DNA from: Aliiglaciecola lipolytica
GTDB lineage: Bacteria > Pseudomonadota > Gammaproteobacteria > Enterobacterales > Alteromonadaceae
Reading direction: 5' to 3'
Assembly (NCBI RefSeq): GCF_018860635.1
Contig: NZ_JAHKPT010000035.1
Span: 186,001-250,000, forward strand
Length of the DNA stretch: 64,000 nucleotides
Shown: positions 1-64,000 of the stretch, piece after piece
Numbering within the stretch: the stretch's first letter is position 1
How the letters are laid out: every line of letters starts with the position of its first letter
Notes under the pieces: model-generated
What the model saw: the letters and a program-made list of their open reading frames with translations, nothing else
What the model was told of the DNA's origin: nothing
The model's database searches: none
Program-made: the position numbers and the translations under genes

Positions 1-366
1 TTTGAAGTTGAGAAATATACTTTTAAATATATTACTGATGAAACCTACAAAAATCGAAAAATGTTTGTGGTTGAACAAACACCTGTAGATGAGTTTTCTG
101 GCTACACTCGACAAAAGGTTTGGATAGATCAAGAACGATACATCCCTTACAAAATAGAGTACTTTGATAAGAAAAATAGTTTATTAAAAACCCTTGAATT
201 AGATGAGTATACTTTATACTTAGATAAATATTGGCGTGCATTGCGCACTGAAATGTTTAATGAGCAAAATGGTAAAAGTACCGAGCTTATTACCCATGAA
301 ATTGAGTTTAAAACTGGACTAGAGGACAGTGACTTTGACAAGAATAGTCTCAAACGGGCGAGGTAG
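1..366 (+). CDS. LolA-like outer membrane lipoprotein-sorting protein (C-terminal part)
   Basis: The reading frame is open from the first base, so the gene starts upstream of the window and only its last 121 codons are visible. The fragment is a run of beta strands with the pattern VWIDQERYIPYKIEYFDKK, which I recognise from the LolA-like 'outer membrane lipoprotein-sorting protein' family, where a substrate-binding half-barrel lies in the periplasm. The stop lies inside the next gene (overlap of 38 nt), indicating translational coupling with the beta-barrel gene. In related bacteria such pairs often follow an RND/MMPL-type exporter; that gene is not visible here. Function by family only. Confidence 0.6.
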   Translation, partial: FEVEKYTFKYITDETYKNRKMFVVEQTPVDEFSGYTRQKVWIDQERYIPYKIEYFDKKNSLLKTLELDEYTLYLDKYWRALRTEMFNEQNGKSTELITHEIEFKTGLEDSDFDKNSLKRAR

Positions 367-1555
367 TACCGCTGCTCTAACATGCTTAGCGTTGCTATTT
401 ACTGCTTCTAATTCAGCCGCCAGTGATATTGAAATTCGCGGCTCAGCAGTGATTGAACAACGTTATTTTTTGCAGGATGCTTTGTATGAAGAGCAGGACC
501 GTGCGAACTTTTCTATCTACGGGTATGCTGAAATCTACAAAGCTTTCAATGATGGCGATGATAGCATTTCGTTCAAACCTTTTTATCGCATAGATCAAAA
601 CGACGATGAGCGAACTCATGCTGATATTCGCGAACTTATCTGGTTGCACGTTGGTGACGGTTGGGAAATGCGTACCGGCGTGGGTAAAGTGTTTTGGGGA
701 CAAACAGAATCCTTACATCTGGTTGATGTTATTAACCAAACCGATTCGATTGAAGCCATTGATGGTGAAGATAAGCTTGGCCAACCCATGGTCAACCTTT
801 CGTTAATTAGAGATTGGGGAACCACTTCTGTCTTCGTTTTACCTTACTTTCGTGAACGTACGTTTGCCGGATTAGATGGACGACCAAGGTTCGCGCTAGA
901 CGTTGATACTGATAATCCACTCTATGAGTCGGATGATGATGAAAATAATGTTGATTGGGCAGCCCGTTGGCAGCACACGTTAGGAATGTGGGAAGTTGGG
1001 GTCTCTTATTTTGATGGTACTTCTCGAGAGCCTATTTTAGTTCCTGAATTAAATGAAGACTCGGCTTTGCTTCGACCTTATTATCCTCAAATGCAACAGG
1101 CTGGTATCGATCTTCTTGCGGTAATGGGATCTTGGCTTATTAAGTTTGAAGGAATAAGCCGTAAAACTACAGCTGAAGATTACACTGCGTTAGTGGGAGG
1201 ATTTGAATATACCACTGTTGGTGTGTTTGACACTCAATTTGATTTGGGGTGGCTGATGGAGTACCAATATGATGGTCGGGACAATACTCTGCTCACACCG
1301 TCGCAGAATGATTTAATGCTTGGTACCCGCATTGTCTACAATGATATTGATGGCACTGAAATTCTGTTTGGTATTGTGCAAGATTTAGATGAAACCAATA
1401 GTCGTTCGGGCTTTATTGAAGCATCCAGTCGAATCAGTGACAACTGGAAGTGGCGTCTTGATGCCTGGTTTTTCTCTAGCGATACGCCAGATGAACCTAT
1501 TTATCAATATCGCCGTGATGATTTTGTTCAATTGAGTATGGAATTCTACTTTTAA
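329..1555 (+). CDS. Outer-membrane beta-barrel protein of unknown function
   Basis: 408 residues from a GTG start. A signal peptide covers roughly residues 1-31 (hydrophobic core ALTCLALLFTA, cleavage near SAAS). The rest alternates polar and aromatic residues like an outer-membrane barrel, is rich in Asp/Asn and Trp, and ends with an aromatic strand (LSMEFYF), the usual BAM recognition signature. The GTG start is chosen because it places the signal peptide at the extreme N terminus, even though it overlaps the preceding LolA-like gene by 38 nt. A perfect terminator hairpin follows the stop. I do not recognise a specific substrate; role in export or lipid/lipoprotein traffic is inferred from its partner. 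Confidence 0.6.
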   Translation: MTLTRIVSNGRGSTAALTCLALLFTASNSAASDIEIRGSAVIEQRYFLQDALYEEQDRANFSIYGYAEIYKAFNDGDDSISFKPFYRIDQNDDERTHADIRELIWLHVGDGWEMRTGVGKVFWGQTESLHLVDVINQTDSIEAIDGEDKLGQPMVNLSLIRDWGTTSVFVLPYFRERTFAGLDGRPRFALDVDTDNPLYESDDDENNVDWAARWQHTLGMWEVGVSYFDGTSREPILVPELNEDSALLRPYYPQMQQAGIDLLAVMGSWLIKFEGISRKTTAEDYTALVGGFEYTTVGVFDTQFDLGWLMEYQYDGRDNTLLTPSQNDLMLGTRIVYNDIDGTEILFGIVQDLDETNSRSGFIEASSRISDNWKWRLDAWFFSSDTPDEPIYQYRRDDFVQLSMEFYF

Positions 1556-1558
1556 TCT

Positions 1559-1585
1559 TAGCCGCCTAAATAGGCGGCTATTTTC
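1559..1585 (+). terminator. Rho-independent terminator after the beta-barrel gene
   Basis: A perfect 10-bp inverted repeat (TAGCCGCCTA / TAGGCGGCTA, 2-nt spacer) is followed by TTTTCT. The right arm contains the stop codon of the convergent minus-strand gene at 1578, so the hairpin sits exactly between two converging transcripts. The T tract is on the plus-strand side only. Confidence 0.8.
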
Positions 1586-3023
1586 TAACTGGACCAATGT
1601 AACTTGATGCAATAACGATATTATCGAGATACATATTGAAGTTGTTTTTAGGCTTAGCGACGCCACCAAAATAATAATTTAACCATACTTTTTCTATTTT
1701 AAGTTTATCCGTATCTCTGAAGTGCATATTTTCCCGTTCATAAATGAGTATTCCATCTATCCATACTCTGAAAATACCATCGTTATCACCAGGGGTATTT
1801 AATTTGATATATTGTTCAATTGAATACCAGCGTCCCGGTTTCATTGTCGATAACTCGTCTCCCCAAGATATAGTTTTGCCATATTTGTTCTTGGTATCCA
1901 CTTCGTAAAGGTAACTACCGATTGGCATTCGGCCTCCCCATTCAAGGTTTGATGAAGGCACAGTTTGAAAAAATGATCCACGTACCGACCATCCATTTTT
2001 TCCATTGTTTGGCCGACCACCCCAGCCGGCTTTGTTGTATGTGCCGCTGAAGCCTGGCAGTTTTCCACCACCACTAACCTTAGCGCCTGGAGCTAACATC
2101 GAATAATATCTAAAATAAGCTTCTTCGGGCTCACGTCCAATTTCCTTAGCAAAATAATAGTCGAGGTTACCGGCTAGATTACGAGAAGTTCTAAATTGAA
2201 TATTCACGCTGTTGCCGGGCTGACCAGTAAAGTGTCTAACGTTTTTGTGTTTTATAAATTGTAACTCTCCAGTGTTTTGCCATTTGGGTTCAGACATGCC
2301 AATTTTATTCTTAATCTCGTTTAACCAACTTTGCTCGTCAAAATCATCAGCATAATAAACTGCGCTATCTTGTTTAATTCCTTTATCTAGTATGTATTTT
2401 TGTGCAATCCCGTTAACTTCTGGCAGCCGAGATGGCGGAACATAATCTATTTGATCTGTTTGCAGCGTCGACTTGCCGTACTGACGTTTTGTCGTGGTGA
2501 GAAGTAACTTAAGATTTTTCAAAGATTGCCAATCGATATCTTCGCTAAACTGGAATTTCAGCAGCACACTATGTCCACCTCCAGCTTTAATAATCGACTT
2601 AGATCCATCTGGTTTACGATTTTTTTTAGCCACAAAGGTATCTATTTCCGCTAACAATAAACGCTTTTTATCGCCTTCTACAAAGGTTAATTGAGGTGCA
2701 TTGTATCCACCTTTTTCAACGCTGTGGAAATCGGCCACGCCTTTGTTTCCTGGGGCGGCGGAAATGGTAATCATTAGTGGATTAGTTAATTTAACAGACG
2801 ATAGGTCGATGCTAATAGTGTGCTCACGATCCAGATCCTGAACTTCAAACTCATTTAAATGCCGGGCATACTTTTTATGGAATTTAGCAAAATTACCTTC
2901 AGGCCAATATATTTGGGCCATATTACTGGCGTAATTGAAGGTAACACTGTTGTCGAATATTTGTGCTTCAGAAGGCAGCGTGAAAAATATTAAAGAATAT
3001 AAAGATAAAAATAAGTTTTTCAT
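1578..3023 (-). CDS. Secreted polysaccharide lyase family 14-like protein
   Basis: 481 residues with an N-terminal signal peptide (about residues 1-20, MKNLFLSLYSLIFFTLPSEA). The C-terminal half, about residues 290-475, resembles the PL14 alginate/uronate lyase fold: a GGKLPGFSGTYNKAGWGGR stretch, then a YEVDTKNKYGKTISWG segment and LNTPGDNDGIFRVWIDG. The N-terminal half has no family I can name. It is the last gene of the minus-strand set with the beta-helix protein, decarboxylase and acyl-CoA ligase, which suggests trimming or modification of the exopolysaccharide made by this locus. Catalytic activity is inferred; I could not confirm active-site residues. Confidence 0.6.
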   Translation of the reverse strand: MKNLFLSLYSLIFFTLPSEAQIFDNSVTFNYASNMAQIYWPEGNFAKFHKKYARHLNEFEVQDLDREHTISIDLSSVKLTNPLMITISAAPGNKGVADFHSVEKGGYNAPQLTFVEGDKKRLLLAEIDTFVAKKNRKPDGSKSIIKAGGGHSVLLKFQFSEDIDWQSLKNLKLLLTTTKRQYGKSTLQTDQIDYVPPSRLPEVNGIAQKYILDKGIKQDSAVYYADDFDEQSWLNEIKNKIGMSEPKWQNTGELQFIKHKNVRHFTGQPGNSVNIQFRTSRNLAGNLDYYFAKEIGREPEEAYFRYYSMLAPGAKVSGGGKLPGFSGTYNKAGWGGRPNNGKNGWSVRGSFFQTVPSSNLEWGGRMPIGSYLYEVDTKNKYGKTISWGDELSTMKPGRWYSIEQYIKLNTPGDNDGIFRVWIDGILIYERENMHFRDTDKLKIEKVWLNYYFGGVAKPKNNFNMYLDNIVIASSYIGPVRK

Positions 3024-3047
3024 TTTAACTGAGTAGGCTGTGAGCTG

Positions 3048-4340
3048 TTATTTAACCATAACATTGTCTCGTTGACTTATAAATGCATTGTCTCTGGCAT
3101 TAATACGCCCATTTAATCTATTATCAAATATTTTCACTGAAGTTTGTTTATAGCGAGCATCTATACCGACAGAGTTCAATATGGTGTTTCCGCTTATTTC
3201 TGTGTCGGCAGCTTTATTGAGATAGATGCTCACATCATTGATACAGTTAAGTACTAGGTTATTTTTTATCTTTCCCGCAAAATGCTCATATTCACAATCT
3301 GTATTTTGACAAAATTGACCCTGAGTGCCCCCATCTCCGAATGATAAGCCCACCCGAACATCTAAGCTCGATTGATAAGGTAAATGCCACGCACAATTCA
3401 CCACATTATTGCTAAACACACCACCTGAGCCTCCGCCCTTCATAAACCCTCCGTATGTTACTGAAACTCTACCACTTAATTGGCGAGCAAAGTCAGCAAT
3501 GAAATTGTTATCAACAAGCCAATTGTTTCCTCCTACCACATCTATTGGCGTCGCTGGGGTGTCGGTTTTTCGTAAGGTTTGATTATAAAAATCATTGTGT
3601 TGTACTAACACGTTATCAGCAAATACTGCGGGGCTTTGTTGGTAGTTTCCATTGGCTTTCAAGGCGGCGTTAAAATCGATAAATTGATTATTAATTAGTT
3701 GGGTTTGATCAGCATTACCATACATATGGATTGCATGTTCGCAATATCTTTGTTGACCACAGGCTCCTTGGAATGTGAGATTTTCAATGCGCCAATTGCT
3801 TTTATTTAAATATATACCCTCTGTATTTTTAATTTCCAAAATGCTGGTACCCGGCACGCTGCTTAATAGTCGAATAGGACTGTCTTGACTACCGTGGTGT
3901 CTCACTTCAAGACGTTTTAGAATAGAATAATGACCTGGATAGAGCAGAATCACATCGCCTTTTCGAGCCTTCAACATTGCAGATCGTAACTCTTCGACGT
4001 TTTGCACGGGGTAAAAATTGGAAGCCAGTAATGACAGTGCTTTAATACTGTGAGAATCAATTATTTTGTTATGGTCAACTCCAACCCCAGAGGCTTCTTT
4101 ATCAAACGGAATCAGTGATGGTTGAGGTATGAGTTTGAGGAACAAGTCAGCACTTTTTAACAGCGTAAGCCTTATTCCCCAATTTTTATGCAGATTAATT
4201 TGTACGTACTGACGGCCTTTGATTGTTAGCTCTTTTGCGTAATCTGTTTGTAGAAAAATCAGAACAACTGCAGAAGCAATAAAGACGAAAAAAGCGCAAG
4301 CGATAGCAAGCTTTTTAACGCCAGCCTTATTAAATTTCAT
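3048..4340 (-). CDS. Right-handed parallel beta-helix protein (PL6/chondroitinase-B-like), membrane-anchored
   Basis: 430 residues. An uncleaved hydrophobic segment lies at about residues 11-31 and anchors a large periplasmic domain. Residues about 110-420 show the repeats of a right-handed beta-helix: GDVILLYPGHYS followed by repeated N-x-F/V-x-x-N units such as INNQFIDFN, VQHNDFYN and VDNNFIADF, as in polysaccharide lyase 6 and related carbohydrate-binding proteins. Only 24 nt separate it from the PL14-like gene downstream and 21 nt from the decarboxylase upstream, so all are probably one transcript. It may act on the exopolysaccharide in the periplasm; lyase versus epimerase versus binding role cannot be decided here. 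Confidence 0.65.
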   Translation of the reverse strand: MKFNKAGVKKLAIACAFFVFIASAVVLIFLQTDYAKELTIKGRQYVQINLHKNWGIRLTLLKSADLFLKLIPQPSLIPFDKEASGVGVDHNKIIDSHSIKALSLLASNFYPVQNVEELRSAMLKARKGDVILLYPGHYSILKRLEVRHHGSQDSPIRLLSSVPGTSILEIKNTEGIYLNKSNWRIENLTFQGACGQQRYCEHAIHMYGNADQTQLINNQFIDFNAALKANGNYQQSPAVFADNVLVQHNDFYNQTLRKTDTPATPIDVVGGNNWLVDNNFIADFARQLSGRVSVTYGGFMKGGGSGGVFSNNVVNCAWHLPYQSSLDVRVGLSFGDGGTQGQFCQNTDCEYEHFAGKIKNNLVLNCINDVSIYLNKAADTEISGNTILNSVGIDARYKQTSVKIFDNRLNGRINARDNAFISQRDNVMVK

Positions 4341-4361
4341 AAACTATTAAGCCAGGTTAAT

Positions 4362-5597
4362 TTACAGCAAAATTTCAACTACATGTGGGTGGCCTAAAAA
4401 GTCTTGAGGGCTTGCTGTTGGACCGTAAGCACCAGATTGAAATACCACCAACCAATCGCCTATTTGCGGGTCTGTTAACATCATTTTGTCGGCTAGCGTA
4501 TCTAAGGGAGTGCATAAAGGACCGACGGCGGTAACGGCTTCTGTGCCTTGGCCTAGATTCATTTTATTACCGATTGCCACTGGGTAGTTTTTACGAATCA
4601 CTTGACCAAAATTACCTGAATTTGAAAGGTGATGATGTAAACCACCATTGGTCATTAAGTAGGTGTGGCCCCGCGACACTTTTTTATCCGTTATTTTACT
4701 GACATAAATTCCAGCTTCGGCCACCACAAATCGACCTAATTCAATGATCAGTTCCATTTGAGCTAAATTTGGATATTTAGACAACAGTGTCGCCAGATTA
4801 TCTCCAATTGGTGCAAGGTCTAATCTAGTTTCTCCTGGAAAATATGGGATACCAAAGCCACCCCCTAAATTAATTGTTTCGACGCTAACTGGAGTCACAT
4901 CTAAAAGACGCTGGGCTAATTCGAATGTATTGTTATGGGCATCAATAATAGCTTCTTGTTTGAGGTTTTGAGATCCCCAAAATATGTGGAAACCGCGAAA
5001 TTGTATTTTTTTGTAATCGAGTGTTGGCAGAATTTCAAACAAACGTTCTTCGTCAATACCAAACTGCTTCGGACCACCCCCCATTTTCATACCCGAGGCT
5101 TTGAGCTCAAAGGCAGGGTTAACGCGAAACGCAATGATCGGCAATATTCCTACTTGCTGACCTATTTCGATGGCCCGCGCTAGTTCCAGCTCTGATTCCA
5201 CATGTAATGTGACACCGGCACAAATAGCGGATTTAATTTCAGCTTGTTGTTTGGCTGGACCTGCGAAACTAATGTCTTTTACCGGCATACCAGATTGGAT
5301 AGCAATTAACATTTCTTTTTGCGATGCTACATCGAAGCCCTCTACCCATTCGCACATGGCATTCACCAGTGGCGGGTAGGGATTGGCTTTAATTGCATAA
5401 TGTAATTTTATTGCGTCAGGTATTGCTTGATTAAATTTGTCTATTTGTGCTTTTACGATTTTTTTGTCGTAAGCATAAAACACTGATTTATCAAGCATTG
5501 CTTCGATGGTGTCAAGATTTTTTCCACCCACTAAAATCTGCTGATGATCGGTCTCGAATTGGTCCATAGGGGCGTGCACGGGAGTGGGTTTAGACAT
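4362..5597 (-). CDS. Pyridoxal-dependent decarboxylase, exosortase A system-associated
   Basis: 411 residues of the fold-type III PLP decarboxylase (LysA/ornithine decarboxylase) superfamily. The PLP lysine is in LHYAIKANPYPP (about K70), and the cofactor-phosphate loop is NLGGGFGIPYFPGE. Length and the downstream position after an AMP-dependent ligase match the family found only next to exosortase A (PEP-CTERM) polysaccharide clusters. Its start overlaps the end of the ligase gene by 8 nt, indicating coupled translation. It probably decarboxylates an amino acid that is then loaded or attached as a substituent in exopolysaccharide synthesis; the true substrate is unknown. Confidence 0.85.
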   Translation of the reverse strand: MSKPTPVHAPMDQFETDHQQILVGGKNLDTIEAMLDKSVFYAYDKKIVKAQIDKFNQAIPDAIKLHYAIKANPYPPLVNAMCEWVEGFDVASQKEMLIAIQSGMPVKDISFAGPAKQQAEIKSAICAGVTLHVESELELARAIEIGQQVGILPIIAFRVNPAFELKASGMKMGGGPKQFGIDEERLFEILPTLDYKKIQFRGFHIFWGSQNLKQEAIIDAHNNTFELAQRLLDVTPVSVETINLGGGFGIPYFPGETRLDLAPIGDNLATLLSKYPNLAQMELIIELGRFVVAEAGIYVSKITDKKVSRGHTYLMTNGGLHHHLSNSGNFGQVIRKNYPVAIGNKMNLGQGTEAVTAVGPLCTPLDTLADKMMLTDPQIGDWLVVFQSGAYGPTASPQDFLGHPHVVEILL

Positions 5598-7167
5598 TTT
5601 CGTACTTTTCCTTTACTTCTTTATTAAGCAAACTGCGGTCAACTTTACCATTTGGATTGCGTGGAAGCGACGTTCTGAATTCGACGTATTTGGGGTGCAT
5701 GAAATTGGGCATGGCCTTTTTGCACATCGCCAATATTTCTTTTTCGGAATGTTTTGCATTTTCTTTGAGTACAAGCAATAACGTAATGGCTTGCCCCAGC
5801 TCAGAGTCCTTTACACCACTGGCTATGGCCTCAGCAATATCACTGGCTCCTTGATAACATGCCTCCTCAACTTCCATTGGGCTGACTCGGTAGCCCGAAG
5901 TTTTAATCATTTCATCTTTGCGCCCTACAAAGTACAGGAAGCCTTCATCATCTCGTTTAACCGTATCTCCTGACCAAACGGCCATTTCTTGCAATACTAA
6001 ACCGCCAAGCTGAGCGGGCACAGGTTTAAATCGTTCAGCTGTTTTAGCCGGATCGTTCCAGTAGCCTAGGCTGACATGAGGACCTCTGTGGACCAGTTCA
6101 CCGGGCTCATCGACATCACATTCAGTGCCATCCTCTCTAACAACCATTACCTCTGCATTAGGAATGGCTTTACCCATGGAGCCGATTTTGTCATCCACTA
6201 AAGCAGGATCCAAATAAGTACTACGAAAGGCTTCAGTCAAGCCATACATCAAGTAAGGTTTTGCATTGGGGAATGTTGCGCGAATCGAGGTTAGGGTTAC
6301 CTGCGGCATAGCACCACCGGAATTGGTGAAATAGCGTAAATTTTCGGTTGCTTCTGTTGTCCATTTAGCTTTCATTAATTGTTGCCATAGTGGCGGCACA
6401 GCTGCTAGACCGGTGACTTGATGTTGCGCCATTGCTTTCACAACATCACCTGCCAAAAAGTAGTCCATTAGCACTACGGTTGCACCACACAACAATCCAG
6501 TAGTAATTTGGCTTAGTCCATAATCAAAACTCAAAGGTAGCAGTGCTAAAAGCACATCTGATTGATCATTTTCTAAGTATTCGGCGACGCTAATTGCCCC
6601 TACAACAATATTGCGATGAGACAACACAACCCCTTTGGGTCTGCCAGTGCTGCCTGATGTATACAAGATGGCAGCCATGTCATTGTCGGTGCGATGTACA
6701 TGTTTCAACGCTTGAATTGGTAAATCTGAGAGTAACGAAAAAGACACGCCATCAATGCTAAACGCGGGTAGTTTGTCGGTGAGTATTACTTGTTGTAGAG
6801 CAGGGCAGTTGGATAATACCGGTTCAAGAGATTTAAGTCTGTCACTGCTAGTAATCAGAATTTTGACATCACAGTCATTTAGGATGTGTCGAACTTGCGG
6901 CCCTTTTAAAACCGAATTCACTGGAACGAACACACCGTTTGCGCGACTAATTGCGAATAAACTTACGATAGTCTCAGGCAATTTGGGTAGGAAAACCGCG
7001 ACCCGATCGTGCCGTTCTACCCCGATAGATTGAAGACCACAGGCCAAATTCAAAACATTATTTGCAAGTTCTTCATAAGTCATTTTCGTTTGTTTGAAAA
7101 TTAACGCAGACTTTTGAGCATGCTGTTTAGCTGATTCCGATACTAACTCATCAAAAAACGTTACCAT
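5590..7167 (-). CDS. Acyl-CoA ligase (AMP-forming), exosortase A system-associated
   Basis: 525 residues of the ANL adenylating superfamily. The P-loop-like motif AAILYTSGSTGRPKGV (about residues 166-181), YGLTEAFRSTY, the SGDTVKRDDEGFLYFVGRKDEMIKTSG hinge and the C-terminal catalytic lysine region NPNGKVDR are all present, so the enzyme looks active. It is expected to adenylate a carboxylate and pass it to CoA or, more likely here, to the acyl carrier protein encoded divergently at 7302. First gene of the minus-strand set and overlapping the decarboxylase by 8 nt. The exosortase A association is family knowledge; the acyl substrate is not known. Confidence 0.85.
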   Translation of the reverse strand: MVTFFDELVSESAKQHAQKSALIFKQTKMTYEELANNVLNLACGLQSIGVERHDRVAVFLPKLPETIVSLFAISRANGVFVPVNSVLKGPQVRHILNDCDVKILITSSDRLKSLEPVLSNCPALQQVILTDKLPAFSIDGVSFSLLSDLPIQALKHVHRTDNDMAAILYTSGSTGRPKGVVLSHRNIVVGAISVAEYLENDQSDVLLALLPLSFDYGLSQITTGLLCGATVVLMDYFLAGDVVKAMAQHQVTGLAAVPPLWQQLMKAKWTTEATENLRYFTNSGGAMPQVTLTSIRATFPNAKPYLMYGLTEAFRSTYLDPALVDDKIGSMGKAIPNAEVMVVREDGTECDVDEPGELVHRGPHVSLGYWNDPAKTAERFKPVPAQLGGLVLQEMAVWSGDTVKRDDEGFLYFVGRKDEMIKTSGYRVSPMEVEEACYQGASDIAEAIASGVKDSELGQAITLLLVLKENAKHSEKEILAMCKKAMPNFMHPKYVEFRTSLPRNPNGKVDRSLLNKEVKEKYENV

Positions 7168-7244
7168 TTTTAATACTTATCTCTTGTTTATGGGTTGCAA
7201 CTATTTCTTATTACTTTAAATAATGGAACAATACATTAACGGAT

Positions 7245-7265
7245 GATAGAGATTAATGCTCTATC
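7245..7265. promoter_or_regulatory. Inverted repeat between divergent acyl-CoA ligase and ACP genes
   Basis: A perfect 7-bp inverted repeat (GATAGAG, 7-nt spacer, CTCTATC) lies in the 134-nt divergent intergenic region, 36 nt before the ACP start. It could be an operator shared by both transcripts or a 5'-leader hairpin. No known regulator consensus is recognised. Confidence 0.35.
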
Positions 7266-7301
7266 TAGCGAAAAAATTATAATAATACAGGTACTAAGAG
7301 T

Positions 7302-7544
7302 ATGAATACAGCTGCGTCTGTGAAAGAAATATTAATTGATGTTTTACAATTATCCAGTGATGTTGAATTTGATGAAGAAACTCCCCTGTTAGGCGCAATC
7401 CCTGAATTTGATTCAATGGCGGTAGTAACAGTGTTAACGTCGATAGAAGACACTTTTGGTGTTGAGGTCGATGATGATGAAATAAGCGCTGATATATTCG
7501 AGACATTTGGTGCCTTGTGCGGATATGTAGAAACCAAAGTCTAG
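7302..7544 (+). CDS. Acyl carrier protein (exosortase-associated locus)
   Basis: 80-residue acidic carrier protein. The phosphopantetheine attachment serine is S38 in the motif EFDSMAVV, equivalent to the DSL motif of standard ACPs, and the helix pattern of an ACP surrounds it. It is divergent from the acyl-CoA ligase and 25 nt before wecB, so it links the ligase/decarboxylase pair to the polysaccharide precursor genes. Probable role: carrying the activated acyl or aminoacyl group on its phosphopantetheine arm during decoration of the polysaccharide. It is not the fatty-acid AcpP, judging by context and motif. Confidence 0.85.
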   Translation: MNTAASVKEILIDVLQLSSDVEFDEETPLLGAIPEFDSMAVVTVLTSIEDTFGVEVDDDEISADIFETFGALCGYVETKV

Positions 7545-7569
7545 TTTACCTAATCAATAAAGAGTCATT

Positions 7570-8694
7570 ATGAAATATCAAAAAATTATGTTGGTGTTTG
7601 GGACCCGTCCTGAAGCGATAAAGATGGCGCCATTAGCAATTGAGCTTAAAAAACATAGCCAGTTAGATGTGTCAGTTTGTGTGACCGCACAACATCGTCA
7701 AATGCTTGATCAAGTATTGTCGCTTTTTGAACTGACACCAGACTTTGATTTAGATTTAATGCAACCTGGGCAAGATTTATACGACATTACCACTCGGGCA
7801 TTGTTGGGATTACGGGATGTTTTCAGTGAAGCCAAACCAGACTTAATTTTAGTTCATGGTGATACCACAACCACTTTTGCAGCATCCTTAGCTGCATTTT
7901 ATCAACGTATACCTGTGGGTCATGTGGAAGCTGGGCTTCGCACCGGTGATATCTATAGTCCTTGGCCTGAAGAGATTAACCGCAAATTGACCGGTGCCTT
8001 AACCAAACTGCATTTCGCACCCACGCCAAAAGCTGAAGCTAATTTGTTGGTGGAGAACATATCTAAAGATTCTGTATTTGTCACAGGCAATACTGTCATA
8101 GACGCGCTCATTCAGGTGGAAAATAAAATAGCCACTAATACAGCATTGAATAGTGAACTTGCCAGTCGATTTGAGTTTTTGGATGCAAATAAAAAGCTCA
8201 TTCTCGTCACCGGCCATCGTCGCGAGAGTTTTGGAGATGGCTTTGAGAATATATGTAGGGCGTTAAAAACCTTAGCTGAGCAAGAAAACGTACAGGTACT
8301 TTATCCTGTGCATTTAAATCCTAATGTACAAGAGCCGGTCAATCGTTTGTTAGCAAATACGCCAGACGTATTTCTAATTGATCCGCAAGATTACCTTCCT
8401 TTTGTGTACCTAATGAGCCGAGCTCACATTATTCTTACCGATTCTGGTGGCGTGCAAGAAGAAGCGCCCTCTATTGGTAAGCCTGTATTGGTAATGCGCA
8501 ACACAACCGAAAGACCAGAAGCAGTTGAAGCCGGTACGGTTAAATTGGTTGGTACGGATTACGATAAAATAGTTGAAAATGCGTTTGCGCTGTTAAATGA
8601 TGAGAAAGCTTATCAGGCAATGTCTTTCGCCCATAATCCTTATGGAGATGGCAAAGCATGTCAACGAATAGCGGATTTAATTATAAATAACTAA
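7570..8694 (+). CDS. wecB: UDP-N-acetylglucosamine 2-epimerase (non-hydrolysing)
   Basis: 374 residues, the usual length. It interconverts UDP-GlcNAc and UDP-ManNAc in the cytoplasm. Recognised by the start [14 protein letters not shown], the [17 protein letters not shown] and [10 protein letters not shown] motifs, [10 protein letters not shown], and [21 protein letters not shown] near residue 290. It lies 25 nt after the ACP gene and 9 nt before wecC, forming one operon that yields UDP-ManNAcA. Here it most likely serves the exopolysaccharide rather than enterobacterial common antigen, since no other wec gene is nearby. Confidence 0.93.
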
Positions 8695-8703
8695 GGGAAA
8701 AAC

Positions 8704-9945
8704 ATGGCATTTGCTAAAGTTTCAGTTATTGGTTTGGGGTATATTGGTTTGCCCACTGCCGCAGTCATCGCTTCTCGTGGTGTAGAAGTGATTGGTATTG
8801 ATGTCTCTGAAAAGGCTGTTGATACAATTAATCAAGGCAAGGTACATATTGTTGAACCTGATTTAGACATGGTTGTTCAAGCTGCTGTGACTATGGGGAA
8901 ACTAAGAGCCTCCCTCACACCTGAACCAGCTGACGCTTTTATGATAGCCGTCCCTACACCTTTTAAAGAAGGTAAAAAACCCGATTTAAGTTTTATTGAA
9001 AAAGCGGCTAATGCCATTGCTCCGGTATTGGAAAAAGGTAATTTAATTGTATTAGAGTCAACGTCTCCTGTAGGCGCTACTGAAAAATTGACTGCTTGGT
9101 TACAAGAACTTCGTCCAGATTTGCACTTCCCCGGACACAGTAGCCAAGAGCCTGATATGTTTGTGGCACATTGTCCTGAACGAGTACTCCCTGGGCGTGT
9201 GTTAGAAGAGTTGGTATCAAATGACCGTATTATCGGTGGTATGTCCGCGGAATGCAGTGACAAAGCCATTGAGCTTTACGATGTGTTTGTACGTGGGAAC
9301 TGTTTGAAAACCACCGCTCGCACTGCAGAAATGGCCAAACTCACTGAAAATAGCTTCCGCGATGTAAACATTGCCTTTGCAAATGAGTTATCGATGATAT
9401 GTGATGAATTGCATATCAATGTATGGGACTTAATTGCATTAGCTAACCGTCATCCAAGGGTTAATATATTGACGCCAGGTCCTGGTGTTGGTGGGCACTG
9501 TATAGCTGTAGACCCTTGGTTTATCGTTGACTCGGCTCCCGAAACAGCAAGAATTATTCGTACTGCTAGAGAAGTTAACGACGGCAAGCCAGGCTTTGTT
9601 ATTGGCAAAGTTCAAAAAGCTGCTGACGAATTTAAACGACCTGTAATTGCCTGTTTAGGATTGGCATTCAAACCTGATATTGACGATTTGCGTGAAAGTC
9701 CTGCTTTAGATATTACTCTCCGTTTAGCGCAGATGGGATTGGGCAAAGTGCTTGCAGTTGAACCTAATATCCATGCATTGCCGGATAAATTAGTTGCTGC
9801 GGGTATTGAATTGTTACCCATTGAAACAGCTCTGGAGCGAGCTAATATAGTGGTTGTATTGGTTAACCATAAGCAGTTTAAAGGCCTTGATAAAACCCAT
9901 TTAAATACTAAAGTTCTGATAGATTCCAGTGGGCTTATTGCCTAG
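8704..9945 (+). CDS. wecC: UDP-N-acetyl-D-mannosamine dehydrogenase
   Basis: 413 residues of the UDP-glucose/GDP-mannose dehydrogenase family. It oxidises UDP-ManNAc to UDP-ManNAcA using two NAD+. Visible are the N-terminal Rossmann motif VIGLGYIGLPTAAV, the ESTSPVGATE segment, the catalytic cysteine in GVGGHCIAVDPWF and the C-terminal NAD/UDP-binding motif LGLAFKPDIDDLRESPA. Pairing with the epimerase upstream (9-nt gap) identifies the substrate as the mannosamine sugar, which the sequence alone would leave less certain. A hairpin (about 9979-10001) follows in the intergenic region without a clear T tract. Confidence 0.9.
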   Translation: MAFAKVSVIGLGYIGLPTAAVIASRGVEVIGIDVSEKAVDTINQGKVHIVEPDLDMVVQAAVTMGKLRASLTPEPADAFMIAVPTPFKEGKKPDLSFIEKAANAIAPVLEKGNLIVLESTSPVGATEKLTAWLQELRPDLHFPGHSSQEPDMFVAHCPERVLPGRVLEELVSNDRIIGGMSAECSDKAIELYDVFVRGNCLKTTARTAEMAKLTENSFRDVNIAFANELSMICDELHINVWDLIALANRHPRVNILTPGPGVGGHCIAVDPWFIVDSAPETARIIRTAREVNDGKPGFVIGKVQKAADEFKRPVIACLGLAFKPDIDDLRESPALDITLRLAQMGLGKVLAVEPNIHALPDKLVAAGIELLPIETALERANIVVVLVNHKQFKGLDKTHLNTKVLIDSSGLIA

Positions 9946-10039
9946 TTGTTGAGCTATTTCAATGATAAAATCATCATAGATAGGCCCTATTCGGGCCCAT
10001 CTAATTCCTAAATTTCATACCAACTTTAAAGAGAAACAT

Positions 10040-12706
10040 ATGTGTTCAGTTAAAAAATACGGAGTATTGCTTGTTGTTCTGGTAATGATGGGGTGTAGTC
10101 AAAAAACACCTTCCGAATACATCGATGAAGCGGAAAAAGCGATTTTACAAAATGACACCGAAAGTGCAGTAATCGTACTCAAGAATGCATTGTCATCAGA
10201 TCCTAAAAACTTAAGAGCAAGATTTTTATTAGGCTCGGTATATTTTAAACGGGGTAATTCGAACTCTGCGGAAAAAGAACTAAAGATAGCTTTTGAAGGA
10301 GGGTACTTTAAAAATGAAGTTTTACCTCTTTATTTAGGTACGCTCAATTTTTTACAGCGAGATGACGAAATAATTCAAGTGGTAGAGCGTTTAACTGGGC
10401 TCACTAGCGAGACTGAAGCGATCGCTCAGGTATATAAAGGCTTAGCACTATTTAGAAAAAATGAAGTTTCGCGGGCAAAACTAGCTATAAAGCGAGCCTC
10501 TGAACTTTATCCTAATTCATCCTATAGTCGTTTAGGAAGGGCTCATCACGCACTAAACGATGGTGAAGTCACTGATGCACTAATCATTCTTGAAGAGTTA
10601 CTAGCTGAAGACCCGAAATTTATGGAAGCGGTGTTGCTGCAGGGACAATTGAGCATGCAGCAACGGGACTATGCAACTGCGATTAAAGACTTCACTGAAT
10701 ATGTTGAGCAGAAACCTGGTGATGCACAGGGTAATTTTTTGCTTATCGATGCATTGTTGCGAAACGAGCAATACGATAAAGCAGAATCACTTACAGTTGA
10801 TTTACTTAAAAAGCTCCCAGATAACCCACAGCTAAACGAATTTAGGGGAATCGTTGAATTCAATAAAAAAGAGTACTCTGCTGCGAAAACATCCATGGAA
10901 AAGGCTATTTCAGCGGGCTCTAATTCACCCACATCACGACTTATTGCAGGTGTTTCATCTTATAATTTACAGAAGCTAGAGCAAGCTCACAACCATTTAG
11001 CTGCAGTACAAAATGTCCTTCCAGATTCACATCCTGCAAAAAGGCTTTTCGCAGAAATCCAATTGCGCTTAGGCTATAGCACTGATGCTGCGCAAACTTT
11101 AGGTGGTATGGGAAGTTATGATCTGAATGATGTTACTTTGTTTACCCAAGCTGGTTTCGATCTAATAAAAAGTGGAGATGATTCCAAAGCGCGAAAAATG
11201 TTGGAATTGGCTAAAAAAACCGAGCCAACTAACGCAGAAGAGTTAACCCGTGTTGGTATTCTAAAATTATCTCTTAAAGATGATTCAGGAAAAGAAAATT
11301 TAATAACGGCCATAGAACTATCTCCTGAAATGGAAACAGCACGTTTGGTTTTAGCTCAAGCATATGTGAGTGAAGGCGAATATGAATTAGCGGTTGGCGT
11401 TGCAAAAAATTGGATTGCGTTTGCACCAGAACAAATAACCGCCTACAACCTTTTGGCTGAAATTTATGAAGTGTCTGAACAAAATCAACTAGCAGAGCAA
11501 ACTCATAATGAAATACTTAAACTTGCGCCTAATAATCCTGCGTCATTAAAATTTTTGGCTGAGTTAGCTAAACAAAATGGAAATGAAGATAAGGCACTTA
11601 GTCTTCTTAAAACAGCTGCGCAGAATAATCCAGAGTATGTTCAAGGTTCATTTGATTATTTTATTGAAGCTTCACGACAAGGCAAAGATGAACAATCGCA
11701 AGCATTGGATTTAATTAAGTCCATGTATGAAAAGCAGCCAGATGATTTAATGAAGCAACTCAATTATGCTCGTGCACTGGTATTTAATGTTGAACCACAA
11801 AAAGCGCTAAGTATTTTAGAGAATATAAAGCCCGCTAAGGATATGCCTCTTTTCTTTTGGAAAGCTCAAGCTGATAGTTATTTAGCGCTTAATAAACCAA
11901 CAGATGCTTTGAATGTTTATTCTCGTTGGCAACAACTTGAACCAAAAAGAAGAGATCCTTGGACGGGAGCGATCTATATCAATGACGGCCTGAGAGATTT
12001 CACCGGTGCATTAGATACCGTCAAACGAGCATTAGGGTATCATCAAGATGATCCTGAATTAAAAGTAATGGAAATACACTATAGTTTAATGAACGGTAAC
12101 GTTTTAGTCGCCAAAAGGTTGATGAATAGCCTGCCAGAACAAATTAAGTCGATGGTGACAGTGAAAGGCATTAATGGCCAAATACTCTTTGCAGAAGGCA
12201 AAATTAAGGAATCGTTGCCGTTATTAGAAGAGTCTTATAATGCGAGTTTAGATGGTCGCTTTGCAATTTTAATAGCGAAAGCGAAAGCTAATTTAGAGAA
12301 CGCTGACACAGCAATAGATTTTCTTGAAGAGCACTTAGCGAAACGTCCTAATGATGTCAATGTAAGGGGGCGTTTAGCTGAGAGTTACATGGATATCCAG
12401 CCAGAAAAAGCAATTGAACATTATGAAATGATTGTAAAGTTCTTACCAGAGAACATTATTGCATTGAACAATCTTGGATGGCTTTATACTCAAGCCGGTA
12501 ATAGTAAAAAGGCTGTTGACTATGCGCAAAAAGCAGTGGCTTTGCGTCCAGAGAACCCTAAGCTTTTAGACACCCTTGGCGTTGCATTACTGGAAGACGG
12601 ACAAATAAAGCGTGCTATTGAAGTGAGTAAAAAAGCATTTGATATTGAACCGAGTAATCAGAGTTATCGTATTCATTACGAGAATTCTCTCAAAGCAAAT
12701 CAATAA
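10040..12706 (+). CDS. prsT: TPR-repeat lipoprotein of the XrtA/PEP-CTERM system (PrsT-type)
   Basis: 888 residues. An N-terminal lipoprotein signal ends in the lipobox VMMGC, placing the lipid on Cys19. The remainder is a long array of tetratricopeptide repeats, for example the C-terminal unit starting ALNNLGWLYTQAGNSKKAVDYAQKAV. Length, lipobox and array match the PrsT family that accompanies exosortase A, and the very next gene is a PEP-CTERM protein. The protein is expected in the periplasm as a scaffold for polysaccharide assembly or export. Symbol assigned from family and context; the partner genes prsK and prsR and the exosortase itself are not in this window. Confidence 0.8.
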   Translation: MCSVKKYGVLLVVLVMMGCSQKTPSEYIDEAEKAILQNDTESAVIVLKNALSSDPKNLRARFLLGSVYFKRGNSNSAEKELKIAFEGGYFKNEVLPLYLGTLNFLQRDDEIIQVVERLTGLTSETEAIAQVYKGLALFRKNEVSRAKLAIKRASELYPNSSYSRLGRAHHALNDGEVTDALIILEELLAEDPKFMEAVLLQGQLSMQQRDYATAIKDFTEYVEQKPGDAQGNFLLIDALLRNEQYDKAESLTVDLLKKLPDNPQLNEFRGIVEFNKKEYSAAKTSMEKAISAGSNSPTSRLIAGVSSYNLQKLEQAHNHLAAVQNVLPDSHPAKRLFAEIQLRLGYSTDAAQTLGGMGSYDLNDVTLFTQAGFDLIKSGDDSKARKMLELAKKTEPTNAEELTRVGILKLSLKDDSGKENLITAIELSPEMETARLVLAQAYVSEGEYELAVGVAKNWIAFAPEQITAYNLLAEIYEVSEQNQLAEQTHNEILKLAPNNPASLKFLAELAKQNGNEDKALSLLKTAAQNNPEYVQGSFDYFIEASRQGKDEQSQALDLIKSMYEKQPDDLMKQLNYARALVFNVEPQKALSILENIKPAKDMPLFFWKAQADSYLALNKPTDALNVYSRWQQLEPKRRDPWTGAIYINDGLRDFTGALDTVKRALGYHQDDPELKVMEIHYSLMNGNVLVAKRLMNSLPEQIKSMVTVKGINGQILFAEGKIKESLPLLEESYNASLDGRFAILIAKAKANLENADTAIDFLEEHLAKRPNDVNVRGRLAESYMDIQPEKAIEHYEMIVKFLPENIIALNNLGWLYTQAGNSKKAVDYAQKAVALRPENPKLLDTLGVALLEDGQIKRAIEVSKKAFDIEPSNQSYRIHYENSLKANQ

Positions 12707-12797
12707 ATATGTAGGTTTGGGTAAATAAAGTGTCAGACTTTTTAACAGGGCTGAAATGATGTTAAATTAAAATGCTTATAAATCAACAAGATAAAAG

Positions 12798-12814
12798 TTG
12801 GCCCGTAATGTGCT
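12798..12814 (+). promoter_or_regulatory. Sigma-54 promoter for the PEP-CTERM gene
   Basis: The sequence TTGGCCCGTAATGTGCT fits the RpoN consensus TTGGCACG-N4-TTGCT, with the invariant GG at 12800-12801 and GC at 12812-12813 exactly 10 nt apart. It lies 85 nt upstream of the PEP-CTERM start codon. PEP-CTERM genes in XrtA systems are known to be driven by sigma-54 with the activator PrsR, so position and context agree. Confidence 0.75.
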
Positions 12815-12898
12815 TTAACTTAACCATGGAAAGCTTGTGACTGAATTAGCAGCTTTGCAAACTTAAAACCTTTATTTTACTTACGCTGGAGAATAGAC

Positions 12899-13729
12899 AT
12901 GAAAACTAAGTCCTTAATAGCAGGGATAATTTTAGCAACTGGTTCGTCTGTTGCTATGGCTGACCAATTCTTTATCGATGTTGGCGCTGATTTTGGTGAC
13001 AACTTAAGAAATCAAGCTGCTGGCTCAACTACTACTGGTTGGTTAAATCAAGCTACATACAATTACCAATCTGAAACGCTTGTTACTGATGCTGACTCAA
13101 ACGGTCTTAGTGATGGTGATGCAATTACTACTACTGGGGGTTTCGTAAGCGGTCCAGCTGGAAGTTCAGCGATTGCTTTTAATGCTGTTGAAGGTTTCTT
13201 GCCTAACAGTTTTGGTCCTGAAAGTGATAATGACTATGGCGATTGGGGTTTAACTTTCCAATTCGAACTTTCTGGTACTCTTGGTCCATCTTTAGCAACT
13301 AACTATAATTCAGGTGATATCACTTTCTATTATTTTGAACCTGGTTTTACTAACACTTCTGAATTCGTAGAGTTATTTACTCTTGATTTCGTATCAATTG
13401 TTCAAAGCTTGGGTGGTCCTTCTTTGAAAACTATGGTTAGTTCTGTAGGTGCTGGTACTGTCAATGGTGTTGCTGCTGGTGATGTTTTCAACTTCGCTGA
13501 CGGTTCTATGACTGACTTACTTGGTGACATGGTTGATATCTTCTCATTCGTTGATTTCAATACTGACCCTAACGACGTAGCTGTTACTGACAACGGCGAT
13601 GGTACTTTCACATTGAATGGTAACCATGATGGTTCTATCTCTTTCCAAATCCCTGAGCCTTCAAGCTTAGCGGTATTGGGTCTTGGTCTTCTAGGTCTTG
13701 CTGGTGCAGCTCGCAGACGTAAAAGCTAA
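12899..13729 (+). CDS. PEP-CTERM sorting domain protein
   Basis: 276 residues. A signal peptide covers about residues 1-21 (GIILATGSSVAMA). The C terminus carries the full exosortase recognition tripartite tail: IPEP at 251-254, a hydrophobic helix LAVLGLGLLGLAGAA, and the basic end RRRKS. The middle is rich in Asp, Asn, Gly, Ser and Thr with few charged basic residues, typical of surface proteins, and I recognise no catalytic domain. It is expected to be cleaved by exosortase XrtA and delivered to the surface or matrix. A sigma-54 promoter precedes it and a strong terminator follows, so it is transcribed alone. Confidence 0.9.
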   Translation: MKTKSLIAGIILATGSSVAMADQFFIDVGADFGDNLRNQAAGSTTTGWLNQATYNYQSETLVTDADSNGLSDGDAITTTGGFVSGPAGSSAIAFNAVEGFLPNSFGPESDNDYGDWGLTFQFELSGTLGPSLATNYNSGDITFYYFEPGFTNTSEFVELFTLDFVSIVQSLGGPSLKTMVSSVGAGTVNGVAAGDVFNFADGSMTDLLGDMVDIFSFVDFNTDPNDVAVTDNGDGTFTLNGNHDGSISFQIPEPSSLAVLGLGLLGLAGAARRRKS

Positions 13730-13750
13730 GATTGCTTTAAAGCATTCTAA

Positions 13751-13778
13751 AAACCCGGTTTAAACACCGGGTTTTTTA
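13751..13778 (+). terminator. Rho-independent terminator of the PEP-CTERM gene
   Basis: A 9-bp stem (AAACCCGGT / ACCGGGTTT) with a 6-nt loop is followed by a run of T. It lies 22 nt after the stop codon. Confidence 0.9.
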
Positions 13779-13779
13779 T

Positions 13780-14228
13780 TGTTTAAAGTTACAAAAATCA
13801 AAAGTTACTATTATCTTTAACCCATTTAACCTCTATATTTCCTCCAAATTTACGTCACATACTCGGCCATTCAAGATTAGATCTAAAAATCCAAGGTACA
13901 GGTAACTATAGCTAGTTTCATAAAGTCTGCATTTAGCTAAGTTACGCTTCTGTTATATATCTATAGTTGCCGTCCTAATTACCAATGAAATGCTTTTACG
14001 TTCTTAGCTGGCTTTTCTGCCAGAACTTTTTCCGTTACTACATGATTAGGTTAGACAAGAAAGCCAAGCTCTGAGCCGCTTTATAGAAAGTTTAATTTAT
14101 TATTGGGTATTCAATGATGCTAAAAAGTCTAAAGCCCTACAGAAGGGGGGAGGGAGCGCCAACAGCTTGAGCTTTAGGGCTATGTTGCTGATGGCTATTA
14201 TTTTGTTTTTGAAGAGATGTTAAAAAAC
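13780..14228. other. 449-nt non-coding region between convergent genes
   Basis: No plausible ORF is present between the PEP-CTERM terminator and the end of the minus-strand ThiF-like gene. The stretch contains a set of alternative hairpins and a terminator-like hairpin (13901-14031, listed separately). It also has a G-rich tract at 14145-14153 within a small hairpin whose arms are AGCCCT at 14133-14138 and AGGGCT at 14176-14181. Since both flanking genes end here, no promoter for them is expected, which makes the length unexplained. Confidence 0.5.
13901..14031 (+). ncRNA. Candidate structured RNA with two mutually exclusive hairpins
   Basis: The arm at 13902-13914 (GTAACTATAGCTA) can pair with 13934-13945 (TAGCTAAGTTAC; 12 bp, one bulged A). 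Alternatively 13901-13911 (GGTAACTATAG) can pair with 13961-13971 (CTATAGTTGCC; 11 bp). In that second helix the single mismatch becomes a G-U pair only on a plus-strand RNA. A hairpin CTGGC-TTTTCT-GCCAG at 14008-14023 followed by TTTTT at 14027-14031 could be a terminator. No clear promoter was found upstream. Could be a small RNA or a chance or cruciform structure. Confidence 0.3.
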
Positions 14229-15095
14229 TTAGCTAGGCTTCGATTTACCTACTGCTTTTTTAACCATTGGGAACATAATATATTTTTGGATAGGGTTTTT
14301 ATTACCCCAGGGGCGCCACGTTTTTTTCGCTTTATTTTTATATGCATCAACATGCCAACCCCAAGGAGCGTGCAGCACTTCCCCTCGTTTTAGCAGTACT
14401 TTCAACACATTTGAATTTAATACTCCTGCCGCCAACGAGATTCCCATTGGTGTTGAGGGAACTTTTCCTGCCCAAAAATCTACTTTGCTTTTATCAACTA
14501 GATAGCTCAATTGCAACATAGCTGGAGATAAGCCCATGATTAGATTGTAGAACTGGTCTTCAGGTTCTAAACCTTCTAAACAGAAATATTCTTCAAATGA
14601 CATTTTACCCGGCATGAAAACTAATACTGCAGTTCCCATTCCCATTGGAGCTGCAGTAATGCAAGGGATATTCTTTTCGTAACACCTCTTGAAAACCTTT
14701 CTGCGAATATCCATAGCAAAAATATCTAAACTATCAATATATAAATCTACACCGTCTAAAAAATCTTCGAGATTTTCGTCATTAATCCCTTTGTCAAAAT
14801 TCTTGACACTTGATTCAGGATTGATGTTTGCCAATATATCTTCCATAACTTTAGATTTTTCTTGTCCTAAAGTTTTCATTGAAGCACCAGCTTGGCGATT
14901 GAAGTTTACTAAATCGTACTGATCCATATCAGATATGTGGAAGTTACCTATGCCAAGCCTTGCGCAGACAATTGCGTGGTCTCCACCTACACCGCCTAAT
15001 CCGCCTACTGCAACCTTACTATGTCTGAGAACATCTTGTTCTGCTTCAGTCATCCAGCCAATATTACGTGAAAATGCTTCTTTATAGTCAAACAT
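14229..15095 (-). CDS. ThiF/MoeB/E1-like adenylyltransferase
   Basis: 288 residues. The nucleotide-binding motif VGGLGGVGGDHAIVCARLGIG is near residues 30-50, followed by the acidic DMDQYDLVNFNRQ stretch with the Asp and Arg used for ATP binding in E1-like enzymes. The family activates a C-terminal carboxylate or amino acid by adenylation. I chose ATG 15095 over an in-frame TTG at 15110 because a purine-rich GAGAG site precedes it. It lies 112 nt downstream of the exosortase-associated acyltransferase gene on the same strand, with a 6-bp hairpin (ACGGGA/TCCCGT, 15136-15158) between. ThiF-like genes beside such acyltransferases suggest a shared modification step; the substrate is unknown. Confidence 0.7.
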   Translation of the reverse strand: MFDYKEAFSRNIGWMTEAEQDVLRHSKVAVGGLGGVGGDHAIVCARLGIGNFHISDMDQYDLVNFNRQAGASMKTLGQEKSKVMEDILANINPESSVKNFDKGINDENLEDFLDGVDLYIDSLDIFAMDIRRKVFKRCYEKNIPCITAAPMGMGTAVLVFMPGKMSFEEYFCLEGLEPEDQFYNLIMGLSPAMLQLSYLVDKSKVDFWAGKVPSTPMGISLAAGVLNSNVLKVLLKRGEVLHAPWGWHVDAYKNKAKKTWRPWGNKNPIQKYIMFPMVKKAVGKSKPS

Positions 15096-15207
15096 AAATC
15101 TCGCTCTCAAAAGTAATTAGTGTCGTGGTCTATTAACGGGATATATCTAACTTCCCGTAATATCCTTGTATCGCCTATGGCTGTAATGCTTAGTCGCTAT
15201 CAATCAT

Positions 15208-15945
15208 CTATATTTGTGGGGCGAGTTCAGCTGTTATGTTGCGTAATAAGGCTTTAAAATCTTGTTTAAGGTTTTGTTCAACTGATTGAGGTTGAATATA
15301 AAATGGGGCTCGTTTCCCATGGTAATCGATTACCGGACCTATTTGTTCAAAAGGTAGTCCAACAAATCGCATACTTCTGGCTAACCTAGGCTCAACCATA
15401 ACGTAACAATGATGAATATTTTTATTCAGCAAAATTGCCGTGGCAGATAAATATAATCCAACTGCAATAAATGGAAAACAGCGCAATTCTGTTTCTGAAT
15501 ATATTTCTTTATTGATAACACCTAATGCTGCACCGTCGTAATTATCCATTTTCCGGCGTCTAAATTCTAATGGAACCGCTAAACGTGATATTTCACAAAT
15601 ATCGTTCCTAGCAAAATTATCAGGAAAAAGTTCAGGTCGTTGAATTGCATCTTGACAGTAAAGTTCAATCGGTAATTTTTGACTATCATCTGCTGAGGTT
15701 ATTAACCTTACAGTGCCAGCATATTGTTTACTTGATTTATGTTGAATTAGGCAATGATAGGCATGGTCATCGAAATCATCAGTTTCGACTTTTTGAATGT
15801 TTTCAGGTTCAAAATGCAACTCTTCGCAGTACACCTGGTGACGAATACCAAAGGAGTGTTTTTTGTGCTGCTCAGACTCCGAAAATACAGGTTTTAAATA
15901 ATCGGAAAAATGACCCGAAATACTGTCCGCAGAAATTTCTGTCAT
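15208..15945 (-). CDS. PEP-CTERM/exosortase system-associated acyltransferase
   Basis: 245 residues of an N-acyl amino acid synthase-like GNAT fold. Typical stretches are FGIRHQVYCEELHFEP at the start, ARNDICEISRLAVPLEFRRRK in the core, and NIHHCYVMVEPRLARSMRFVGLPFEQIGP near the C terminus. The family occurs beside exosortase systems and resembles autoinducer synthases and the FeeM long-chain N-acyl amino acid synthase. It probably joins an acyl-ACP chain to an amine. A good ribosome site (AAAGGAAAG) precedes ATG 15945. It is divergent from the MaoC-like gene. Confidence 0.85.
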   Translation of the reverse strand: MTEISADSISGHFSDYLKPVFSESEQHKKHSFGIRHQVYCEELHFEPENIQKVETDDFDDHAYHCLIQHKSSKQYAGTVRLITSADDSQKLPIELYCQDAIQRPELFPDNFARNDICEISRLAVPLEFRRRKMDNYDGAALGVINKEIYSETELRCFPFIAVGLYLSATAILLNKNIHHCYVMVEPRLARSMRFVGLPFEQIGPVIDYHGKRAPFYIQPQSVEQNLKQDFKALLRNITAELAPQI

Positions 15946-16122
15946 TACAACTTTCCTTTGTTATGTTTATTGACCATTATTAATAGGGAAACTCAAAAAA
16001 TTAAAACTATGTTAATACTAAAGTGTCGGGTTAAAGTCCTTATTTGTCAAACAAATACCGCAATTTCTATGTTATACATTAGTTTAAAGTTGGCCTGAAT
16101 ATCATTCAAAAGAGGATTTTAA

Positions 16123-17013
16123 TTGAAAAACTATCAGTTATCACAAATTCACATTGAAACGGCTAGGAATTCGACAGACGATTTTAACTTGTTTCATGAT
16201 AAAAATCGCTGGAATTGGATTGCTGATAATCCATTTAAAGGGCCTATCGCTCTGGGATTTCAATTAGGCTGCTTTATCGAAACACAATTTCAACACCGCC
16301 AAACTGAATTAAATACATCGGATGAAATTAAAAATTTTTCCTTCAGTGTATTTGAGTTCACGTTTGCTGGGGTCGTTAATCCTGGTGATAGTCTAACGCT
16401 GGATATCAAAGCAGGTAAAAAAACGCAAAGTGTGGACGGTGAACAGCAGTCTAATCGACTTTTATTAAAAGCAAATGGCAAAGCTGTTATTTTAGGGTTT
16501 AAACGAGAGTCTGAATTTTGCCCAATTCAGTTGCCGGATAATTTTCCTAAAAATATTGACTGGGGCATGCGTGCAGATCGCACTTTTGATCAAGCAAGTC
16601 AGTGTTTCTTAAAACGGAAATACATGATCGTAGGCAACGCCAAGAATTTTTTAACCAGCGCATTTGGCGAACAATCTGAATACATTGATGAATTTGCAGA
16701 TAAGGTACGGTTTCCACAGATGTATCCCATGAGTCTATTGTCATCGGCTTTATTAGAACGTGCACAAGCAATAGGTCATGACTTAATTAAAGATCCTATG
16801 ATTTACTCTTCTCATAAATTGAGTATTGATAAACGATTATTAGAATCTTTACGAAGTAATGATGTGTTAAACATTGTAGTGACACCAGAAATAGCGATGC
16901 CAGGCAATGGGCATAAAGTCAGTCACATATGTGTCGGTTATTTAAAAGGAAATGTACCTCTATTTATGGCGCAAATAGTGCTTTTACCTTTGAGTGCCAT
17001 GTTAGGAAAGTGA
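16123..17013 (+). CDS. MaoC-like double hotdog-fold protein
   Basis: 296 residues from a TTG start with an AGAGGA ribosome site 6 nt upstream. The N-terminal half contains NLFHDKNRWNWIADNPFKGPIALGFQLGC, resembling the R-hydratase signature (D-x4-H and G-P-I-A-G-F) of MaoC enoyl hydratases. The C-terminal half looks like a second, more diverged hotdog. The protein would act on acyl-CoA or acyl-ACP thioesters. It is divergent from the exosortase-associated acyltransferase and convergent with a patatin, so it may supply or edit the acyl group used there. Catalytic residues are only partly conserved, so activity is uncertain. Confidence 0.55.
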   Translation: MKNYQLSQIHIETARNSTDDFNLFHDKNRWNWIADNPFKGPIALGFQLGCFIETQFQHRQTELNTSDEIKNFSFSVFEFTFAGVVNPGDSLTLDIKAGKKTQSVDGEQQSNRLLLKANGKAVILGFKRESEFCPIQLPDNFPKNIDWGMRADRTFDQASQCFLKRKYMIVGNAKNFLTSAFGEQSEYIDEFADKVRFPQMYPMSLLSSALLERAQAIGHDLIKDPMIYSSHKLSIDKRLLESLRSNDVLNIVVTPEIAMPGNGHKVSHICVGYLKGNVPLFMAQIVLLPLSAMLGK

Positions 17014-17077
17014 GCTAAACTTAATTTTGTTGAGTTTAACTAAACTGTTCTGTTATTTGCTGACAAAGGTATAAATG

Positions 17078-17980
17078 TTACTCGGTATCGATTTTTTTGG
17101 GCAGGTATTCATGTGCGGTTTCATAGCCGATTTGATAAAGTTCTTGTTTCTGGTCTATTGATAACGAAAAATCCACGGACGAATAGGTTCCAGTCTCAAC
17201 AATAATTGTATTATGCCAATGCTCAGCGTGGACATACTCTCTCGATAGGGCCGTCATAAATGTTTTTATCAACATGAAAATATATTCAGGTAGGTGAAAA
17301 AATGCCTGCCTTTTTCGCACCTGATGTATTTGTTGACTCTTCAATCTGAAACAAACATTTTTAGCATCGCTGTCAGTCCAATTTCTAAAAAGTGCATCTT
17401 CGGCTAAAATTGCGCCATCAACAAGTAGATGATCACCGTAGGTTTTAAAACTAAAAATTAATGGAATCGACATTGAAAACCGGACCGCTTGTGAAACTTT
17501 CAAGTCTGGACTGGTTTCCTTATTGAAAATCACTGGTCCACCGCCGTTGACATCGGTGGCGACTATACTTAAATCAGTCGATAATTGAGAAAATGTTTTG
17601 CCATTTAACTGTTTATCCATCCAATTTTCAAATTGATTGCCAGAACTTAAGCCTCCTTCTTTTAATAAGCGAAATATAGAATAGCCTTTAAATTGTTTAA
17701 AATCTGTGTGCAGTGCGAGAGTCAATATTTTTTCTAATGGCATTCCGCTACAATAAAGGGCACAAACGATAGAGCCTCCAGATATTCCAACTACATGGCT
17801 AAATGTTAACTTCATTTCTAACAGAGCCTGTAGGATACCGATATGACAGGTTAAACGTGTCCCTCCACCTGAAAATATAGGAACGATTTGGTTTTTATTG
17901 GTATCGTATGGTTGAGGCATCATTACTTCGCTCAAAGCTGGTTTTCTTTCAAATATGGCTGACAATTTGGTTTTTTGCAT
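17078..17980 (-). CDS. Patatin-like phospholipase
   Basis: 300 residues with all patatin motifs: oxyanion loop SGGGTR (37-42), nucleophile elbow GISGGS with Ser67, and the DGA motif with Asp188 (LLVDGAILAED). The enzyme should therefore be an active lipid acyl hydrolase using a Ser-Asp dyad. No signal peptide is seen, so it is probably cytoplasmic or exported by another route. It lies between the MaoC-like gene and the divergent serine protease. An alternative start is the double ATG at residues 20-21, since no clear ribosome site precedes ATG 17980. Target lipid unknown. Confidence 0.8.
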   Translation of the reverse strand: MQKTKLSAIFERKPALSEVMMPQPYDTNKNQIVPIFSGGGTRLTCHIGILQALLEMKLTFSHVVGISGGSIVCALYCSGMPLEKILTLALHTDFKQFKGYSIFRLLKEGGLSSGNQFENWMDKQLNGKTFSQLSTDLSIVATDVNGGGPVIFNKETSPDLKVSQAVRFSMSIPLIFSFKTYGDHLLVDGAILAEDALFRNWTDSDAKNVCFRLKSQQIHQVRKRQAFFHLPEYIFMLIKTFMTALSREYVHAEHWHNTIIVETGTYSSVDFSLSIDQKQELYQIGYETAHEYLPKKIDTE

Positions 17981-18006
17981 TATTATTTTAAGCTAATTAA
18001 TGGAAT

Positions 18007-18786
18007 ATGGATTTTATGTCTAGTTTGATTAAGCGTTTGTTTGTATTTGTTATTTTATTTTCAAATTGTCCAAGTTATGCCCACGACATTGTCGATATCG
18101 TAAAAGTGGCTAAACAATCAGTAGTCGGGATAGGCATATACGACCCAATTAAAGCCCCACAAACGAGTTTACACGGTACTGGTTTCGCGGTAGCTAATGG
18201 ACAGTATATAGTGACGAACAATCATGTTATTGCTAAACCGTTGGACGCCAATGCAAAACAAAAACGTGTGGTTCTAGCTGGTGTCGGACGTTATCCCAAA
18301 ATGTACGAGGCATATGTAGTCGAAGTTGATGAATTACATGATTTAGCGTTACTTCGAATTAGTAACAAATTAAAGCCTTTTCAACTAGCCGGAAGTAACT
18401 TGATAGCTGACGGCACTGAAGTGGCATTTACAGGATTTCCCATTGGGGCTGTTTTAGGGCTTTACCCGGCTACTCATCGCGGTATTATTGCCTCGTCAAC
18501 GCCGGTTATAGTGCCTACTGAACATTCTAGTCAATTAGATGCTAAAACATTGAGACGCTTAAGAGATCCGTATTTAGTCTATCAAATGGATGCCACGGCT
18601 TACCCTGGCAATAGCGGCAGTGCAGTTTATGAGGTGGACACCGGTAAAGTCGTAGCTGTTATCAATAAAGTGTTCGTAAAAGAAACAAAAGAGACTATTT
18701 TATCCGCGCCTAGTGGCATTACTTACTCAATACCTGTAAAATACGTCAGACAACTTTTAAGATCAGCTAACGTAGAAGTCGATTAG
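18007..18786 (+). CDS. Secreted trypsin-like serine protease
   Basis: 259 residues. A signal peptide covers about residues 1-25 (RLFVFVILFSNCPSYA). The chymotrypsin/DegP-type triad is complete: His73 in TNNHVIA, Asp112 in ELHDLALLRI, and Ser203 in YPGNSGSAV. There is no PDZ domain after the protease domain, so it is shorter than DegP or DegS. It probably works in the periplasm or outside. It is 145 nt upstream of the sigma-54 operon for a Tat-exported Cys-rich protein and could process that product or another surface protein; this is proximity only. ATG 18016 is an alternative start. Confidence 0.8.
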   Translation: MDFMSSLIKRLFVFVILFSNCPSYAHDIVDIVKVAKQSVVGIGIYDPIKAPQTSLHGTGFAVANGQYIVTNNHVIAKPLDANAKQKRVVLAGVGRYPKMYEAYVVEVDELHDLALLRISNKLKPFQLAGSNLIADGTEVAFTGFPIGAVLGLYPATHRGIIASSTPVIVPTEHSSQLDAKTLRRLRDPYLVYQMDATAYPGNSGSAVYEVDTGKVVAVINKVFVKETKETILSAPSGITYSIPVKYVRQLLRSANVEVD

Positions 18787-18856
18787 CTTGTCGAAAAAAT
18801 TTACACTACCACTATATTACATTAATTAAACATATATAAATCAATGGATTGTTGTC

Positions 18857-18874
18857 TTGGCGTGGTTTTTGCTT
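18857..18874 (+). promoter_or_regulatory. Sigma-54 promoter of the Tat-protein/HprK-related operon
   Basis: TTGGCGTGGTTTTTGCTT fits the RpoN consensus, with GG at 18859-18860 and GC at 18871-18872 separated by exactly 10 nt. The TGCTTTAAC after the -12 element is shared with the sigma-54 promoter of the PEP-CTERM gene. It lies 58 nt before the start codon of the Tat-exported protein. Confidence 0.8.
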
Positions 18875-18931
18875 TAACGATATCATTAAAGTTAATTGCG
18901 TTCAGAAGTCGCATAAAAAGGGTTTAAATCA

Positions 18932-19579
18932 ATGAATGAATTCGATAAGTCGTTTAAAAAGGATGTTTCTGCTGTGAACAAGCGCCGTAATTTTCTTAAG
19001 AAGTCGGCCACCGGAGCAGTGATTGTTAGCCTTCCAGCTAAATCAGTATGGGGAACTACCTGTAATGTGTCAGGTAATTTGTCAGGTAATTTGTCTACAA
19101 GTACCCATGAAAAAACATGTACTATTCCAGATTTGAATTATGGTTGCCGTCCTCAAAAATGGAAAGACTCAGACAGCAATTGTGATGACATGTTCGATAA
19201 GTTGAAGCGAATGAATCATGGTCGACACAGAAGGGACGACGATGATTGTAAAAAAGAAAGAGAAAAGTATAACGCTAGTATCGACGCAGTTAAAAGTTGC
19301 TCGCTAAATTTACCAAAAGAATTTTTCCGCTATAGCGATGATAGTTGTGGAAATCTATTGAGCGGCAACTGTGGCAGCAGCTATCAAAAGTTGGGCGCGG
19401 TATTTTTGAATGCGTGTTTTGGTTTTTATCCAGGTTATGAAGGTATCTCTCAAGCTGAAGACTTGTGCAAGGAAGTATTTGTTTACTTATACGTGAAAGA
19501 TAAAACCGGCTCTTTGGTAACCGATAATGAATTGGGTATGACTGACAACCATAGGTTAAGTAACTGGGAACCTTCCTAA
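18932..19579 (+). CDS. Tat-exported cysteine-rich protein, possible modified substrate
   Basis: 215 residues of no family I recognise. A twin-arginine signal is present: KRRNFLKK at residues 17-24, then a weak hydrophobic stretch SATGAVIVSLPAKSVWG. The mature part has ten cysteines (44, 63, 72, 84, 106, 123, 139, 147, 162, 179), an even number compatible with five disulfides or metal binding, plus a basic/acidic segment (KKEREK, HGRHRRDDDD). SGNL is repeated at 48-55 from a 12-bp tandem DNA repeat. It heads an operon with a PqqD-like protein, an HprK-related kinase and a nucleotidyltransferase, 14 nt ahead of the next gene, so it may be their substrate. Tat use implies folding or modification before export. 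Confidence 0.65.
   Translation: MNEFDKSFKKDVSAVNKRRNFLKKSATGAVIVSLPAKSVWGTTCNVSGNLSGNLSTSTHEKTCTIPDLNYGCRPQKWKDSDSNCDDMFDKLKRMNHGRHRRDDDDCKKEREKYNASIDAVKSCSLNLPKEFFRYSDDSCGNLLSGNCGSSYQKLGAVFLNACFGFYPGYEGISQAEDLCKEVFVYLYVKDKTGSLVTDNELGMTDNHRLSNWEPS
19070..19093 (+). repeat. 12-bp tandem repeat (two copies) inside the Tat-protein gene
   Basis: TCAGGTAATTTG occurs twice in a row, encoding Ser-Gly-Asn-Leu twice just after the signal peptide. Unit length is a multiple of three, so copy-number change would keep the frame. Confidence 0.7.
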
Positions 19580-19593
19580 GAAATTAAATAGAC

Positions 19594-19872
19594 GTGAGTT
19601 ACTATAGTCTCACTCCGGGTTCGCGGGTTTATCTTTTTGAAGATGGAAGCGGCATAGGGATTTATTCTGGTTACGATAGTAATACCTTTTTCATTAATTC
19701 TAGACAGTTAGAAAATGTCAAGAAGGTTGAACTCAATTTAGAGTTAACCTTCGATGCAAGTTTATTTCAATCCATTCTTGGACTAGATCAGTCTGAAGCA
19801 GAGTTCGTTTTCCACGATTTAGTTGAGAAGAAAGTTCTTCGGGAAGTAGTGGAGTTCGATGCAGATTCTTGA
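19594..19872 (+). CDS. PqqD-like protein of the HPr-rel-A system
   Basis: 92 residues from a GTG start. The predicted beta-rich N terminus and C-terminal helices (LFQSILGLDQSEAEFVFHDLVEKKVL) follow the PqqD layout, a winged-helix domain that in RiPP pathways acts as the RiPP recognition element binding a leader peptide. It overlaps the kinase gene by 14 nt, so translation is coupled. By family knowledge, PqqD-like proteins of this type accompany HprK-related kinase A. A role as adaptor that presents the Tat protein or another peptide to the kinase is inferred. Confidence 0.7.
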   Translation: MSYYSLTPGSRVYLFEDGSGIGIYSGYDSNTFFINSRQLENVKKVELNLELTFDASLFQSILGLDQSEAEFVFHDLVEKKVLREVVEFDADS

Positions 19873-20707
19873 CACAGGTCTTTACCGTTTTTCGTTAAAA
19901 TCAGATGTGAAACATGTTTCAACAGTTGCTAAGAGTTTGTACTCAGATTCCTGCGATTTAGACGGGCCTATCGACTTTTCAATCCGTCTCGTTTACGAGT
20001 CTTTATTGAGACGATTTATTAAACCGCAAATCAGTTTTTATTCAGATCAACATTCCCCCTTTAAACCTCTTCCAATATCTCAAGCTGCAGCTGTTCTTGA
20101 ATGGGGAATGAACTGGTGTATAGCAGCCCATGAATTTGAGCGCCTATTAATCCATTCAGCGGTTTTAGTTAAAGACGGTAAAGCCATTGTTTTTCCTGCG
20201 TTGCCAGGCTCAGGGAAAAGTACACTGACGGCTCATCTTGGATTATCTGGTTGGGATGTCTATTCAGATGAGATGGCAATAATTGATACCACGACATCTA
20301 AGGTTCACCCATGGTATCGACCTGTTTGTTTAAAAAACAACTCTATTGATCTTATCAAAAAGTGGCACCCAGAAGCATTTTTCACTCCCATCTGCAAAGA
20401 TACTCAAAAAGGCGATGTAGCACACCTTAAAGTACTGGAAAGAACTCAATATAGTCAATTTAAACCAGCCGAGATTGTCGCGGTCGTGTTTCCCAAGTAT
20501 TCCCCAGATTCAGAATTAACCATTTACCAATTAACACAATTGGAAGCTTTTAATACTTTGAGTAAGAATGCGTTTAACTATAATGTACTTGGTGGAACGG
20601 GGTTTGATACAGTTGCTAAGATAATTAAATCCTGCCGCCTTTTTGAAATTGAGTACAATGACTTAAATGAAGTCAATGAATTTCTCAAAGAAGATGTAAT
20701 CGGGTGA
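19859..20707 (+). CDS. HprK-related kinase A
   Basis: 282 residues. It has a Walker A loop PALPGSGKST (about 113-122), preceded by LLIHSAVLVKDGKAIVF, and the SDEMAII segment (136-142) with the acidic residues used by HPr kinase/phosphorylase for catalysis. It lacks the N-terminal HprK regulatory domain. Start ATG 19859 has GGAG 5 nt upstream and lies within the PqqD-like gene. HprK homologues without HPr occur in lasso-peptide clusters, where they phosphorylate a peptide serine; here they are in a sigma-54 operon with a nucleotidyltransferase. The phosphoacceptor is unknown. The classical PTS regulatory role is unlikely. Confidence 0.82.
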   Translation: MQILDTGLYRFSLKSDVKHVSTVAKSLYSDSCDLDGPIDFSIRLVYESLLRRFIKPQISFYSDQHSPFKPLPISQAAAVLEWGMNWCIAAHEFERLLIHSAVLVKDGKAIVFPALPGSGKSTLTAHLGLSGWDVYSDEMAIIDTTTSKVHPWYRPVCLKNNSIDLIKKWHPEAFFTPICKDTQKGDVAHLKVLERTQYSQFKPAEIVAVVFPKYSPDSELTIYQLTQLEAFNTLSKNAFNYNVLGGTGFDTVAKIIKSCRLFEIEYNDLNEVNEFLKEDVIG

Positions 20708-20711
20708 TAAT

Positions 20712-21839
20712 GTGTTGTTGAATACAAAATTGCTTTATCAGATTTTATTAAACCCAAGTCGAGGGTTAAATCTAGCTTTGACGGATTGGCAAAATGTTAT
20801 TTTTATCTTACGCGAAGGTAAGTTGTTAGCTAGTTTATATCATGCAGCAAAACGCGATGGTTGCTACGACGCTTATCCGCACTTTGTAAAACGTCATTTA
20901 TATTCTGCTTACGTCTATGCAAACCGTCAGGCTCAACAAATCTTTTTCGAGGCAAACGAATTTCGCTTATTGCTTGAGCAAGTAGGTATTACTGCAGTGT
21001 TCTTGAAAGGAGCGGGATATACTCTACGAAATAGTTTGAATAGTTACGGCAGAGTCTGTTCTGATATTGACGTTTTGGTGAATAAGAATGACCTTACGGC
21101 TGCTGAAGCCCATGTTAAAAAAAATCGCTGGCAATCAGAAACCCTTAATGACTATGACGAAAAGTACTATCGAGATTGGGCTCATGAAATACCACCATTG
21201 ATTCATATAAACCGAGCAACTGTGGTGGATATGCATCATAATTTATACCCACCGATTAGTGGCCGTGCAATTAATATCAAGAAATTTATTTCTTCACGCC
21301 AAAAAATGCAATCTGGTTGCTTTGTACTGGAACCAGCAACCACTGTTATGCATAGCATTATTCATATGTTTGCCAATGAAGATAGCAGCAGCTGGATGCG
21401 TGATCTTTATGATATTATTCTTCTGATTAAAGAAAATGAGAGTGTTGAGTTCTGGAAAGTTTTAATGGAATCTTCTCAACAAACTGATTTTGATTTTGAG
21501 TTTGAATTTGTTTGTTGTATAAAGGCTTTGCAACATTATTCCAACCTGAATATACCAACAGATGTCGTCAGCTACATAAATGATTATAGACTGACCAAAT
21601 TGCAACGCTGGCTTATTCAAAATGCTATATTGCCATCAATTGCCCCCGAACATAGTTTAGTTATGTCATCCAAAATTAAATGGGCTAAAACAATCGTTTA
21701 TTTTCGTGGCCACTGGATCAAGATGCCATTTGCAGTACTTTGCAAACACTTTGCGTTTAAATCATTTTTTGCGATACGTGATCAGATTATGGGTAAACAT
21801 CATTTTGACCCCAAATTACCCCAAAATCCGAACTGGTAA
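20712..21839 (+). CDS. Nucleotidyltransferase family protein (NTP_transf_5-like)
   Basis: 375 residues from a GTG (or the following TTG) start, 4 nt after the kinase stop. The nucleotidyltransferase core is seen as VFLKGAGYTLR (97-107) and the metal-binding SDIDVLV (117-123). A downstream VDMHHNLYPP follows, as in the family of putative nucleotidyltransferases near lasso-peptide kinases. The C-terminal part is alpha-helical. It likely transfers a nucleotidyl group from an NTP to a protein or phosphorylated peptide, acting after the kinase. Last gene of the operon; 237 nt of non-coding DNA separate it from the next gene. Confidence 0.75.
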   Translation: MLLNTKLLYQILLNPSRGLNLALTDWQNVIFILREGKLLASLYHAAKRDGCYDAYPHFVKRHLYSAYVYANRQAQQIFFEANEFRLLLEQVGITAVFLKGAGYTLRNSLNSYGRVCSDIDVLVNKNDLTAAEAHVKKNRWQSETLNDYDEKYYRDWAHEIPPLIHINRATVVDMHHNLYPPISGRAINIKKFISSRQKMQSGCFVLEPATTVMHSIIHMFANEDSSSWMRDLYDIILLIKENESVEFWKVLMESSQQTDFDFEFEFVCCIKALQHYSNLNIPTDVVSYINDYRLTKLQRWLIQNAILPSIAPEHSLVMSSKIKWAKTIVYFRGHWIKMPFAVLCKHFAFKSFFAIRDQIMGKHHFDPKLPQNPNW

Positions 21840-22076
21840 TATCTATTTATAGATTTTAAACAGCTTTTGCTTTTAACCATTCTATTTATATGAAATATTA
21901 AACTTATTCACTTACTTTCAATAACATAACGCATAGTGTCAAATAAAAGTTGGTATAGCTAGCTAGGTAAATTAGATACTTAGGTATCTTAAATAGCACT
22001 ACTAATTTGCCTGATTTACGTGCAAACTACGCGGTTAAAAATAATCATATTCTGTTCTTTAGAGAGAGGTTAGGGT

Positions 22077-23357
22077 TTGACGGAAAATATATATAAAAAG
22101 CGAATAGGCATCATTGGCTTAGGCTATGTTGGTTTGCCCCTAGCAGTGTCTTTTGGCAGAAAGTTTTCTACGCTGGGTTTTGATATTAACCAACAGCGTA
22201 TTGAAGAACTTAATCGAGGTGAAGATCACACCTTGGAAGTTTCTCCTGAAGAGTTAAAAAGCGTGACATCTTTGACGTTTTCATCTGAACCTGAAGACCT
22301 CTCTCAATGTGATTTTATTATTGTTACCGTGCCTACGCCAATTGATAAAAATCGTCAACCTGATCTGACCCCTTTGAAAAAAGCCAGTGAAATGATTGGT
22401 AAGGTGGTCAAATCTGGCGCTACTGTTATTTATGAGTCAACGGTATACCCTGGTGCGACTGAAGAAGTATGTATTCCGTTAATCGAAAAATATTCTGGTT
22501 TGAAGTTCAATCAAGATTTTTATGCAGGCTACAGCCCAGAGCGAATCAATCCAGGAGATAAAACCCATCGTCTGGAAAGCATTATTAAAGTCACCAGTGG
22601 TTCCACTCCTGAAATTGGTGATTTAGTCGATCAATTGTATCTCAGTATTATTGAAGCGGGCACACATAGGGCGTCTTCCATAAAAGTCGCCGAAGCGGCT
22701 AAAGTAATTGAAAACACCCAAAGAGATTTAAATATTGCGCTAATAAATGAGTTGGCAATGATATTCGAAAGGCTCGGTATTGACACTGAAGAGGTGTTAT
22801 TAGCCGCTGGTAGTAAATGGAACTTCTTGCCGTTTCGCCCCGGATTAGTGGGCGGACACTGTATTGGTGTTGACCCCTATTATTTGACCCATAAAGCCGA
22901 AGAGATTGGTTATCATCCTGAAGTCATTTTGGCGGGACGTCGCATTAACGACCAAATGGGCGAATATGTGGTCAGTCGTTTAGTGAAAAAAATGCTAAAT
23001 AAAAAAATCATGGTTAATGGCGCTAATGTGCTTCTTATGGGGATCACATTCAAAGAAAACTGCCCCGATATTCGCAATACTAAGGTGGTCGATATTGCCA
23101 CTGAGCTGGATAACTATCATGTGAATGTCGATATTTATGATCCTTGGGCCGAATCTGAAGAGGTTCAAGCTGAATATGGATTGAAATTAGTCAGTGAACC
23201 GGAAGTGGGAAAATATGACGCTATCATTGCGGCCGTTGCCCACCAAGAGTTCAAACAAATGTCGAGCCAAGAACTCCGTGCGCTAGGCAAAGACAATTGT
23301 GTTGTGTTTGACTTGAAATATATTATTGATAAAGAAATCGTTGATTTAAGACTTTAG
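22077..23357 (+). CDS. UDP-sugar dehydrogenase, TviB/WbpA-type
   Basis: 426 residues from a TTG start with a strong AGAGAGAGG site upstream. Rossmann motif [26 protein letters not shown], the catalytic cysteine in [13 protein letters not shown] and the second nucleotide-binding segment [18 protein letters not shown] are clear. This branch oxidises UDP-GlcNAc or UDP-GlcNAc-like sugars (TviB) or UDP-Glc to the 6-carboxylate. It is distinct from the wecC copy at 8704. It sits 10 nt before a C4-epimerase, the TviB-TviC arrangement, so the product is probably a UDP-(N-acetyl)galactosaminuronate or galacturonate. Substrate not decided. Confidence 0.83.
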
Positions 23358-23367
23358 GACAAAGTAA

Positions 23368-24387
23368 ATGAAAATTTTAGTAACTGGGGCTGCCGGTTTT
23401 ATTGGATCTCATGTAAGTTTGTATTTGCTTGAACGTGGTGATGAAGTAGTGGGGTTAGACAACCTCAATGATTATTATGACGTGAACCTCAAGCTAGATA
23501 GATTAAAAAGAGTAGAGCAGCATAAGAATAGCTACAATTTCACTTTTGTTAAAATGTCAGTGGAAGACAAAGAGGCTATGGCTGATTTGTTTGATGAACA
23601 TAAATTTGACAAAGTCGTACACCTAGCGGCACAAGCTGGTGTGCGTTATTCATTAGAAAATCCCCACGCTTATATTGATGCCAATATTGTTGGTTTTATG
23701 AATATATTAGAGGGTTGCAGACACAATAAAGTGAAACACTTAGTTTATGCTTCCTCTAGTTCAGTTTATGGGGCTAACGAGTCTATGCCTTTCTCCGTGC
23801 ACGATAACGTTGACCATCCAGTATCGTTATACGCGGCAAGTAAAAAAGCCAACGAACTGATGGCTCATACTTATAGTCATTTATTCAACTTGCCTACTAC
23901 TGGCTTGCGTTTCTTTACCGTTTACGGTCCTTGGGGACGTCCAGATATGGCGTTATTCTTATTTACTAAAGCGATTTTAGAAGATAAACCGATTAAAGTG
24001 TTTAATTACGGTAACCATAAACGCGATTTCACCTACATTGATGACATTGTGGAAGGTATCATTCGTACCCTTGATCATACGGCTGAATCTAACCCAGATT
24101 GGTCAGGTAAGAATCCTGATCCAGGCACAAGTAAAGCCCCTTGGCGAGTGTACAATATCGGTAACCAATCACCGGTCCAGTTGATGGAATATATTGAGAC
24201 CTTGGAAGAAAACCTGGGTAAAACCGCAGAGAAAGAGCTACTACCGCTGCAAATGGGTGACGTTCCTGATACCTACGCAGATGTTGAAGCTTTGGTTCGA
24301 GATGTTGATTACCGTCCACAAACGACAATTCAAACCGGGATTAAAAACTTTGTAGGTTGGTATAAAGATTACTTCAACGTGAATTAA
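23368..24387 (+). CDS. NAD-dependent UDP-uronate 4-epimerase (CapI/LspL-like)
   Basis: 339 residues of the extended SDR family. The Gly-rich NAD motif [11 protein letters not shown] starts at about residue 6, DNLNDYYD at 31-38 is typical of UDP-glucuronate epimerases, and the catalytic SSSVYG and YAASKKANE motifs are present. The stretch [16 protein letters not shown] is the usual CapI/LspL sugar-binding region. It converts a UDP-uronic acid between gluco and galacto forms. The upstream dehydrogenase supplies that acid, so the pair feeds an acidic sugar into the exopolysaccharide. A bidirectional terminator follows. Confidence 0.85.
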
Positions 24388-24407
24388 TCGTTTTGCAAGT
24401 TTGAAAT

Positions 24408-24452
24408 AAAAAAACGCAAGGTACTCTATATAAGAGTCACCTTGCGTTTTTA
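24408..24452. terminator. Bidirectional terminator between epimerase and malate synthase genes
   Basis: A long stem (AAAAACGCAAGGT paired with ACCTTGCGTTTTT, with an inner CTCT/AGAG extension) has A and T runs on opposite sides, so it can end transcripts from both strands. Confidence 0.85.
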
Positions 24453-24470
24453 TTTGTACTCAGTAAATGG

Positions 24471-26642
24471 TTAAGAAGCGAGTTGTTCTTTCATCTTACG
24501 ACGCATTTCATGCAGTAAAGGTTCGGTATAACCATTTGGCTGATCTACCCCTTCAAAAATAAGCGCCTTAGCCGCCTCAAAAGCAATAGATTTATCCAGA
24601 TCTGGACACATATTGATGTATTCAGGGTCTCCGGCATTTTGCTGGTCTACCAGTTTTGCCATTCTATTTAATGATGCATTGACTTGTGACTCGTCAACTA
24701 TTCCATGCAATAACCAATTGGCTATATGCTGACTGGAAATTCTAAGTGTCGCTCTGTCTTCCATCAGCCCTACATCATTGATATCTGGCACTTTTGAACA
24801 GCCAATTCCCTGGTTTACCCATCTAACCACGTAACCTAAAATGCCTTGAACATTATTGTCTAATTCTCGGGTCTTAGTTTCGTCATCTAGCACTGTTCCT
24901 GGCTCCATTAAAGGAACAGTAAGGATATCGTCCAACCCATCACTATGTTGCTCTTTAAGTGTCGATTGCACTGCAAATACATCAACTTGATGATAGTGCA
25001 AAGCGTGCAGAGTCGCAGCGGTAGGAGAGGGCACCCAAGCTGTGTTAGCACCGGCTTTAGGATGTTGTATTTTTGCTTTCATCATTTCGGCCATGTGGTC
25101 GGGGATTGGCCACATGCCTTTACCAATTTGTGCTTTTCCAGACAAGCCGGCCGCTAAGCCATGACCTACGTTATCTTTTTCATAAGCAGTTATCCATGGA
25201 AGCGTCTTCAATTGGCCTTTTAAACCAAATGGACCAAGCTGCATTGACGTATGGATTTCATCACCGGTACGGTCTAAAAATCCAGTATTGATAAACACTA
25301 CACGGGTTTTCGCTGCTTCTATACACGCACTTAGGTTAATTGAAGTACGTCTTTCTTCATCCATAATACCCATTTTTATAGTATTTGCTTCTAGTCCAAG
25401 TATTTTTTCAACTTGTGCAAATAAAGCATTTGAAAACGCAACTTCTTCTGGACCATGCATTTTAGGCTTCACTATATAGATACTGCCTTTTTCACTGTTC
25501 GAAAATGGGCTGTGACCTAATAAGTCATGTTTTCCAATTAATGAAGTTATCATGCAATCCATAATACCTTCAGGTATAGCTTCACCATTAAATAGAATTG
25601 CATCATTGGACATTAATAAACCAACATTTCGAATAAACATCAAACTGCGGCCTTTTAAGCTACTCGCTTGTCCATCAAGGTTGGTGAAAACCTTGTCTTC
25701 ATTAAGCTTTCGTTCAATGGACTTTTGACCTTTTTGTACAGAGGTGCAAAGCGTGCCTTTCATTAAACCTAACCAATTGCGATAAACTTGTGTTTTATCT
25801 TCCGCATCTACTGCAGCGACAGAGTCTTCACAATCCATGATAGTAGTTAAAGCTGCTTCGAGTACGATGTCTTTTAATCCGCTTGGATCGGCAGCGCCAA
25901 CTGGGTGCGAGCAGTCGAATTGCAACTCAATATGCAGCCCGTTGTGGATAAGAATAATTGATGTAGGGTCGCCAACTTCGCCAATGAAACCTATATATTG
26001 ATCTGTATCACTCAGTTGGGTTTGCTCACCATTATCAAGTTTGCAAATTAAAGTTGATTGTTCAATTGAGTAGGCTGTTACATTCTGATGGCTTCCCTTT
26101 TCAAGCGGAGCGGCGACATCAAGCCAGTGACGTCCGTGCTCTATAACCTTTTGCCCTCTAACACTATTATAAGGACCACTCTTATGAGCACCATTTTCTT
26201 CACTAATCACATCTGTGCCATAAAGGGCGTCGTAAAGGCTACCCCATCTTGCATTTGCCGCATTAATCGCATAGCGCGCATTGTTGATTGGAACAACTAG
26301 TTGTGGACCTGCCATAGTTGCGATTTCAGGATCAACATTTTGCGTACTAATTTGAAACCCAGCAGGTTGAGGTAACAGGTAACCAATTTCTTGCAAGAAC
26401 GCTTTGTAGTCAGATAGGTTATATTGCGGATTTTGTTGGCAGTACTTATCGATTTTTACTTGTAAGTCGTCGCGCTTTTTTAACAGCGCCTGATTCTTCG
26501 GCATGAACTCCGTCAACAGCTGCTCAAACCCATTCCAAAAAGTATCTAATTCTACTTCTGTTTGGCCAATTGCTTCGTCTTTAATGAAACAATCTAATTC
26601 TTCCGCTATTTTCAATTTTCCGCGAGATATATAATTTTGCAT
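24471..26642 (-). CDS. glcB: Malate synthase G
   Basis: 723 residues, the normal length of the G isoform. It condenses glyoxylate with acetyl-CoA to malate in the glyoxylate shunt. Recognised by MDCEDSVAAVDAEDKTQVYRNWLGLMKG, MDEERRTSINLSACIEAAKTRVVFINTGFLDRTGDEIHTSM and the C-terminal segment with NMCPDLDKSIAFEAAKALIFEG. Isocitrate lyase, the partner enzyme, is encoded 1.2 kb upstream on the same strand with a LysR regulator between them. A 19-nt motif shared with the isocitrate lyase upstream region lies at 26724-26742. Confidence 0.97.
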   Translation of the reverse strand: MQNYISRGKLKIAEELDCFIKDEAIGQTEVELDTFWNGFEQLLTEFMPKNQALLKKRDDLQVKIDKYCQQNPQYNLSDYKAFLQEIGYLLPQPAGFQISTQNVDPEIATMAGPQLVVPINNARYAINAANARWGSLYDALYGTDVISEENGAHKSGPYNSVRGQKVIEHGRHWLDVAAPLEKGSHQNVTAYSIEQSTLICKLDNGEQTQLSDTDQYIGFIGEVGDPTSIILIHNGLHIELQFDCSHPVGAADPSGLKDIVLEAALTTIMDCEDSVAAVDAEDKTQVYRNWLGLMKGTLCTSVQKGQKSIERKLNEDKVFTNLDGQASSLKGRSLMFIRNVGLLMSNDAILFNGEAIPEGIMDCMITSLIGKHDLLGHSPFSNSEKGSIYIVKPKMHGPEEVAFSNALFAQVEKILGLEANTIKMGIMDEERRTSINLSACIEAAKTRVVFINTGFLDRTGDEIHTSMQLGPFGLKGQLKTLPWITAYEKDNVGHGLAAGLSGKAQIGKGMWPIPDHMAEMMKAKIQHPKAGANTAWVPSPTAATLHALHYHQVDVFAVQSTLKEQHSDGLDDILTVPLMEPGTVLDDETKTRELDNNVQGILGYVVRWVNQGIGCSKVPDINDVGLMEDRATLRISSQHIANWLLHGIVDESQVNASLNRMAKLVDQQNAGDPEYINMCPDLDKSIAFEAAKALIFEGVDQPNGYTEPLLHEMRRKMKEQLAS

Positions 26643-26723
26643 TGTAATACTCCAAAGCTGTCCAATAGATTGATTCTACCCACTTCTTAGGAATATGTTT
26701 AATTTATGGCTTTTATCCTTGCG

Positions 26724-26742
26724 ATAGATTCTGTGAATGTTG
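26724..26742 (+). promoter_or_regulatory. Glyoxylate-shunt motif, copy upstream of malate synthase G
   Basis: ATAGATTCTGTGAATGTTG matches the sequence at 29583-29601 at 17 of 19 positions. It lies about 82 nt upstream of the glcB start codon and includes an inverted repeat ATTC-TGT-GAAT. It is a candidate operator for the adjacent LysR regulator or another shunt regulator. Confidence 0.5.
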
Positions 26743-26758
26743 AAGCTAGGAGTGCCAA

Positions 26759-27697
26759 TTAACTAAGTTGATTGGCTACTTCACTAATAAGACGACGGAA
26801 CCAAATATGCCCAGCATCATGGTGGAGCAGCGCGCTCCAAGCCATTTTTAGGCCAATGGGGGGAATATCAAATGGCGGTTCTAAAATGACCACGTCAGGA
26901 TCGTTGCGATACAAGTTTGCAGCTTTGCTAGGTAGTGTAGCAATTAGATTTTGAGCTTTAGCTAACTGTAAGGCAACATGATAATGTCGGGTAAACACTC
27001 TGATATCTCGCTTTTTACCTAATTTAGTTAACTCTGCATCTACCCAACCTAACTTTTGCACTTCGTTAGGATCAACACCAACACCTACCCCAAAGCCTGT
27101 TTTACTTACCCAAATGTGCTGCGCAGACAAATAACTGCTTAAATCAAAATGGGAAACAATCGGATTACTACTTTTTAATACGCAAGAAAAAGCATCATAC
27201 CAAATGACTTTTTGATGGAAGGAGAGGGGGAGTTCATCAAAGCGGTTAATCGCCATGTCGACTTTGCCATGTTCAACATCATGGAAAGTCACATCACTTG
27301 GTGTAATAACGTCCAAGGTGATATTAGGTGCGATCTTTCCTAATTGTCTAATGACTTCAATTAACAAGGTTGACTCTGCATAATCACTGGCCATTATGCG
27401 GAATGTTCTTTGGCTACTGGCAGGTATAAATTCTGTTTCAGGCTGAATAGTTGTTTCCAACTTGGCTAAAACATCACGCACAACAGGTTGAAGTTCCAAT
27501 GCCCGTTTAGTTGGCGTCATACCGTCACTGGTGCGCACTAACAAGGGATCATTAAACAAATCACGTAGACGCTTTAAACCATTGCTCATTGCTGGTTGGG
27601 TTATGCTGAGTTGATTTGCAGCTTTGGTTACGCTTCCTTCGCGAAGCAACACATCCAGATATACCAATAAATTTAGATCAACTTTAGCAATATTCAA
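26759..27697 (-). CDS. LysR-family transcriptional regulator
   Basis: 312 residues from a TTG start; no in-frame ATG gives a complete N terminus. The winged-helix DNA-binding domain occupies about residues 6-65 (GSVTKAANQLSITQPAMSNGLKRLR), followed by the two-lobed effector domain from about residue 90. It lies between the genes for malate synthase G and isocitrate lyase on the same strand, suggesting it controls the glyoxylate shunt. The shared motif upstream of both enzymes is a possible binding site. Effector unknown. Confidence 0.9.
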   Translation of the reverse strand: MNIAKVDLNLLVYLDVLLREGSVTKAANQLSITQPAMSNGLKRLRDLFNDPLLVRTSDGMTPTKRALELQPVVRDVLAKLETTIQPETEFIPASSQRTFRIMASDYAESTLLIEVIRQLGKIAPNITLDVITPSDVTFHDVEHGKVDMAINRFDELPLSFHQKVIWYDAFSCVLKSSNPIVSHFDLSSYLSAQHIWVSKTGFGVGVGVDPNEVQKLGWVDAELTKLGKKRDIRVFTRHYHVALQLAKAQNLIATLPSKAANLYRNDPDVVILEPPFDIPPIGLKMAWSALLHHDAGHIWFRRLISEVANQLS

Positions 27698-27757
27698 ATT
27701 AACTTCACTTCTAAACTGATTTATCAGTGATTATACCAGCTGTATAAGGGATACCAC

Positions 27758-27791
27758 AAAAAAAAAGCAAGACATTACGTCTTGCTTTTTT
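27758..27791. terminator. Bidirectional terminator downstream of isocitrate lyase
   Basis: A 7-bp stem GCAAGAC/GTCTTGC with a 5-nt loop is flanked by A9 on the left and T6 on the right. On the minus strand it ends the isocitrate lyase transcript (stop at 27811). Confidence 0.85.
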
Positions 27792-27810
27792 AGCGTGTTA
27801 AAAGTTAGCT

Positions 27811-29415
27811 TTATAAAGCAACGTCGAATTGATTCATAGTGTTGTCTTCACCTGCAGCTTTAAGGGCTTGCTCACCACTGAAATATTCTTTGTGATCGTC
27901 ACCCATGTTAGAACCTGCCATCGCTTGGTGCTTAACACAAGCTAAGCCTTGACGTAGTTCTTGGCGTTGAACACCTTTAACATAAGCAAGCATACCTTCG
28001 TCACCGAAGTAACCTTTGGCTAGATTATCAGTTGATAATGCAGCAGTGTGATAAGTAGGTAACGTGATTAGGTGATGGAAAATGCCAGCTTCACGAGCAG
28101 CATCTGCTTGGAAGGTGCGCACTTTTTCATCAGCTTCTATGGCTAATTGACTATCGTCGTATTTAACTTGCATAAGTTCTTCACGGTTATATTCGCTAAC
28201 GTCTTTACCTGCTTCAACCCAAGCGTCGAATACTTGCTGACGGAAGTTTAAGGTCCAGTTAAATGAAGGTGAATTGTTATAAACTAATTTAGCATTTGGT
28301 ACCGCTTTGCGAATTTCGTTAACCATTGCACCGATTTGACCAACATGAGGTTTCTCAGTTTCAATCCACAAAAGATCTGCACCGTTTTGCAATGAAGTTA
28401 TGCAGTCAAGCACTACACGATCAACACCAGTATTGTCTTTGAATTTAAATAAACCGTTAGGTAAACGAACAGGTTTAACCAATTTACCATTTTGACGAAG
28501 GGCAAGATCGCCTTCTTGTAAGTCATCTACAGATTTAACTTCTGTGGTGTCTAAAAATGCATTGTACTGAGACGCTAAATCGCCTTCAGATGTAGATACA
28601 GGTATTTTTTGCGTCAAGCCTGCGCCTAGAGAGTCAGTTCTTGCTACGATTACACCGTCATCTACACCTAGCTCAAGAAAGGCGTAACGAACGGCATTAA
28701 TTTTAGCTAAGAAATCTTCATGAGGAACAGTAACCTTGCCATCTTGGTGACCACACTGTTTAGCATCAGATACTTGGTTTTCGATTTGAATACAGCATGC
28801 GCCGGCTTCGATCATTTTCTTAGCTAACAAGTAGGTTGCTTCTTCATTACCAAAGCCTGCATCGATATCTGCAATAATTGGCACCACATGCGTTTCGTAA
28901 TTGTCAATTTTTGACTGAATTTCGCTAGTATCTTTGCCTGCAGCTCTTGCTGAATCAAGCTCGTGAAATAGCTCACCTAATTCTTTTGCATCTGCTTGAC
29001 GTAGGAAAGTATATAGCTCTTCTATAAGTGAAGACACAGTGGTTTTTTCATGCATAGATTGGTCAGGTAGAGGACCAAATTCTGAACGAAGTGCTGCAAC
29101 CATCCACCCTGATAGGTACAAATATTTTTTATTTGTTGTGCCTTGGTGCTTTTTCACTGCCAACATTTTTTGTTGTCCAATAAAACCATGCCAGCAACCT
29201 AAAGATTGAGTATATTGACTAGAGTCTGCATCATACTCTTCCATATCTTTGCGCATAATAGCCGCTGTGTATTTCGCGATATCAAGTCCGGTTTGAAAAC
29301 GGTTTTGAGCTTTCATTCTTGCAGCAAATTCAGGGTTAATCGCATTCCAACCAGAACCATTTTCTTGGCATAACTGACTTACAGCGTTTAGGTCATTTTG
29401 ATATTGAGACATCAT
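27811..29415 (-). CDS. aceA: Isocitrate lyase (large gammaproteobacterial form)
   Basis: 534 residues, about 100 longer than the E. coli enzyme and matching the Pseudomonas-type isoform. The catalytic loop reads AKQCGHQDGK, with Gln where the short-form signature has Lys or Arg, which is normal in this branch. Metal-binding DIDAGFGNEEATYLL is present. The enzyme splits isocitrate into glyoxylate and succinate. Start ATG 29415 is followed directly by a second ATG; AAGGAAAAT precedes them. Encoded upstream of the LysR gene and glcB; the 19-nt shared motif lies 168-186 nt upstream. Confidence 0.96.
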   Translation of the reverse strand: MMSQYQNDLNAVSQLCQENGSGWNAINPEFAARMKAQNRFQTGLDIAKYTAAIMRKDMEEYDADSSQYTQSLGCWHGFIGQQKMLAVKKHQGTTNKKYLYLSGWMVAALRSEFGPLPDQSMHEKTTVSSLIEELYTFLRQADAKELGELFHELDSARAAGKDTSEIQSKIDNYETHVVPIIADIDAGFGNEEATYLLAKKMIEAGACCIQIENQVSDAKQCGHQDGKVTVPHEDFLAKINAVRYAFLELGVDDGVIVARTDSLGAGLTQKIPVSTSEGDLASQYNAFLDTTEVKSVDDLQEGDLALRQNGKLVKPVRLPNGLFKFKDNTGVDRVVLDCITSLQNGADLLWIETEKPHVGQIGAMVNEIRKAVPNAKLVYNNSPSFNWTLNFRQQVFDAWVEAGKDVSEYNREELMQVKYDDSQLAIEADEKVRTFQADAAREAGIFHHLITLPTYHTAALSTDNLAKGYFGDEGMLAYVKGVQRQELRQGLACVKHQAMAGSNMGDDHKEYFSGEQALKAAGEDNTMNQFDVAL

Positions 29416-29760
29416 ATTTTCCTTATTTCTATTACATGTGTAGGGAACTGAGGCCTAGTGCATAATTATTCTGAACACATCTAGACGACTGGTATCGATT
29501 CACCTGATTATTGTTTTGTGTCGATGCAATTATCCTAGCCTCACATGGATAATAAAAAAAACGTATAATAATGATTTTCGAAATAGATATTGTGAATGTT
29601 GGTTTGTATTTCCTTAGAATTCAAAGGGTAAAGTAAATTCACCTCATCGTTGATAAGCTCAAAAAAGTGACTTTTAAATTGCCGCTAGTGGTTTATTTAC
29701 TCCCTTATGTACTGGTTTCGCGTTATTCTTTCGTTTATCACTTAGTAGTTTTAAGATTTT
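29416..29760. other. 345-nt divergent regulatory region between aceA and cheV
   Basis: No ORF is seen. It contains the shared shunt motif (29583-29601) and an inverted repeat ATTATCC/GGATAAT at 29529-29553 followed by A8. On the cheV side a weak sigma-28-like pair occurs (AAAA at 29662-29665, 15 nt, GCCGCTAG at 29681-29688). The sigma-28 call is poor, matching 3 of 4 and 6 of 8 positions. Confidence 0.5.
29583..29601 (+). promoter_or_regulatory. Glyoxylate-shunt motif, copy upstream of isocitrate lyase
   Basis: ATAGATATTGTGAATGTTG, matching the copy upstream of glcB at 17 of 19 positions and in the same orientation relative to the gene it precedes. Candidate operator or activator site. Confidence 0.5.
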
Positions 29761-30711
29761 ATGAGCAGAATTTTAGCGTCCGTTGATCAGCGCACTCAAT
29801 TAGTTGGTGAAAACCGACTGGAATTGCTCATGTTCAAATTAGGTTCAAGGCACACATTTGCAATTAATGTATTTAAAGTAAAGGAAGTGATTACTGTCCC
29901 CATGATGCATCAAATGCCTGGTAGCCACGGGAATTTAAAAGGGGTGACTAATTATCGGGGAAAGTCTATTCCCATTATTGATCTACGCAAATCAATAAAG
30001 TTGCCAGATTCAACAGATATTGTTAACCAAAATGTAATCATTACTGAATACAACCGAACTGTGCAAGGTTTTCTGATTGGAGATGTAATTAATATTGTTA
30101 ATACGTCGTGGGGTAATATTCAAGCCCCACCAACTACAGTTGGAAAAAATAATTATTTAACAGCAATTACGCAAATTGAAATAAATGGCAATAAAGAACT
30201 TGTCGAAATTATTGATGTTGAAAAAGTACTTGCTGAAATCATCGAATATGACACTTACATTTCTGAAGAAATATTAGATGAAGATGTGCTGAAACATTTA
30301 AACGGGCAAACAGTTTTAGTTGTTGATGACTCTTCTACCGCCCGTCTTCAAATTCGCGATACGTTAAAACAGCTGGGTATTAATATTATAGAGCGCAGTG
30401 ATGGTTTGAGGGCGTTGAACCTGCTGCGAGAGTGGGCAAACAGTGGTAAACAGGTAACAGACCAAATTCTAATGATGTTTACTGATGCTGAAATGCCCGA
30501 AATGGATGGCTATCGCTTGACCGCAGAAGTGAGACAAGACGAGCGAATGAGTGATTTATTTATTGCCCTAAATACCTCACTCAGTGGCAGCTTTAATGAG
30601 GCGATGGTTAAAAAAGTGGGATGTAACCGTTTTATTTCAAAGTTTCAGCCGGATTTACTCGTAGATGTGGTTCAACAACGGATGCGAGAAAAACTTCAAG
30701 AGTCCAAATAG
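29761..30711 (+). CDS. cheV: Chemotaxis coupling protein CheV (CheW-REC)
   Basis: 316 residues in two domains. Residues about 15-165 form a CheW-like coupling domain (MFKLGSRHTFAINVFKVKEV, KGVTNYRGKSIPIIDL). Residues about 183-310 form a receiver domain with VLVVDDSSTARLQIRDTLKQ, the phosphoacceptor Asp in MFTDAEMPEMDGY, and the conserved Lys in SKFQPD. It links chemoreceptors to CheA and is adjusted by phosphorylation. It stands alone, apart from other chemotaxis genes, as CheV often does in Alteromonadales. Confidence 0.93.
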   Translation: MSRILASVDQRTQLVGENRLELLMFKLGSRHTFAINVFKVKEVITVPMMHQMPGSHGNLKGVTNYRGKSIPIIDLRKSIKLPDSTDIVNQNVIITEYNRTVQGFLIGDVINIVNTSWGNIQAPPTTVGKNNYLTAITQIEINGNKELVEIIDVEKVLAEIIEYDTYISEEILDEDVLKHLNGQTVLVVDDSSTARLQIRDTLKQLGINIIERSDGLRALNLLREWANSGKQVTDQILMMFTDAEMPEMDGYRLTAEVRQDERMSDLFIALNTSLSGSFNEAMVKKVGCNRFISKFQPDLLVDVVQQRMREKLQESK

Positions 30712-30885
30712 ATATTTATCTTCAATGGCTCTGCAATTTACTTTTTTGATTTTTTGTTATGATTTTTTACCCTTGTAGATCACATTGTTGTTAAGTTTAG
30801 TGAAAATACAAGAAATCGGTTTATCCAGATAAAATTTCACGTATCATTTCCCCTGAAATTATTTTTACTAACCTTTGGAGATAGA

Positions 30886-32178
30886 ATGAAGCGGCTTTCG
30901 GTTTTTACATTATTGCTGTTTGTTTCTGTAGCGCAAGCTAGTCAAGAAAAACCTAAAAACATTATAATGGTAGTTGGCGACGGCATGGGGCCAGCGTATA
31001 CCACAGCATATCGTTATTTTGCAGACAAAAAGTCTTCGCCAGTCATTGAACCAACGGTCTTTGACCGACATTTAGTTGGGATGGCCAGCACTTACCCGGC
31101 TAGAGTAAGTGGTTATGTAACCGACTCCGCTGCAGGTGCTACCGCTTTGTCTGCTGGAGTGAAATCATATAACGGCGCCATCGCTGTGGATGAGAACAAA
31201 AAATCGGTTAAAACGGTACTTGAACAAGCTCGTATGAATGGCTTAAAAACAGGTGTCGCTGTGACATCACAAATTAATCATGCAACCCCAGCCTCTTTTG
31301 CAGCGCACAATGAAAGTCGCCGCAACTACGATGCAATAGCAGACAGTTATTTTGACGACAAAGTGAATGGTCAATTTGCACTAGATGTAATGTTAGGTGG
31401 TGGTTGGAAATACTTTATTCGTGATGATCGTAATATAGTTGAGCAGTTTCAATCGGCGGGTTATCAATATATTGATGATTTAGCGCAACTAACTTCCCTT
31501 AAAGCTGGACCTGTTATTGGACTATTTGGCGATGAAGGCATGCCTTGGGCCCTGGATATGCCGGGAAAACAGCGTCTACCTGCATTGGTGAAAACAGCGG
31601 TTAAACAGTTAACTAACGATAAAGGTTACTTTTTATTAGTAGAAGGTAGTCAGGTTGATTGGGCTGGACACTCAAATGATATTGCATCTGCGATGGCAGA
31701 GATGCATGACTTGGCGTTAACTCTGGAATGGTTAGAACAATATGTTCAAGAGAATCCAGATACCTTGGTGGTGGTGACTGCCGATCATAGTACTGGTGGT
31801 TTTACAATTGCAGCTAATGGCAACTATCAATGGAATCCTGATCCGTTAAAAAATCTGACACAGTCTCTAAGCTCTTTGGCAAAATCAATGGCAAATAGTG
31901 AAACACCGTTAGACACCGCAGAAGCAGGGTTGGGTTTTGAACTGAATGAAACTGAAAAGTCACTTTTGCAAAAAGCGGATTTGAAAAACAGTAAAGCACT
32001 TTATGTTCAGCTTAAAAAATTGATGGATATTCGTTCAAACTCAGGTTGGACTAGCTCGGGTCATACTGCCGTGGATGTTCAAATTTTTGCTATGGGCGCA
32101 GGAAAAGAACACTTCCATGGTCATATGGACAATACTGATATTCCAAAAGTTATTTTTGAATTAATGCAATCTGAATAG
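30886..32178 (+). CDS. phoA: Alkaline phosphatase (PhoA family)
   Basis: 430 residues with a signal peptide (about 1-18, MKRLSVFTLLLFVSVAQA), so periplasmic or secreted. Metal site motif MVVGDGMGP is followed by the phosphorylated serine Ser81 in TDSAAGATALSAGVKSYNGA; the histidines of VTADHSTGG and SSGHTAVDV complete the metal ligands. It releases phosphate from organic phosphomonoesters. GGAG precedes the start. I see no convincing Pho box upstream. Convergent with the lipocalin-like lipoprotein gene. Confidence 0.92.
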   Translation: MKRLSVFTLLLFVSVAQASQEKPKNIIMVVGDGMGPAYTTAYRYFADKKSSPVIEPTVFDRHLVGMASTYPARVSGYVTDSAAGATALSAGVKSYNGAIAVDENKKSVKTVLEQARMNGLKTGVAVTSQINHATPASFAAHNESRRNYDAIADSYFDDKVNGQFALDVMLGGGWKYFIRDDRNIVEQFQSAGYQYIDDLAQLTSLKAGPVIGLFGDEGMPWALDMPGKQRLPALVKTAVKQLTNDKGYFLLVEGSQVDWAGHSNDIASAMAEMHDLALTLEWLEQYVQENPDTLVVVTADHSTGGFTIAANGNYQWNPDPLKNLTQSLSSLAKSMANSETPLDTAEAGLGFELNETEKSLLQKADLKNSKALYVQLKKLMDIRSNSGWTSSGHTAVDVQIFAMGAGKEHFHGHMDNTDIPKVIFELMQSE

Positions 32179-32226
32179 TCATCAATTGGCAAAGTTAGCA
32201 GTCAAGTCTCTTTCCTGATTTGGCTG

Positions 32227-33321
32227 CTAATACCCTGTTAACTCCATAAACCCTAACCCCTTATGACTGCCCTCAATTGACACTGCTCCCTCATAATAGG
32301 GAAACATGCCACGATTATATTGGTCCTTTTTAAATGCTGAAACGCGAATATCAATTTGGTGTTGGGGTAAGGATATCGACCAATTGAGTGGTACTTTCAC
32401 ACCATCAATTTCTGAGTAGCCATTAATTGAAGCGGCAATATCTTGTTCAGTTAGGTGAGTTTTATCTCCATTTGAACTTATTAAACTGCCGAACCAGGAA
32501 TTCCTCAATTGCCCATGACGAACCTGATACAACATAAGTTTACGACCATCTTGTAGATGCAATGAAAACCAGTCCCAGCCTTCGGTTGCCTGATCTGACA
32601 GGCCTGCACTCCATTCGTGATCGAACCAACCTTGCCCAGAAACTTCAATTTTTGCGGTGGGTAACTCGATCACTCCAGTAATATCAATAAATGGCTGACT
32701 ATAATACATTGAGGCGTGCTGATGGTTACTAAGCTTAATACTGTAACCATTTTCACCGTGCAAAACGTACGGACCACTTGCTTTCATTGTGAGTCTTATA
32801 TTAACGTCTTCATTGAGGTTAAAATTCAATGTGGCTGGAAATAAATCTGCTGATTCTGAACGCCATTGCCAGTCATCTAAATACGCCGTAAAAGCGTTAG
32901 AATTCGCTGCTAACGAAACATCTGCATTACCAACGCCTCCTCGGGCGAACACCTCTTCAAACCAATCATCGGTTTTGGAGCTTAATTTACCATGGCTCAT
33001 ATATAGTTGCCCATCGCTCCAGTTAGAATCGGTAACCCCCCCTGAAAAACGGAATAGCGTCCACTGCAGCGGATATTGATTTCCTTGCTGGTCAAACAGG
33101 TTAGCGGTTAAGTACCACCATTCAATGGCAAATTCTGGATGGCTTAAATGATCTTGCGGAAATTTAATTGTTAATTCTGTATGGGCTTTTGCGCTGGAAA
33201 AGTTTTCTTGGTTTAGTAAGCCTCCATACATGCCAGAAGAAGGTTTATCAGCTTCCGAGCAGGCAGTTAATACTAGGCTTGTTAATAGTATTACGTTCTG
33301 CAGTCTTATCCATTTAGCCAT
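32227..33321 (-). CDS. AttH-like secreted lipoprotein (lipocalin/CrtC-like fold)
   Basis: 364 residues. A lipoprotein signal ends in LVLTAC with Cys21. The mature part has the AttH/CrtC-like signature FAIEWWYLTANLFDQQGNQYPLQWTLFR and, further on, GQGWFDHEWS and WDWFSLHLQDGRKLMLYQVR. Such proteins have a two-domain lipocalin-type fold. Its start overlaps the permease gene by 16 nt, so it is encoded with an ABC exporter as in the AttEFGH arrangement. Probably a periplasmic or outer-membrane partner of that transporter; ligand unknown. Confidence 0.8.
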   Translation of the reverse strand: MAKWIRLQNVILLTSLVLTACSEADKPSSGMYGGLLNQENFSSAKAHTELTIKFPQDHLSHPEFAIEWWYLTANLFDQQGNQYPLQWTLFRFSGGVTDSNWSDGQLYMSHGKLSSKTDDWFEEVFARGGVGNADVSLAANSNAFTAYLDDWQWRSESADLFPATLNFNLNEDVNIRLTMKASGPYVLHGENGYSIKLSNHQHASMYYSQPFIDITGVIELPTAKIEVSGQGWFDHEWSAGLSDQATEGWDWFSLHLQDGRKLMLYQVRHGQLRNSWFGSLISSNGDKTHLTEQDIAASINGYSEIDGVKVPLNWSISLPQHQIDIRVSAFKKDQYNRGMFPYYEGAVSIEGSHKGLGFMELTGY

Positions 33322-35768
33322 TTTATATCCTCAATAGGTGGCTTCAATATTGCCTTAGCTGCAGGTAAAACAACAACGAATAGCACGACAGCCAAACTGG
33401 AACAAACTAGCTGTACAATCGTTTTTAATTCAATAATCAAAGGATAAGACCAGTGAAAAGCTTGTACATTGATAAGGTGGATCAGTAGCCAGCTAAGTAA
33501 AATGCCAAATGGTATCGCCAGAGCACAAATGAACAAACACAACACAGTGTATTGAAACAGCGTGAGGATTAAAATTCGAAGGGCTGGGATGCCTAATGAG
33601 CGGATTAAAGCGCGCTGAGGTTTATTGTCAAAATCTATCACGCTAAGGGAAGATGCTAATGAAAAAGCAGCGACCAATAGGGTGATGATATTGAGGCTTT
33701 GGGTCACCACAAATGTGCTATCGAATGTTTGCATTGATGTTTTCAGCACTTCCTGTGTTTCCATGATTTGTGCTTCTGGAATTTGCATTGCTATTCGCTT
33801 TTTCAGTTCAGCCAACCAAGATTGATCAGGTGCTTGATTGAATAAGGCGATCACGTGTCGGCCGATTAATTGATCTTTTATTAAATCCTCAGAGATGAAT
33901 GCCTGTGGTTTGGGATTACCATAATCATAGTAGATAGCAACAACTTGCATCGATAACTTAGAATTATCACGCCGAGATATCTCTATTTTTTGCCCTAATT
34001 TAAGTTGCTTTGAAAGGGCAAACTGTTGATTAATAAAAATGCCGTTACCATCGATAAAGGTGTTCCAAGGTGCAGATAAAGAACGTTCAAATAACAACGC
34101 TTTTTGGTGCTCAACATTACTTGGATAGGAGCGAATTTGAATTGGACTCCCTTGATAGCTTGCCGTTTCTTGCTGCCGAATAACGGGGTTAACAGTAGGG
34201 TAGTTTTGTTTAATTAAGGAGATAACTTGGTCTGTATTCTTAGTATAAATGTAGCCATCGGCATTGAGACGTTGGGTTATCCATGAATCCGTTGCAACTC
34301 GAAAACTGTTGACCATTAAATTCATACCAACATTTGCCGCTACAGCGATAAAAAAGGCACAAAAAGCAATGCTACTTTTGTTTGAAACGCGTTTTGCGTC
34401 CGCCAAACTCCAACGTAAAGTCGGCATTTTATGAGGAATTAGGCGAATAACCACGGAAAGTAACTTGGGTAATATAAACAAAACCATGAAACAGCCACTG
34501 ATTATCAACAAAGCAATAATCACAAACGAACCAAATATGTCTGCGTCGCTAAAATAAACCAATATGCTGATTAAAATTGATATGAGTGAAAATGCTAACC
34601 ATTTGTTCTCATTATTTGTTCGTGGAGTTGAAGCACTTATTGAGCCTATTTGATGATTAACCAAACGCAAGGGCAAGGCTGCGGCGAGGCTTAAACCAAT
34701 AATGCTGGCTAGCAAAACTTGCAAATATAAAGTGAACCAAGAAAATGTCTGAAAACCTACTTTTACATCATACAAGCTCTCAAGAGTTTGGTTTACCGCA
34801 GGCGATAACCATTGCGATATTTCGATGCCTAAGATTACGCCTATAGCACTGCAAATCACGGCTAAACCCAACATTTCAATGATGCTAGCGATAAACACGG
34901 CTGATACTGGCACCCCCTGTTGTCTTAAAATCTTGAACATGGGTACGCGTTTAATCATTAATAAATTTAACGCATTTAACACTACAAACATGCACACCAC
35001 GAACATGAGTAGTCCCATCGCGAACAGGTTAAGGTGAAAGCTGGCAGTCAGTTGGCTAGCGTCTTCTGCAGTCTTTAATTTGACTAATTTTAGATTTGTT
35101 GGCAGCTTAATTGACGGAGGCCGTTTGTCGTCATAATTTCCCACAACCAACAGATAAGAAATCGTCTTGTTATCGAATTGGTTAAATAAGGTTTCAATGT
35201 CGCTGACAATTTGATTATTTAACCCCGCAGTTTTTATCTGGCTAATAGGGCCTATTGATAGCTGATAATTGAGTGTTAAATAATTATCTGAGGAGAGTAC
35301 TTTTTTGGCAATTAATTGCTTAGCATAGTCGGGGTGAAGCATGAATTTTATATTTGGAGAAAACCGCCCAATGGAATCCTCGGACGAATTGGAATTCAAA
35401 TGCCCGTTGTTTAAGCTCATTAGCGCATAATAATCGATTCCAATAAAAACTAGGGTGCTGTTATCTATCGCCTCAACTTCCATGCTCGATAGCGCAACTA
35501 TATTTCGGTTTCCACTTTTCCGTAAATTGGCATAATCTGCCTTGGAAATTGACGCTCCTTGCTTGGCATAAATTGCGTAGTGTACGTCTGCAAACAACGG
35601 CAGGTTTGCATCGTTGTAACTGCGTTTGGCGGTCTCATTTATGACTAGAACAGAAGAGAAGCCAGCACATCCGATAATGATTGCTAACAATACAATAAAA
35701 ATTCGATATCTTTGCAATCGATAGCTTTTTAGGATCACCCACAATACAGCATGAATTAATTTAATCAT
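33306..35768 (-). CDS. FtsX-like ABC transporter permease (AttFG-like)
   Basis: 820 residues with the duplicated MacB/FtsX layout: a membrane helix near residue 20, a large periplasmic domain, three helices around 250-370, further helices, a second periplasmic domain and three helices at the C terminus. This type extracts or moves lipophilic substrates rather than pumping solutes through the membrane. It overlaps the ATPase gene by 8 nt and the AttH-like gene by 16 nt, so the three are one operon. It corresponds to AttF plus AttG in a single chain. Confidence 0.85.
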   Translation of the reverse strand: MIKLIHAVLWVILKSYRLQRYRIFIVLLAIIIGCAGFSSVLVINETAKRSYNDANLPLFADVHYAIYAKQGASISKADYANLRKSGNRNIVALSSMEVEAIDNSTLVFIGIDYYALMSLNNGHLNSNSSEDSIGRFSPNIKFMLHPDYAKQLIAKKVLSSDNYLTLNYQLSIGPISQIKTAGLNNQIVSDIETLFNQFDNKTISYLLVVGNYDDKRPPSIKLPTNLKLVKLKTAEDASQLTASFHLNLFAMGLLMFVVCMFVVLNALNLLMIKRVPMFKILRQQGVPVSAVFIASIIEMLGLAVICSAIGVILGIEISQWLSPAVNQTLESLYDVKVGFQTFSWFTLYLQVLLASIIGLSLAAALPLRLVNHQIGSISASTPRTNNENKWLAFSLISILISILVYFSDADIFGSFVIIALLIISGCFMVLFILPKLLSVVIRLIPHKMPTLRWSLADAKRVSNKSSIAFCAFFIAVAANVGMNLMVNSFRVATDSWITQRLNADGYIYTKNTDQVISLIKQNYPTVNPVIRQQETASYQGSPIQIRSYPSNVEHQKALLFERSLSAPWNTFIDGNGIFINQQFALSKQLKLGQKIEISRRDNSKLSMQVVAIYYDYGNPKPQAFISEDLIKDQLIGRHVIALFNQAPDQSWLAELKKRIAMQIPEAQIMETQEVLKTSMQTFDSTFVVTQSLNIITLLVAAFSLASSLSVIDFDNKPQRALIRSLGIPALRILILTLFQYTVLCLFICALAIPFGILLSWLLIHLINVQAFHWSYPLIIELKTIVQLVCSSLAVVLFVVVLPAAKAILKPPIEDIKWLNG

Positions 35769-36429
35769 TAGCTTGAAGGGTTAGCTTTTTGTCGCTCAAG
35801 TGATAGTGGAGGTGGGCTTGCTTGGCTAGTTTATGGCTGTGAGTAACCATAACCAGCATAGCGTTGTGCAAAGAACACAGTGATAACAGTAAATTAGCTA
35901 CTTTGTCGCTATTTTTGTCGTCAAGATTACCAGTGGGTTCATCGGCTAATATTAGTTGTGGTTTATGAGACAAAGCTCTGGCGATGGCTACTCGTTGCTG
36001 CTCACCTCCAGACAAATCCATGGGCATTTTATGGCGTTGCTTCGCAATGCCTAACTCCTCCAGCAGACTAAGCAGATATTTTTCATCTAAATTTTGGTTT
36101 AAACGAGCAGGAAAACACACATTTTCCCAAACCGATAAACATTCAATGAGGTTGAATTTTTGGAAAACAATGCCGATAGATTTTTGTCGATAGGCATCAC
36201 TAGCCTTAGAGGAGAATAAACAGATATTTTGCTGGTTAACTATAATCGAGCCTGTATCTGGTTTGTCTAAACAAGCCAACAAATGCAGCAGTGTTGACTT
36301 ACCAGAACCAGACTCGCCAGTAATTGCAATTTGTTGCTTAGGAGCAATAGTTAAATTTAGATTGTCTAAAACAGTCGTTAATTGCTTTCCGTCTTGGTAA
36401 GACTTAGATAGCGCTTCAATCTTAATCAT
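35761..36429 (-). CDS. ABC transporter ATP-binding protein (LolD/AttE-like)
   Basis: 222 residues of a MacB/LolD-type ATPase. Walker A is GESGSGKST, the signature LSGGEQQRVAIARAL, Walker B LILADEPTG, and the switch His is in MVTHSHKLA. All catalytic elements are intact. It powers the large FtsX-like permease encoded immediately downstream (8-nt overlap) and the AttH-like lipoprotein after it. Confidence 0.92.
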   Translation of the reverse strand: MIKIEALSKSYQDGKQLTTVLDNLNLTIAPKQQIAITGESGSGKSTLLHLLACLDKPDTGSIIVNQQNICLFSSKASDAYRQKSIGIVFQKFNLIECLSVWENVCFPARLNQNLDEKYLLSLLEELGIAKQRHKMPMDLSGGEQQRVAIARALSHKPQLILADEPTGNLDDKNSDKVANLLLSLCSLHNAMLVMVTHSHKLAKQAHLHYHLSDKKLTLQAND

Positions 36430-36459
36430 TGCACCACCAAATTTTTAACGTTTAATCAA

Positions 36460-37194
36460 TTAACCTTCTTCTTGAATGAAAGACAAGTAATCTTCACCGG
36501 TTAACTTTTTCATTTGTACAATTAAATAGGCCAAAGCGGAAAAAAGCATAATTAAACTTGGCACCATGATCACCGGATAACTTAGCGCAGTCATGCGCCC
36601 TAACTCTTCAGTATATGCGGTTGTGCCAGGCTCGCTGACTAAGATGATTTTCGCCAATATGTAATTGAGAAAGGATGAAACAAAAAACGAAGCGGCGACG
36701 ATATAAGAACTGATGGTTATTTTTCGATTAAATAATGCGGTATTTTGTTTTTTCTCCAATGCCTCGTCTAATGCATTCCAATTGATCACATTTTCATTAA
36801 GGATAAGAATTTTAACTAACGACCGGTTGGTATATTGGGAAATTAAAACCGCAATACCTAAAATGCCCGGGATAGCCGCTTCTTTAATCGCAATGTATTC
36901 GGCGGGAAGTTTCAACAAGGTGATACCACCGGTAAGTATGACACTGATAATGCCAAGAATGGAAAAACCGTTTACTTTTCCAGATTTTTTTAAGTCCCAT
37001 ATACCGTATCCAATAGGAAATGCCAAAGCGCAAACCACACTTAATGCGGGTCCCAAATATTCTTCACCACTGAGATACGACAAAATCAATACTGGAATAA
37101 CAATATTGAACGCAAGATTACCTAAAAACCCGTTATTTTGTGGCGGGTTCTTTTTCGTATTTTGAGTTGACTCGTTTGCTGCTGGCTTATTCAT
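36460..37194 (-). CDS. VC0807-family integral membrane protein
   Basis: 244 residues with about six hydrophobic helices and short loops; the N terminus is polar (MNKPAANESTQNTKKNPPQN). The segments FPIGYGIWDLKKSGKVNGFSILG and LSYPVIMVPSLIMLFSALAYL match the VC0807 family as I recall it. No catalytic motif is visible, and function is unknown. It is 30 nt upstream of nothing related: the ABC operon starts just downstream on the same strand, so it may share a transcript with the ABC genes. Confidence 0.6.
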   Translation of the reverse strand: MNKPAANESTQNTKKNPPQNNGFLGNLAFNIVIPVLILSYLSGEEYLGPALSVVCALAFPIGYGIWDLKKSGKVNGFSILGIISVILTGGITLLKLPAEYIAIKEAAIPGILGIAVLISQYTNRSLVKILILNENVINWNALDEALEKKQNTALFNRKITISSYIVAASFFVSSFLNYILAKIILVSEPGTTAYTEELGRMTALSYPVIMVPSLIMLFSALAYLIVQMKKLTGEDYLSFIQEEG

Positions 37195-37296
37195 AAAATC
37201 TTTAAAATAAATTTAACTGTTGTCAGTATATCGAACTCGCAATCAATCCACTATGGTTTTCATAGGCATTAAACGTAAAGCGACCTTTTATTGTGA

Positions 37297-37854
37297 TTAG
37301 CGTTTTTTTGCCCATAATTTAGCCGCGCATAACCCCGCGATAAATCCGAATAAGTGAGATTCCCATGACACAAAAGCATTTGAGGGAATTACACCAAATA
37401 TTAGGCCTCCATAGAAAAAGCCTACTATTAGTGAAATTATAATGAGTTTTATGCGACCTGATATTAGCCCCCCTAAAACTAAAAATCCAAAATAACCGTA
37501 AATTATCCCACTAGCCCCAATGTGCATAGCAGGGCGAGCGAACAACCACACCAACACACCAATACTTAACATTAAATAGATGCTGACAGTTATATAGGTT
37601 TTTTTACCGTACTGCATGACGAGCAAACTAAATATGCCTAAAGTGATAATATTGGATGCAAAATGGCTCAAATTGCCATGTAAAAATGGACTAAAAATAA
37701 TTCCCCGTAAGCCAATCAGTTCACGTGGGTATATCCCATAAATATTTAGACTGCGGCCAAATAGGATATTGATGCCTTCTATCGCGGCAAAAAATAGCAT
37801 CAAGTACAAAACAAATTTCAACTGGGATGCTAAAGCCGTTGTTTTTGAGCCCAT
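37297..37854 (-). CDS. Rhomboid-family intramembrane serine protease
   Basis: 185 residues with six hydrophobic helices. The catalytic serine is Ser115 in HIGASGIIYG and the histidine is His167 in SWESHLFGF, with the HGNLSHFASN motif (59-68) supplying the oxyanion and structural residues. All rhomboid signatures are present, so it should cleave transmembrane substrates. It lies 5 nt downstream of the glutathionylspermidine synthase-like gene, suggesting it belongs to the end of the yjf operon. Natural substrate unknown. Confidence 0.88.
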   Translation of the reverse strand: MGSKTTALASQLKFVLYLMLFFAAIEGINILFGRSLNIYGIYPRELIGLRGIIFSPFLHGNLSHFASNIITLGIFSLLVMQYGKKTYITVSIYLMLSIGVLVWLFARPAMHIGASGIIYGYFGFLVLGGLISGRIKLIIISLIVGFFYGGLIFGVIPSNAFVSWESHLFGFIAGLCAAKLWAKKR

Positions 37855-37859
37855 TCGAC

Positions 37860-39026
37860 TTATCCTAAAATAATATGTGGTAGATAACGGGACATATCTT
37901 GGGTAATAACCGAAGTATCTTCTCGAACAGAAATTCCAGCGGCTTTATCATTAACTAACCAGGAGCCAATCAATGTGAAGTTGTTGTCAAATTTAGGCAG
38001 TGGATGGAATGCTTGGTAAATAAATCCTTCCTCGCCATAAGGGCCGTCGGCATGAATAATCTGTTGTCCTTTTTCAATCACACTGACGTTTGCACCTTCA
38101 CGAGAAAAAATGGGTTTTTTTACAATTCGCTGGTGATCACATAGATGTAATTCATCTTCGAAATAAGAAGGCAGCAAATTTGGGTGACCTTTAAACATCT
38201 TCCATAACATAGGCATTAGCGCTTTGTTCGACAGAATACTTTTCCATAAAGGTTCGATCCAATTAGTTTGGGAGCTTTCCACAAAGTCACCAAACTCCTC
38301 GCGCTGCATAAATTCCCAAGGATACAGTTTAAACAAGGTATCTATTTCATTATTCTTTAAATCTGTGAAACGGCCCGACTCACCCAATCCAATGTCTTCG
38401 ATAAATACAAAAGGCGCTTTGAGTCCAGATTCTGCGGCACAGTCTTGCAAATATTGAACGGTGCCTCTGTCTTCTATTGTGTCCTGACAGCAGGCAAAGT
38501 GGATATGCTCGGTTTGATAATGTTTAGCAATTTCATTTAATCGCCAGATTAACTTTTCCTGCAAAGAATTAAATTGATCAGCATGGCGAGATATGCGATT
38601 ACCATCCACCAAATCTTGTAACCACAACCATTGCCAGAATCCTGATTCATATAAGCTGGTAGGTGTGTCTGCATTATTTTCATAAAGCTTGGCAGGGCCA
38701 CTGCCATCATATGCAAAATCCAGTCGTGAATATAAAGAGGGATCATGATTGCGCCAAGAATCTTTAAGCCCTTGCCAAAATGCTTCTGGGATTTTAAAAG
38801 CTGACAATAAAGCGTCACTATTCACCACTTTGTCTACAACTTGTAAGCACATTTGATGAATTTCGACTGTGGGGTCTTCCAAGTCTTTTTCTATTTGCTG
38901 CAAATTGAACTGATAATAAGCTGACTCATCCCAGTAGGGTTCGCCGTACATACTGTGGAACGAAAAGCCAAATTCCTTGGCTTTTTGTTGCCAGTTTTTG
39001 CGGGGCTCACTTGGTATTCTGAACAT
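37860..39026 (-). CDS. yjfC: Glutathionylspermidine synthase-like ATP-grasp protein (YgiC/YjfC)
   Basis: 388 residues from ATG 39026. I prefer this start to the TTG at 39077 because E. coli YgiC begins in the same way (M-x-R...R-x-x-W) and the shorter form aligns with it. The MYGEPYWDESAYYQF and ACCQDTIEDRGTVQYLQDCA segments and the ATP-grasp REGANVSV region near the C terminus are visible. Family enzymes ligate peptides or amines with ATP; the homologues lack the amidase half, and their in vivo substrate is not known. Preceded by ygiB-like, as in enterobacteria. Confidence 0.85.
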   Translation of the reverse strand: MFRIPSEPRKNWQQKAKEFGFSFHSMYGEPYWDESAYYQFNLQQIEKDLEDPTVEIHQMCLQVVDKVVNSDALLSAFKIPEAFWQGLKDSWRNHDPSLYSRLDFAYDGSGPAKLYENNADTPTSLYESGFWQWLWLQDLVDGNRISRHADQFNSLQEKLIWRLNEIAKHYQTEHIHFACCQDTIEDRGTVQYLQDCAAESGLKAPFVFIEDIGLGESGRFTDLKNNEIDTLFKLYPWEFMQREEFGDFVESSQTNWIEPLWKSILSNKALMPMLWKMFKGHPNLLPSYFEDELHLCDHQRIVKKPIFSREGANVSVIEKGQQIIHADGPYGEEGFIYQAFHPLPKFDNNFTLIGSWLVNDKAAGISVREDTSVITQDMSRYLPHIILG

Positions 39027-39064
39027 CAGGACTCTATTGCTGTGATTAATGAATGAAAGGGGAA

Positions 39065-39676
39065 TTAACCGCCCCAACCACCTTTGGAGCTGCTCTTACT
39101 GCCCCAATTTGATTTAGCCCGCACAGAACTACCAAATCCACCTCGTTTTATTGTTCGCGTGACGGCCGGTTTAGGCTTAAATGCGTCGGGTCTGACTTTG
39201 TAGTTACGTTTACGCAAGTCGCCATAATCGTATCCACCGGCACCAATCCATCGATAACGATATGAAGAGTAAGGTGAATAGGAGGTAAACATAGGTTGAT
39301 ATTGATAACGATTAGGTGAGAGCAGGTTACTCAACATATAACCTGCCATAAACGGCATAAAAAAGGACCCCGAACTGCGTTCTATCCGTTGACATTGATT
39401 CGGGCCAAATTCGCCTTCGCAATCTTGTTCGGTGTTATATTTAGGGCCTGTGCGCTCAGCTTCCGCCAGCGCTTCTTGATAGGCTGTTTGACAAATTTGC
39501 GCTTGTTCAGGGTTATCATTCGCACAATCTTGGGCATCTTTGTATATTGTTGCTTCTTGACGGCTATCCGTACAAGCGGCTAAAAAAACAGAGGCTACGC
39601 CAATCGCCAAAGGCTTGACTGAAAAATGCTTACGCATTCTGCTCAAATTAATATGTTCACTGCGTTTACGTGTCAT
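39065..39676 (-). CDS. ygiB: YgiB/YjfM family lipoprotein (DUF1190)
   Basis: 203 residues from ATG 39676, which has AGGAG 9 nt upstream; the longer reading frame has no such site. A lipobox-like LAAC (Cys35) follows an N-terminal hydrophobic segment. The DUF1190 features are the Cys-containing segments ANDNPEQAQICQTAYQEA and EQDCEGEFGPNQCQRI and a Gly/Ser/Arg-rich C terminus (GSVRAKSNWGSKSSSKGGWGG). In E. coli YgiB-YgiC and YjfM-YjfC are encoded together, as here. Envelope location likely, function unknown. Confidence 0.85.
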   Translation of the reverse strand: MTRKRSEHINLSRMRKHFSVKPLAIGVASVFLAACTDSRQEATIYKDAQDCANDNPEQAQICQTAYQEALAEAERTGPKYNTEQDCEGEFGPNQCQRIERSSGSFFMPFMAGYMLSNLLSPNRYQYQPMFTSYSPYSSYRYRWIGAGGYDYGDLRKRNYKVRPDAFKPKPAVTRTIKRGGFGSSVRAKSNWGSKSSSKGGWGG

Positions 39677-39687
39677 GCTCGTGTCTC

Positions 39688-40104
39688 CTAATAGGTCATA
39701 CAAGCCGCATTGAGTAAACCAACACCAATTGACATTGAGGCTAACATTACTCCAGCAGACACTTCTTGATTATCAATTCGTTCAGCAATTGCGGGCATAA
39801 AAGTGAAACGCAACAAAAGAAAAGCTAAAACTTGTGCCACTAGAGCGATGACACCCCAAATAGCGAAATCAAATTGCGATGCCGAGTTGGTAACAGCGCC
39901 AGAAAGGGCAATACTAAAGCCGACTATAGCGCCACCAAAACCGATAGCGGCAGCGGTGTTTTTTTCTTCCTTTACCAGTTTCCATTCATCGTGGGGGGTT
40001 ACCCATGCGTACACAATTTTAAATAGAAATAGAAGCACTATTGAGACCACGAAATAAATTGTAAAGTTACCCAATCCGGCTATTGATTCCAATAAAATGT
40101 CCAT
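39688..40104 (-). CDS. yjfL: DUF350 membrane protein (YjfL family)
   Basis: 138 residues with about four hydrophobic helices. The repeated DUF350 pattern is visible as NTAAAIGFGGAIVGFSIALSGAV. It lies between the DUF2491 gene and the ygiB-like gene with an 11-nt gap to the latter, the conserved order of the yjfK-yjfL-yjfM set. Function unknown. Confidence 0.88.
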   Translation of the reverse strand: MDILLESIAGLGNFTIYFVVSIVLLFLFKIVYAWVTPHDEWKLVKEEKNTAAAIGFGGAIVGFSIALSGAVTNSASQFDFAIWGVIALVAQVLAFLLLRFTFMPAIAERIDNQEVSAGVMLASMSIGVGLLNAACMTY

Positions 40105-40137
40105 CGATTTTTCCTTTTCTATATAAATTTAGATTTG

Positions 40138-40785
40138 CTAACCGTTTATTTTTATATCGGCAGGCAAGACATCGAACCCAGTGCTGATAACTAGGCAGCG
40201 ATCATGGTTATTATCTACAATTTTTTCTTCTGCACAAACCAACAAAGTTTCGTAGCTTTCGTTGCCGATTTGCCGTTCGTATAACATCACAAATTGATCC
40301 GTTTGACTTGTATCACCATCAAGCTCGAAGGTTTTTTCAGTCATTGCCACGGGGGGAGACTCATCTCCTACGGCGTTCCATACTCGACTATAAGTGTTGT
40401 TTTCGATTTGGTAATGGGGCTGAGAAATCTGACGTTCAATCAAATCTCTCCATTGGTTATCAGTACCAACGGTTTGTGTTTCATAAAAGTACCATAACTT
40501 CACATCGGTAATGTGATTTTCTGTGTCACCACCGTCTAAAACAACCTGTAAAAAAGCGTCATCGTCAGTGTAATATCGTAATATCTTGCCACCGGTATCT
40601 AAGTGAGCTTCGCCGACAGCCTGAATTAAATGCTGTCTAGCCGCACCTTCAATGACTAATTCAGGTTCGATAAGTTTGAGTTTTAAGTCGTCAAGTTCAA
40701 AAGAGCCACCTAAATATAAGCCCATAATTTCGGGCGCTTTTATGTCAGAATTATCACTCTTTTTAGTAAACCATTTTGAAAACAT
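40138..40785 (-). CDS. yjfK: DUF2491 protein (YjfK family)
   Basis: 215 residues, cytoplasmic by composition, with no signal. YjfK-type segments are LYLGGSFELDDLKLKL, GKILRYYTDDDAFLQV and DVKLWYFYETQTVG. GGAG precedes the ATG. It lies between the potassium channel and the DUF350 gene in the yjf operon. No function is known for the family; the operon context with PspA-like YjfJ suggests a membrane-stress role. Confidence 0.88.
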   Translation of the reverse strand: MFSKWFTKKSDNSDIKAPEIMGLYLGGSFELDDLKLKLIEPELVIEGAARQHLIQAVGEAHLDTGGKILRYYTDDDAFLQVVLDGGDTENHITDVKLWYFYETQTVGTDNQWRDLIERQISQPHYQIENNTYSRVWNAVGDESPPVAMTEKTFELDGDTSQTDQFVMLYERQIGNESYETLLVCAEEKIVDNNHDRCLVISTGFDVLPADIKING

Positions 40786-40815
40786 GATTTCTCCGTAGAA
40801 TCTAAACTGCTGTTT

Positions 40816-41868
40816 TTATTCAGTAAACAATTGCCAATCAAGGGCTCTGATACGTTGTTCAGCAATATAAAATAATTTGTATTTTGGCAAGATTGCCACA
40901 TTGAAGTCTGGGTTTAACGTAACTTTGGCGGGAATACTTGGCTCAACGAAACCAATAAAGGTAGCGTTGTATTTTTGTTTAAGGACGACAAATAATTTTT
41001 CAACAGACAGGTTCTGAACTGAGTCTGGCACTTCCATCGAAAACTGTGCCTGTCCTTCTTGTACTGTCAACAAGTCGTGTTGCAATAAGCTTGAGCCAGG
41101 ATCGAATGCTGACTTAGCCAACATTTCAACCGCTACGCTAGGAGTACATTCAACATTAGGGCAGTGGGTTTGCAATAAGTCGACTAAGCTTTCATCTTTA
41201 AAGTAAGCCAATAAATGGGCATTTTCATTTCGTTTACTACAATACAAAGACGTTGTCATAGTGACATCATCTTCTTCGTTATCCATGACAATGACCGCCG
41301 CCTTGTCTACACAGGCCCGATCCATTTCTTTATCATTATTGAATGAGATAACTTTAATAAATTCGATTTTGTCTGGCATCGGATTGTCTATGTCCGCTTT
41401 GACACATAAAACTATTTCTGGCTTATTTTCTGTTTCTGCACGTTCTTTTAGCAACAAATTAAGTAGTTGAATCGTGCGATGACCGTTCCAGCCAATTACC
41501 AGAACATGGTTTTCAAGATCTAATGGTTTCAAACCTTTCACTCCTCTTTGCCATTGCATAGAAACCCAAGCTGCGACTCGGCCTAAGACTAAGGCGAAAA
41601 TACTCAAACCTAAGGGGATAACATAAAAGGAAACAATATATTTACCAGCGCTCGTAACGGGCGACATGTCGCCGTAACCAACAGTCGAACCGGTCACAAC
41701 TAACCAATATATGAAATCATTAACGTTGAGAAGGGCATCTTCACCAGACACATAAAGTAAAATCCATGTGCTTAGTGCATAAAACAAAAGCGCCAGTACA
41801 ATAGTGTACCAGCGCATCTCCGAAAAAACTCGAGTGAGTACTTTGCGAACTTTAAGTACTAATAACAT
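40816..41868 (-). CDS. Potassium channel protein with TrkA-N domain
   Basis: 350 residues. Two membrane helices flank a pore loop with the selectivity filter TVGYGD (62-67); the region WLVVTGSTVGYGDMSPV is typical of K+ channels. Residues about 110-240 form a RCK/TrkA-N regulatory domain starting HVLVIGWNGHRTIQLL, whose GxGxxG-type loop is atypical (GWNGHR). The gene sits inside the yjf operon between the PspA-like gene and yjfK, an insertion absent from E. coli. It may couple potassium flux to membrane stress. Confidence 0.88.
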   Translation of the reverse strand: MLLVLKVRKVLTRVFSEMRWYTIVLALLFYALSTWILLYVSGEDALLNVNDFIYWLVVTGSTVGYGDMSPVTSAGKYIVSFYVIPLGLSIFALVLGRVAAWVSMQWQRGVKGLKPLDLENHVLVIGWNGHRTIQLLNLLLKERAETENKPEIVLCVKADIDNPMPDKIEFIKVISFNNDKEMDRACVDKAAVIVMDNEEDDVTMTTSLYCSKRNENAHLLAYFKDESLVDLLQTHCPNVECTPSVAVEMLAKSAFDPGSSLLQHDLLTVQEGQAQFSMEVPDSVQNLSVEKLFVVLKQKYNATFIGFVEPSIPAKVTLNPDFNVAILPKYKLFYIAEQRIRALDWQLFTE

Positions 41869-41884
41869 TTAGAAACTGACCAAT

Positions 41885-42565
41885 TTATTGGCCTAAAATG
41901 CGTTTAAGTTCGTCATCGGCAGAGCTTTTCCCGCCCTGAATTCCAGCTTCCGCTAAGCGTTTTTCTAAGTCCGTAGTCGAATCACTTGAGGCAAGCTCTT
42001 CAGCCGCTTCTAGTTCAGCACTACGTAACTTCTGCTTATCTTGTATACGACTTAACGATTCAGTAGCGGTTTTCATTTTACTGTTTGCACCCATGTGTCT
42101 GGAGGAAACCGCAACTTGTGCTTTTTGAACTGACTCAGTAGCCTTAACCATGTCAACTTGTTGTTCTAAACGCTTCAGGTTGTCTTTGGCCTGATTAATG
42201 TTTGTGGCAAGTTGTTTTTCTGATTGCGTAAATTGATCAAGAAACTCTTGCTCTGTTTCCATCTCTGCAGTTAAATCCGCTACTTTTTGAGCACAATCTA
42301 ACGCCAGTTGACGATCCGATTCTACCGCTTTGCGGGCATGCTCTTCATATTGTCCGATTGATACTTTCAGGCTATCAACCTTTTGTTTTGCCAATTTACA
42401 TTTTGCTAGAATTTGCGTGCGAGCATGATCTGATTTACGCAATTCTTCTTTTGCATCACGAATTTCTTGTTCAAGAATTCGAATGGCCTGACTGTCTACA
42501 ACGGATTGAGCAGCTTCAGTTGCGCCACCTTTAACAGCTGTAATTAACTTTCTCCAAACCGACAT
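41885..42565 (-). CDS. yjfJ: PspA/IM30 family protein (YjfJ)
   Basis: 226 residues from ATG 42565, preceded by GGAGAAG; a TTG at 42577 is unlikely. The protein is almost entirely coiled coil, with typical PspA/IM30 segments (MSVWRKLITAVKGGATEAAQ and repeated Glu/Lys/Gln heptads), and binds or protects membranes in this family. It follows the DUF2170 gene by 25 nt. Unlike pspA of the enterobacterial stress operon, no psp regulator genes are beside it. Confidence 0.9.
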   Translation of the reverse strand: MSVWRKLITAVKGGATEAAQSVVDSQAIRILEQEIRDAKEELRKSDHARTQILAKCKLAKQKVDSLKVSIGQYEEHARKAVESDRQLALDCAQKVADLTAEMETEQEFLDQFTQSEKQLATNINQAKDNLKRLEQQVDMVKATESVQKAQVAVSSRHMGANSKMKTATESLSRIQDKQKLRSAELEAAEELASSDSTTDLEKRLAEAGIQGGKSSADDELKRILGQ

Positions 42566-42590
42566 AATCTTCTCCAAAATACCTAAATGT

Positions 42591-42980
42591 TTAGTGCAAA
42601 TGTTCTTGATAAGCGTCTAAAAATGCAGCCACATTGTGGAATAAGGCATCTAATTCAATTTGAATGCTCTCTGCTTTAGATTGTGAACTTAATGCACCAA
42701 ATGCAGTGTAATAGTCTTGCTCAGCAACTTGGGATATTCCAATCGTTGTTAATGGAAACAACATATGTGTTTTTAATATTTCTTCGTTCAAAGCTGCTTT
42801 ATCTTTGACTTCTGAACTTGAAAATAGAATGGATTCGATAATGATCTGCTCTCCACTGAGCGCCAACCATGCGTCTAAACCATCACCATTTCCGATCAAT
42901 AAACAATTGTCTTCCCGGGTGACAACAATGTTGTCGTTTTTTGATAAAAGGGTCTCAAGTTGATCAAGGTCCCAAGTCAT
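42591..42980 (-). CDS. yjfI: DUF2170 protein (YjfI family)
   Basis: 129 acidic residues, no signal peptide. It begins MTWDLDQLETLLSKND, and the SALLSSQSKAESIQIE-like C-terminal region matches the YjfI family. A strong AGGAGAG ribosome site precedes ATG 42980. It is the first gene of the seven-gene yjf-type operon running to yjfC. Function unknown; conserved next to PspA-like YjfJ. Confidence 0.85.
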   Translation of the reverse strand: MTWDLDQLETLLSKNDNIVVTREDNCLLIGNGDGLDAWLALSGEQIIIESILFSSSEVKDKAALNEEILKTHMLFPLTTIGISQVAEQDYYTAFGALSSQSKAESIQIELDALFHNVAAFLDAYQEHLH

Positions 42981-43139
42981 ATGCCTACTCTCCTGTCAGT
43001 GTAATGACTATAGTATGTTACCTTTGTAAACGAAAAAACATGATCAGTTCAAAATGAATTGTAAGTTTTTTCGCAACGGGTCGGATTGTACTGATAAATG
43101 ATTTTTAAAGTCAAACTTTATTTTACTTATTTGGTTGGT

Positions 43140-43161
43140 ATAATTTATTTTTGTAAATTAT
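43140..43161. promoter_or_regulatory. AT-rich inverted repeat upstream of the DUF6471-like gene
   Basis: A perfect 8-bp inverted repeat (ATAATTTA, 6-nt spacer, TAAATTAT) lies 34 nt before the GTG start, in the divergent region shared with the yjf operon. Candidate operator, possibly for the small DNA-binding-like protein it precedes. Confidence 0.35.
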
Positions 43162-43195
43162 AATTCACAAATTGGTTTATTTGATTGGGTGGAAC

Positions 43196-43483
43196 GTGAC
43201 AGGAAAACAACATAACGCAAACTGGCGACAAGTAGTGCAACGTATCATTAAGGCTGAAATGTCTAAGCGCGGAGTCAAATACCAAGATCTCAGTGACAGA
43301 TTAAATACTATTGGTATTACGCAAAGTGCTGATAATTTGCGCAATAAAGTGAACAAAGGAATTTTGGGTGCTGATTTACTTTTACAAATAATGTACGTTT
43401 TAAAAATGCGTAGAATTGAGCGAGAAGATATCATTGAGTTATTTGCAGATATGCAAATTTCATTGGATGAAGATGAATTTTGA
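43196..43483 (+). CDS. Small DUF6471-like protein, probably DNA-binding
   Basis: 95 residues from GTG 43196, which has GGGTGG just upstream; an in-frame TTG at 43172 would add 8 residues. The central segment SKRGVKYQDLSDRLNTIGITQSADNLRNKVNKGILGADLLLQIM looks like a helix-turn-helix fold and matches the DUF6471 family as I remember it. Short, acidic C terminus (SLDEDEF). It is divergent from the yjf operon and may regulate it or itself through the inverted repeat at 43140-43161. Confidence 0.6.
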   Translation: MTGKQHNANWRQVVQRIIKAEMSKRGVKYQDLSDRLNTIGITQSADNLRNKVNKGILGADLLLQIMYVLKMRRIEREDIIELFADMQISLDEDEF

Positions 43484-43490
43484 AAAACAC

Positions 43491-43600
43491 ACAAAAAAAA
43501 GCCCAGCTAGGGCTGCTGAGCAAAAAACTATGTTTGGGAGAAACATCGAAATCTTTAAGGTGATTATAATTTATACTATGACGGCTATAACTCAAGGGAA
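43491..43600 (-). ncRNA. Candidate minus-strand small RNA with intrinsic terminator
   Basis: On the minus strand, AGCCC-TAGCT-GGGCT (43500-43514) is followed by T8-T9 (43492-43500). Upstream of it is a 6-bp hairpin ATGTTT-CTCCC-AAACAT (43530-43546) whose loop CUCCC could pair with Shine-Dalgarno sites. No minus-strand gene precedes this terminator, and the plus strand has no T run. The promoter is not clear, so the 5' end is a guess. Confidence 0.3.
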
Positions 43601-43685
43601 GCAGGGTATAGAGAAAGCGTTGCAGGTATATTTTTTAATACGTAAAATAATTAATATTAACTTACAGTTGGGCTAACCAAACTTC

Positions 43686-44726
43686 ATGAAACTATCTGAT
43701 TTCCATTTTGATTTACCTGAGCGGCTAATCGCTCGATACCCTACAGAACAAAGAACCGCCAGTAAATTACTGTGTTTAGATGGTAAGAATGGAGGTTTAA
43801 AACATACTCATTTTTCTACTTTCATCGATTTTATAGATGAAGGTGATTTACTTATTTTTAATAATACCCGAGTGATCCCCGCGCGTTTGTTAGGGAAAAA
43901 GTCAACCGGCGGAAAAGTAGAAGTGTTGGTTGAGCGAATTATCGATGAAAATACGGTTTTAGCCCATGTTAAATCTAGTAAATCACCAAAACCGGGAGCG
44001 CTTCTAATATTAGAAGAACATATTCAAATGGAAATGGTGACTCGTCATGATCAATTATTCGAATTAAACGTTGTAAATGATGAACCTGTGCTCAGTTTAC
44101 TGGAAAAGTTTGGGCATATGCCGCTTCCACCTTATATCGATCGACCCGATGAAGATTCAGATAAAGAACGTTATCAGACCGTTTACTCTGAAAAACCTGG
44201 TGCCGTTGCTGCGCCTACGGCAGGCCTGCACTTTGATGAAGCAACTATCGAGGCGCTAAAACAAAAAGGTGTAAATACTGCTTTTGTTACGCTGCACGTA
44301 GGGGCGGGTACCTTTCAACCAGTGCGCGTCGATAATATTCAAGATCATCATATGCATTCTGAATATGCAGAAGTCGCTCAAGATGTTGTCGATGCAATTA
44401 ACGAAACTAAATCAAAAGGCAAACGTGTTATTGCCGTGGGAACTACATCTGTTCGTTCATTGGAGTCTGCCGCTGCCGCAACCATTAAAAAAGGTAAACC
44501 ATTAACAGCCTTTTTTGAAGATACCGATATCTTTATTTATCCCGGTTATCAATTCGAAATAGTGGATGCCATGTTGACCAACTTCCATTTACCAGAGTCA
44601 ACCTTAATTATGTTGATTAGTGCTTTTGCTGGTAGAGAAAACGTGATGAATGCTTATCAGCAAGCAATTACTAACGAATATCGGTTTTTTAGTTACGGTG
44701 ATGCTATGTTTATCGAAAAATCTTAG
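43686..44726 (+). CDS. queA: tRNA preQ1(34) S-adenosylmethionine ribosyltransferase-isomerase
   Basis: 346 residues, the usual QueA length. It transfers and isomerises the ribosyl of AdoMet to 7-aminomethyl-7-deazaguanine in tRNA, making epoxyqueuosine. Clear motifs: [35 protein letters not shown] and the C-terminal [15 protein letters not shown]. It is directly followed by tgt, the transglycosylase of the same pathway, in the standard queA-tgt-yajC-secD-secF order. A long hairpin lies between queA and tgt. Confidence 0.97.
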
Positions 44727-44785
44727 CTGTTACTGTTGAAATTTGAGATATAAATCCTTCCTTTTCGCTTATTAATGTAACTTTC

Positions 44786-46010
<1,225 letters not shown>

Positions 46011-46031
46011 CTAAAAATATATGAGGAATTT

Positions 46032-46364
46032 ATGAGTTTTTTTATTTCTAATGCTTATGCACAAGACGCTGGCGCACAAGGCGGTGGCTTTGAAATGCTT
46101 ATTTTATTGGGTGTTTTCGGATTAATCTTCTATTTCATGCTGTATCGTCCACAGGCGAAACGGGTTAAAGAACATAAAAACCTAGTTGCCTCTATTGGTA
46201 AAGGTGACGAAGTCCTTACTCAAGGCGGTATGGTTGGCAAAGTTTCAAAAGTTTCTGAAGAAAAGGACTTTATTGAGATTTCGTTAAATGACAGTACAAA
46301 TATCGTGATTCAAAAAGGCGCAGTTACAGCTGTGCTGCCTAAAGGTACAATGAAATCAATCTAA
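46032..46364 (+). CDS. yajC: Sec translocon accessory subunit YajC
   Basis: 110 residues with one membrane helix (MLILLGVFGLIFYFMLYRPQ, about 23-42) and a basic cytoplasmic tail KRVKEHKNLVASIGKGDEVLTQGG. It associates with SecD and SecF, encoded next. GAGGAA precedes the ATG. Confidence 0.96.
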   Translation: MSFFISNAYAQDAGAQGGGFEMLILLGVFGLIFYFMLYRPQAKRVKEHKNLVASIGKGDEVLTQGGMVGKVSKVSEEKDFIEISLNDSTNIVIQKGAVTAVLPKGTMKSI

Positions 46365-46377
46365 CTAAATTGAAAAC

Positions 46378-46400
46378 GGCAAACGGTAGTTTGCCTTTTT
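46378..46400 (+). terminator. Hairpin with T run between yajC and secD
   Basis: GGCAAAC-GGTA-GTTTGCC followed by TTTTT. It lies 14 nt after the yajC stop and 26 nt before the secD start, so it could reduce or regulate read-through within the operon. Confidence 0.65.
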
Positions 46401-46425
46401 CGTTTAAGTAGGAAAGGAATAGCAA

Positions 46426-48270
46426 GTGTTAAATAAAACTCCCCTGTGGAAGTACATTTTAGTGTTGATGGTCGTTGCCGTTTGCGCGTTATACGCTTCC
46501 CCTAATCTTTATGGTGAAGATTATGCAGTGCAGATATCTGCTGGTCGTGACGCAGTTCTAGATTTGTCTCTGGTAGATAAAGTCAATCAAGACTTGGCCG
46601 ATGCCGGTATCGAAAAAAAGTCGATTGTACTTGAAAATGAGCAAATATTGGTTCGTCTTTACGATGACAGTGCACAAAGATTAGCTAATGAAACCCTCGC
46701 CGAATCACTAGGCAAAGACTACACAGTAGCGATGAATTTAGCCCCTGATACTCCTGATTGGTTGGACAGCTTAGGCGGTACACCAATGAAATTAGGTCTG
46801 GATTTACGTGGTGGTGTTCACTTTTTGATGGAAGTGGATATGAACTCTGTAATCACCAAGTCTTTGACAGACATGGAAGGGGATTTTAAAACCTCTTTAC
46901 GTGAAGAGAAGATTCGTTATTCACGAGTGAGTATTGTCGATGAATCTGTTCATGTGCGTTTTCGTGATCAAGAAACATTAGAAAAAGCCGAATTTTTCCT
47001 CAGAAATCGCAATCGTGATATTACTGTTGTTGATCAAGGTGATTTGATTTTAGTGGCCAAAATGTCAGAGCAGAAACTGTCTGAGATTCGGGATTATGCA
47101 GTAAAACAAAATATCACCATAATGCGCAACAGGGTAAACCAACTTGGTGTTGCTGAACCGGTTATTCAGCGCCAAGGTGCAGATCGCATTGTTGTTCAAT
47201 TACCCGGTATTCAAGATACGGCTCGGGCAAAAGAAATATTAAATGCCACAGCTACCCTAGAATTTAAAATGCTAGATCAAGAACATGACATTCGTGATGC
47301 TTTAAATGGTCGTATTCCTCCAGGTTCTGAAATTGTAGAAGACCAACAAGGTGTTCCACAATTACTACTTAAAAAAGTGATGTTAGAAGGTAGCCATATC
47401 ATTGATGCGAATGCTGGTGTCGATGAATACGGTATGCCAAAAGTATCCATTTCTTTAGATTCTGCTGGTGGCAGTAAAATGTCTTTGGCGACTAAAGGTA
47501 ATATTGGTAAGCCAATGGCAACCGTATTTATTGAATATCAAGCAACTGGCGAGAAAAATGAGAAAGGCAAACTAATATTTGTTCCTGAGAGAGAAGTCGT
47601 CAGTGTTGCTACTATTCGCGCTCAATTAGGCAGTCGCTTTGAAATTACCGGCCTAGACTCACCCAAAGAAGCTCGTGACTTGTCATTGCTTTTACGGGCG
47701 GGGGCTTTGATAGCACCTATCTCCATCGTCGAAGAACGCACAGTAGGTCCAAGTTTAGGACAAGAAAATATCAATCTAGGCATGCAAGCCATCCTTTGGG
47801 GCTTTAGTTTAGTACTGTCATTCATGCTGTTTTACTACCGCGCGTTTGGTTTGGTTGCAAATGTTGCACTAGCAGCGAACTTAGTGATGATTGTTGGTGT
47901 GATGTCAATGATACCTGGGGCAACTTTGACTCTACCAGGAATGGCTGGAATTGTATTAACAGTTGGTATGGCTGTAGATGCTAATGTCTTGATCTTTGAA
48001 AGGATACGGGAAGAAATGCGCGAGGGCAGAAGTCCTCAACAAGCCATTCATCATGGTTATGACAGCGCATTTTCAACTATCTTGGATGCGAATATAACCA
48101 CCTTCATTGCTGCTATCATCTTATTCGCAGTAGGTACTGGTCCAATTAAAGGCTTCTCTATCACGTTAATGATAGGTATAGCTACTTCGATGTTTACAGC
48201 CATTATTCTAACCCGTGTGATAGTGAACGGTGTTTGGGGTGGTAGACGTCTTCAGAAATTGTCGATTTAG
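46426..48270 (+). CDS. secD: Protein translocase subunit SecD
   Basis: 614 residues from a GTG start with GGAAAGGAA upstream. A first membrane helix (about 8-26), a large periplasmic domain with [16 protein letters not shown], and five further helices from about 450 onward containing [17 protein letters not shown]. SecDF uses the proton gradient to complete export of Sec substrates. 9 nt before secF. Confidence 0.97.
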
Positions 48271-48279
48271 GAGCGGGAC

Positions 48280-49221
48280 ATGCGATTTTTTAAATTAAAA
48301 GAAAGTATTGATTTTATGTCAATGCGCATTCCCGCCATGATTATATCGGGAATACTCATTATTGGTTCATTAGTATCTTTAGGGGTTAATCAGCTTAATT
48401 GGGGATTAGATTTCACCGGCGGTACATTGATTGAAGTAGGCTACGATAAACCTGCAGAATTAAACCAAATTCGACAGCAACTCGAAGCTGCAGATTTTGG
48501 TGACGCCATTGTGCAAAACTTTGGTAGTAGTGAAGATGTGTTAATCCGTCTAGCTCCTCGTGAAGGTGTAAAAGCTGAAGAAGTGGGCGATCAGGTTCTT
48601 AGCACTTTACGTGCAGGCGGTGATAACGTTGACATGCGCCGGATTGAGTTTGTTGGGCCAAATGTGGGTGAAGAACTGACAGAGCAGGGCGGTCTTGCAA
48701 TGTTAGTCGCGTTGATCTGTATTCTGATTTACGTGGCTATGCGATTTGAGTGGCGATTTGCATTGGGTTCAGTTATCGCTTTGGCCCACGATGTCATTTT
48801 AACCTTGGGTTTATTCTCGGTATTGCAGCTTGAATTTGACCTAACGGTTATGGCTGCGGTATTGGCGGTTATCGGTTATTCATTGAACGATACTATTGTT
48901 GTTTCGGATCGTATCCGTGAAAACTTCCGTAAAATTCGTAAAGGGGAGCCGATCGATATCATTAATACATCTTTGACGCAGACCCTTAACCGCACAATTA
49001 TTACTTCATTAACCACTATTTTAGTATTAATGGCGTTATTTTATAAAGGTGGGGCATTGATACATGGTTTTGCAACGGCGTTATTGTTTGGTGTGATAAT
49101 CGGTACTTATTCTTCAATTTATGTGGCAAGTCTGGTGGCATTAATGCTGGGAATAAGTCGCGAAGATTTAATGCCTACAGTAGTAGAAAAAGAAGGTGCG
49201 GATCTAGACCCTCTTCCTTAG
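48280..49221 (+). CDS. secF: Protein translocase subunit SecF
   Basis: 313 residues with six membrane helices, the LNWGLDFTGGTLIEVGYD stretch, and GYSLNDTIVVSDRIRENFRKIRKG. It pairs with SecD. A GGAG site precedes ATG 48280; a terminator lies after the stop. Confidence 0.97.
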   Translation: MRFFKLKESIDFMSMRIPAMIISGILIIGSLVSLGVNQLNWGLDFTGGTLIEVGYDKPAELNQIRQQLEAADFGDAIVQNFGSSEDVLIRLAPREGVKAEEVGDQVLSTLRAGGDNVDMRRIEFVGPNVGEELTEQGGLAMLVALICILIYVAMRFEWRFALGSVIALAHDVILTLGLFSVLQLEFDLTVMAAVLAVIGYSLNDTIVVSDRIRENFRKIRKGEPIDIINTSLTQTLNRTIITSLTTILVLMALFYKGGALIHGFATALLFGVIIGTYSSIYVASLVALMLGISREDLMPTVVEKEGADLDPLP

Positions 49222-49238
49222 TCTTTTACTGTTTCGAA

Positions 49239-49263
49239 AGCCGGGTTTATCCCGGCTTTTTTA
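49239..49263 (+). terminator. Rho-independent terminator after secF
   Basis: AGCCGGG-TTTAT-CCCGGCT followed by T6, 17 nt after the stop. Confidence 0.9.
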
Positions 49264-49418
49264 TGCCTCAAATTTAGCTGCCAGCGTCGCGATTATTTCC
49301 ATACATGTAAAGGTAAGGTATTCAGTCTTTAAACGATAGATGAAGGGGGAATATCTACTCAGTTACATGGCTGAACGCGGCTGGGGGTATGTGAGGTTTA
49401 ATAAACTCAAGGCATTAA

Positions 49419-49444
49419 AAAAGGAAGCTAAGCGCTTCCTTTTC
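49419..49444. terminator. Terminator between secF and suhB ends (mainly minus strand)
   Basis: AAGGAAGC-TAAGC-GCTTCCTT with A run on the left and TTTT on the right. Serves the convergent suhB transcript ending at 49496; could work in both directions. Confidence 0.7.
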
Positions 49445-49495
49445 ACATAGATAAAAGACCAAACTATAACAATCTTTTAGTCAATACAGCGGCAA

Positions 49496-50269
49496 CTATT
49501 TCAAATGTCTTACCAATGACTGAACAACACGAGGGTTACCCGCGACTATTTCGCCTTTATCAAGGGGATCGTTTCCGCCTTTATAATCGGTAACTAATCC
49601 ACCAGATTCACGCACTAAGAGTTCACCCGCGGCAACATCCCAAGGTTTGATACCACGCTCCCAGTAACCATCGTAACGGCCGGCAGCAACATACGCTAAA
49701 TCCAATGCGGCAGAACCACAACGGCGCACATCACCACACTGTTTAAAAATATTTGAAAAACGCTGAATGGCATCGTCTGAAGTTTCTTTCGCTTTAAAAG
49801 GGAAAGCCGTCGCTAGTACAGTATTGTTTAAGTCTTTTGCTTTTCCGGTACGAATTCTGAAACCATTTAATTGTGCTCCGGCCCCTTTACTTGCAGTAAA
49901 AAGTTCACCGCGAATTGGATCAAATACCACTGCCTGATCGATTCGGCCTTTGTGCATGAGTGCTATTGAAACGGCAAAGTGAGGAATGCCTTTGATAAAA
50001 TTAGTGGTACCGTCGAGTGGGTCAATGATCCATTTAAATTCGTCACTGCCTTCAACTATGCCGCCTTCTTCACCTAGAAATGAGTGATCTGGGAAAGATT
50101 GCTGAATTTTTTCAATAATGACTTTTTCGGCTTCTTTGTCGATTTTGGTGACAAAGTCGTTCTCACCTTTTTTTTCTAACAACAAATCATTACGATTTTC
50201 AAAACCACGAGTTATCACATTTCCAGCAGCGCGAGCAGCGCGCACCGCAATATTCAGCATAGGATGCAT
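49496..50269 (-). CDS. suhB: Inositol-1-monophosphatase (SuhB)
   Basis: 257 residues. Motifs for the Mg2+ site are visible: GEEGG (about 67-71), IDPLDGTTNFIKGIPHFAVS and the WDVAAGELLVRESGG segment. Hydrolyses inositol monophosphate; SuhB also acts in rRNA antitermination in gammaproteobacteria. Start ATG 50269; upstream 133 nt separate it from the large PilZ gene on the same strand. Confidence 0.95.
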   Translation of the reverse strand: MHPMLNIAVRAARAAGNVITRGFENRNDLLLEKKGENDFVTKIDKEAEKVIIEKIQQSFPDHSFLGEEGGIVEGSDEFKWIIDPLDGTTNFIKGIPHFAVSIALMHKGRIDQAVVFDPIRGELFTASKGAGAQLNGFRIRTGKAKDLNNTVLATAFPFKAKETSDDAIQRFSNIFKQCGDVRRCGSAALDLAYVAAGRYDGYWERGIKPWDVAAGELLVRESGGLVTDYKGGNDPLDKGEIVAGNPRVVQSLVRHLK

Positions 50270-50402
50270 AAGTTACCACCAATTTTTAAAAGAACGGACG
50301 AGCAGTCTTGAACAATTATCGCTTTCAAAACCGCACAAAATTTCGCCGCGCAGTCTACCAGTTTTACCTGCAGATGCAATCAAATTCTAGTATTAGTGTC
50401 GG

Positions 50403-52910
50403 CTAGGCCTTTAACAAATCTTCGATTTTGTCGGAATTTACCTTGTGATAAGCCGGCATCTGTTGGTTATCAAAAATCTGTTGCTGGCTAAAGTTATGTC
50501 GAATCATCACTTCGTCGGTGACATCGATCAAATCACCTACGCCAATAATATTCCAAAGTTGTTCTTCGAGTATTTTGGCACGATGTATTGCGTAAATACC
50601 TACGTAACTAATTTCTGCTTGCAATCGTTCAATATCAGGCCGTCCTGCTCTGGCTAAAAATACTTTAACCGCTATAAATTGGCCCGATTCGCGTGCTTGA
50701 TTAATGAAGTTTTTGCGTTCTTTATCACCATGAAACTGATCTGAAAAACGGCTCTTAATTGCCTCATTGATGAATTCACGGCTTGGGTCGAAGGCAACAA
50801 ATATTTCTCGCATTACAGGTTTGTTATTTGTTTTGATCTTTTTCAAGGTGTACTGAATAAAGTCGAGTTCAACGCCGTAAGTTGAATATAAAAAATGCAT
50901 ATTGTATTGGCCGCTTTCAGCATCAAAAGCCAATAGATTATTTAACCGACTATTCGGATTGCTAGTAACTATCGCATCAGGTAGAAAATCAATCCCTTCT
51001 TTACGGATAAAAAAGGCGGTATTGAGCACATTCTTAGCAAACAGATTGCGCAATGCTGAGCCCATCCCTGGAATTTCCTCTTCTTCACTATGGGCCTTTA
51101 ATTTGCCTCGGTTATTGCGTATCAGCTCGTCAAAAAAGCGTTGTGCCGTCTTGTTAACCGAATCTACTACAGCTTGTAAATGCAGTACGTTTCGATCGTA
51201 TGAAATGCCTTTCACTTTGTAAGGTAAGTTGGCAAGGTTAAATTTTTTGGTGACATTTTGTAGTAGCGGGAAACTGAGTTTCACGAGAGCGTTTTCTTCG
51301 CCATGGAAAAAGTCATTCAACTCAACGCGCATTCCTCGTGTAGACACATCTTCACTGCTTCCTTCGATGGTCATGTCACCAAAATTTAATTGCACTTTTG
51401 TGCGCAGTTGATAGCGAGTTTCTTTGCGTTGGTTATGGTATTTAAATCGAAACATTTGCACCGCTGGTGGCAGTTTGTTTCGAGGATGCCCAAATACTTT
51501 AAGCTGTGATATTTCGCCACGGCGAATGGGGATTTTTTCGTAATTTTGGGTGCCCACTTCATCGGTTATATCTGTTAATAGGGCGATATGTCTGACATTT
51601 TTAAGGCGCGACATTAATCTTGGTGCCGGTGGATGATTTTGACGCTTCACAGCACTACTGACAGTGTCGGGCAAAGACAGTGGCATGTGTACCTGATTTA
51701 AATCTAGGTTTGTAATTTGTAATTTGAAAACCCGCCAACTGGCTTTTCTGCCGCCATAACCAAGGAAAACCTTCATTAAATCAGGACGCTCAAACAATTC
51801 TTCTTGGGTGGCTGAATAAAAGTAAACTTTGTCATCTTTAACGTGATTAAAAGAATACACAATGGTTTCCTGAAAGTGCTCAGGCAAGGTTAACAGCCGT
51901 GCAATACGTTGATGTCCTAAAACGTAACCTAAACGCAGCTCAAATAACTCATCGCTCCAGTAATATAATGGGTCTTTATTACTGTCATTAATTAATGCGT
52001 ATTTGGGAACATAGATATTGTTTATTTTTTCGATATAAATCGGCACAGAGGTGACATTGGGAATGAAATACTGCTCGTAGGTTTTTAAATGTATCGCCGT
52101 GAGCGTGTTGTCCATATTAACTTTATAGCGACGTTTATTGCCATGGATAAACTTTTCAAAAAAATCTTTAAAGGAATGGGGAGCATGCTCATCATTCTTC
52201 TGTAATGAAATACGTTGTTCGCGCTGACTGTTTTCTACATCGACTATGTTGTAACCAACCCCAACCTTGCGATCAATAGTGTATTCGCCTTCCAAGCCTC
52301 TGAATTGGACTGTTATACGTTCGCCAACTTTGAACAGATGTTCGTTGGCTACTTTCACTTTTAAACCACTCACTGAAACGTCAATGGTAGTCGCTTGGAT
52401 GCTCTTATTCAGCTCGGTAAACAACTCAATATTCACCGCAAAATTCATCCGCTCTTCACTGCGTTTTGCATATTCACCAAAGCGCAGAACTTCAGCATGG
52501 TGGGGTTTTCGTTCTTCTACTACGACCCCTTCTTTCTCAGCTTCTTCTCTTTGCTTTTGATAAATAACTCGATAACTGTTTTCGGTATTTTTGACCGCCT
52601 CATAAACGCCCATGGTATACTCACCAAAAAGCCGTACCTGCTTTTCGAACACATCAATGGCAGTATCATCTAGAAAGTGGGTTTTATCTTGATAGGTAAA
52701 TTCTCGACAGTCACCGGCCACTTGTCCTCTGAGATCGATAAGCCGCAGGCAGGGGCGGGATAGGCGCTTTAATTCCATTTTAATTAAAAAACGTTTTTGT
52801 TTGGGGATGCCTGAAGCCACCTGCGATAGAACCTGATTAAATTCAGGTTCATTTATCATTGGTTTTAACTGTTCTATAATGTCGTGGTACTTTTCTAAAT
52901 CTTGACTCAT
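50403..52910 (-). CDS. Large protein with two PilZ domains
   Basis: 835 residues from ATG 52910 (a TTG at 52919 is an alternative; neither has a strong ribosome site). The first PilZ domain spans about residues 150-240, with R150/R154 and the DVSVSG motif (177-182). The second lies at about 480-590, with RKETRYQLR and DVSTRG. Both carry the Arg and D-x-S-x-x-G residues that bind c-di-GMP. The rest has no family I recognise, and no membrane segment is visible. Lone gene upstream of suhB. A c-di-GMP effector role is inferred. Confidence 0.75.
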   Translation of the reverse strand: MSQDLEKYHDIIEQLKPMINEPEFNQVLSQVASGIPKQKRFLIKMELKRLSRPCLRLIDLRGQVAGDCREFTYQDKTHFLDDTAIDVFEKQVRLFGEYTMGVYEAVKNTENSYRVIYQKQREEAEKEGVVVEERKPHHAEVLRFGEYAKRSEERMNFAVNIELFTELNKSIQATTIDVSVSGLKVKVANEHLFKVGERITVQFRGLEGEYTIDRKVGVGYNIVDVENSQREQRISLQKNDEHAPHSFKDFFEKFIHGNKRRYKVNMDNTLTAIHLKTYEQYFIPNVTSVPIYIEKINNIYVPKYALINDSNKDPLYYWSDELFELRLGYVLGHQRIARLLTLPEHFQETIVYSFNHVKDDKVYFYSATQEELFERPDLMKVFLGYGGRKASWRVFKLQITNLDLNQVHMPLSLPDTVSSAVKRQNHPPAPRLMSRLKNVRHIALLTDITDEVGTQNYEKIPIRRGEISQLKVFGHPRNKLPPAVQMFRFKYHNQRKETRYQLRTKVQLNFGDMTIEGSSEDVSTRGMRVELNDFFHGEENALVKLSFPLLQNVTKKFNLANLPYKVKGISYDRNVLHLQAVVDSVNKTAQRFFDELIRNNRGKLKAHSEEEEIPGMGSALRNLFAKNVLNTAFFIRKEGIDFLPDAIVTSNPNSRLNNLLAFDAESGQYNMHFLYSTYGVELDFIQYTLKKIKTNNKPVMREIFVAFDPSREFINEAIKSRFSDQFHGDKERKNFINQARESGQFIAVKVFLARAGRPDIERLQAEISYVGIYAIHRAKILEEQLWNIIGVGDLIDVTDEVMIRHNFSQQQIFDNQQMPAYHKVNSDKIEDLLKA

Positions 52911-53047
52911 GCCAATCAAATGTTCGCTATGGTTAAGGCGTCGTTATGATATTCTTTTATCGGCAACGAATAAATAACCTTTGATCCCAACTTACCGGTT
53001 TAGTTGATTTACTCAACTAGCCCTAATTTAATGTAGTTCAACAACTT

Positions 53048-54412
53048 ATGGCTAAACGTAAAATTGCTTTTGTATGTACCGATTGTGGAGCAGAGTTCCC
53101 TCGCTGGCAAGGACAATGTAACGATTGTCAGGCATGGAACACTATTTCTGAAGTGGTTCTCAGTTCTGACAAACATTCACCAGAACGAAATTTAAAAGGT
53201 TATGCAGGGCAAACTCATGCCAAGGTCGAAACCTTAGATAAAATAGACTTACAAGCGCTGCCGCGCTTTAGTGCCGGTTTTAAAGAGCTAGACCGAGTAC
53301 TCGGAGGCGGTGTTGTGCCTGGTGCAGCAATGCTTATTGGTGGTTCTCCTGGAGCGGGTAAAAGTACCTTATTATTGCAAGTTATGTGTCACTTGGCTCA
53401 AGGACGGAATACGCTTTATGTGACCGGCGAAGAATCGTTGCAACAAGTTGCGATGCGCGCTCAACGTTTAGGATTACCTACTGCGAAATTAAAAGTGCTA
53501 GCCGAAACCAATGTCGAAACGATTTGTGAATTAGCATTAGTACATAAACCAGACATCATGGTGATTGACTCTATACAGGTTATGCATGTGAGTGATATTC
53601 AATCTGCACCGGGCAGTGTTTCTCAGGTGCGCGAAAGTGCAGCTTTTCTCACACGTTTTGCTAAACAACATCACATTGCCATGTTTTTAGTGGGGCATGT
53701 AACCAAAGAAGGCAATTTGGCAGGCCCTAAGGTATTGGAACACTGTATTGACTGTTCAATGATGCTCGAAGGCGAAAGTGATAGCCGATACCGAACATTA
53801 CGAGGTAATAAAAATCGTTTTGGCGCAGTGAATGAGTTGGGTGTGTTCGCGATGACCGATAAGGGATTGAAAGAAGTAAGCAATCCATCCGCCATCTTCT
53901 TGAGTCGCGAAGAGCAACAATCACCAGGCAGCATCGTAATGGTGGTTTGGGAAGGAACCCGTCCTTTGTTGGTGGAGATTCAGGCGTTGGTCGATTATTC
54001 TCAAATGGCAAATCCTAAACGTATCGCGGTGGGCACTGAAGCTAATCGTTTGGCTATGTTACTTGCGGTTTTACATCGACACGGCAACGTGCAAATGAAT
54101 GATCAAGATGTGTTTGTCAATGTCGTCGGAGGGGTGCGTATAGCCGAAACCAGTGTCGATTTAGCCCTGTTGTTGGCAATGATATCCAGTTTTAGGAATC
54201 ATACTCTATCGCGAGAGCTTATTGCGTTTGGTGAGGTGGGGTTAGCGGGCGAAATACGTCCGGTACCAAATGGAACTGAACGTATTCAAGAGGCTGCCAA
54301 ACATGGCTTTAAGCGAGCAATCGTACCTAAAGGAAACAAACCTAAACAGGTGATTCCGGGCATTGAAGTCGTAGCGGTTTCGCGATTATCTGAAGCATTA
54401 GAGGCGTTATAG
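53048..54412 (+). CDS. radA: DNA repair protein RadA
   Basis: 454 residues. N-terminal zinc finger CTDCGAEFPRWQGQCNDC, RecA-like ATPase with Walker A GGSPGAGKST, the RadA-specific KNRFG motif, and a C-terminal Lon-like domain (VGGVRIAETSVDLALLLAMIS). RadA assists branch migration in recombination. It is divergent from the PilZ gene and convergent with the GGDEF protein gene. Confidence 0.97.
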   Translation: MAKRKIAFVCTDCGAEFPRWQGQCNDCQAWNTISEVVLSSDKHSPERNLKGYAGQTHAKVETLDKIDLQALPRFSAGFKELDRVLGGGVVPGAAMLIGGSPGAGKSTLLLQVMCHLAQGRNTLYVTGEESLQQVAMRAQRLGLPTAKLKVLAETNVETICELALVHKPDIMVIDSIQVMHVSDIQSAPGSVSQVRESAAFLTRFAKQHHIAMFLVGHVTKEGNLAGPKVLEHCIDCSMMLEGESDSRYRTLRGNKNRFGAVNELGVFAMTDKGLKEVSNPSAIFLSREEQQSPGSIVMVVWEGTRPLLVEIQALVDYSQMANPKRIAVGTEANRLAMLLAVLHRHGNVQMNDQDVFVNVVGGVRIAETSVDLALLLAMISSFRNHTLSRELIAFGEVGLAGEIRPVPNGTERIQEAAKHGFKRAIVPKGNKPKQVIPGIEVVAVSRLSEALEAL

Positions 54413-54428
54413 TGGAGTCTATGCAGGT

Positions 54429-55307
54429 CTACTCAATAATGAATTGATCACGGCCTGCATCTTTCGCTGCATATAATTTTTGATCTGCTTTTTGGATAAG
54501 TTCATTCGGGGTTAGATCCTGAGGAGAAATACAGATACCGCCTGCACTGATTGTTATCCGACTAAAACTCGATAGCTTATGTGGTAAATTCAAGTTTCGA
54601 ACAGCGTTAAGCATGCTATCGGCAATATATTGTACGCCGCTCAAATCAGTATGAGGCAGCACTATCGCAAATTCCTCGCCTCCGTATCTGGCTAGACAGT
54701 CTGTGGGACGTTTTAAAACTTTACCCAATGCATCTGCTACTGCCCGTAAACAATAATCTCCCTTGATATGACCGTAAGTGTCGTTATAAAGCTTAAAATT
54801 ATCGATATCGATTAGGATTAATCCAATATGATGTTTCATTCGCGTGCACAACTTCATCTGATTGCCCAAAAAGCCATCAAAATAATGTCGATTTTGCACC
54901 TCTGTTAATCCATCGACAGTAGCCAATCGCGTAAGTTTATCCGCCATTAATTTAGCGGCTAAATGTGAATTGACTCTATGCCGCAGTGTGGTCACAGAAA
55001 AAGGTTTGGTTATAAAGTCGGTGCATCCCGCTTCCCAGCATTCATCTTCTGCTTCTGGCGAGTTGTGGGAGCTAACAAAAATGATCGGAATCTCTTGTGT
55101 ACTTTCGTTTTCTTTTAGCTTTCTACACGCAGTCAAACCGTCCATAACGGGCATGTTGATATCCATCAATATGATGTCAGGTAGTCTATGGCTGCAAAAG
55201 TCTAAAGCTTCTTGCCCAGAGGCTGCATGATGGGTTATAAAATTATCTGAAAGCGCTTTAGCTGCAATTAATGCACTAATTGGTTCATCTTCCACTATCA
55301 GAATCAA
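54429..55307 (-). CDS. Response regulator diguanylate cyclase (REC-GGDEF)
   Basis: 292 residues from a TTG start without clear ribosome site; no better start was found upstream of an in-frame stop. Receiver domain about 1-118, with acidic EDEP, phosphoacceptor Asp in ILMDINMPVMDG and the Lys in TKPFS. GGDEF domain about 150-292 with the active-site GGEEF and no visible RxxD inhibitory site upstream. It should make c-di-GMP when phosphorylated. The kinase gene is not beside it. Close to two PilZ protein genes. Confidence 0.88.
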   Translation of the reverse strand: MILIVEDEPISALIAAKALSDNFITHHAASGQEALDFCSHRLPDIILMDINMPVMDGLTACRKLKENESTQEIPIIFVSSHNSPEAEDECWEAGCTDFITKPFSVTTLRHRVNSHLAAKLMADKLTRLATVDGLTEVQNRHYFDGFLGNQMKLCTRMKHHIGLILIDIDNFKLYNDTYGHIKGDYCLRAVADALGKVLKRPTDCLARYGGEEFAIVLPHTDLSGVQYIADSMLNAVRNLNLPHKLSSFSRITISAGGICISPQDLTPNELIQKADQKLYAAKDAGRDQFIIE

Positions 55308-55471
55308 AACTTTGTCTTTTTCAAATAATTTGTCAACTACTTTGAAGATAACTCAAACTCCTGTCTTAAGCTTTTCAACAAAACACTTATATAAAGTTCG
55401 TTTTTGAGCTGGGTATGTTAAGTACACAAGAGTGTACATAAAATTTATACTAATGTTTATTATACTTAGGA

Positions 55472-55825
55472 TTAAGAAACCAAAGAAGTTATGTCTCTTT
55501 GCAGCAGTGAAGCATCACCTAAATTTAGTTCAACTAACCTGCGTAAATCTGAAATGCTGTCAATGTCCATACATTTAATATGAAAGCCTAAACAATGATT
55601 TGCACAATGCACGATTTCACCAAACATTTTAATTACTTGGTTAGTTCCTTCGATCTCTATATTGAGTTCAAATTCTTGCTCTAGGTCAGCCTCAAATTCA
55701 TCGGGATATCCAATAAGTGCGCCATTTAAAGAAATATCAATAATGCTAGTTTGCCAATGACGATTTTGTTGGAACAAAATGGCTGGCGCTGAAAAATCAA
55801 CGCGGTTAAATTGACGTTTTTCCAT
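55472..55825 (-). CDS. Small PilZ-domain protein
   Basis: 117 residues from ATG 55825, which begins MEKRQFNRVDF as is typical for single-domain PilZ proteins; an upstream start at 55849 would add eight residues. The c-di-GMP site residues are RQFNR (4-8) and DISLNGALIG (about 30-39). No other domain. It lies near the diguanylate cyclase gene but is separated by 164 nt of non-coding DNA. Confidence 0.82.
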   Translation of the reverse strand: MEKRQFNRVDFSAPAILFQQNRHWQTSIIDISLNGALIGYPDEFEADLEQEFELNIEIEGTNQVIKMFGEIVHCANHCLGFHIKCMDIDSISDLRRLVELNLGDASLLQRDITSLVS

Positions 55826-55940
55826 AGTAAGTCCCAAAGTTGCCATCAATGGCCATAGTTAAGCATAAAAAGCGTGTGAATGCGCCCAAGATTTTACCCG
55901 GACACATCTTTCACACACTGATATTCGCGCGTCTCACTGG

Positions 55941-57608
55941 CTATTTACTGATTTTTTTGTATTTAAGTCTGTGGGGTTCTACCACATCTTCTCCAAGGGT
56001 TTCTTTTAACCAAGCTTCGTAATCGGTGTAATTACCTTCATAGAAGTTGATTTTTCCCTCATCACGGTAATCCATAATGTGAGTGGCCACTCTGTCTAGA
56101 AACCAACGGTCATGGGAAATAACCATAGCACAACCAGGGAATTCCAAAATTGCATTTTCCAAGGCTCTCAAGGTTTCAACATCTAGGTCGTTGGTTGGTT
56201 CATCTAACAGAAGTACGTTGCCACCTGCTTTAAGCAATTTCGCTAAATGAACTCGATTACGTTCACCACCAGAGAGATCTTTAATAAATTTCTGTTGGTC
56301 AGTACCTTTAAAGTTAAAACGACTACAATATGCTCGACTGTTTAGTTCGAAATTACCAATTCGGATAATATCCGAGTCATCGGATATCTCTTTGTAAACG
56401 GTGTTTTTCTCGTTCATATGATCGCGAAACTGTTCGACACTTGCCAGTTGCACTGTATCGCCTAAAACGATTTCTCCCGAATCCGGTTGCTCTTGTCCGG
56501 TGAGCATACGAAACAGGGTTGATTTACCTGCACCGTTAGGGCCAATAATGCCGACAATCGCGCCTTTTGGCATGCTAAAAGATAAATTATCGATTAACAG
56601 TCGATCTCCATAAGACTTAGATAACCCCGTAACTTCAATAACTTTGTCGCCTAGCCGCTCACCGGGCGGAATAAACAACTCATTGGTTTCATTACGCTTC
56701 TGGTAATCACCAGTGGTCAATTCGTCAAACCTAGCCATTCTTGCTTTGCTTTTGGCTTGACGGCCTTTGGGGTTTGAACGAACCCACTCTAATTCTTGTT
56801 TAATGGATTTTTGACGGGCGCTTTCTGTGCGCTCTTCTTGGGCAAGACGCTGGTCTTTTTGTTCAAGCCAAGAGGAGTAATTACCTTCCCACGGAATACC
56901 TTCGCCGCGGTCAAGTTCTAATATCCAACCTGCGACATTATCAAGGAAGTAGCGGTCATGGGTAATCGCCACTACTGTGCCTTCATAGTCGTGTAGGAAA
57001 CGCTCAAGCCAAGCGACTGATTCAGCATCCAAGTGGTTAGTAGGCTCATCAAGAAGCAGCATGTCAGGCTTTTCTAATAACAACCGACACAGAGCCACTC
57101 GTCGTCTTTCACCACCAGACAATTTACTTACATCTGCATCCCAAGGTGGCAGACGAAGTGCATCTGCAGCTCGTTCTAAAGAATTCTCCAGATTATGGCC
57201 GTCTTTGGCTTGAATTATTGCTTCTAATTGGCCTTGTTCTTTTGCCAAGGCATCGAAGTCTGCGTTTTCTTCTGCATATTCAGCATAGACTTCATCTAAG
57301 CGTTTAATAGCGTGGGCAACGTCTGCAACGGCTTCTTCAATATTACCGCGCACATCTTTACTTTCATCTAATTGGGGTTCTTGGGGGAGGTAGCCAATTT
57401 TTAGCTCTGGAGAAGGCCTAGCTTCCCCTTCTATATCTTTGTCAATTCCAGCCATAATGCGCAGTAATGTTGATTTACCTGCGCCGTTTAAACCTAAAAC
57501 GCCAATTTTAGCGCCCGGGAAAAAACTCAATGAAATGTTTTTAAGTATGTGTCTATTGGGTGGGACAATCTTGCCCACTCTGTGCATGCTATATACGTAT
57601 TGTGCCAT
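55941..57608 (-). CDS. ettA: Energy-dependent translational throttle protein EttA
   Basis: 555 residues, identical in length to E. coli EttA. Two ABC-F ATPase domains: Walker A GLNGAGKST and GPNGAGKST, signatures KLSGGERRRVALC and DLSGGERNRVHLA, Walker B MLLLDEPTNHLD and VLLLDEPTNDLD. The linker with the arm that contacts P-site tRNA lies between them. No membrane domain. EttA gates ribosomes entering elongation at low energy charge. Confidence 0.96.
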   Translation of the reverse strand: MAQYVYSMHRVGKIVPPNRHILKNISLSFFPGAKIGVLGLNGAGKSTLLRIMAGIDKDIEGEARPSPELKIGYLPQEPQLDESKDVRGNIEEAVADVAHAIKRLDEVYAEYAEENADFDALAKEQGQLEAIIQAKDGHNLENSLERAADALRLPPWDADVSKLSGGERRRVALCRLLLEKPDMLLLDEPTNHLDAESVAWLERFLHDYEGTVVAITHDRYFLDNVAGWILELDRGEGIPWEGNYSSWLEQKDQRLAQEERTESARQKSIKQELEWVRSNPKGRQAKSKARMARFDELTTGDYQKRNETNELFIPPGERLGDKVIEVTGLSKSYGDRLLIDNLSFSMPKGAIVGIIGPNGAGKSTLFRMLTGQEQPDSGEIVLGDTVQLASVEQFRDHMNEKNTVYKEISDDSDIIRIGNFELNSRAYCSRFNFKGTDQQKFIKDLSGGERNRVHLAKLLKAGGNVLLLDEPTNDLDVETLRALENAILEFPGCAMVISHDRWFLDRVATHIMDYRDEGKINFYEGNYTDYEAWLKETLGEDVVEPHRLKYKKISK

Positions 57609-57820
57609 AGTACCGATTTAATAAAGGGTAAAACATTAGTGTAATCCAGACCGAGCCACAGTCCAATGCTGATGTGATATTTTTTGCCACAGATTACGGT
57701 ATTTGCTGATAAGTACTAGTTAGTTGAATCGTTTTCGTGTTTAAAACTATCGCTTTGCCCCTTGTATTTTTATTTACCTTCTGCAGAATAAATTTAACGG
57801 AAATGAAATTAGGAATAGTT

Positions 57821-58813
57821 ATGTTGAATTGGGGTCTTATTGGACCAGGCGTCATAGCCCATCAATTTGCTACGGCACTAGCAAGTTCGGTTCAAGGAAT
57901 ATTATATGCTGTGGCAAGTCGAAATATTGAGCGTGCCAAAGCGTTTGCAGAGCAATATCGCGCGCCTGTGACATTTGAAGATTATCACGCTTTAATTGCC
58001 GATCCAAACGTTGATGTGGTCTACATTGCCACTCCACATTCCCATCATTTTCCGTTAGCCAAAGCGTGCCTAATGGCTGGGAAACACGTGTTGATGGAGA
58101 AACCGCTTACGGTAAATGCCCAGCAAACTAAGCAATTGATAAGTCTTTCTCAACAACATCAATGTGTATTTCAAGAGGCTATGTGGAGCCGCTTCATGCC
58201 GTGCTTTGAACAGGTTAAAGAGTGGATAGAACAACAACAAATTGGTGAGGTTGAATATATTACTTCGCAAATTGGTTTTGCTTTTTCAGACCTAGAAAAT
58301 CACCGTATATCCGATCCTGCGTTGGCTGGCGGAGCCTTATTGGACCTGGGAATTTACAGTGTTAGTTTGAGTCAGTATTTGTTAGCCGAAAATCCATCTG
58401 AGATACAGGCAACAGCCAAAATAAACAAAGATGGAATTGATCACAATACAGCGGTGAATTTAACTTATCCGTCCGGCGTCATTAGTCAATTTACCTGTAC
58501 CATGGCTGCCCAATGCTCCAATGTTATGAGCATTCATGGAAAAGATGGTTACATTTCTTTGCCGGCATATTTTTGGAACGGACGGCAAGCGCAATTATTC
58601 AAAAATGAAAAATTGCAACAAACCTTGGATTTCCCTCATCCAGTTAATGGCTTTGAATATCAAATCGAATCAACCATGGAGTCAATATTACTGGGGCGTT
58701 CTTGCGATTCTAGAATGAACCATGCAGACAGTCTCAGTGTGATGCTCACCTTAGATGCGATTCGCCAACAAATAAATCTAAGGTTTCCAGAATTTATCGA
58801 GTCTGTTGATTAA
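57821..58813 (+). CDS. Gfo/Idh/MocA-family oxidoreductase
   Basis: 330 residues from ATG 57821 (AGGAA upstream); the frame is open to 57737 but the family N terminus MLNWGLIGPGVIA fits here. Rossmann domain about 1-120 with VASRNIERAKAFAEQY and the catalytic-region EKPLTVN motif; C-terminal dimerisation domain follows. Oxidises or reduces a sugar or related polyol with NAD(P). Substrate not known. Followed by 219 nt of non-coding DNA before glyA. Confidence 0.88.
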   Translation: MLNWGLIGPGVIAHQFATALASSVQGILYAVASRNIERAKAFAEQYRAPVTFEDYHALIADPNVDVVYIATPHSHHFPLAKACLMAGKHVLMEKPLTVNAQQTKQLISLSQQHQCVFQEAMWSRFMPCFEQVKEWIEQQQIGEVEYITSQIGFAFSDLENHRISDPALAGGALLDLGIYSVSLSQYLLAENPSEIQATAKINKDGIDHNTAVNLTYPSGVISQFTCTMAAQCSNVMSIHGKDGYISLPAYFWNGRQAQLFKNEKLQQTLDFPHPVNGFEYQIESTMESILLGRSCDSRMNHADSLSVMLTLDAIRQQINLRFPEFIESVD

Positions 58814-58977
58814 ATATTCAGCCGTATTTGGGCAACAGTTTAGATTCTCGTAAATAATCACAATAGCCCTCTCTAACAGGTATAAATTATACTTAAGGGT
58901 TTGGATCATTTTTCAGTAAAAGTATGTACAAAACGATCAAAATGACTAGAATAAGCGCTCATTTTTTATCCCTGCGA

Positions 58978-59001
58978 AGGTGAAATTATGCGTTATCACC
59001 T
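58978..59001 (+). promoter_or_regulatory. Inverted repeat in the glyA leader
   Basis: AGGTGA, 12-nt loop, TCACCT, ending 31 nt before the glyA start codon. No known riboswitch fold or regulator consensus recognised. Confidence 0.3.
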
Positions 59002-59032
59002 GAACGTTGTGCCGAGTTGTTGAGGAGACACC

Positions 59033-60289
59033 ATGCTGAAACGTAACATGAATATTGCTGACTTTGACCCCGAGTTATACGATGCGATCGTAAAAGAAAC
59101 TCAACGCCAAGAGCATCACATCGAGCTTATTGCCTCGGAAAATTATTGTAGTCCGCGAGTTTTGGAAGCCCAAGGTTCTCAACTTACCAACAAATACGCA
59201 GAAGGATACCCTCACAAGCGTTACTACGGTGGATGTGAGTATGTTGATATCGCAGAAGATTTAGCGATTGAGCGAGCCAAACAGCTATTTGGTGCTGAGT
59301 ATGCCAATGTACAACCGCATTCAGGATCGCAAGCAAACTCTGCTGTCTTTATGGCGTTACTTGACGCTGGGGATACCGTTCTAGGAATGAGTCTAGCTCA
59401 TGGTGGACACCTTACTCACGGTGCACATGTTAGCTTTTCAGGCAAAACCTATAATGCTGTTCAGTATGGTCTAAATGAAGCGACTGGCGAAATTGATATG
59501 CAGCAAGTGGAAGATTTAGCACTTGAGCATAAACCGAAAATGATTATTGGTGGCTTCTCTGCATATTCAGGTATTGTTGATTGGCAGAAGTTCCGTGAGA
59601 TTGCCGATAAAGTGGGTGCTTTCTTGTTGGTTGATATGGCGCATGTTGCTGGTTTGGTGGCTGCTGGGATTTATCCTAATCCATTACCCCATGCACATGT
59701 CGTAACTACTACTACCCATAAAACGTTAGCTGGTCCTCGTGGTGGATTGATTCTATCTGCTTGTGGTGACGAAACTATTTACAAAAAATTGAATAGTTCT
59801 GTATTTCCGGGTAATCAAGGTGGTCCTTTGTGTCACGTGATTGCAGCAAAAGCAGTTGCCTTTAAAGAAGCCCTAGAACCAGAATTTAAAGAATATCAAA
59901 AGCAAGTTGTCGTAAATGCCAAAGCTATGGTTAGCGTAATGCAAGAGCGTGGCTATAAAATTGTTTCGGATGGAACAGATAACCATCTGTTTTTGCTGGA
60001 TTTAATTGATAAAGATATTACTGGTAAAGATGCCGATGCTGCATTGGGTAGTGCCAATATCACAGTCAACAAAAATTCGGTACCAAATGATCCTCGCTCT
60101 CCTTTTGTAACCAGTGGCTTGCGTATTGGCTCTCCAGCAATTACCCGTCGTGGGTTTGGCGAACAGGAAGCTAAACAAGTGGCAAATTGGATTAGTGATG
60201 TGCTTGATGATATTGAAAGTGCGGAAACTATTGCTAGAGTTAAAAAAGAAGTGATTGAATTATGTGAGAAATTCCCCGTTTACGGTTAA
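59033..60289 (+). CDS. glyA: Serine hydroxymethyltransferase
   Basis: 418 residues. Interconverts serine and glycine with tetrahydrofolate. The PLP lysine is in [16 protein letters not shown], with [10 protein letters not shown] at the N terminus and [20 protein letters not shown] downstream. GAGGAG site upstream; strong terminator downstream. Confidence 0.98.
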
Positions 60290-60311
60290 TTTCTAACACT
60301 CTGCTACATAT

Positions 60312-60339
60312 AGCCGCTGATAAACAGCGGCTTTTTTTT
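60312..60339 (+). terminator. Rho-independent terminator of glyA
   Basis: AGCCGCTG-ATAAA-CAGCGGCT followed by T8. Confidence 0.92.
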
Positions 60340-60432
60340 GTCTTAGAATCATCGAATATTGGCTTACTAGCTACTTTGCCTTTGCCCTTAAGTTGCTGAT
60401 AATAAGACTCACTTTTGTTAGAGGAGTAATAT

Positions 60433-60831
60433 ATGTCATCAGTAGTATCACGAATACCTGCCGCGTCAGCTGACGTCGCAAAGGCCCATTTTGCACATTT
60501 ATTAAGTTTAGAAACGGATTGTTGGGACACACATTTTGCCATCAGCAATAACCGTCAAGATTTTGTGTTGTTGGATGTGCGAAGTTTAGTGCTTTTCAAA
60601 CAAGGCCATTTACCCAACGCGATAAACTTACCCCACAAAAACATCAACTCTGAGACAATCCAAACTTACCCTAATGAAACCTTATTTGTGGTGTATTGTG
60701 CTGGCCCTCATTGCAATGGCGCTGACAAGGCCGCTCTTAAATTAGCTGAATTGGGGCGACCAGTGAAAAAACTCATTGGTGGGGTAACAGGTTGGTTAGA
60801 CGAAGGATTTGAATTAGTCACTGAAGAGTAA
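60433..60831 (+). CDS. Rhodanese-like domain protein
   Basis: 132 residues, one rhodanese domain. VLLDVRSLVLFKQGHLPNAINLPHKNIN precedes the active-site loop YCAGPHCNGADKAA, where the first Cys is the likely sulfur carrier and a second Cys occurs in the loop. Start with GAGGAGTAA upstream. Single-domain proteins may move sulfur or act in tRNA thiolation; not determined. Confidence 0.88.
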   Translation: MSSVVSRIPAASADVAKAHFAHLLSLETDCWDTHFAISNNRQDFVLLDVRSLVLFKQGHLPNAINLPHKNINSETIQTYPNETLFVVYCAGPHCNGADKAALKLAELGRPVKKLIGGVTGWLDEGFELVTEE

Positions 60832-60846
60832 ATCACTTGCCAAAGA

Positions 60847-61320
60847 CTAATTGGCACTTGGTTTTAATTGGTAGTGCACCTTAAACCCTCTGCCATTGTT
60901 ACCTGACACATTTACTAACAGGGTGTTTTCCGTACGTAAATATTCTATTTGCTTTGGAAAATCGTGATTTGGATTTTCAAAGGTAACGGTATTTGCTGTG
61001 CAGTTTTTCGCTCTAAAGGCCACTGGTAAGCTATTGTGGCCAACTTTTGCTAAATAAAATATCTCTGTTTGCATTTGTACTAAACGCATACTTTCTTGTT
61101 GCTGGAGTTTTCCTGATGCATCTCGGCTGCTGCCTGTTCCTGTTAAGGTGTCGTCGCTTATTTTCAACCAACTTTCTTGGGTATTGCCATCAGGCGTTGT
61201 TTGCCAGTTCCCCACAAGCCATTGCAGTTGGGTTAGGGAAACACATTTCGAATCAGCAGCCTCTACGTGCGCATTAAGTATAATTATCACTATTGATAAT
61301 AGATAAATTAGACGTTGCAT
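60847..61320 (-). CDS. Secreted DUF6265-like protein
   Basis: 157 residues with a signal peptide (about 1-22, LSIVIIILNAHVEAA). The segment LQWLVGNWQTTPDGNTQESWLK near the start and FENPNHDFPKQIEYLRT in the middle match the DUF6265 family as I recall it; a lipocalin-like barrel is plausible. Convergent with the rhodanese gene. Good AAGGTG site before ATG 61320. Confidence 0.7.
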   Translation of the reverse strand: MQRLIYLLSIVIIILNAHVEAADSKCVSLTQLQWLVGNWQTTPDGNTQESWLKISDDTLTGTGSSRDASGKLQQQESMRLVQMQTEIFYLAKVGHNSLPVAFRAKNCTANTVTFENPNHDFPKQIEYLRTENTLLVNVSGNNGRGFKVHYQLKPSAN

Positions 61321-61388
61321 ATATCACCTTTTGACTTTTTTATGCTAGTTTAGCGAGCATCTGTAGATAGTGAAAAGAAAATAAGTCT

Positions 61389-61844
61389 ATGTTTTGTCCT
61401 TTCTGCTCTGAACAAGAAACTAAAGTTATCGATTCCCGATTGGTTGCCGAAGGTCATCAGGTGCGCCGCAGACGAGAGTGCACCGCTTGTCATGAGCGCT
61501 TTACTACCTTTGAAATTGCAGAGTTAGTGATGCCTAGAGTGGTTAAGCGCGACGGTTCAAGAGAGCCGTTTAATGAAGATAAATTGCGCGCCGGTTTATT
61601 GCGAGCATTAGAGAAACGCCCCGTAAGCACTGAAAAAGTGGAACATTGTATTAGTCAGTTGAAGTCATCTTTGCGCGCAACAGGAGAGCGGGAAATTAGC
61701 AGCGAATTCTTGGGCAGCTTGATCATGGATGCGCTCAAAGAGCTAGATAAAGTCGCCTACGTGCGTTTTGCATCGGTTTACCGTTCATTCGAGGATATTC
61801 GTGAGTTTGGTGAAGAAATTGCCAAATTAGGTGAAAAGCCTTAA
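61389..61844 (+). CDS. nrdR: Transcriptional repressor NrdR
   Basis: 151 residues. N-terminal zinc ribbon [18 protein letters not shown] ... CTACHERF, then an ATP-cone domain ([20 protein letters not shown]). Controls ribonucleotide reductase genes by sensing dATP/ATP. First gene of the nrdR-rib run, 32 nt before ribD. Confidence 0.97.
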
Positions 61845-61876
61845 TTTTTTTATCCGCTTAGCGAAATTGGTACAAA

Positions 61877-62998
61877 ATGTCTGCCTATAATTTTTCAAAT
61901 TTAGACCATCATTTAATGAGCATCGCTCTAAAGTTGGCCAGCAAAGGTCAATTTACTACGACACCAAATCCCAATGTCGGCTGTGTTATTGCGAATCAAA
62001 ATGGGGATGTACTAGGTCAAGGATGGCACCATAAAGCAGGCACTCCTCATGCTGAAGTACATGCTCTTAAACAAGCAGGTGACAAAGCACTAGGCGCGAC
62101 CGCTTATGTTACTTTAGAGCCTTGTAGTCATTTTGGCAAAACTCCTCCTTGCGCTGATGCGTTAATTCACGCCGGTGTGAAACGTGTGGTTGCTGCTATG
62201 GTTGATCCCAACCCGAAGGTCGCGGGAAGTGGATTAAAACGTTTATCTGAACAAGGTATCGATGTCTCCCATGGTCTAATGACAGAGCAGGCTGAACTAT
62301 TAAATCGCGGTTTTATAAAACGGATGAAATATAATCGTCCGTGGCTCACAGTGAAACTAGCCGCAAGCCTTGATGGTAAAACAGCATTAGCGAATGGTCA
62401 TAGTCAATGGATTACAGGGGCGGCGGCGCGCTCTGATGTGCAAGAACATCGAGCTAGGAGCTGCGCCATATTGTCTGGTTCCGGAACGGTTTTAGCCGAT
62501 AATCCAAGTCTAAATGTAAGATATAACGAATTAAGTCATGCCAAAACGTGGATAACTGAATCTGAACTTCGGCAACCCCTGCGAATTATTTTAGATGGTA
62601 AAAACCAACTTACTGATAATTTAAAAATGTTTGATCTTGATGGTCGAAATCTAATTATAAATCGCAAACATAACCCTTCAATAAGAGCCAGCGTAGAACA
62701 AGTCCAAATAAATAGCCTAGGCAATAAACTTGATTTACAGGCCATGTTACAAATTTTGTCTGAAAGACAATTAAATGAAGTTTGGGTAGAGGCTGGTGGC
62801 CGGCTTGCAGGGGCGTTAGTTCAACAAGACTTAGTTGATGAGTTGATTTTATATCAAGCGCCCAAACTATTGGGGGATAAAGGTCAAAATTTGTTTGTGA
62901 TGGATGAACTGACACAAATGAATCAAGCTAAAATGTTACGATGGTCCACTGTTCGTATGGTCGGTAATGATTTGAAAATGGTCGCACATTTTAAATAA
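61877..62998 (+). CDS. ribD: Bifunctional pyrimidine deaminase/reductase RibD
   Basis: 373 residues. Deaminase domain with zinc site HAEVHAL and LEPCSHFGKTPPC (about 60-95), then the reductase domain from about 160 (KLAASLDGKTALANGHSQWITG). Catalyses steps two and three of riboflavin synthesis. Followed by ribE. Confidence 0.96.
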   Translation: MSAYNFSNLDHHLMSIALKLASKGQFTTTPNPNVGCVIANQNGDVLGQGWHHKAGTPHAEVHALKQAGDKALGATAYVTLEPCSHFGKTPPCADALIHAGVKRVVAAMVDPNPKVAGSGLKRLSEQGIDVSHGLMTEQAELLNRGFIKRMKYNRPWLTVKLAASLDGKTALANGHSQWITGAAARSDVQEHRARSCAILSGSGTVLADNPSLNVRYNELSHAKTWITESELRQPLRIILDGKNQLTDNLKMFDLDGRNLIINRKHNPSIRASVEQVQINSLGNKLDLQAMLQILSERQLNEVWVEAGGRLAGALVQQDLVDELILYQAPKLLGDKGQNLFVMDELTQMNQAKMLRWSTVRMVGNDLKMVAHFK

Positions 62999-63037
62999 CT
63001 GACTCAATTGAAATTTTTGCAAATATCGGATGACAAA

Positions 63038-63700
63038 ATGTTTACTGGAATAATAGAAGATGTAGGTCATATCGCAAAATTGCAACCCAAGGGTGATGAT
63101 ATTCGCCTTACCGTTGCAGTGAATAAGTTAGATATGTCAGACGTGGCATTAGGTGACAGTATCGCCACCAATGGTGTGTGTTTAACCGTTGTGGATTTTT
63201 CAGATAAACATTACAGCGTTGATGTCTCTCCTGAAACCATCAAACGTTCTGGTTTTGCTAACTACACTGTGGGCGACAAAGTAAACCTTGAGAAAGCCAT
63301 GCAGGCAAGCTCTCGCTTTGGCGGCCATATTGTCAGTGGTCATGTGGATGGTGTGGGAAAAATCGTGGCCATTAATCCGATTGACCGTTGGTTAGAAATC
63401 TGGATTCAAGCACCCGATGAATTAGCTAAATACATATCTGAAAAAGGCTCCATTACAATTGATGGTGTTAGCTTAACTGTCAATGACGTGGATGGAGCTA
63501 AGTTTATGCTCACGTTAATTCCACATACCTTACAAGAAACAATTATCGGTAATTACCAAGTTGGAAGTTTAGTTAATCTAGAAGTGGACTTGATTGCTCG
63601 CTATCTGGAGCGTTTGATATTAGGTGATAAAGCCGCACACAGTCAGAATAAATCAGGCATAGATCTGCAATTTTTGGCTGAAAACGGCTATTTGAAGTAA
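63038..63700 (+). CDS. ribE: Riboflavin synthase alpha chain
   Basis: 220 residues from ATG 63038, which matches the family start MFTGIIEDVGHI; an earlier start at 63008 would give an unusual N terminus. Two lumazine-binding repeats, the second beginning near residue 98. Joins two lumazine molecules to riboflavin. 48 nt before ribBA. Confidence 0.95.
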   Translation: MFTGIIEDVGHIAKLQPKGDDIRLTVAVNKLDMSDVALGDSIATNGVCLTVVDFSDKHYSVDVSPETIKRSGFANYTVGDKVNLEKAMQASSRFGGHIVSGHVDGVGKIVAINPIDRWLEIWIQAPDELAKYISEKGSITIDGVSLTVNDVDGAKFMLTLIPHTLQETIIGNYQVGSLVNLEVDLIARYLERLILGDKAAHSQNKSGIDLQFLAENGYLK

Positions 63701-63748
63701 ACCAAATTTAATCTATTAAAATACACAAAATACAGAGTACCCTACACA

Positions 63749-64000
63749 ATGGCATTACATAGCATCGAAGAAATAATCGAAGACATCAAACAGGGCAAAA
63801 TGGTGATCCTGATGGATGATGAAGATCGTGAAAATGAAGGCGATCTGATTATGGCCGCAGAATATGCGACTCCTGAGGCTATCAATTTTATGGTCACCCA
63901 TGCTCGAGGCTTGGTGTGTTTGCCAATGACAGCAGAACGCTGTCAGCATTTGAATTTACCATTAATGGTCGATAACAATAGTGCCCAATTTTCAACTAAT
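63749..64000 (+). CDS. ribBA: 3,4-Dihydroxy-2-butanone-4-phosphate synthase (RibBA N-terminal part, cut by window)
   Basis: 84 codons to the window end. [22 protein letters not shown] carries the acidic loop of the active site, and [14 protein letters not shown] follows. The gene runs on past the window, so whether it is RibB alone or fused to a GTP cyclohydrolase II-like domain cannot be seen; the RibBA fusion is usual in this context. Confidence 0.9.

Follow-up and report, generated by a model that had tools for sequence, protein, structure and literature searches.

A Tat-signal protein, an RRE-like protein, an HprK-related kinase and a nucleotidyltransferase form a conserved predicted cassette behind an apparent PrsR-type promoter in Aliiglaciecola lipolytica

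The window analyzed here is a stretch of 64,000 nucleotides from Aliiglaciecola lipolytica (assembly GCF_018860635.1, contig NZ_JAHKPT010000035.1, positions 186,001 to 250,000). Within it, four adjacent genes on the same strand encode a protein with a Tat signal, a PqqD-like or RiPP recognition element (RRE) protein, an HprK-related kinase, and a nucleotidyltransferase (Table 1). The coordinates and intergenic gaps (14, -14, and 4 nt, in order) of the original prediction were reproduced, and its reading of the genes as a single operon was upheld. The families assigned earlier to the two enzymes were likewise confirmed, both proteins scoring above the model cut-offs, and the first gene product carries the KRRNFLKK twin-arginine segment and the 10 cysteines that had been described.

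Table 1. Position of the operon, its promoter elements, sequence motifs, and neighboring genes in the window.
Feature	Position	Strand	Basis or remark
PEP-CTERM/exosortase system-associated acyltransferase (TIGR03694), context	15208..15945	-	238.9 bits, cut-off 111.95
Secreted trypsin-like protease, context, partly linked	18007..18786	+	PF13365
PrsR box (motif 1), TGTCGAAAAAATTTACA	18789..18805	+	strict box plus sigma-54 pattern
Sigma-54 (-24/-12) promoter, TGGCGTGGTTTTTGCT	18858..18873	+	52 nt after PrsR box
Four-gene operon	18932..21839	+	ORFs 18932-19579, 19594-19872, 19859-20707, 20712-21839
Tat-signal protein, 215 aa, 10 Cys, proposed substrate	18932..19579	+	family member beside 132/141 kinases
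Twin-arginine pair R18-R19 of export signal	18983..18988	+	kept in 78/79 aligned proteins
SGxxSGNxS motif (S47, S51, S55), directly after signal; candidate recognition or modification segment	19070..19096	+	alignment of 79
GCRPQKWK, degenerate (S/T)PG(Y/F)WK motif	19142..19165	+	alignment
LNA motif (L159-N160-A161), same domain	19406..19414	+	N160 in 75/79
PqqD-like/RiPP recognition element protein, 92 aa	19594..19872	+	AlphaFold fold matches and TIGR04353 homologues
HprK-related kinase A (TIGR04352)	19859..20707	+	314.7 bits, cut-off 200
NTP_transf_5 nucleotidyltransferase (PF14907)	20712..21839	+	119.1 bits, cut-off 31.2
TviB-type UDP-GlcNAc 6-dehydrogenase and nucleotide-sugar epimerase, context	22077..24387	+	model scan

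The sigma-54 promoter proposed earlier for the operon was borne out, and a second element, the PrsR box, was found upstream of it. A PrsR box and sigma-54 element of PEP-CTERM genes have been described (PMC1569441, section 7). As the sequence criterion for the PrsR regulon, we used a 17-nt motif ending in TTTACA, a spacer of 32-92 nt, a sigma-54 site, and then a gene, and this series precedes the ATG of the Tat gene at position 18932. The strict box occurs seven times in the genome, as against none in the reversed control; six copies precede PEP-CTERM genes, all six with TIGR02595 matches over the cut-off, and the seventh precedes the Tat gene. The box was also present upstream of 80 of 126 Tat genes (two of 128 were dropped for having too little upstream DNA), compared to 3.8 expected from shuffles and 3.0 from other windows. 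Spacers between box and sigma-54 site in the 70 best cases clustered at 50-53, 62-64, 72-78, 82-85, and 92-97 nt, with one at 44 nt, as helical phasing would give. By genome, 58 of 62 PrsR-positive but only 2 of 36 PrsR-negative genomes had the box, and it was found in just 2 of 21 upstream regions from the distant clades. The sigma-54 site of the operon appears to be part of the PrsR box arrangement of the PEP-CTERM regulon, and the operon to be governed by the same genetic switch. The original prediction had mentioned neither the box, nor the PEP-CTERM/PrsR type of promoter, nor the NCBIfam name of the last three genes given below.

The predicted cassette of Tat protein, PqqD/RRE-like protein, kinase, and nucleotidyltransferase is conserved across many proteobacteria. 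Of 141 distinct loci, 132 had a Tat-family ORF on the strand of the kinase and no more than 4 kb away from it; the 141 are what remained of 143 loci after removal of L139, whose kinase is cut by a contig end, and L129, which has the same kinase as L054. Among 98 relatives, 34 genomes had the kinase, and all 34 had a Tat-family match beside it (in G041 at an E value of 0.0019 only); below E 1e-14 there was just one further match, to a domain that forms part of a larger secreted protein. The original prediction had asked whether the Tat protein accompanies the other three genes elsewhere, and these counts answer that it does; widespread occurrence of the trio apart from a Tat neighbor was not observed, and a chance gene neighborhood is ruled out. 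On a second look, no Tat-like ORF was found at three of the 141 loci (L197-L199), the contig of L197 ending 1.4 kb upstream. The mature Tat proteins of distant clades are not recognizably similar, and therefore, in a sample of the phylum, the Tat profile found a match (E 1e-5) in just 17 of 61 genomes with the kinase.

The 34 relatives with the kinase all had PrsR and an exosortase as well, and 13 of them encoded PrsR near the cassette. Across the whole phylum an exosortase is no strict requirement, since 29 of the 61 kinase genomes in the phylum sample had none.

The Tat signal of the window protein is sub-threshold by model alone (TIGR01409, 13.4 bits versus a cut-off of 16.7), and the same model matched 11 of the 33 Tat proteins of alignment A1 at E <= 0.1. 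Besides Tat-signal models, no Pfam or NCBIfam model matched more than one of these 33 partners. The window protein had no TIGR02595 or PF07589 match that would denote a PEP-CTERM signal, and neither model was among the matches of the 33 proteins at E 0.1. The 10 cysteines noted in the original prediction were rejected as a defining trait: their number ranges from 0 to 10 across the 34 related loci, a count of 10 is limited to the source species and one close relative, and only C44 (66 of 79 aligned proteins) and C63 (67 of 79) are widely kept. Of the serines following the signal, S47 is kept in 77, S51 in 74, and S55 in 75 of 79. Their SGxxSGNxS motif was absent from both matching proteins outside cassettes, and it cannot be a universal target because the distant-clade Tat proteins show none. 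Rows L105, L147, and L152 were left out of Tat alignment A3, and L082 out of A1 and A2.

Column identity at the same 33 loci averaged 17% for the Tat protein versus 41% for the kinase, and L093, L100, and L162 each have two Tat-family genes near one kinase, one of the L093 pair being on the opposite strand. In both respects the Tat protein behaves in a substrate-like manner. The AlphaFold model of the Tat protein (mean pLDDT 61.7) was too poor for a structure search, and a PDB sequence search with the Tat profile returned nothing useful. The partner is labelled hypothetical in both plasmid records we consulted, from Vibrio and Sphingomonas, and no paper on it was found among the matches listed in literature searches.

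The PqqD-like fold ascribed earlier to the 92-aa protein finds support in relatives, three of three cassette homologues scanned from the same place matching TIGR04353, but the window protein itself matched no PqqD or other NCBIfam model and had only a sub-threshold Pfam match. Its AlphaFold model (mean pLDDT 77.2) gave as best PDB matches PqqD (5sxy) and a lasso B1 protein (6jx3), which were weak (best E 0.04, none below 0.001). The 11 best matches were all PqqD/RRE proteins or else ThcOx and MccB, which carry a PqqD/RRE-type domain. The PqqD/RRE fold is normally a binder of peptides. A small ORF precedes the kinase in 131 of 141 loci, 114 of which could be tied together as PqqD-like; some, such as those of L060, L063, and L077, look truncated.

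Kinase residues H99, G117, G119, K120, S121, T122, D137, and E138 were invariant in all 138 aligned proteins, three of the 141 having been dropped by length. A PDB sequence search with the kinase profile gave weak P-loop matches only, with HprK at E 0.088. The nucleotidyltransferase was recognized downstream of the kinase in 125 of 141 loci; in the 114 that passed the score and length filter, K99, G100, and D120 were retained throughout and D118 in 112.

The trio is already named "HPr-rel-A system" in NCBIfam, where no function is given. The window kinase belongs to the kinase family of that system, homologous cassettes carry its PqqD family peptide chaperone (TIGR04353) together with a nucleotidyltransferase, the Sphingomonas plasmid record uses HPr-rel-A gene names, and in both plasmids the gene adjoining the kinase is annotated as a nucleotidyltransferase. 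That a PF14907-type nucleotidyltransferase is a defining part of HPr-rel-A is our own reading. The present system differs in its partner Tat protein, for which the scans of 33 partners brought out nothing in common but the Tat signal. No paper was found linking the cassette to a PrsR box or exopolysaccharide, and in wider searches none was evident among the matches listed.

A comparable enzyme set is known from the phosphorylated or phosphoglycosylated lasso peptides paeninodin and pseudomycoidin, where an HPr-kinase homologue, a nucleotidyltransferase, and a PqqD-like B1 protein act on a ribosomal precursor (PMC8498205). This resemblance, drawn in the original prediction, was sustained, yet as had also been predicted no asparagine-synthetase-like cyclase, nor a B2 protease, was found among the 11 scanned proteins of 14229-24387, and the partner is a protein of about 200 aa with a Tat signal. 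With the PEP-CTERM/exosortase system under PrsK/PrsR, the operon shares the box and sigma-54 element (as in section 7 of PMC1569441) and, among the 98 relatives, the same genomes; it differs in that a PEP-CTERM signal is missing from the Tat protein and that the kinase is found, too, in genomes that have no exosortase.

By sequence, the operon combines a PEP-CTERM-type PrsR/sigma-54 promoter with four consistently co-occurring proteins whose active-site residues are kept. We consider the chances evenly balanced that it serves the exopolysaccharide/PEP-CTERM (exosortase) lifestyle as a cassette of a substrate and its modifiers, with leader-guided modification of the Tat protein before export. 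Firing of PrsK/PrsR would lead to the four proteins being made together. The RRE-like protein would grip the Tat protein by its N-terminal part, the export signal doubling as a RiPP-type leader; a hint in this direction is that, by eye, only the signal region looks shared across clades with dissimilar mature parts. We infer that phosphorylation and nucleotidylation would precede export: the kinase would phosphorylate a hydroxyl residue, the first candidate in this clade being a serine of SGxxSGNxS, and the nucleotidyltransferase would add a nucleotidyl or sugar unit onto the phosphate. The folded, modified protein would then exit via Tat and join the matrix beside PEP-CTERM proteins. Tentatively, this may represent a RiPP-style tailoring of whole Tat-exported proteins, in which the Tat signal serves as the PqqD-gripped leader, a phospho-nucleotidyl or phospho-sugar group is added in the cytoplasm, and PrsR controls deposition in the matrix.

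The trio might instead act on another item of the exopolysaccharide system, such as a glycan precursor or a PEP-CTERM protein, with the Tat protein a partner or scaffold. The flanking genes are in keeping with this: the L193 cassette, from a family without exosortase, is flanked by the exopolysaccharide genes TIGR03088 and TIGR03108, and the L198 kinase, from an exosortase genome and with neither an adjoining Tat gene nor a recognized nucleotidyltransferase, by TIGR03019 and TIGR03087. We nonetheless consider it unlikely, as the near-constant companionship of the Tat protein far exceeds the linkage of tviB (13 of 34 related and 14 of 78 other loci) or the epimerase (18 of 34 and 21 of 78), and the RRE fold points to a peptide ligand. 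Less probable still is an HPr-type signaling role, whereby a kinase of HprK ancestry would sense metabolites and reversibly phosphorylate a cytoplasmic protein, tuning exopolysaccharide synthesis with the Tat protein merely co-regulated; the RRE-like protein, the nucleotidyltransferase, and the near-constant Tat partner would be left unexplained.

It is similarly improbable that the operon is a RiPP-like pathway, with the Tat protein as a long precursor from which the adjoining protease frees a small modified product. The RRE fold would suit such a pathway, and elsewhere in the same genome a lasso-leader peptide is encoded with an HprK-like kinase and a PF14907 enzyme. The neighboring secreted serine protease, highlighted in the original prediction, does show linkage among the related loci (22 of 34); however, it was in the fetched stretch of just 23 of 78 others, in varying places and on either strand, and a fixed part in the cassette is not supported. 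Moreover, the C-terminal half of the Tat protein keeps its own LNA motif, as would a folded domain, which other secreted proteins also contain.

Our preferred reading, modification of the Tat protein ahead of its export, points to a route of biofilm-matrix protein decoration that has yet to be described. A trio known by name but not by function thereby acquires a partner, a promoter, and a place in the biology of the cell. Should the Tat protein prove to be the substrate, phosphorylation and nucleotidylation guided by a leader would apply not just to small peptides but also to matrix proteins that are exported, and a second class of exported protein, one without the exosortase signal, would join the PEP-CTERM regulon.

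Inspection of the open reading frames in the window bore out the original prediction of a four-gene operon, including the spacing and motifs of its genes. The first encodes a protein with a twin-arginine segment and ten cysteines (the Tat protein), and is followed by genes for a 92-aa PqqD-like protein, a kinase, and a nucleotidyltransferase. The kinase is a member of TIGR04352, HprK-related kinase A (314.7 bits against a cut-off of 200), and the product of the last gene belongs to PF14907 (119.1 bits against a cut-off of 31.2). The active-site residues of both enzymes are conserved, with kinase H99, G117, G119, K120, S121, T122, D137, and E138 kept in 138/138 aligned sequences, and nucleotidyltransferase D120 and D118 in 114/114 and 112/114, respectively. 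When scanned against NCBIfam and Pfam, the Tat protein matched only Tat-signal models, and these below threshold, and no model matched the 92-aa protein over its cut-off. An AlphaFold model of the 92-aa protein made from 61 rows had a pLDDT of 77.2. Its 11 best PDB matches, all with weak E-values (best 0.04), comprised PqqD (5sxy), lasso B1 with leader (6jx3), TbiB1 with leader, PbtF, and both ThcOx and MccB, which are proteins bearing recognition elements. All three homologues scanned from the same gene position matched TIGR04353, the "HPr-rel-A system PqqD family peptide chaperone". At three kinase loci (L060, L063, and L077), the PqqD-like ORF appeared short or degenerate, with apparently little left beyond the strand part.

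The original prediction paired the Tat protein with the trio of PqqD-like protein, kinase, and nucleotidyltransferase, and this pairing recurs in other genomes. The kinase was found over cut-off in 34 of 98 related genomes, and a profile made from A3, an alignment of 79 Tat-family proteins, had a match adjoining the kinase in all 34, in G041 only at E 0.0019. Away from the kinase, a single strong match came up in the 98 genomes, a domain of a 750-aa secreted protein in G073; five others were weak, with E-values of 1.9e-5 or worse. We assembled 141 distinct kinase loci from the 34 relatives, 78 named GTDB genomes, and a phylum sample (29 loci), leaving out one locus without a full kinase and one duplicate. 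A same-strand Tat-family ORF lay within 4 kb of the kinase in 132/141 loci, a recognised nucleotidyltransferase lay downstream in 125/141, and a small ORF preceded the kinase in 131/141, 114 of these ORFs being united by an iterated PqqD-like profile. Of the nine loci lacking a Tat-family ORF so placed, L134 has its Tat ORF on the other strand, and the remaining eight are phylum-sample loci with short flanks. Larger stretches of these eight revealed a same-strand Tat-signal ORF in four (with marginal profile scores) and one on the opposite strand in a fifth, and no Tat-like ORF in L197 (where the contig ends 1.4 kb upstream), L198, or L199. Of 17 further distant loci, two (L215 and L216) had no Tat-like ORF and 15 had one, in the case of L209 supported just by a marginal profile score. 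At E 1e-5, the A3 profile had a match in just 17 of the phylum sample's 61 kinase-positive genomes, probably because the distant Tat proteins have little in common apart from the signal. Two Tat-family genes were found near a single kinase in L093 (one on the opposite strand), L100, and L162, the arrangement one would expect of an enzyme set with several substrates. In the genome of L082 (G041:C34) the cassette looks broken: the kinase reads as two pieces that overlap, and separate open frames matched the Tat signal and the Tat body.

The Tat protein is far more variable than the kinase, with a mean column identity of 17% versus 41% over the same 33 loci. The best-kept mature residues in A3 were S47 (77/79), S55 (75/79), N160 (75/79), and S51 (74/79); C44 and C63 were kept in 66/79 and 67/79. 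The family consensus runs from the Tat signal through CxxSGxxSGNxS and C..G(S/T)PG(Y/F)WK to LNA, and the window's protein carries the middle motif in degenerate form. The PG(Y/F)WK...LNA part also ends two cassette-free secreted proteins (G073 and G368), from both of which SGxxSGNxS is absent. The loci noted for larger secreted proteins of this kind, outside any cassette, are L219:1842-4094 and L223; the protein at the former had no NCBIfam match, and its Pfam match was weak and elsewhere in the protein. In a Sphingomonas-resembling clade (L232) and two exosortase-free families, the mature part differs and frequently ends in a (S/T)C(W/F)xS(L/F)-like segment, while the signal region, judged by eye, is still recognisably common.

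The trio is already known, by name only, from NCBIfam and plasmid records, and both plasmid entries examined annotate the Tat partner as "hypothetical protein". When 33 Tat-family members were scanned, Tat-signal models were the only ones to match more than one of them, and other matches were single and weak. Literature searches, whose coverage mostly excluded subscription journals, returned nothing evident on the cassette, whether the query was a name, an accession, a motif, or system terms. Three Vibrio alfacsensis plasmid records matched the kinase. One plasmid, pVa1 (NZ_CP032095.1, 176 kb; L231), bears the Tat gene, kinase, and nucleotidyltransferase, and the unit may therefore travel.

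Promoter elements and neighbouring genes in the window
Feature	Position	Details
17-nt PrsR-type motif	18789-18805	TGTCGAAAAAATTTACA
Sigma-54 site	18858-18873	52 nt after the 17-nt motif, 58 nt before the Tat-gene ATG
ThiF-family protein	14229-15110	adjoins the TIGR03694 acyltransferase
PEP-CTERM/exosortase-associated acyltransferase	15208-15945	TIGR03694, 238.9 bits, cut-off 111.95

The operon is preceded by a PrsR-type box and a sigma-54 site. According to PMC1569441, PEP-CTERM genes are preceded by a 17-nt motif that ends in TTTACA and, after a spacer 32-92 nt long (mean 62.8), by a sigma-54 site; the phylogenetic profile of these genes pointed its authors to PrsK and PrsR. In PMC9850573, RpoN dependence was demonstrated for a PEP-CTERM gene with putative -24/-12 motifs TGGCAC/CTGCTT. 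We scored 126 Tat upstream regions using a guessed, palindromic version of the 17-nt motif, devised once the window's copy was known, and the combined element reached the counting score of 25 or more in 80 of them. Shuffled sequences gave an expectation of 3.8, and other windows taken at these loci one of 3.0. By group, the 80 were 30/34 related, 48/71 GTDB, and 2/21 distant regions. Spacers in the 70 best elements fell at about 51, 63, 75, 84, and 95, with a single one at 44, in steps of approximately a turn of the helix; the score imposes no such periodicity, and common descent may account for part of the phasing. In the 5.03-Mb genome to which the window belongs, a strict pattern derived from the scored sites had 7 occurrences and its reversed control 0. 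One site precedes the cassette Tat gene, and the other six precede PEP-CTERM-signal genes, with TIGR02595 over cut-off in 6/6, some narrowly. Across the 98 genomes there were 245 matches versus 8 for the control (the latter total added by eye), found in 58/62 PrsR-positive versus 2/36 PrsR-negative genomes, those two being incomplete assemblies.

PrsR and exosortase were each present in 34/34 kinase-positive relatives (62/98 and 61/98 overall), with PrsR inside the fetched stretch at 13/34 related loci; among the GTDB loci, 6/78 had it there with an E-value below 1e-100. Near the cassette, the acyltransferase was seen in 20/34 and the ThiF protein in 16/34 related loci. In the phylum sample, exosortase was found in 32/61 kinase genomes versus 50/337 others (Fisher p about 1e-9, uncorrected for relatedness), and 19 of the 29 kinase genomes without it came from two families. 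The cassette at L193, from such an exosortase-free family, is flanked by the XrtA-type exopolysaccharide genes TIGR03088 and TIGR03108. The lone kinase at L198, beside which neither a Tat gene nor a nucleotidyltransferase was recognised, is flanked by TIGR03019 and TIGR03087 in a genome with exosortase. Judging from these two scanned loci, the cassette therefore seems tied to the XrtA-type exopolysaccharide system rather than to exosortase alone.

A second kinase/nucleotidyltransferase cluster lies amid exopolysaccharide genes of the window's own genome (G000:C36, L083; reverse strand, about 5720-10312), in the order PrsR-boxed PEP-CTERM gene, 53-aa peptide, HprK-like kinase, WcaJ-type sugar transferase, and PF14907 nucleotidyltransferase. 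The peptide has a lasso-type leader (NF033521, 21.3 bits against a cut-off of 19).

The sequences show the composition, conservation, co-occurrence, and promoter class of the cassette; its mechanism is inferred. The cassette is probably best read as a PrsR-switched set of substrate and modifiers with Tat export. PrsR and sigma-54 would turn on the substrate and its modifiers together, and the RRE-like (PqqD-like) protein would bind and present the Tat protein. The kinase would phosphorylate the Tat protein, the nucleotidyltransferase would extend that phosphate by nucleotidylation, and the Tat pathway would export the modified product, which may play a role in the matrix.
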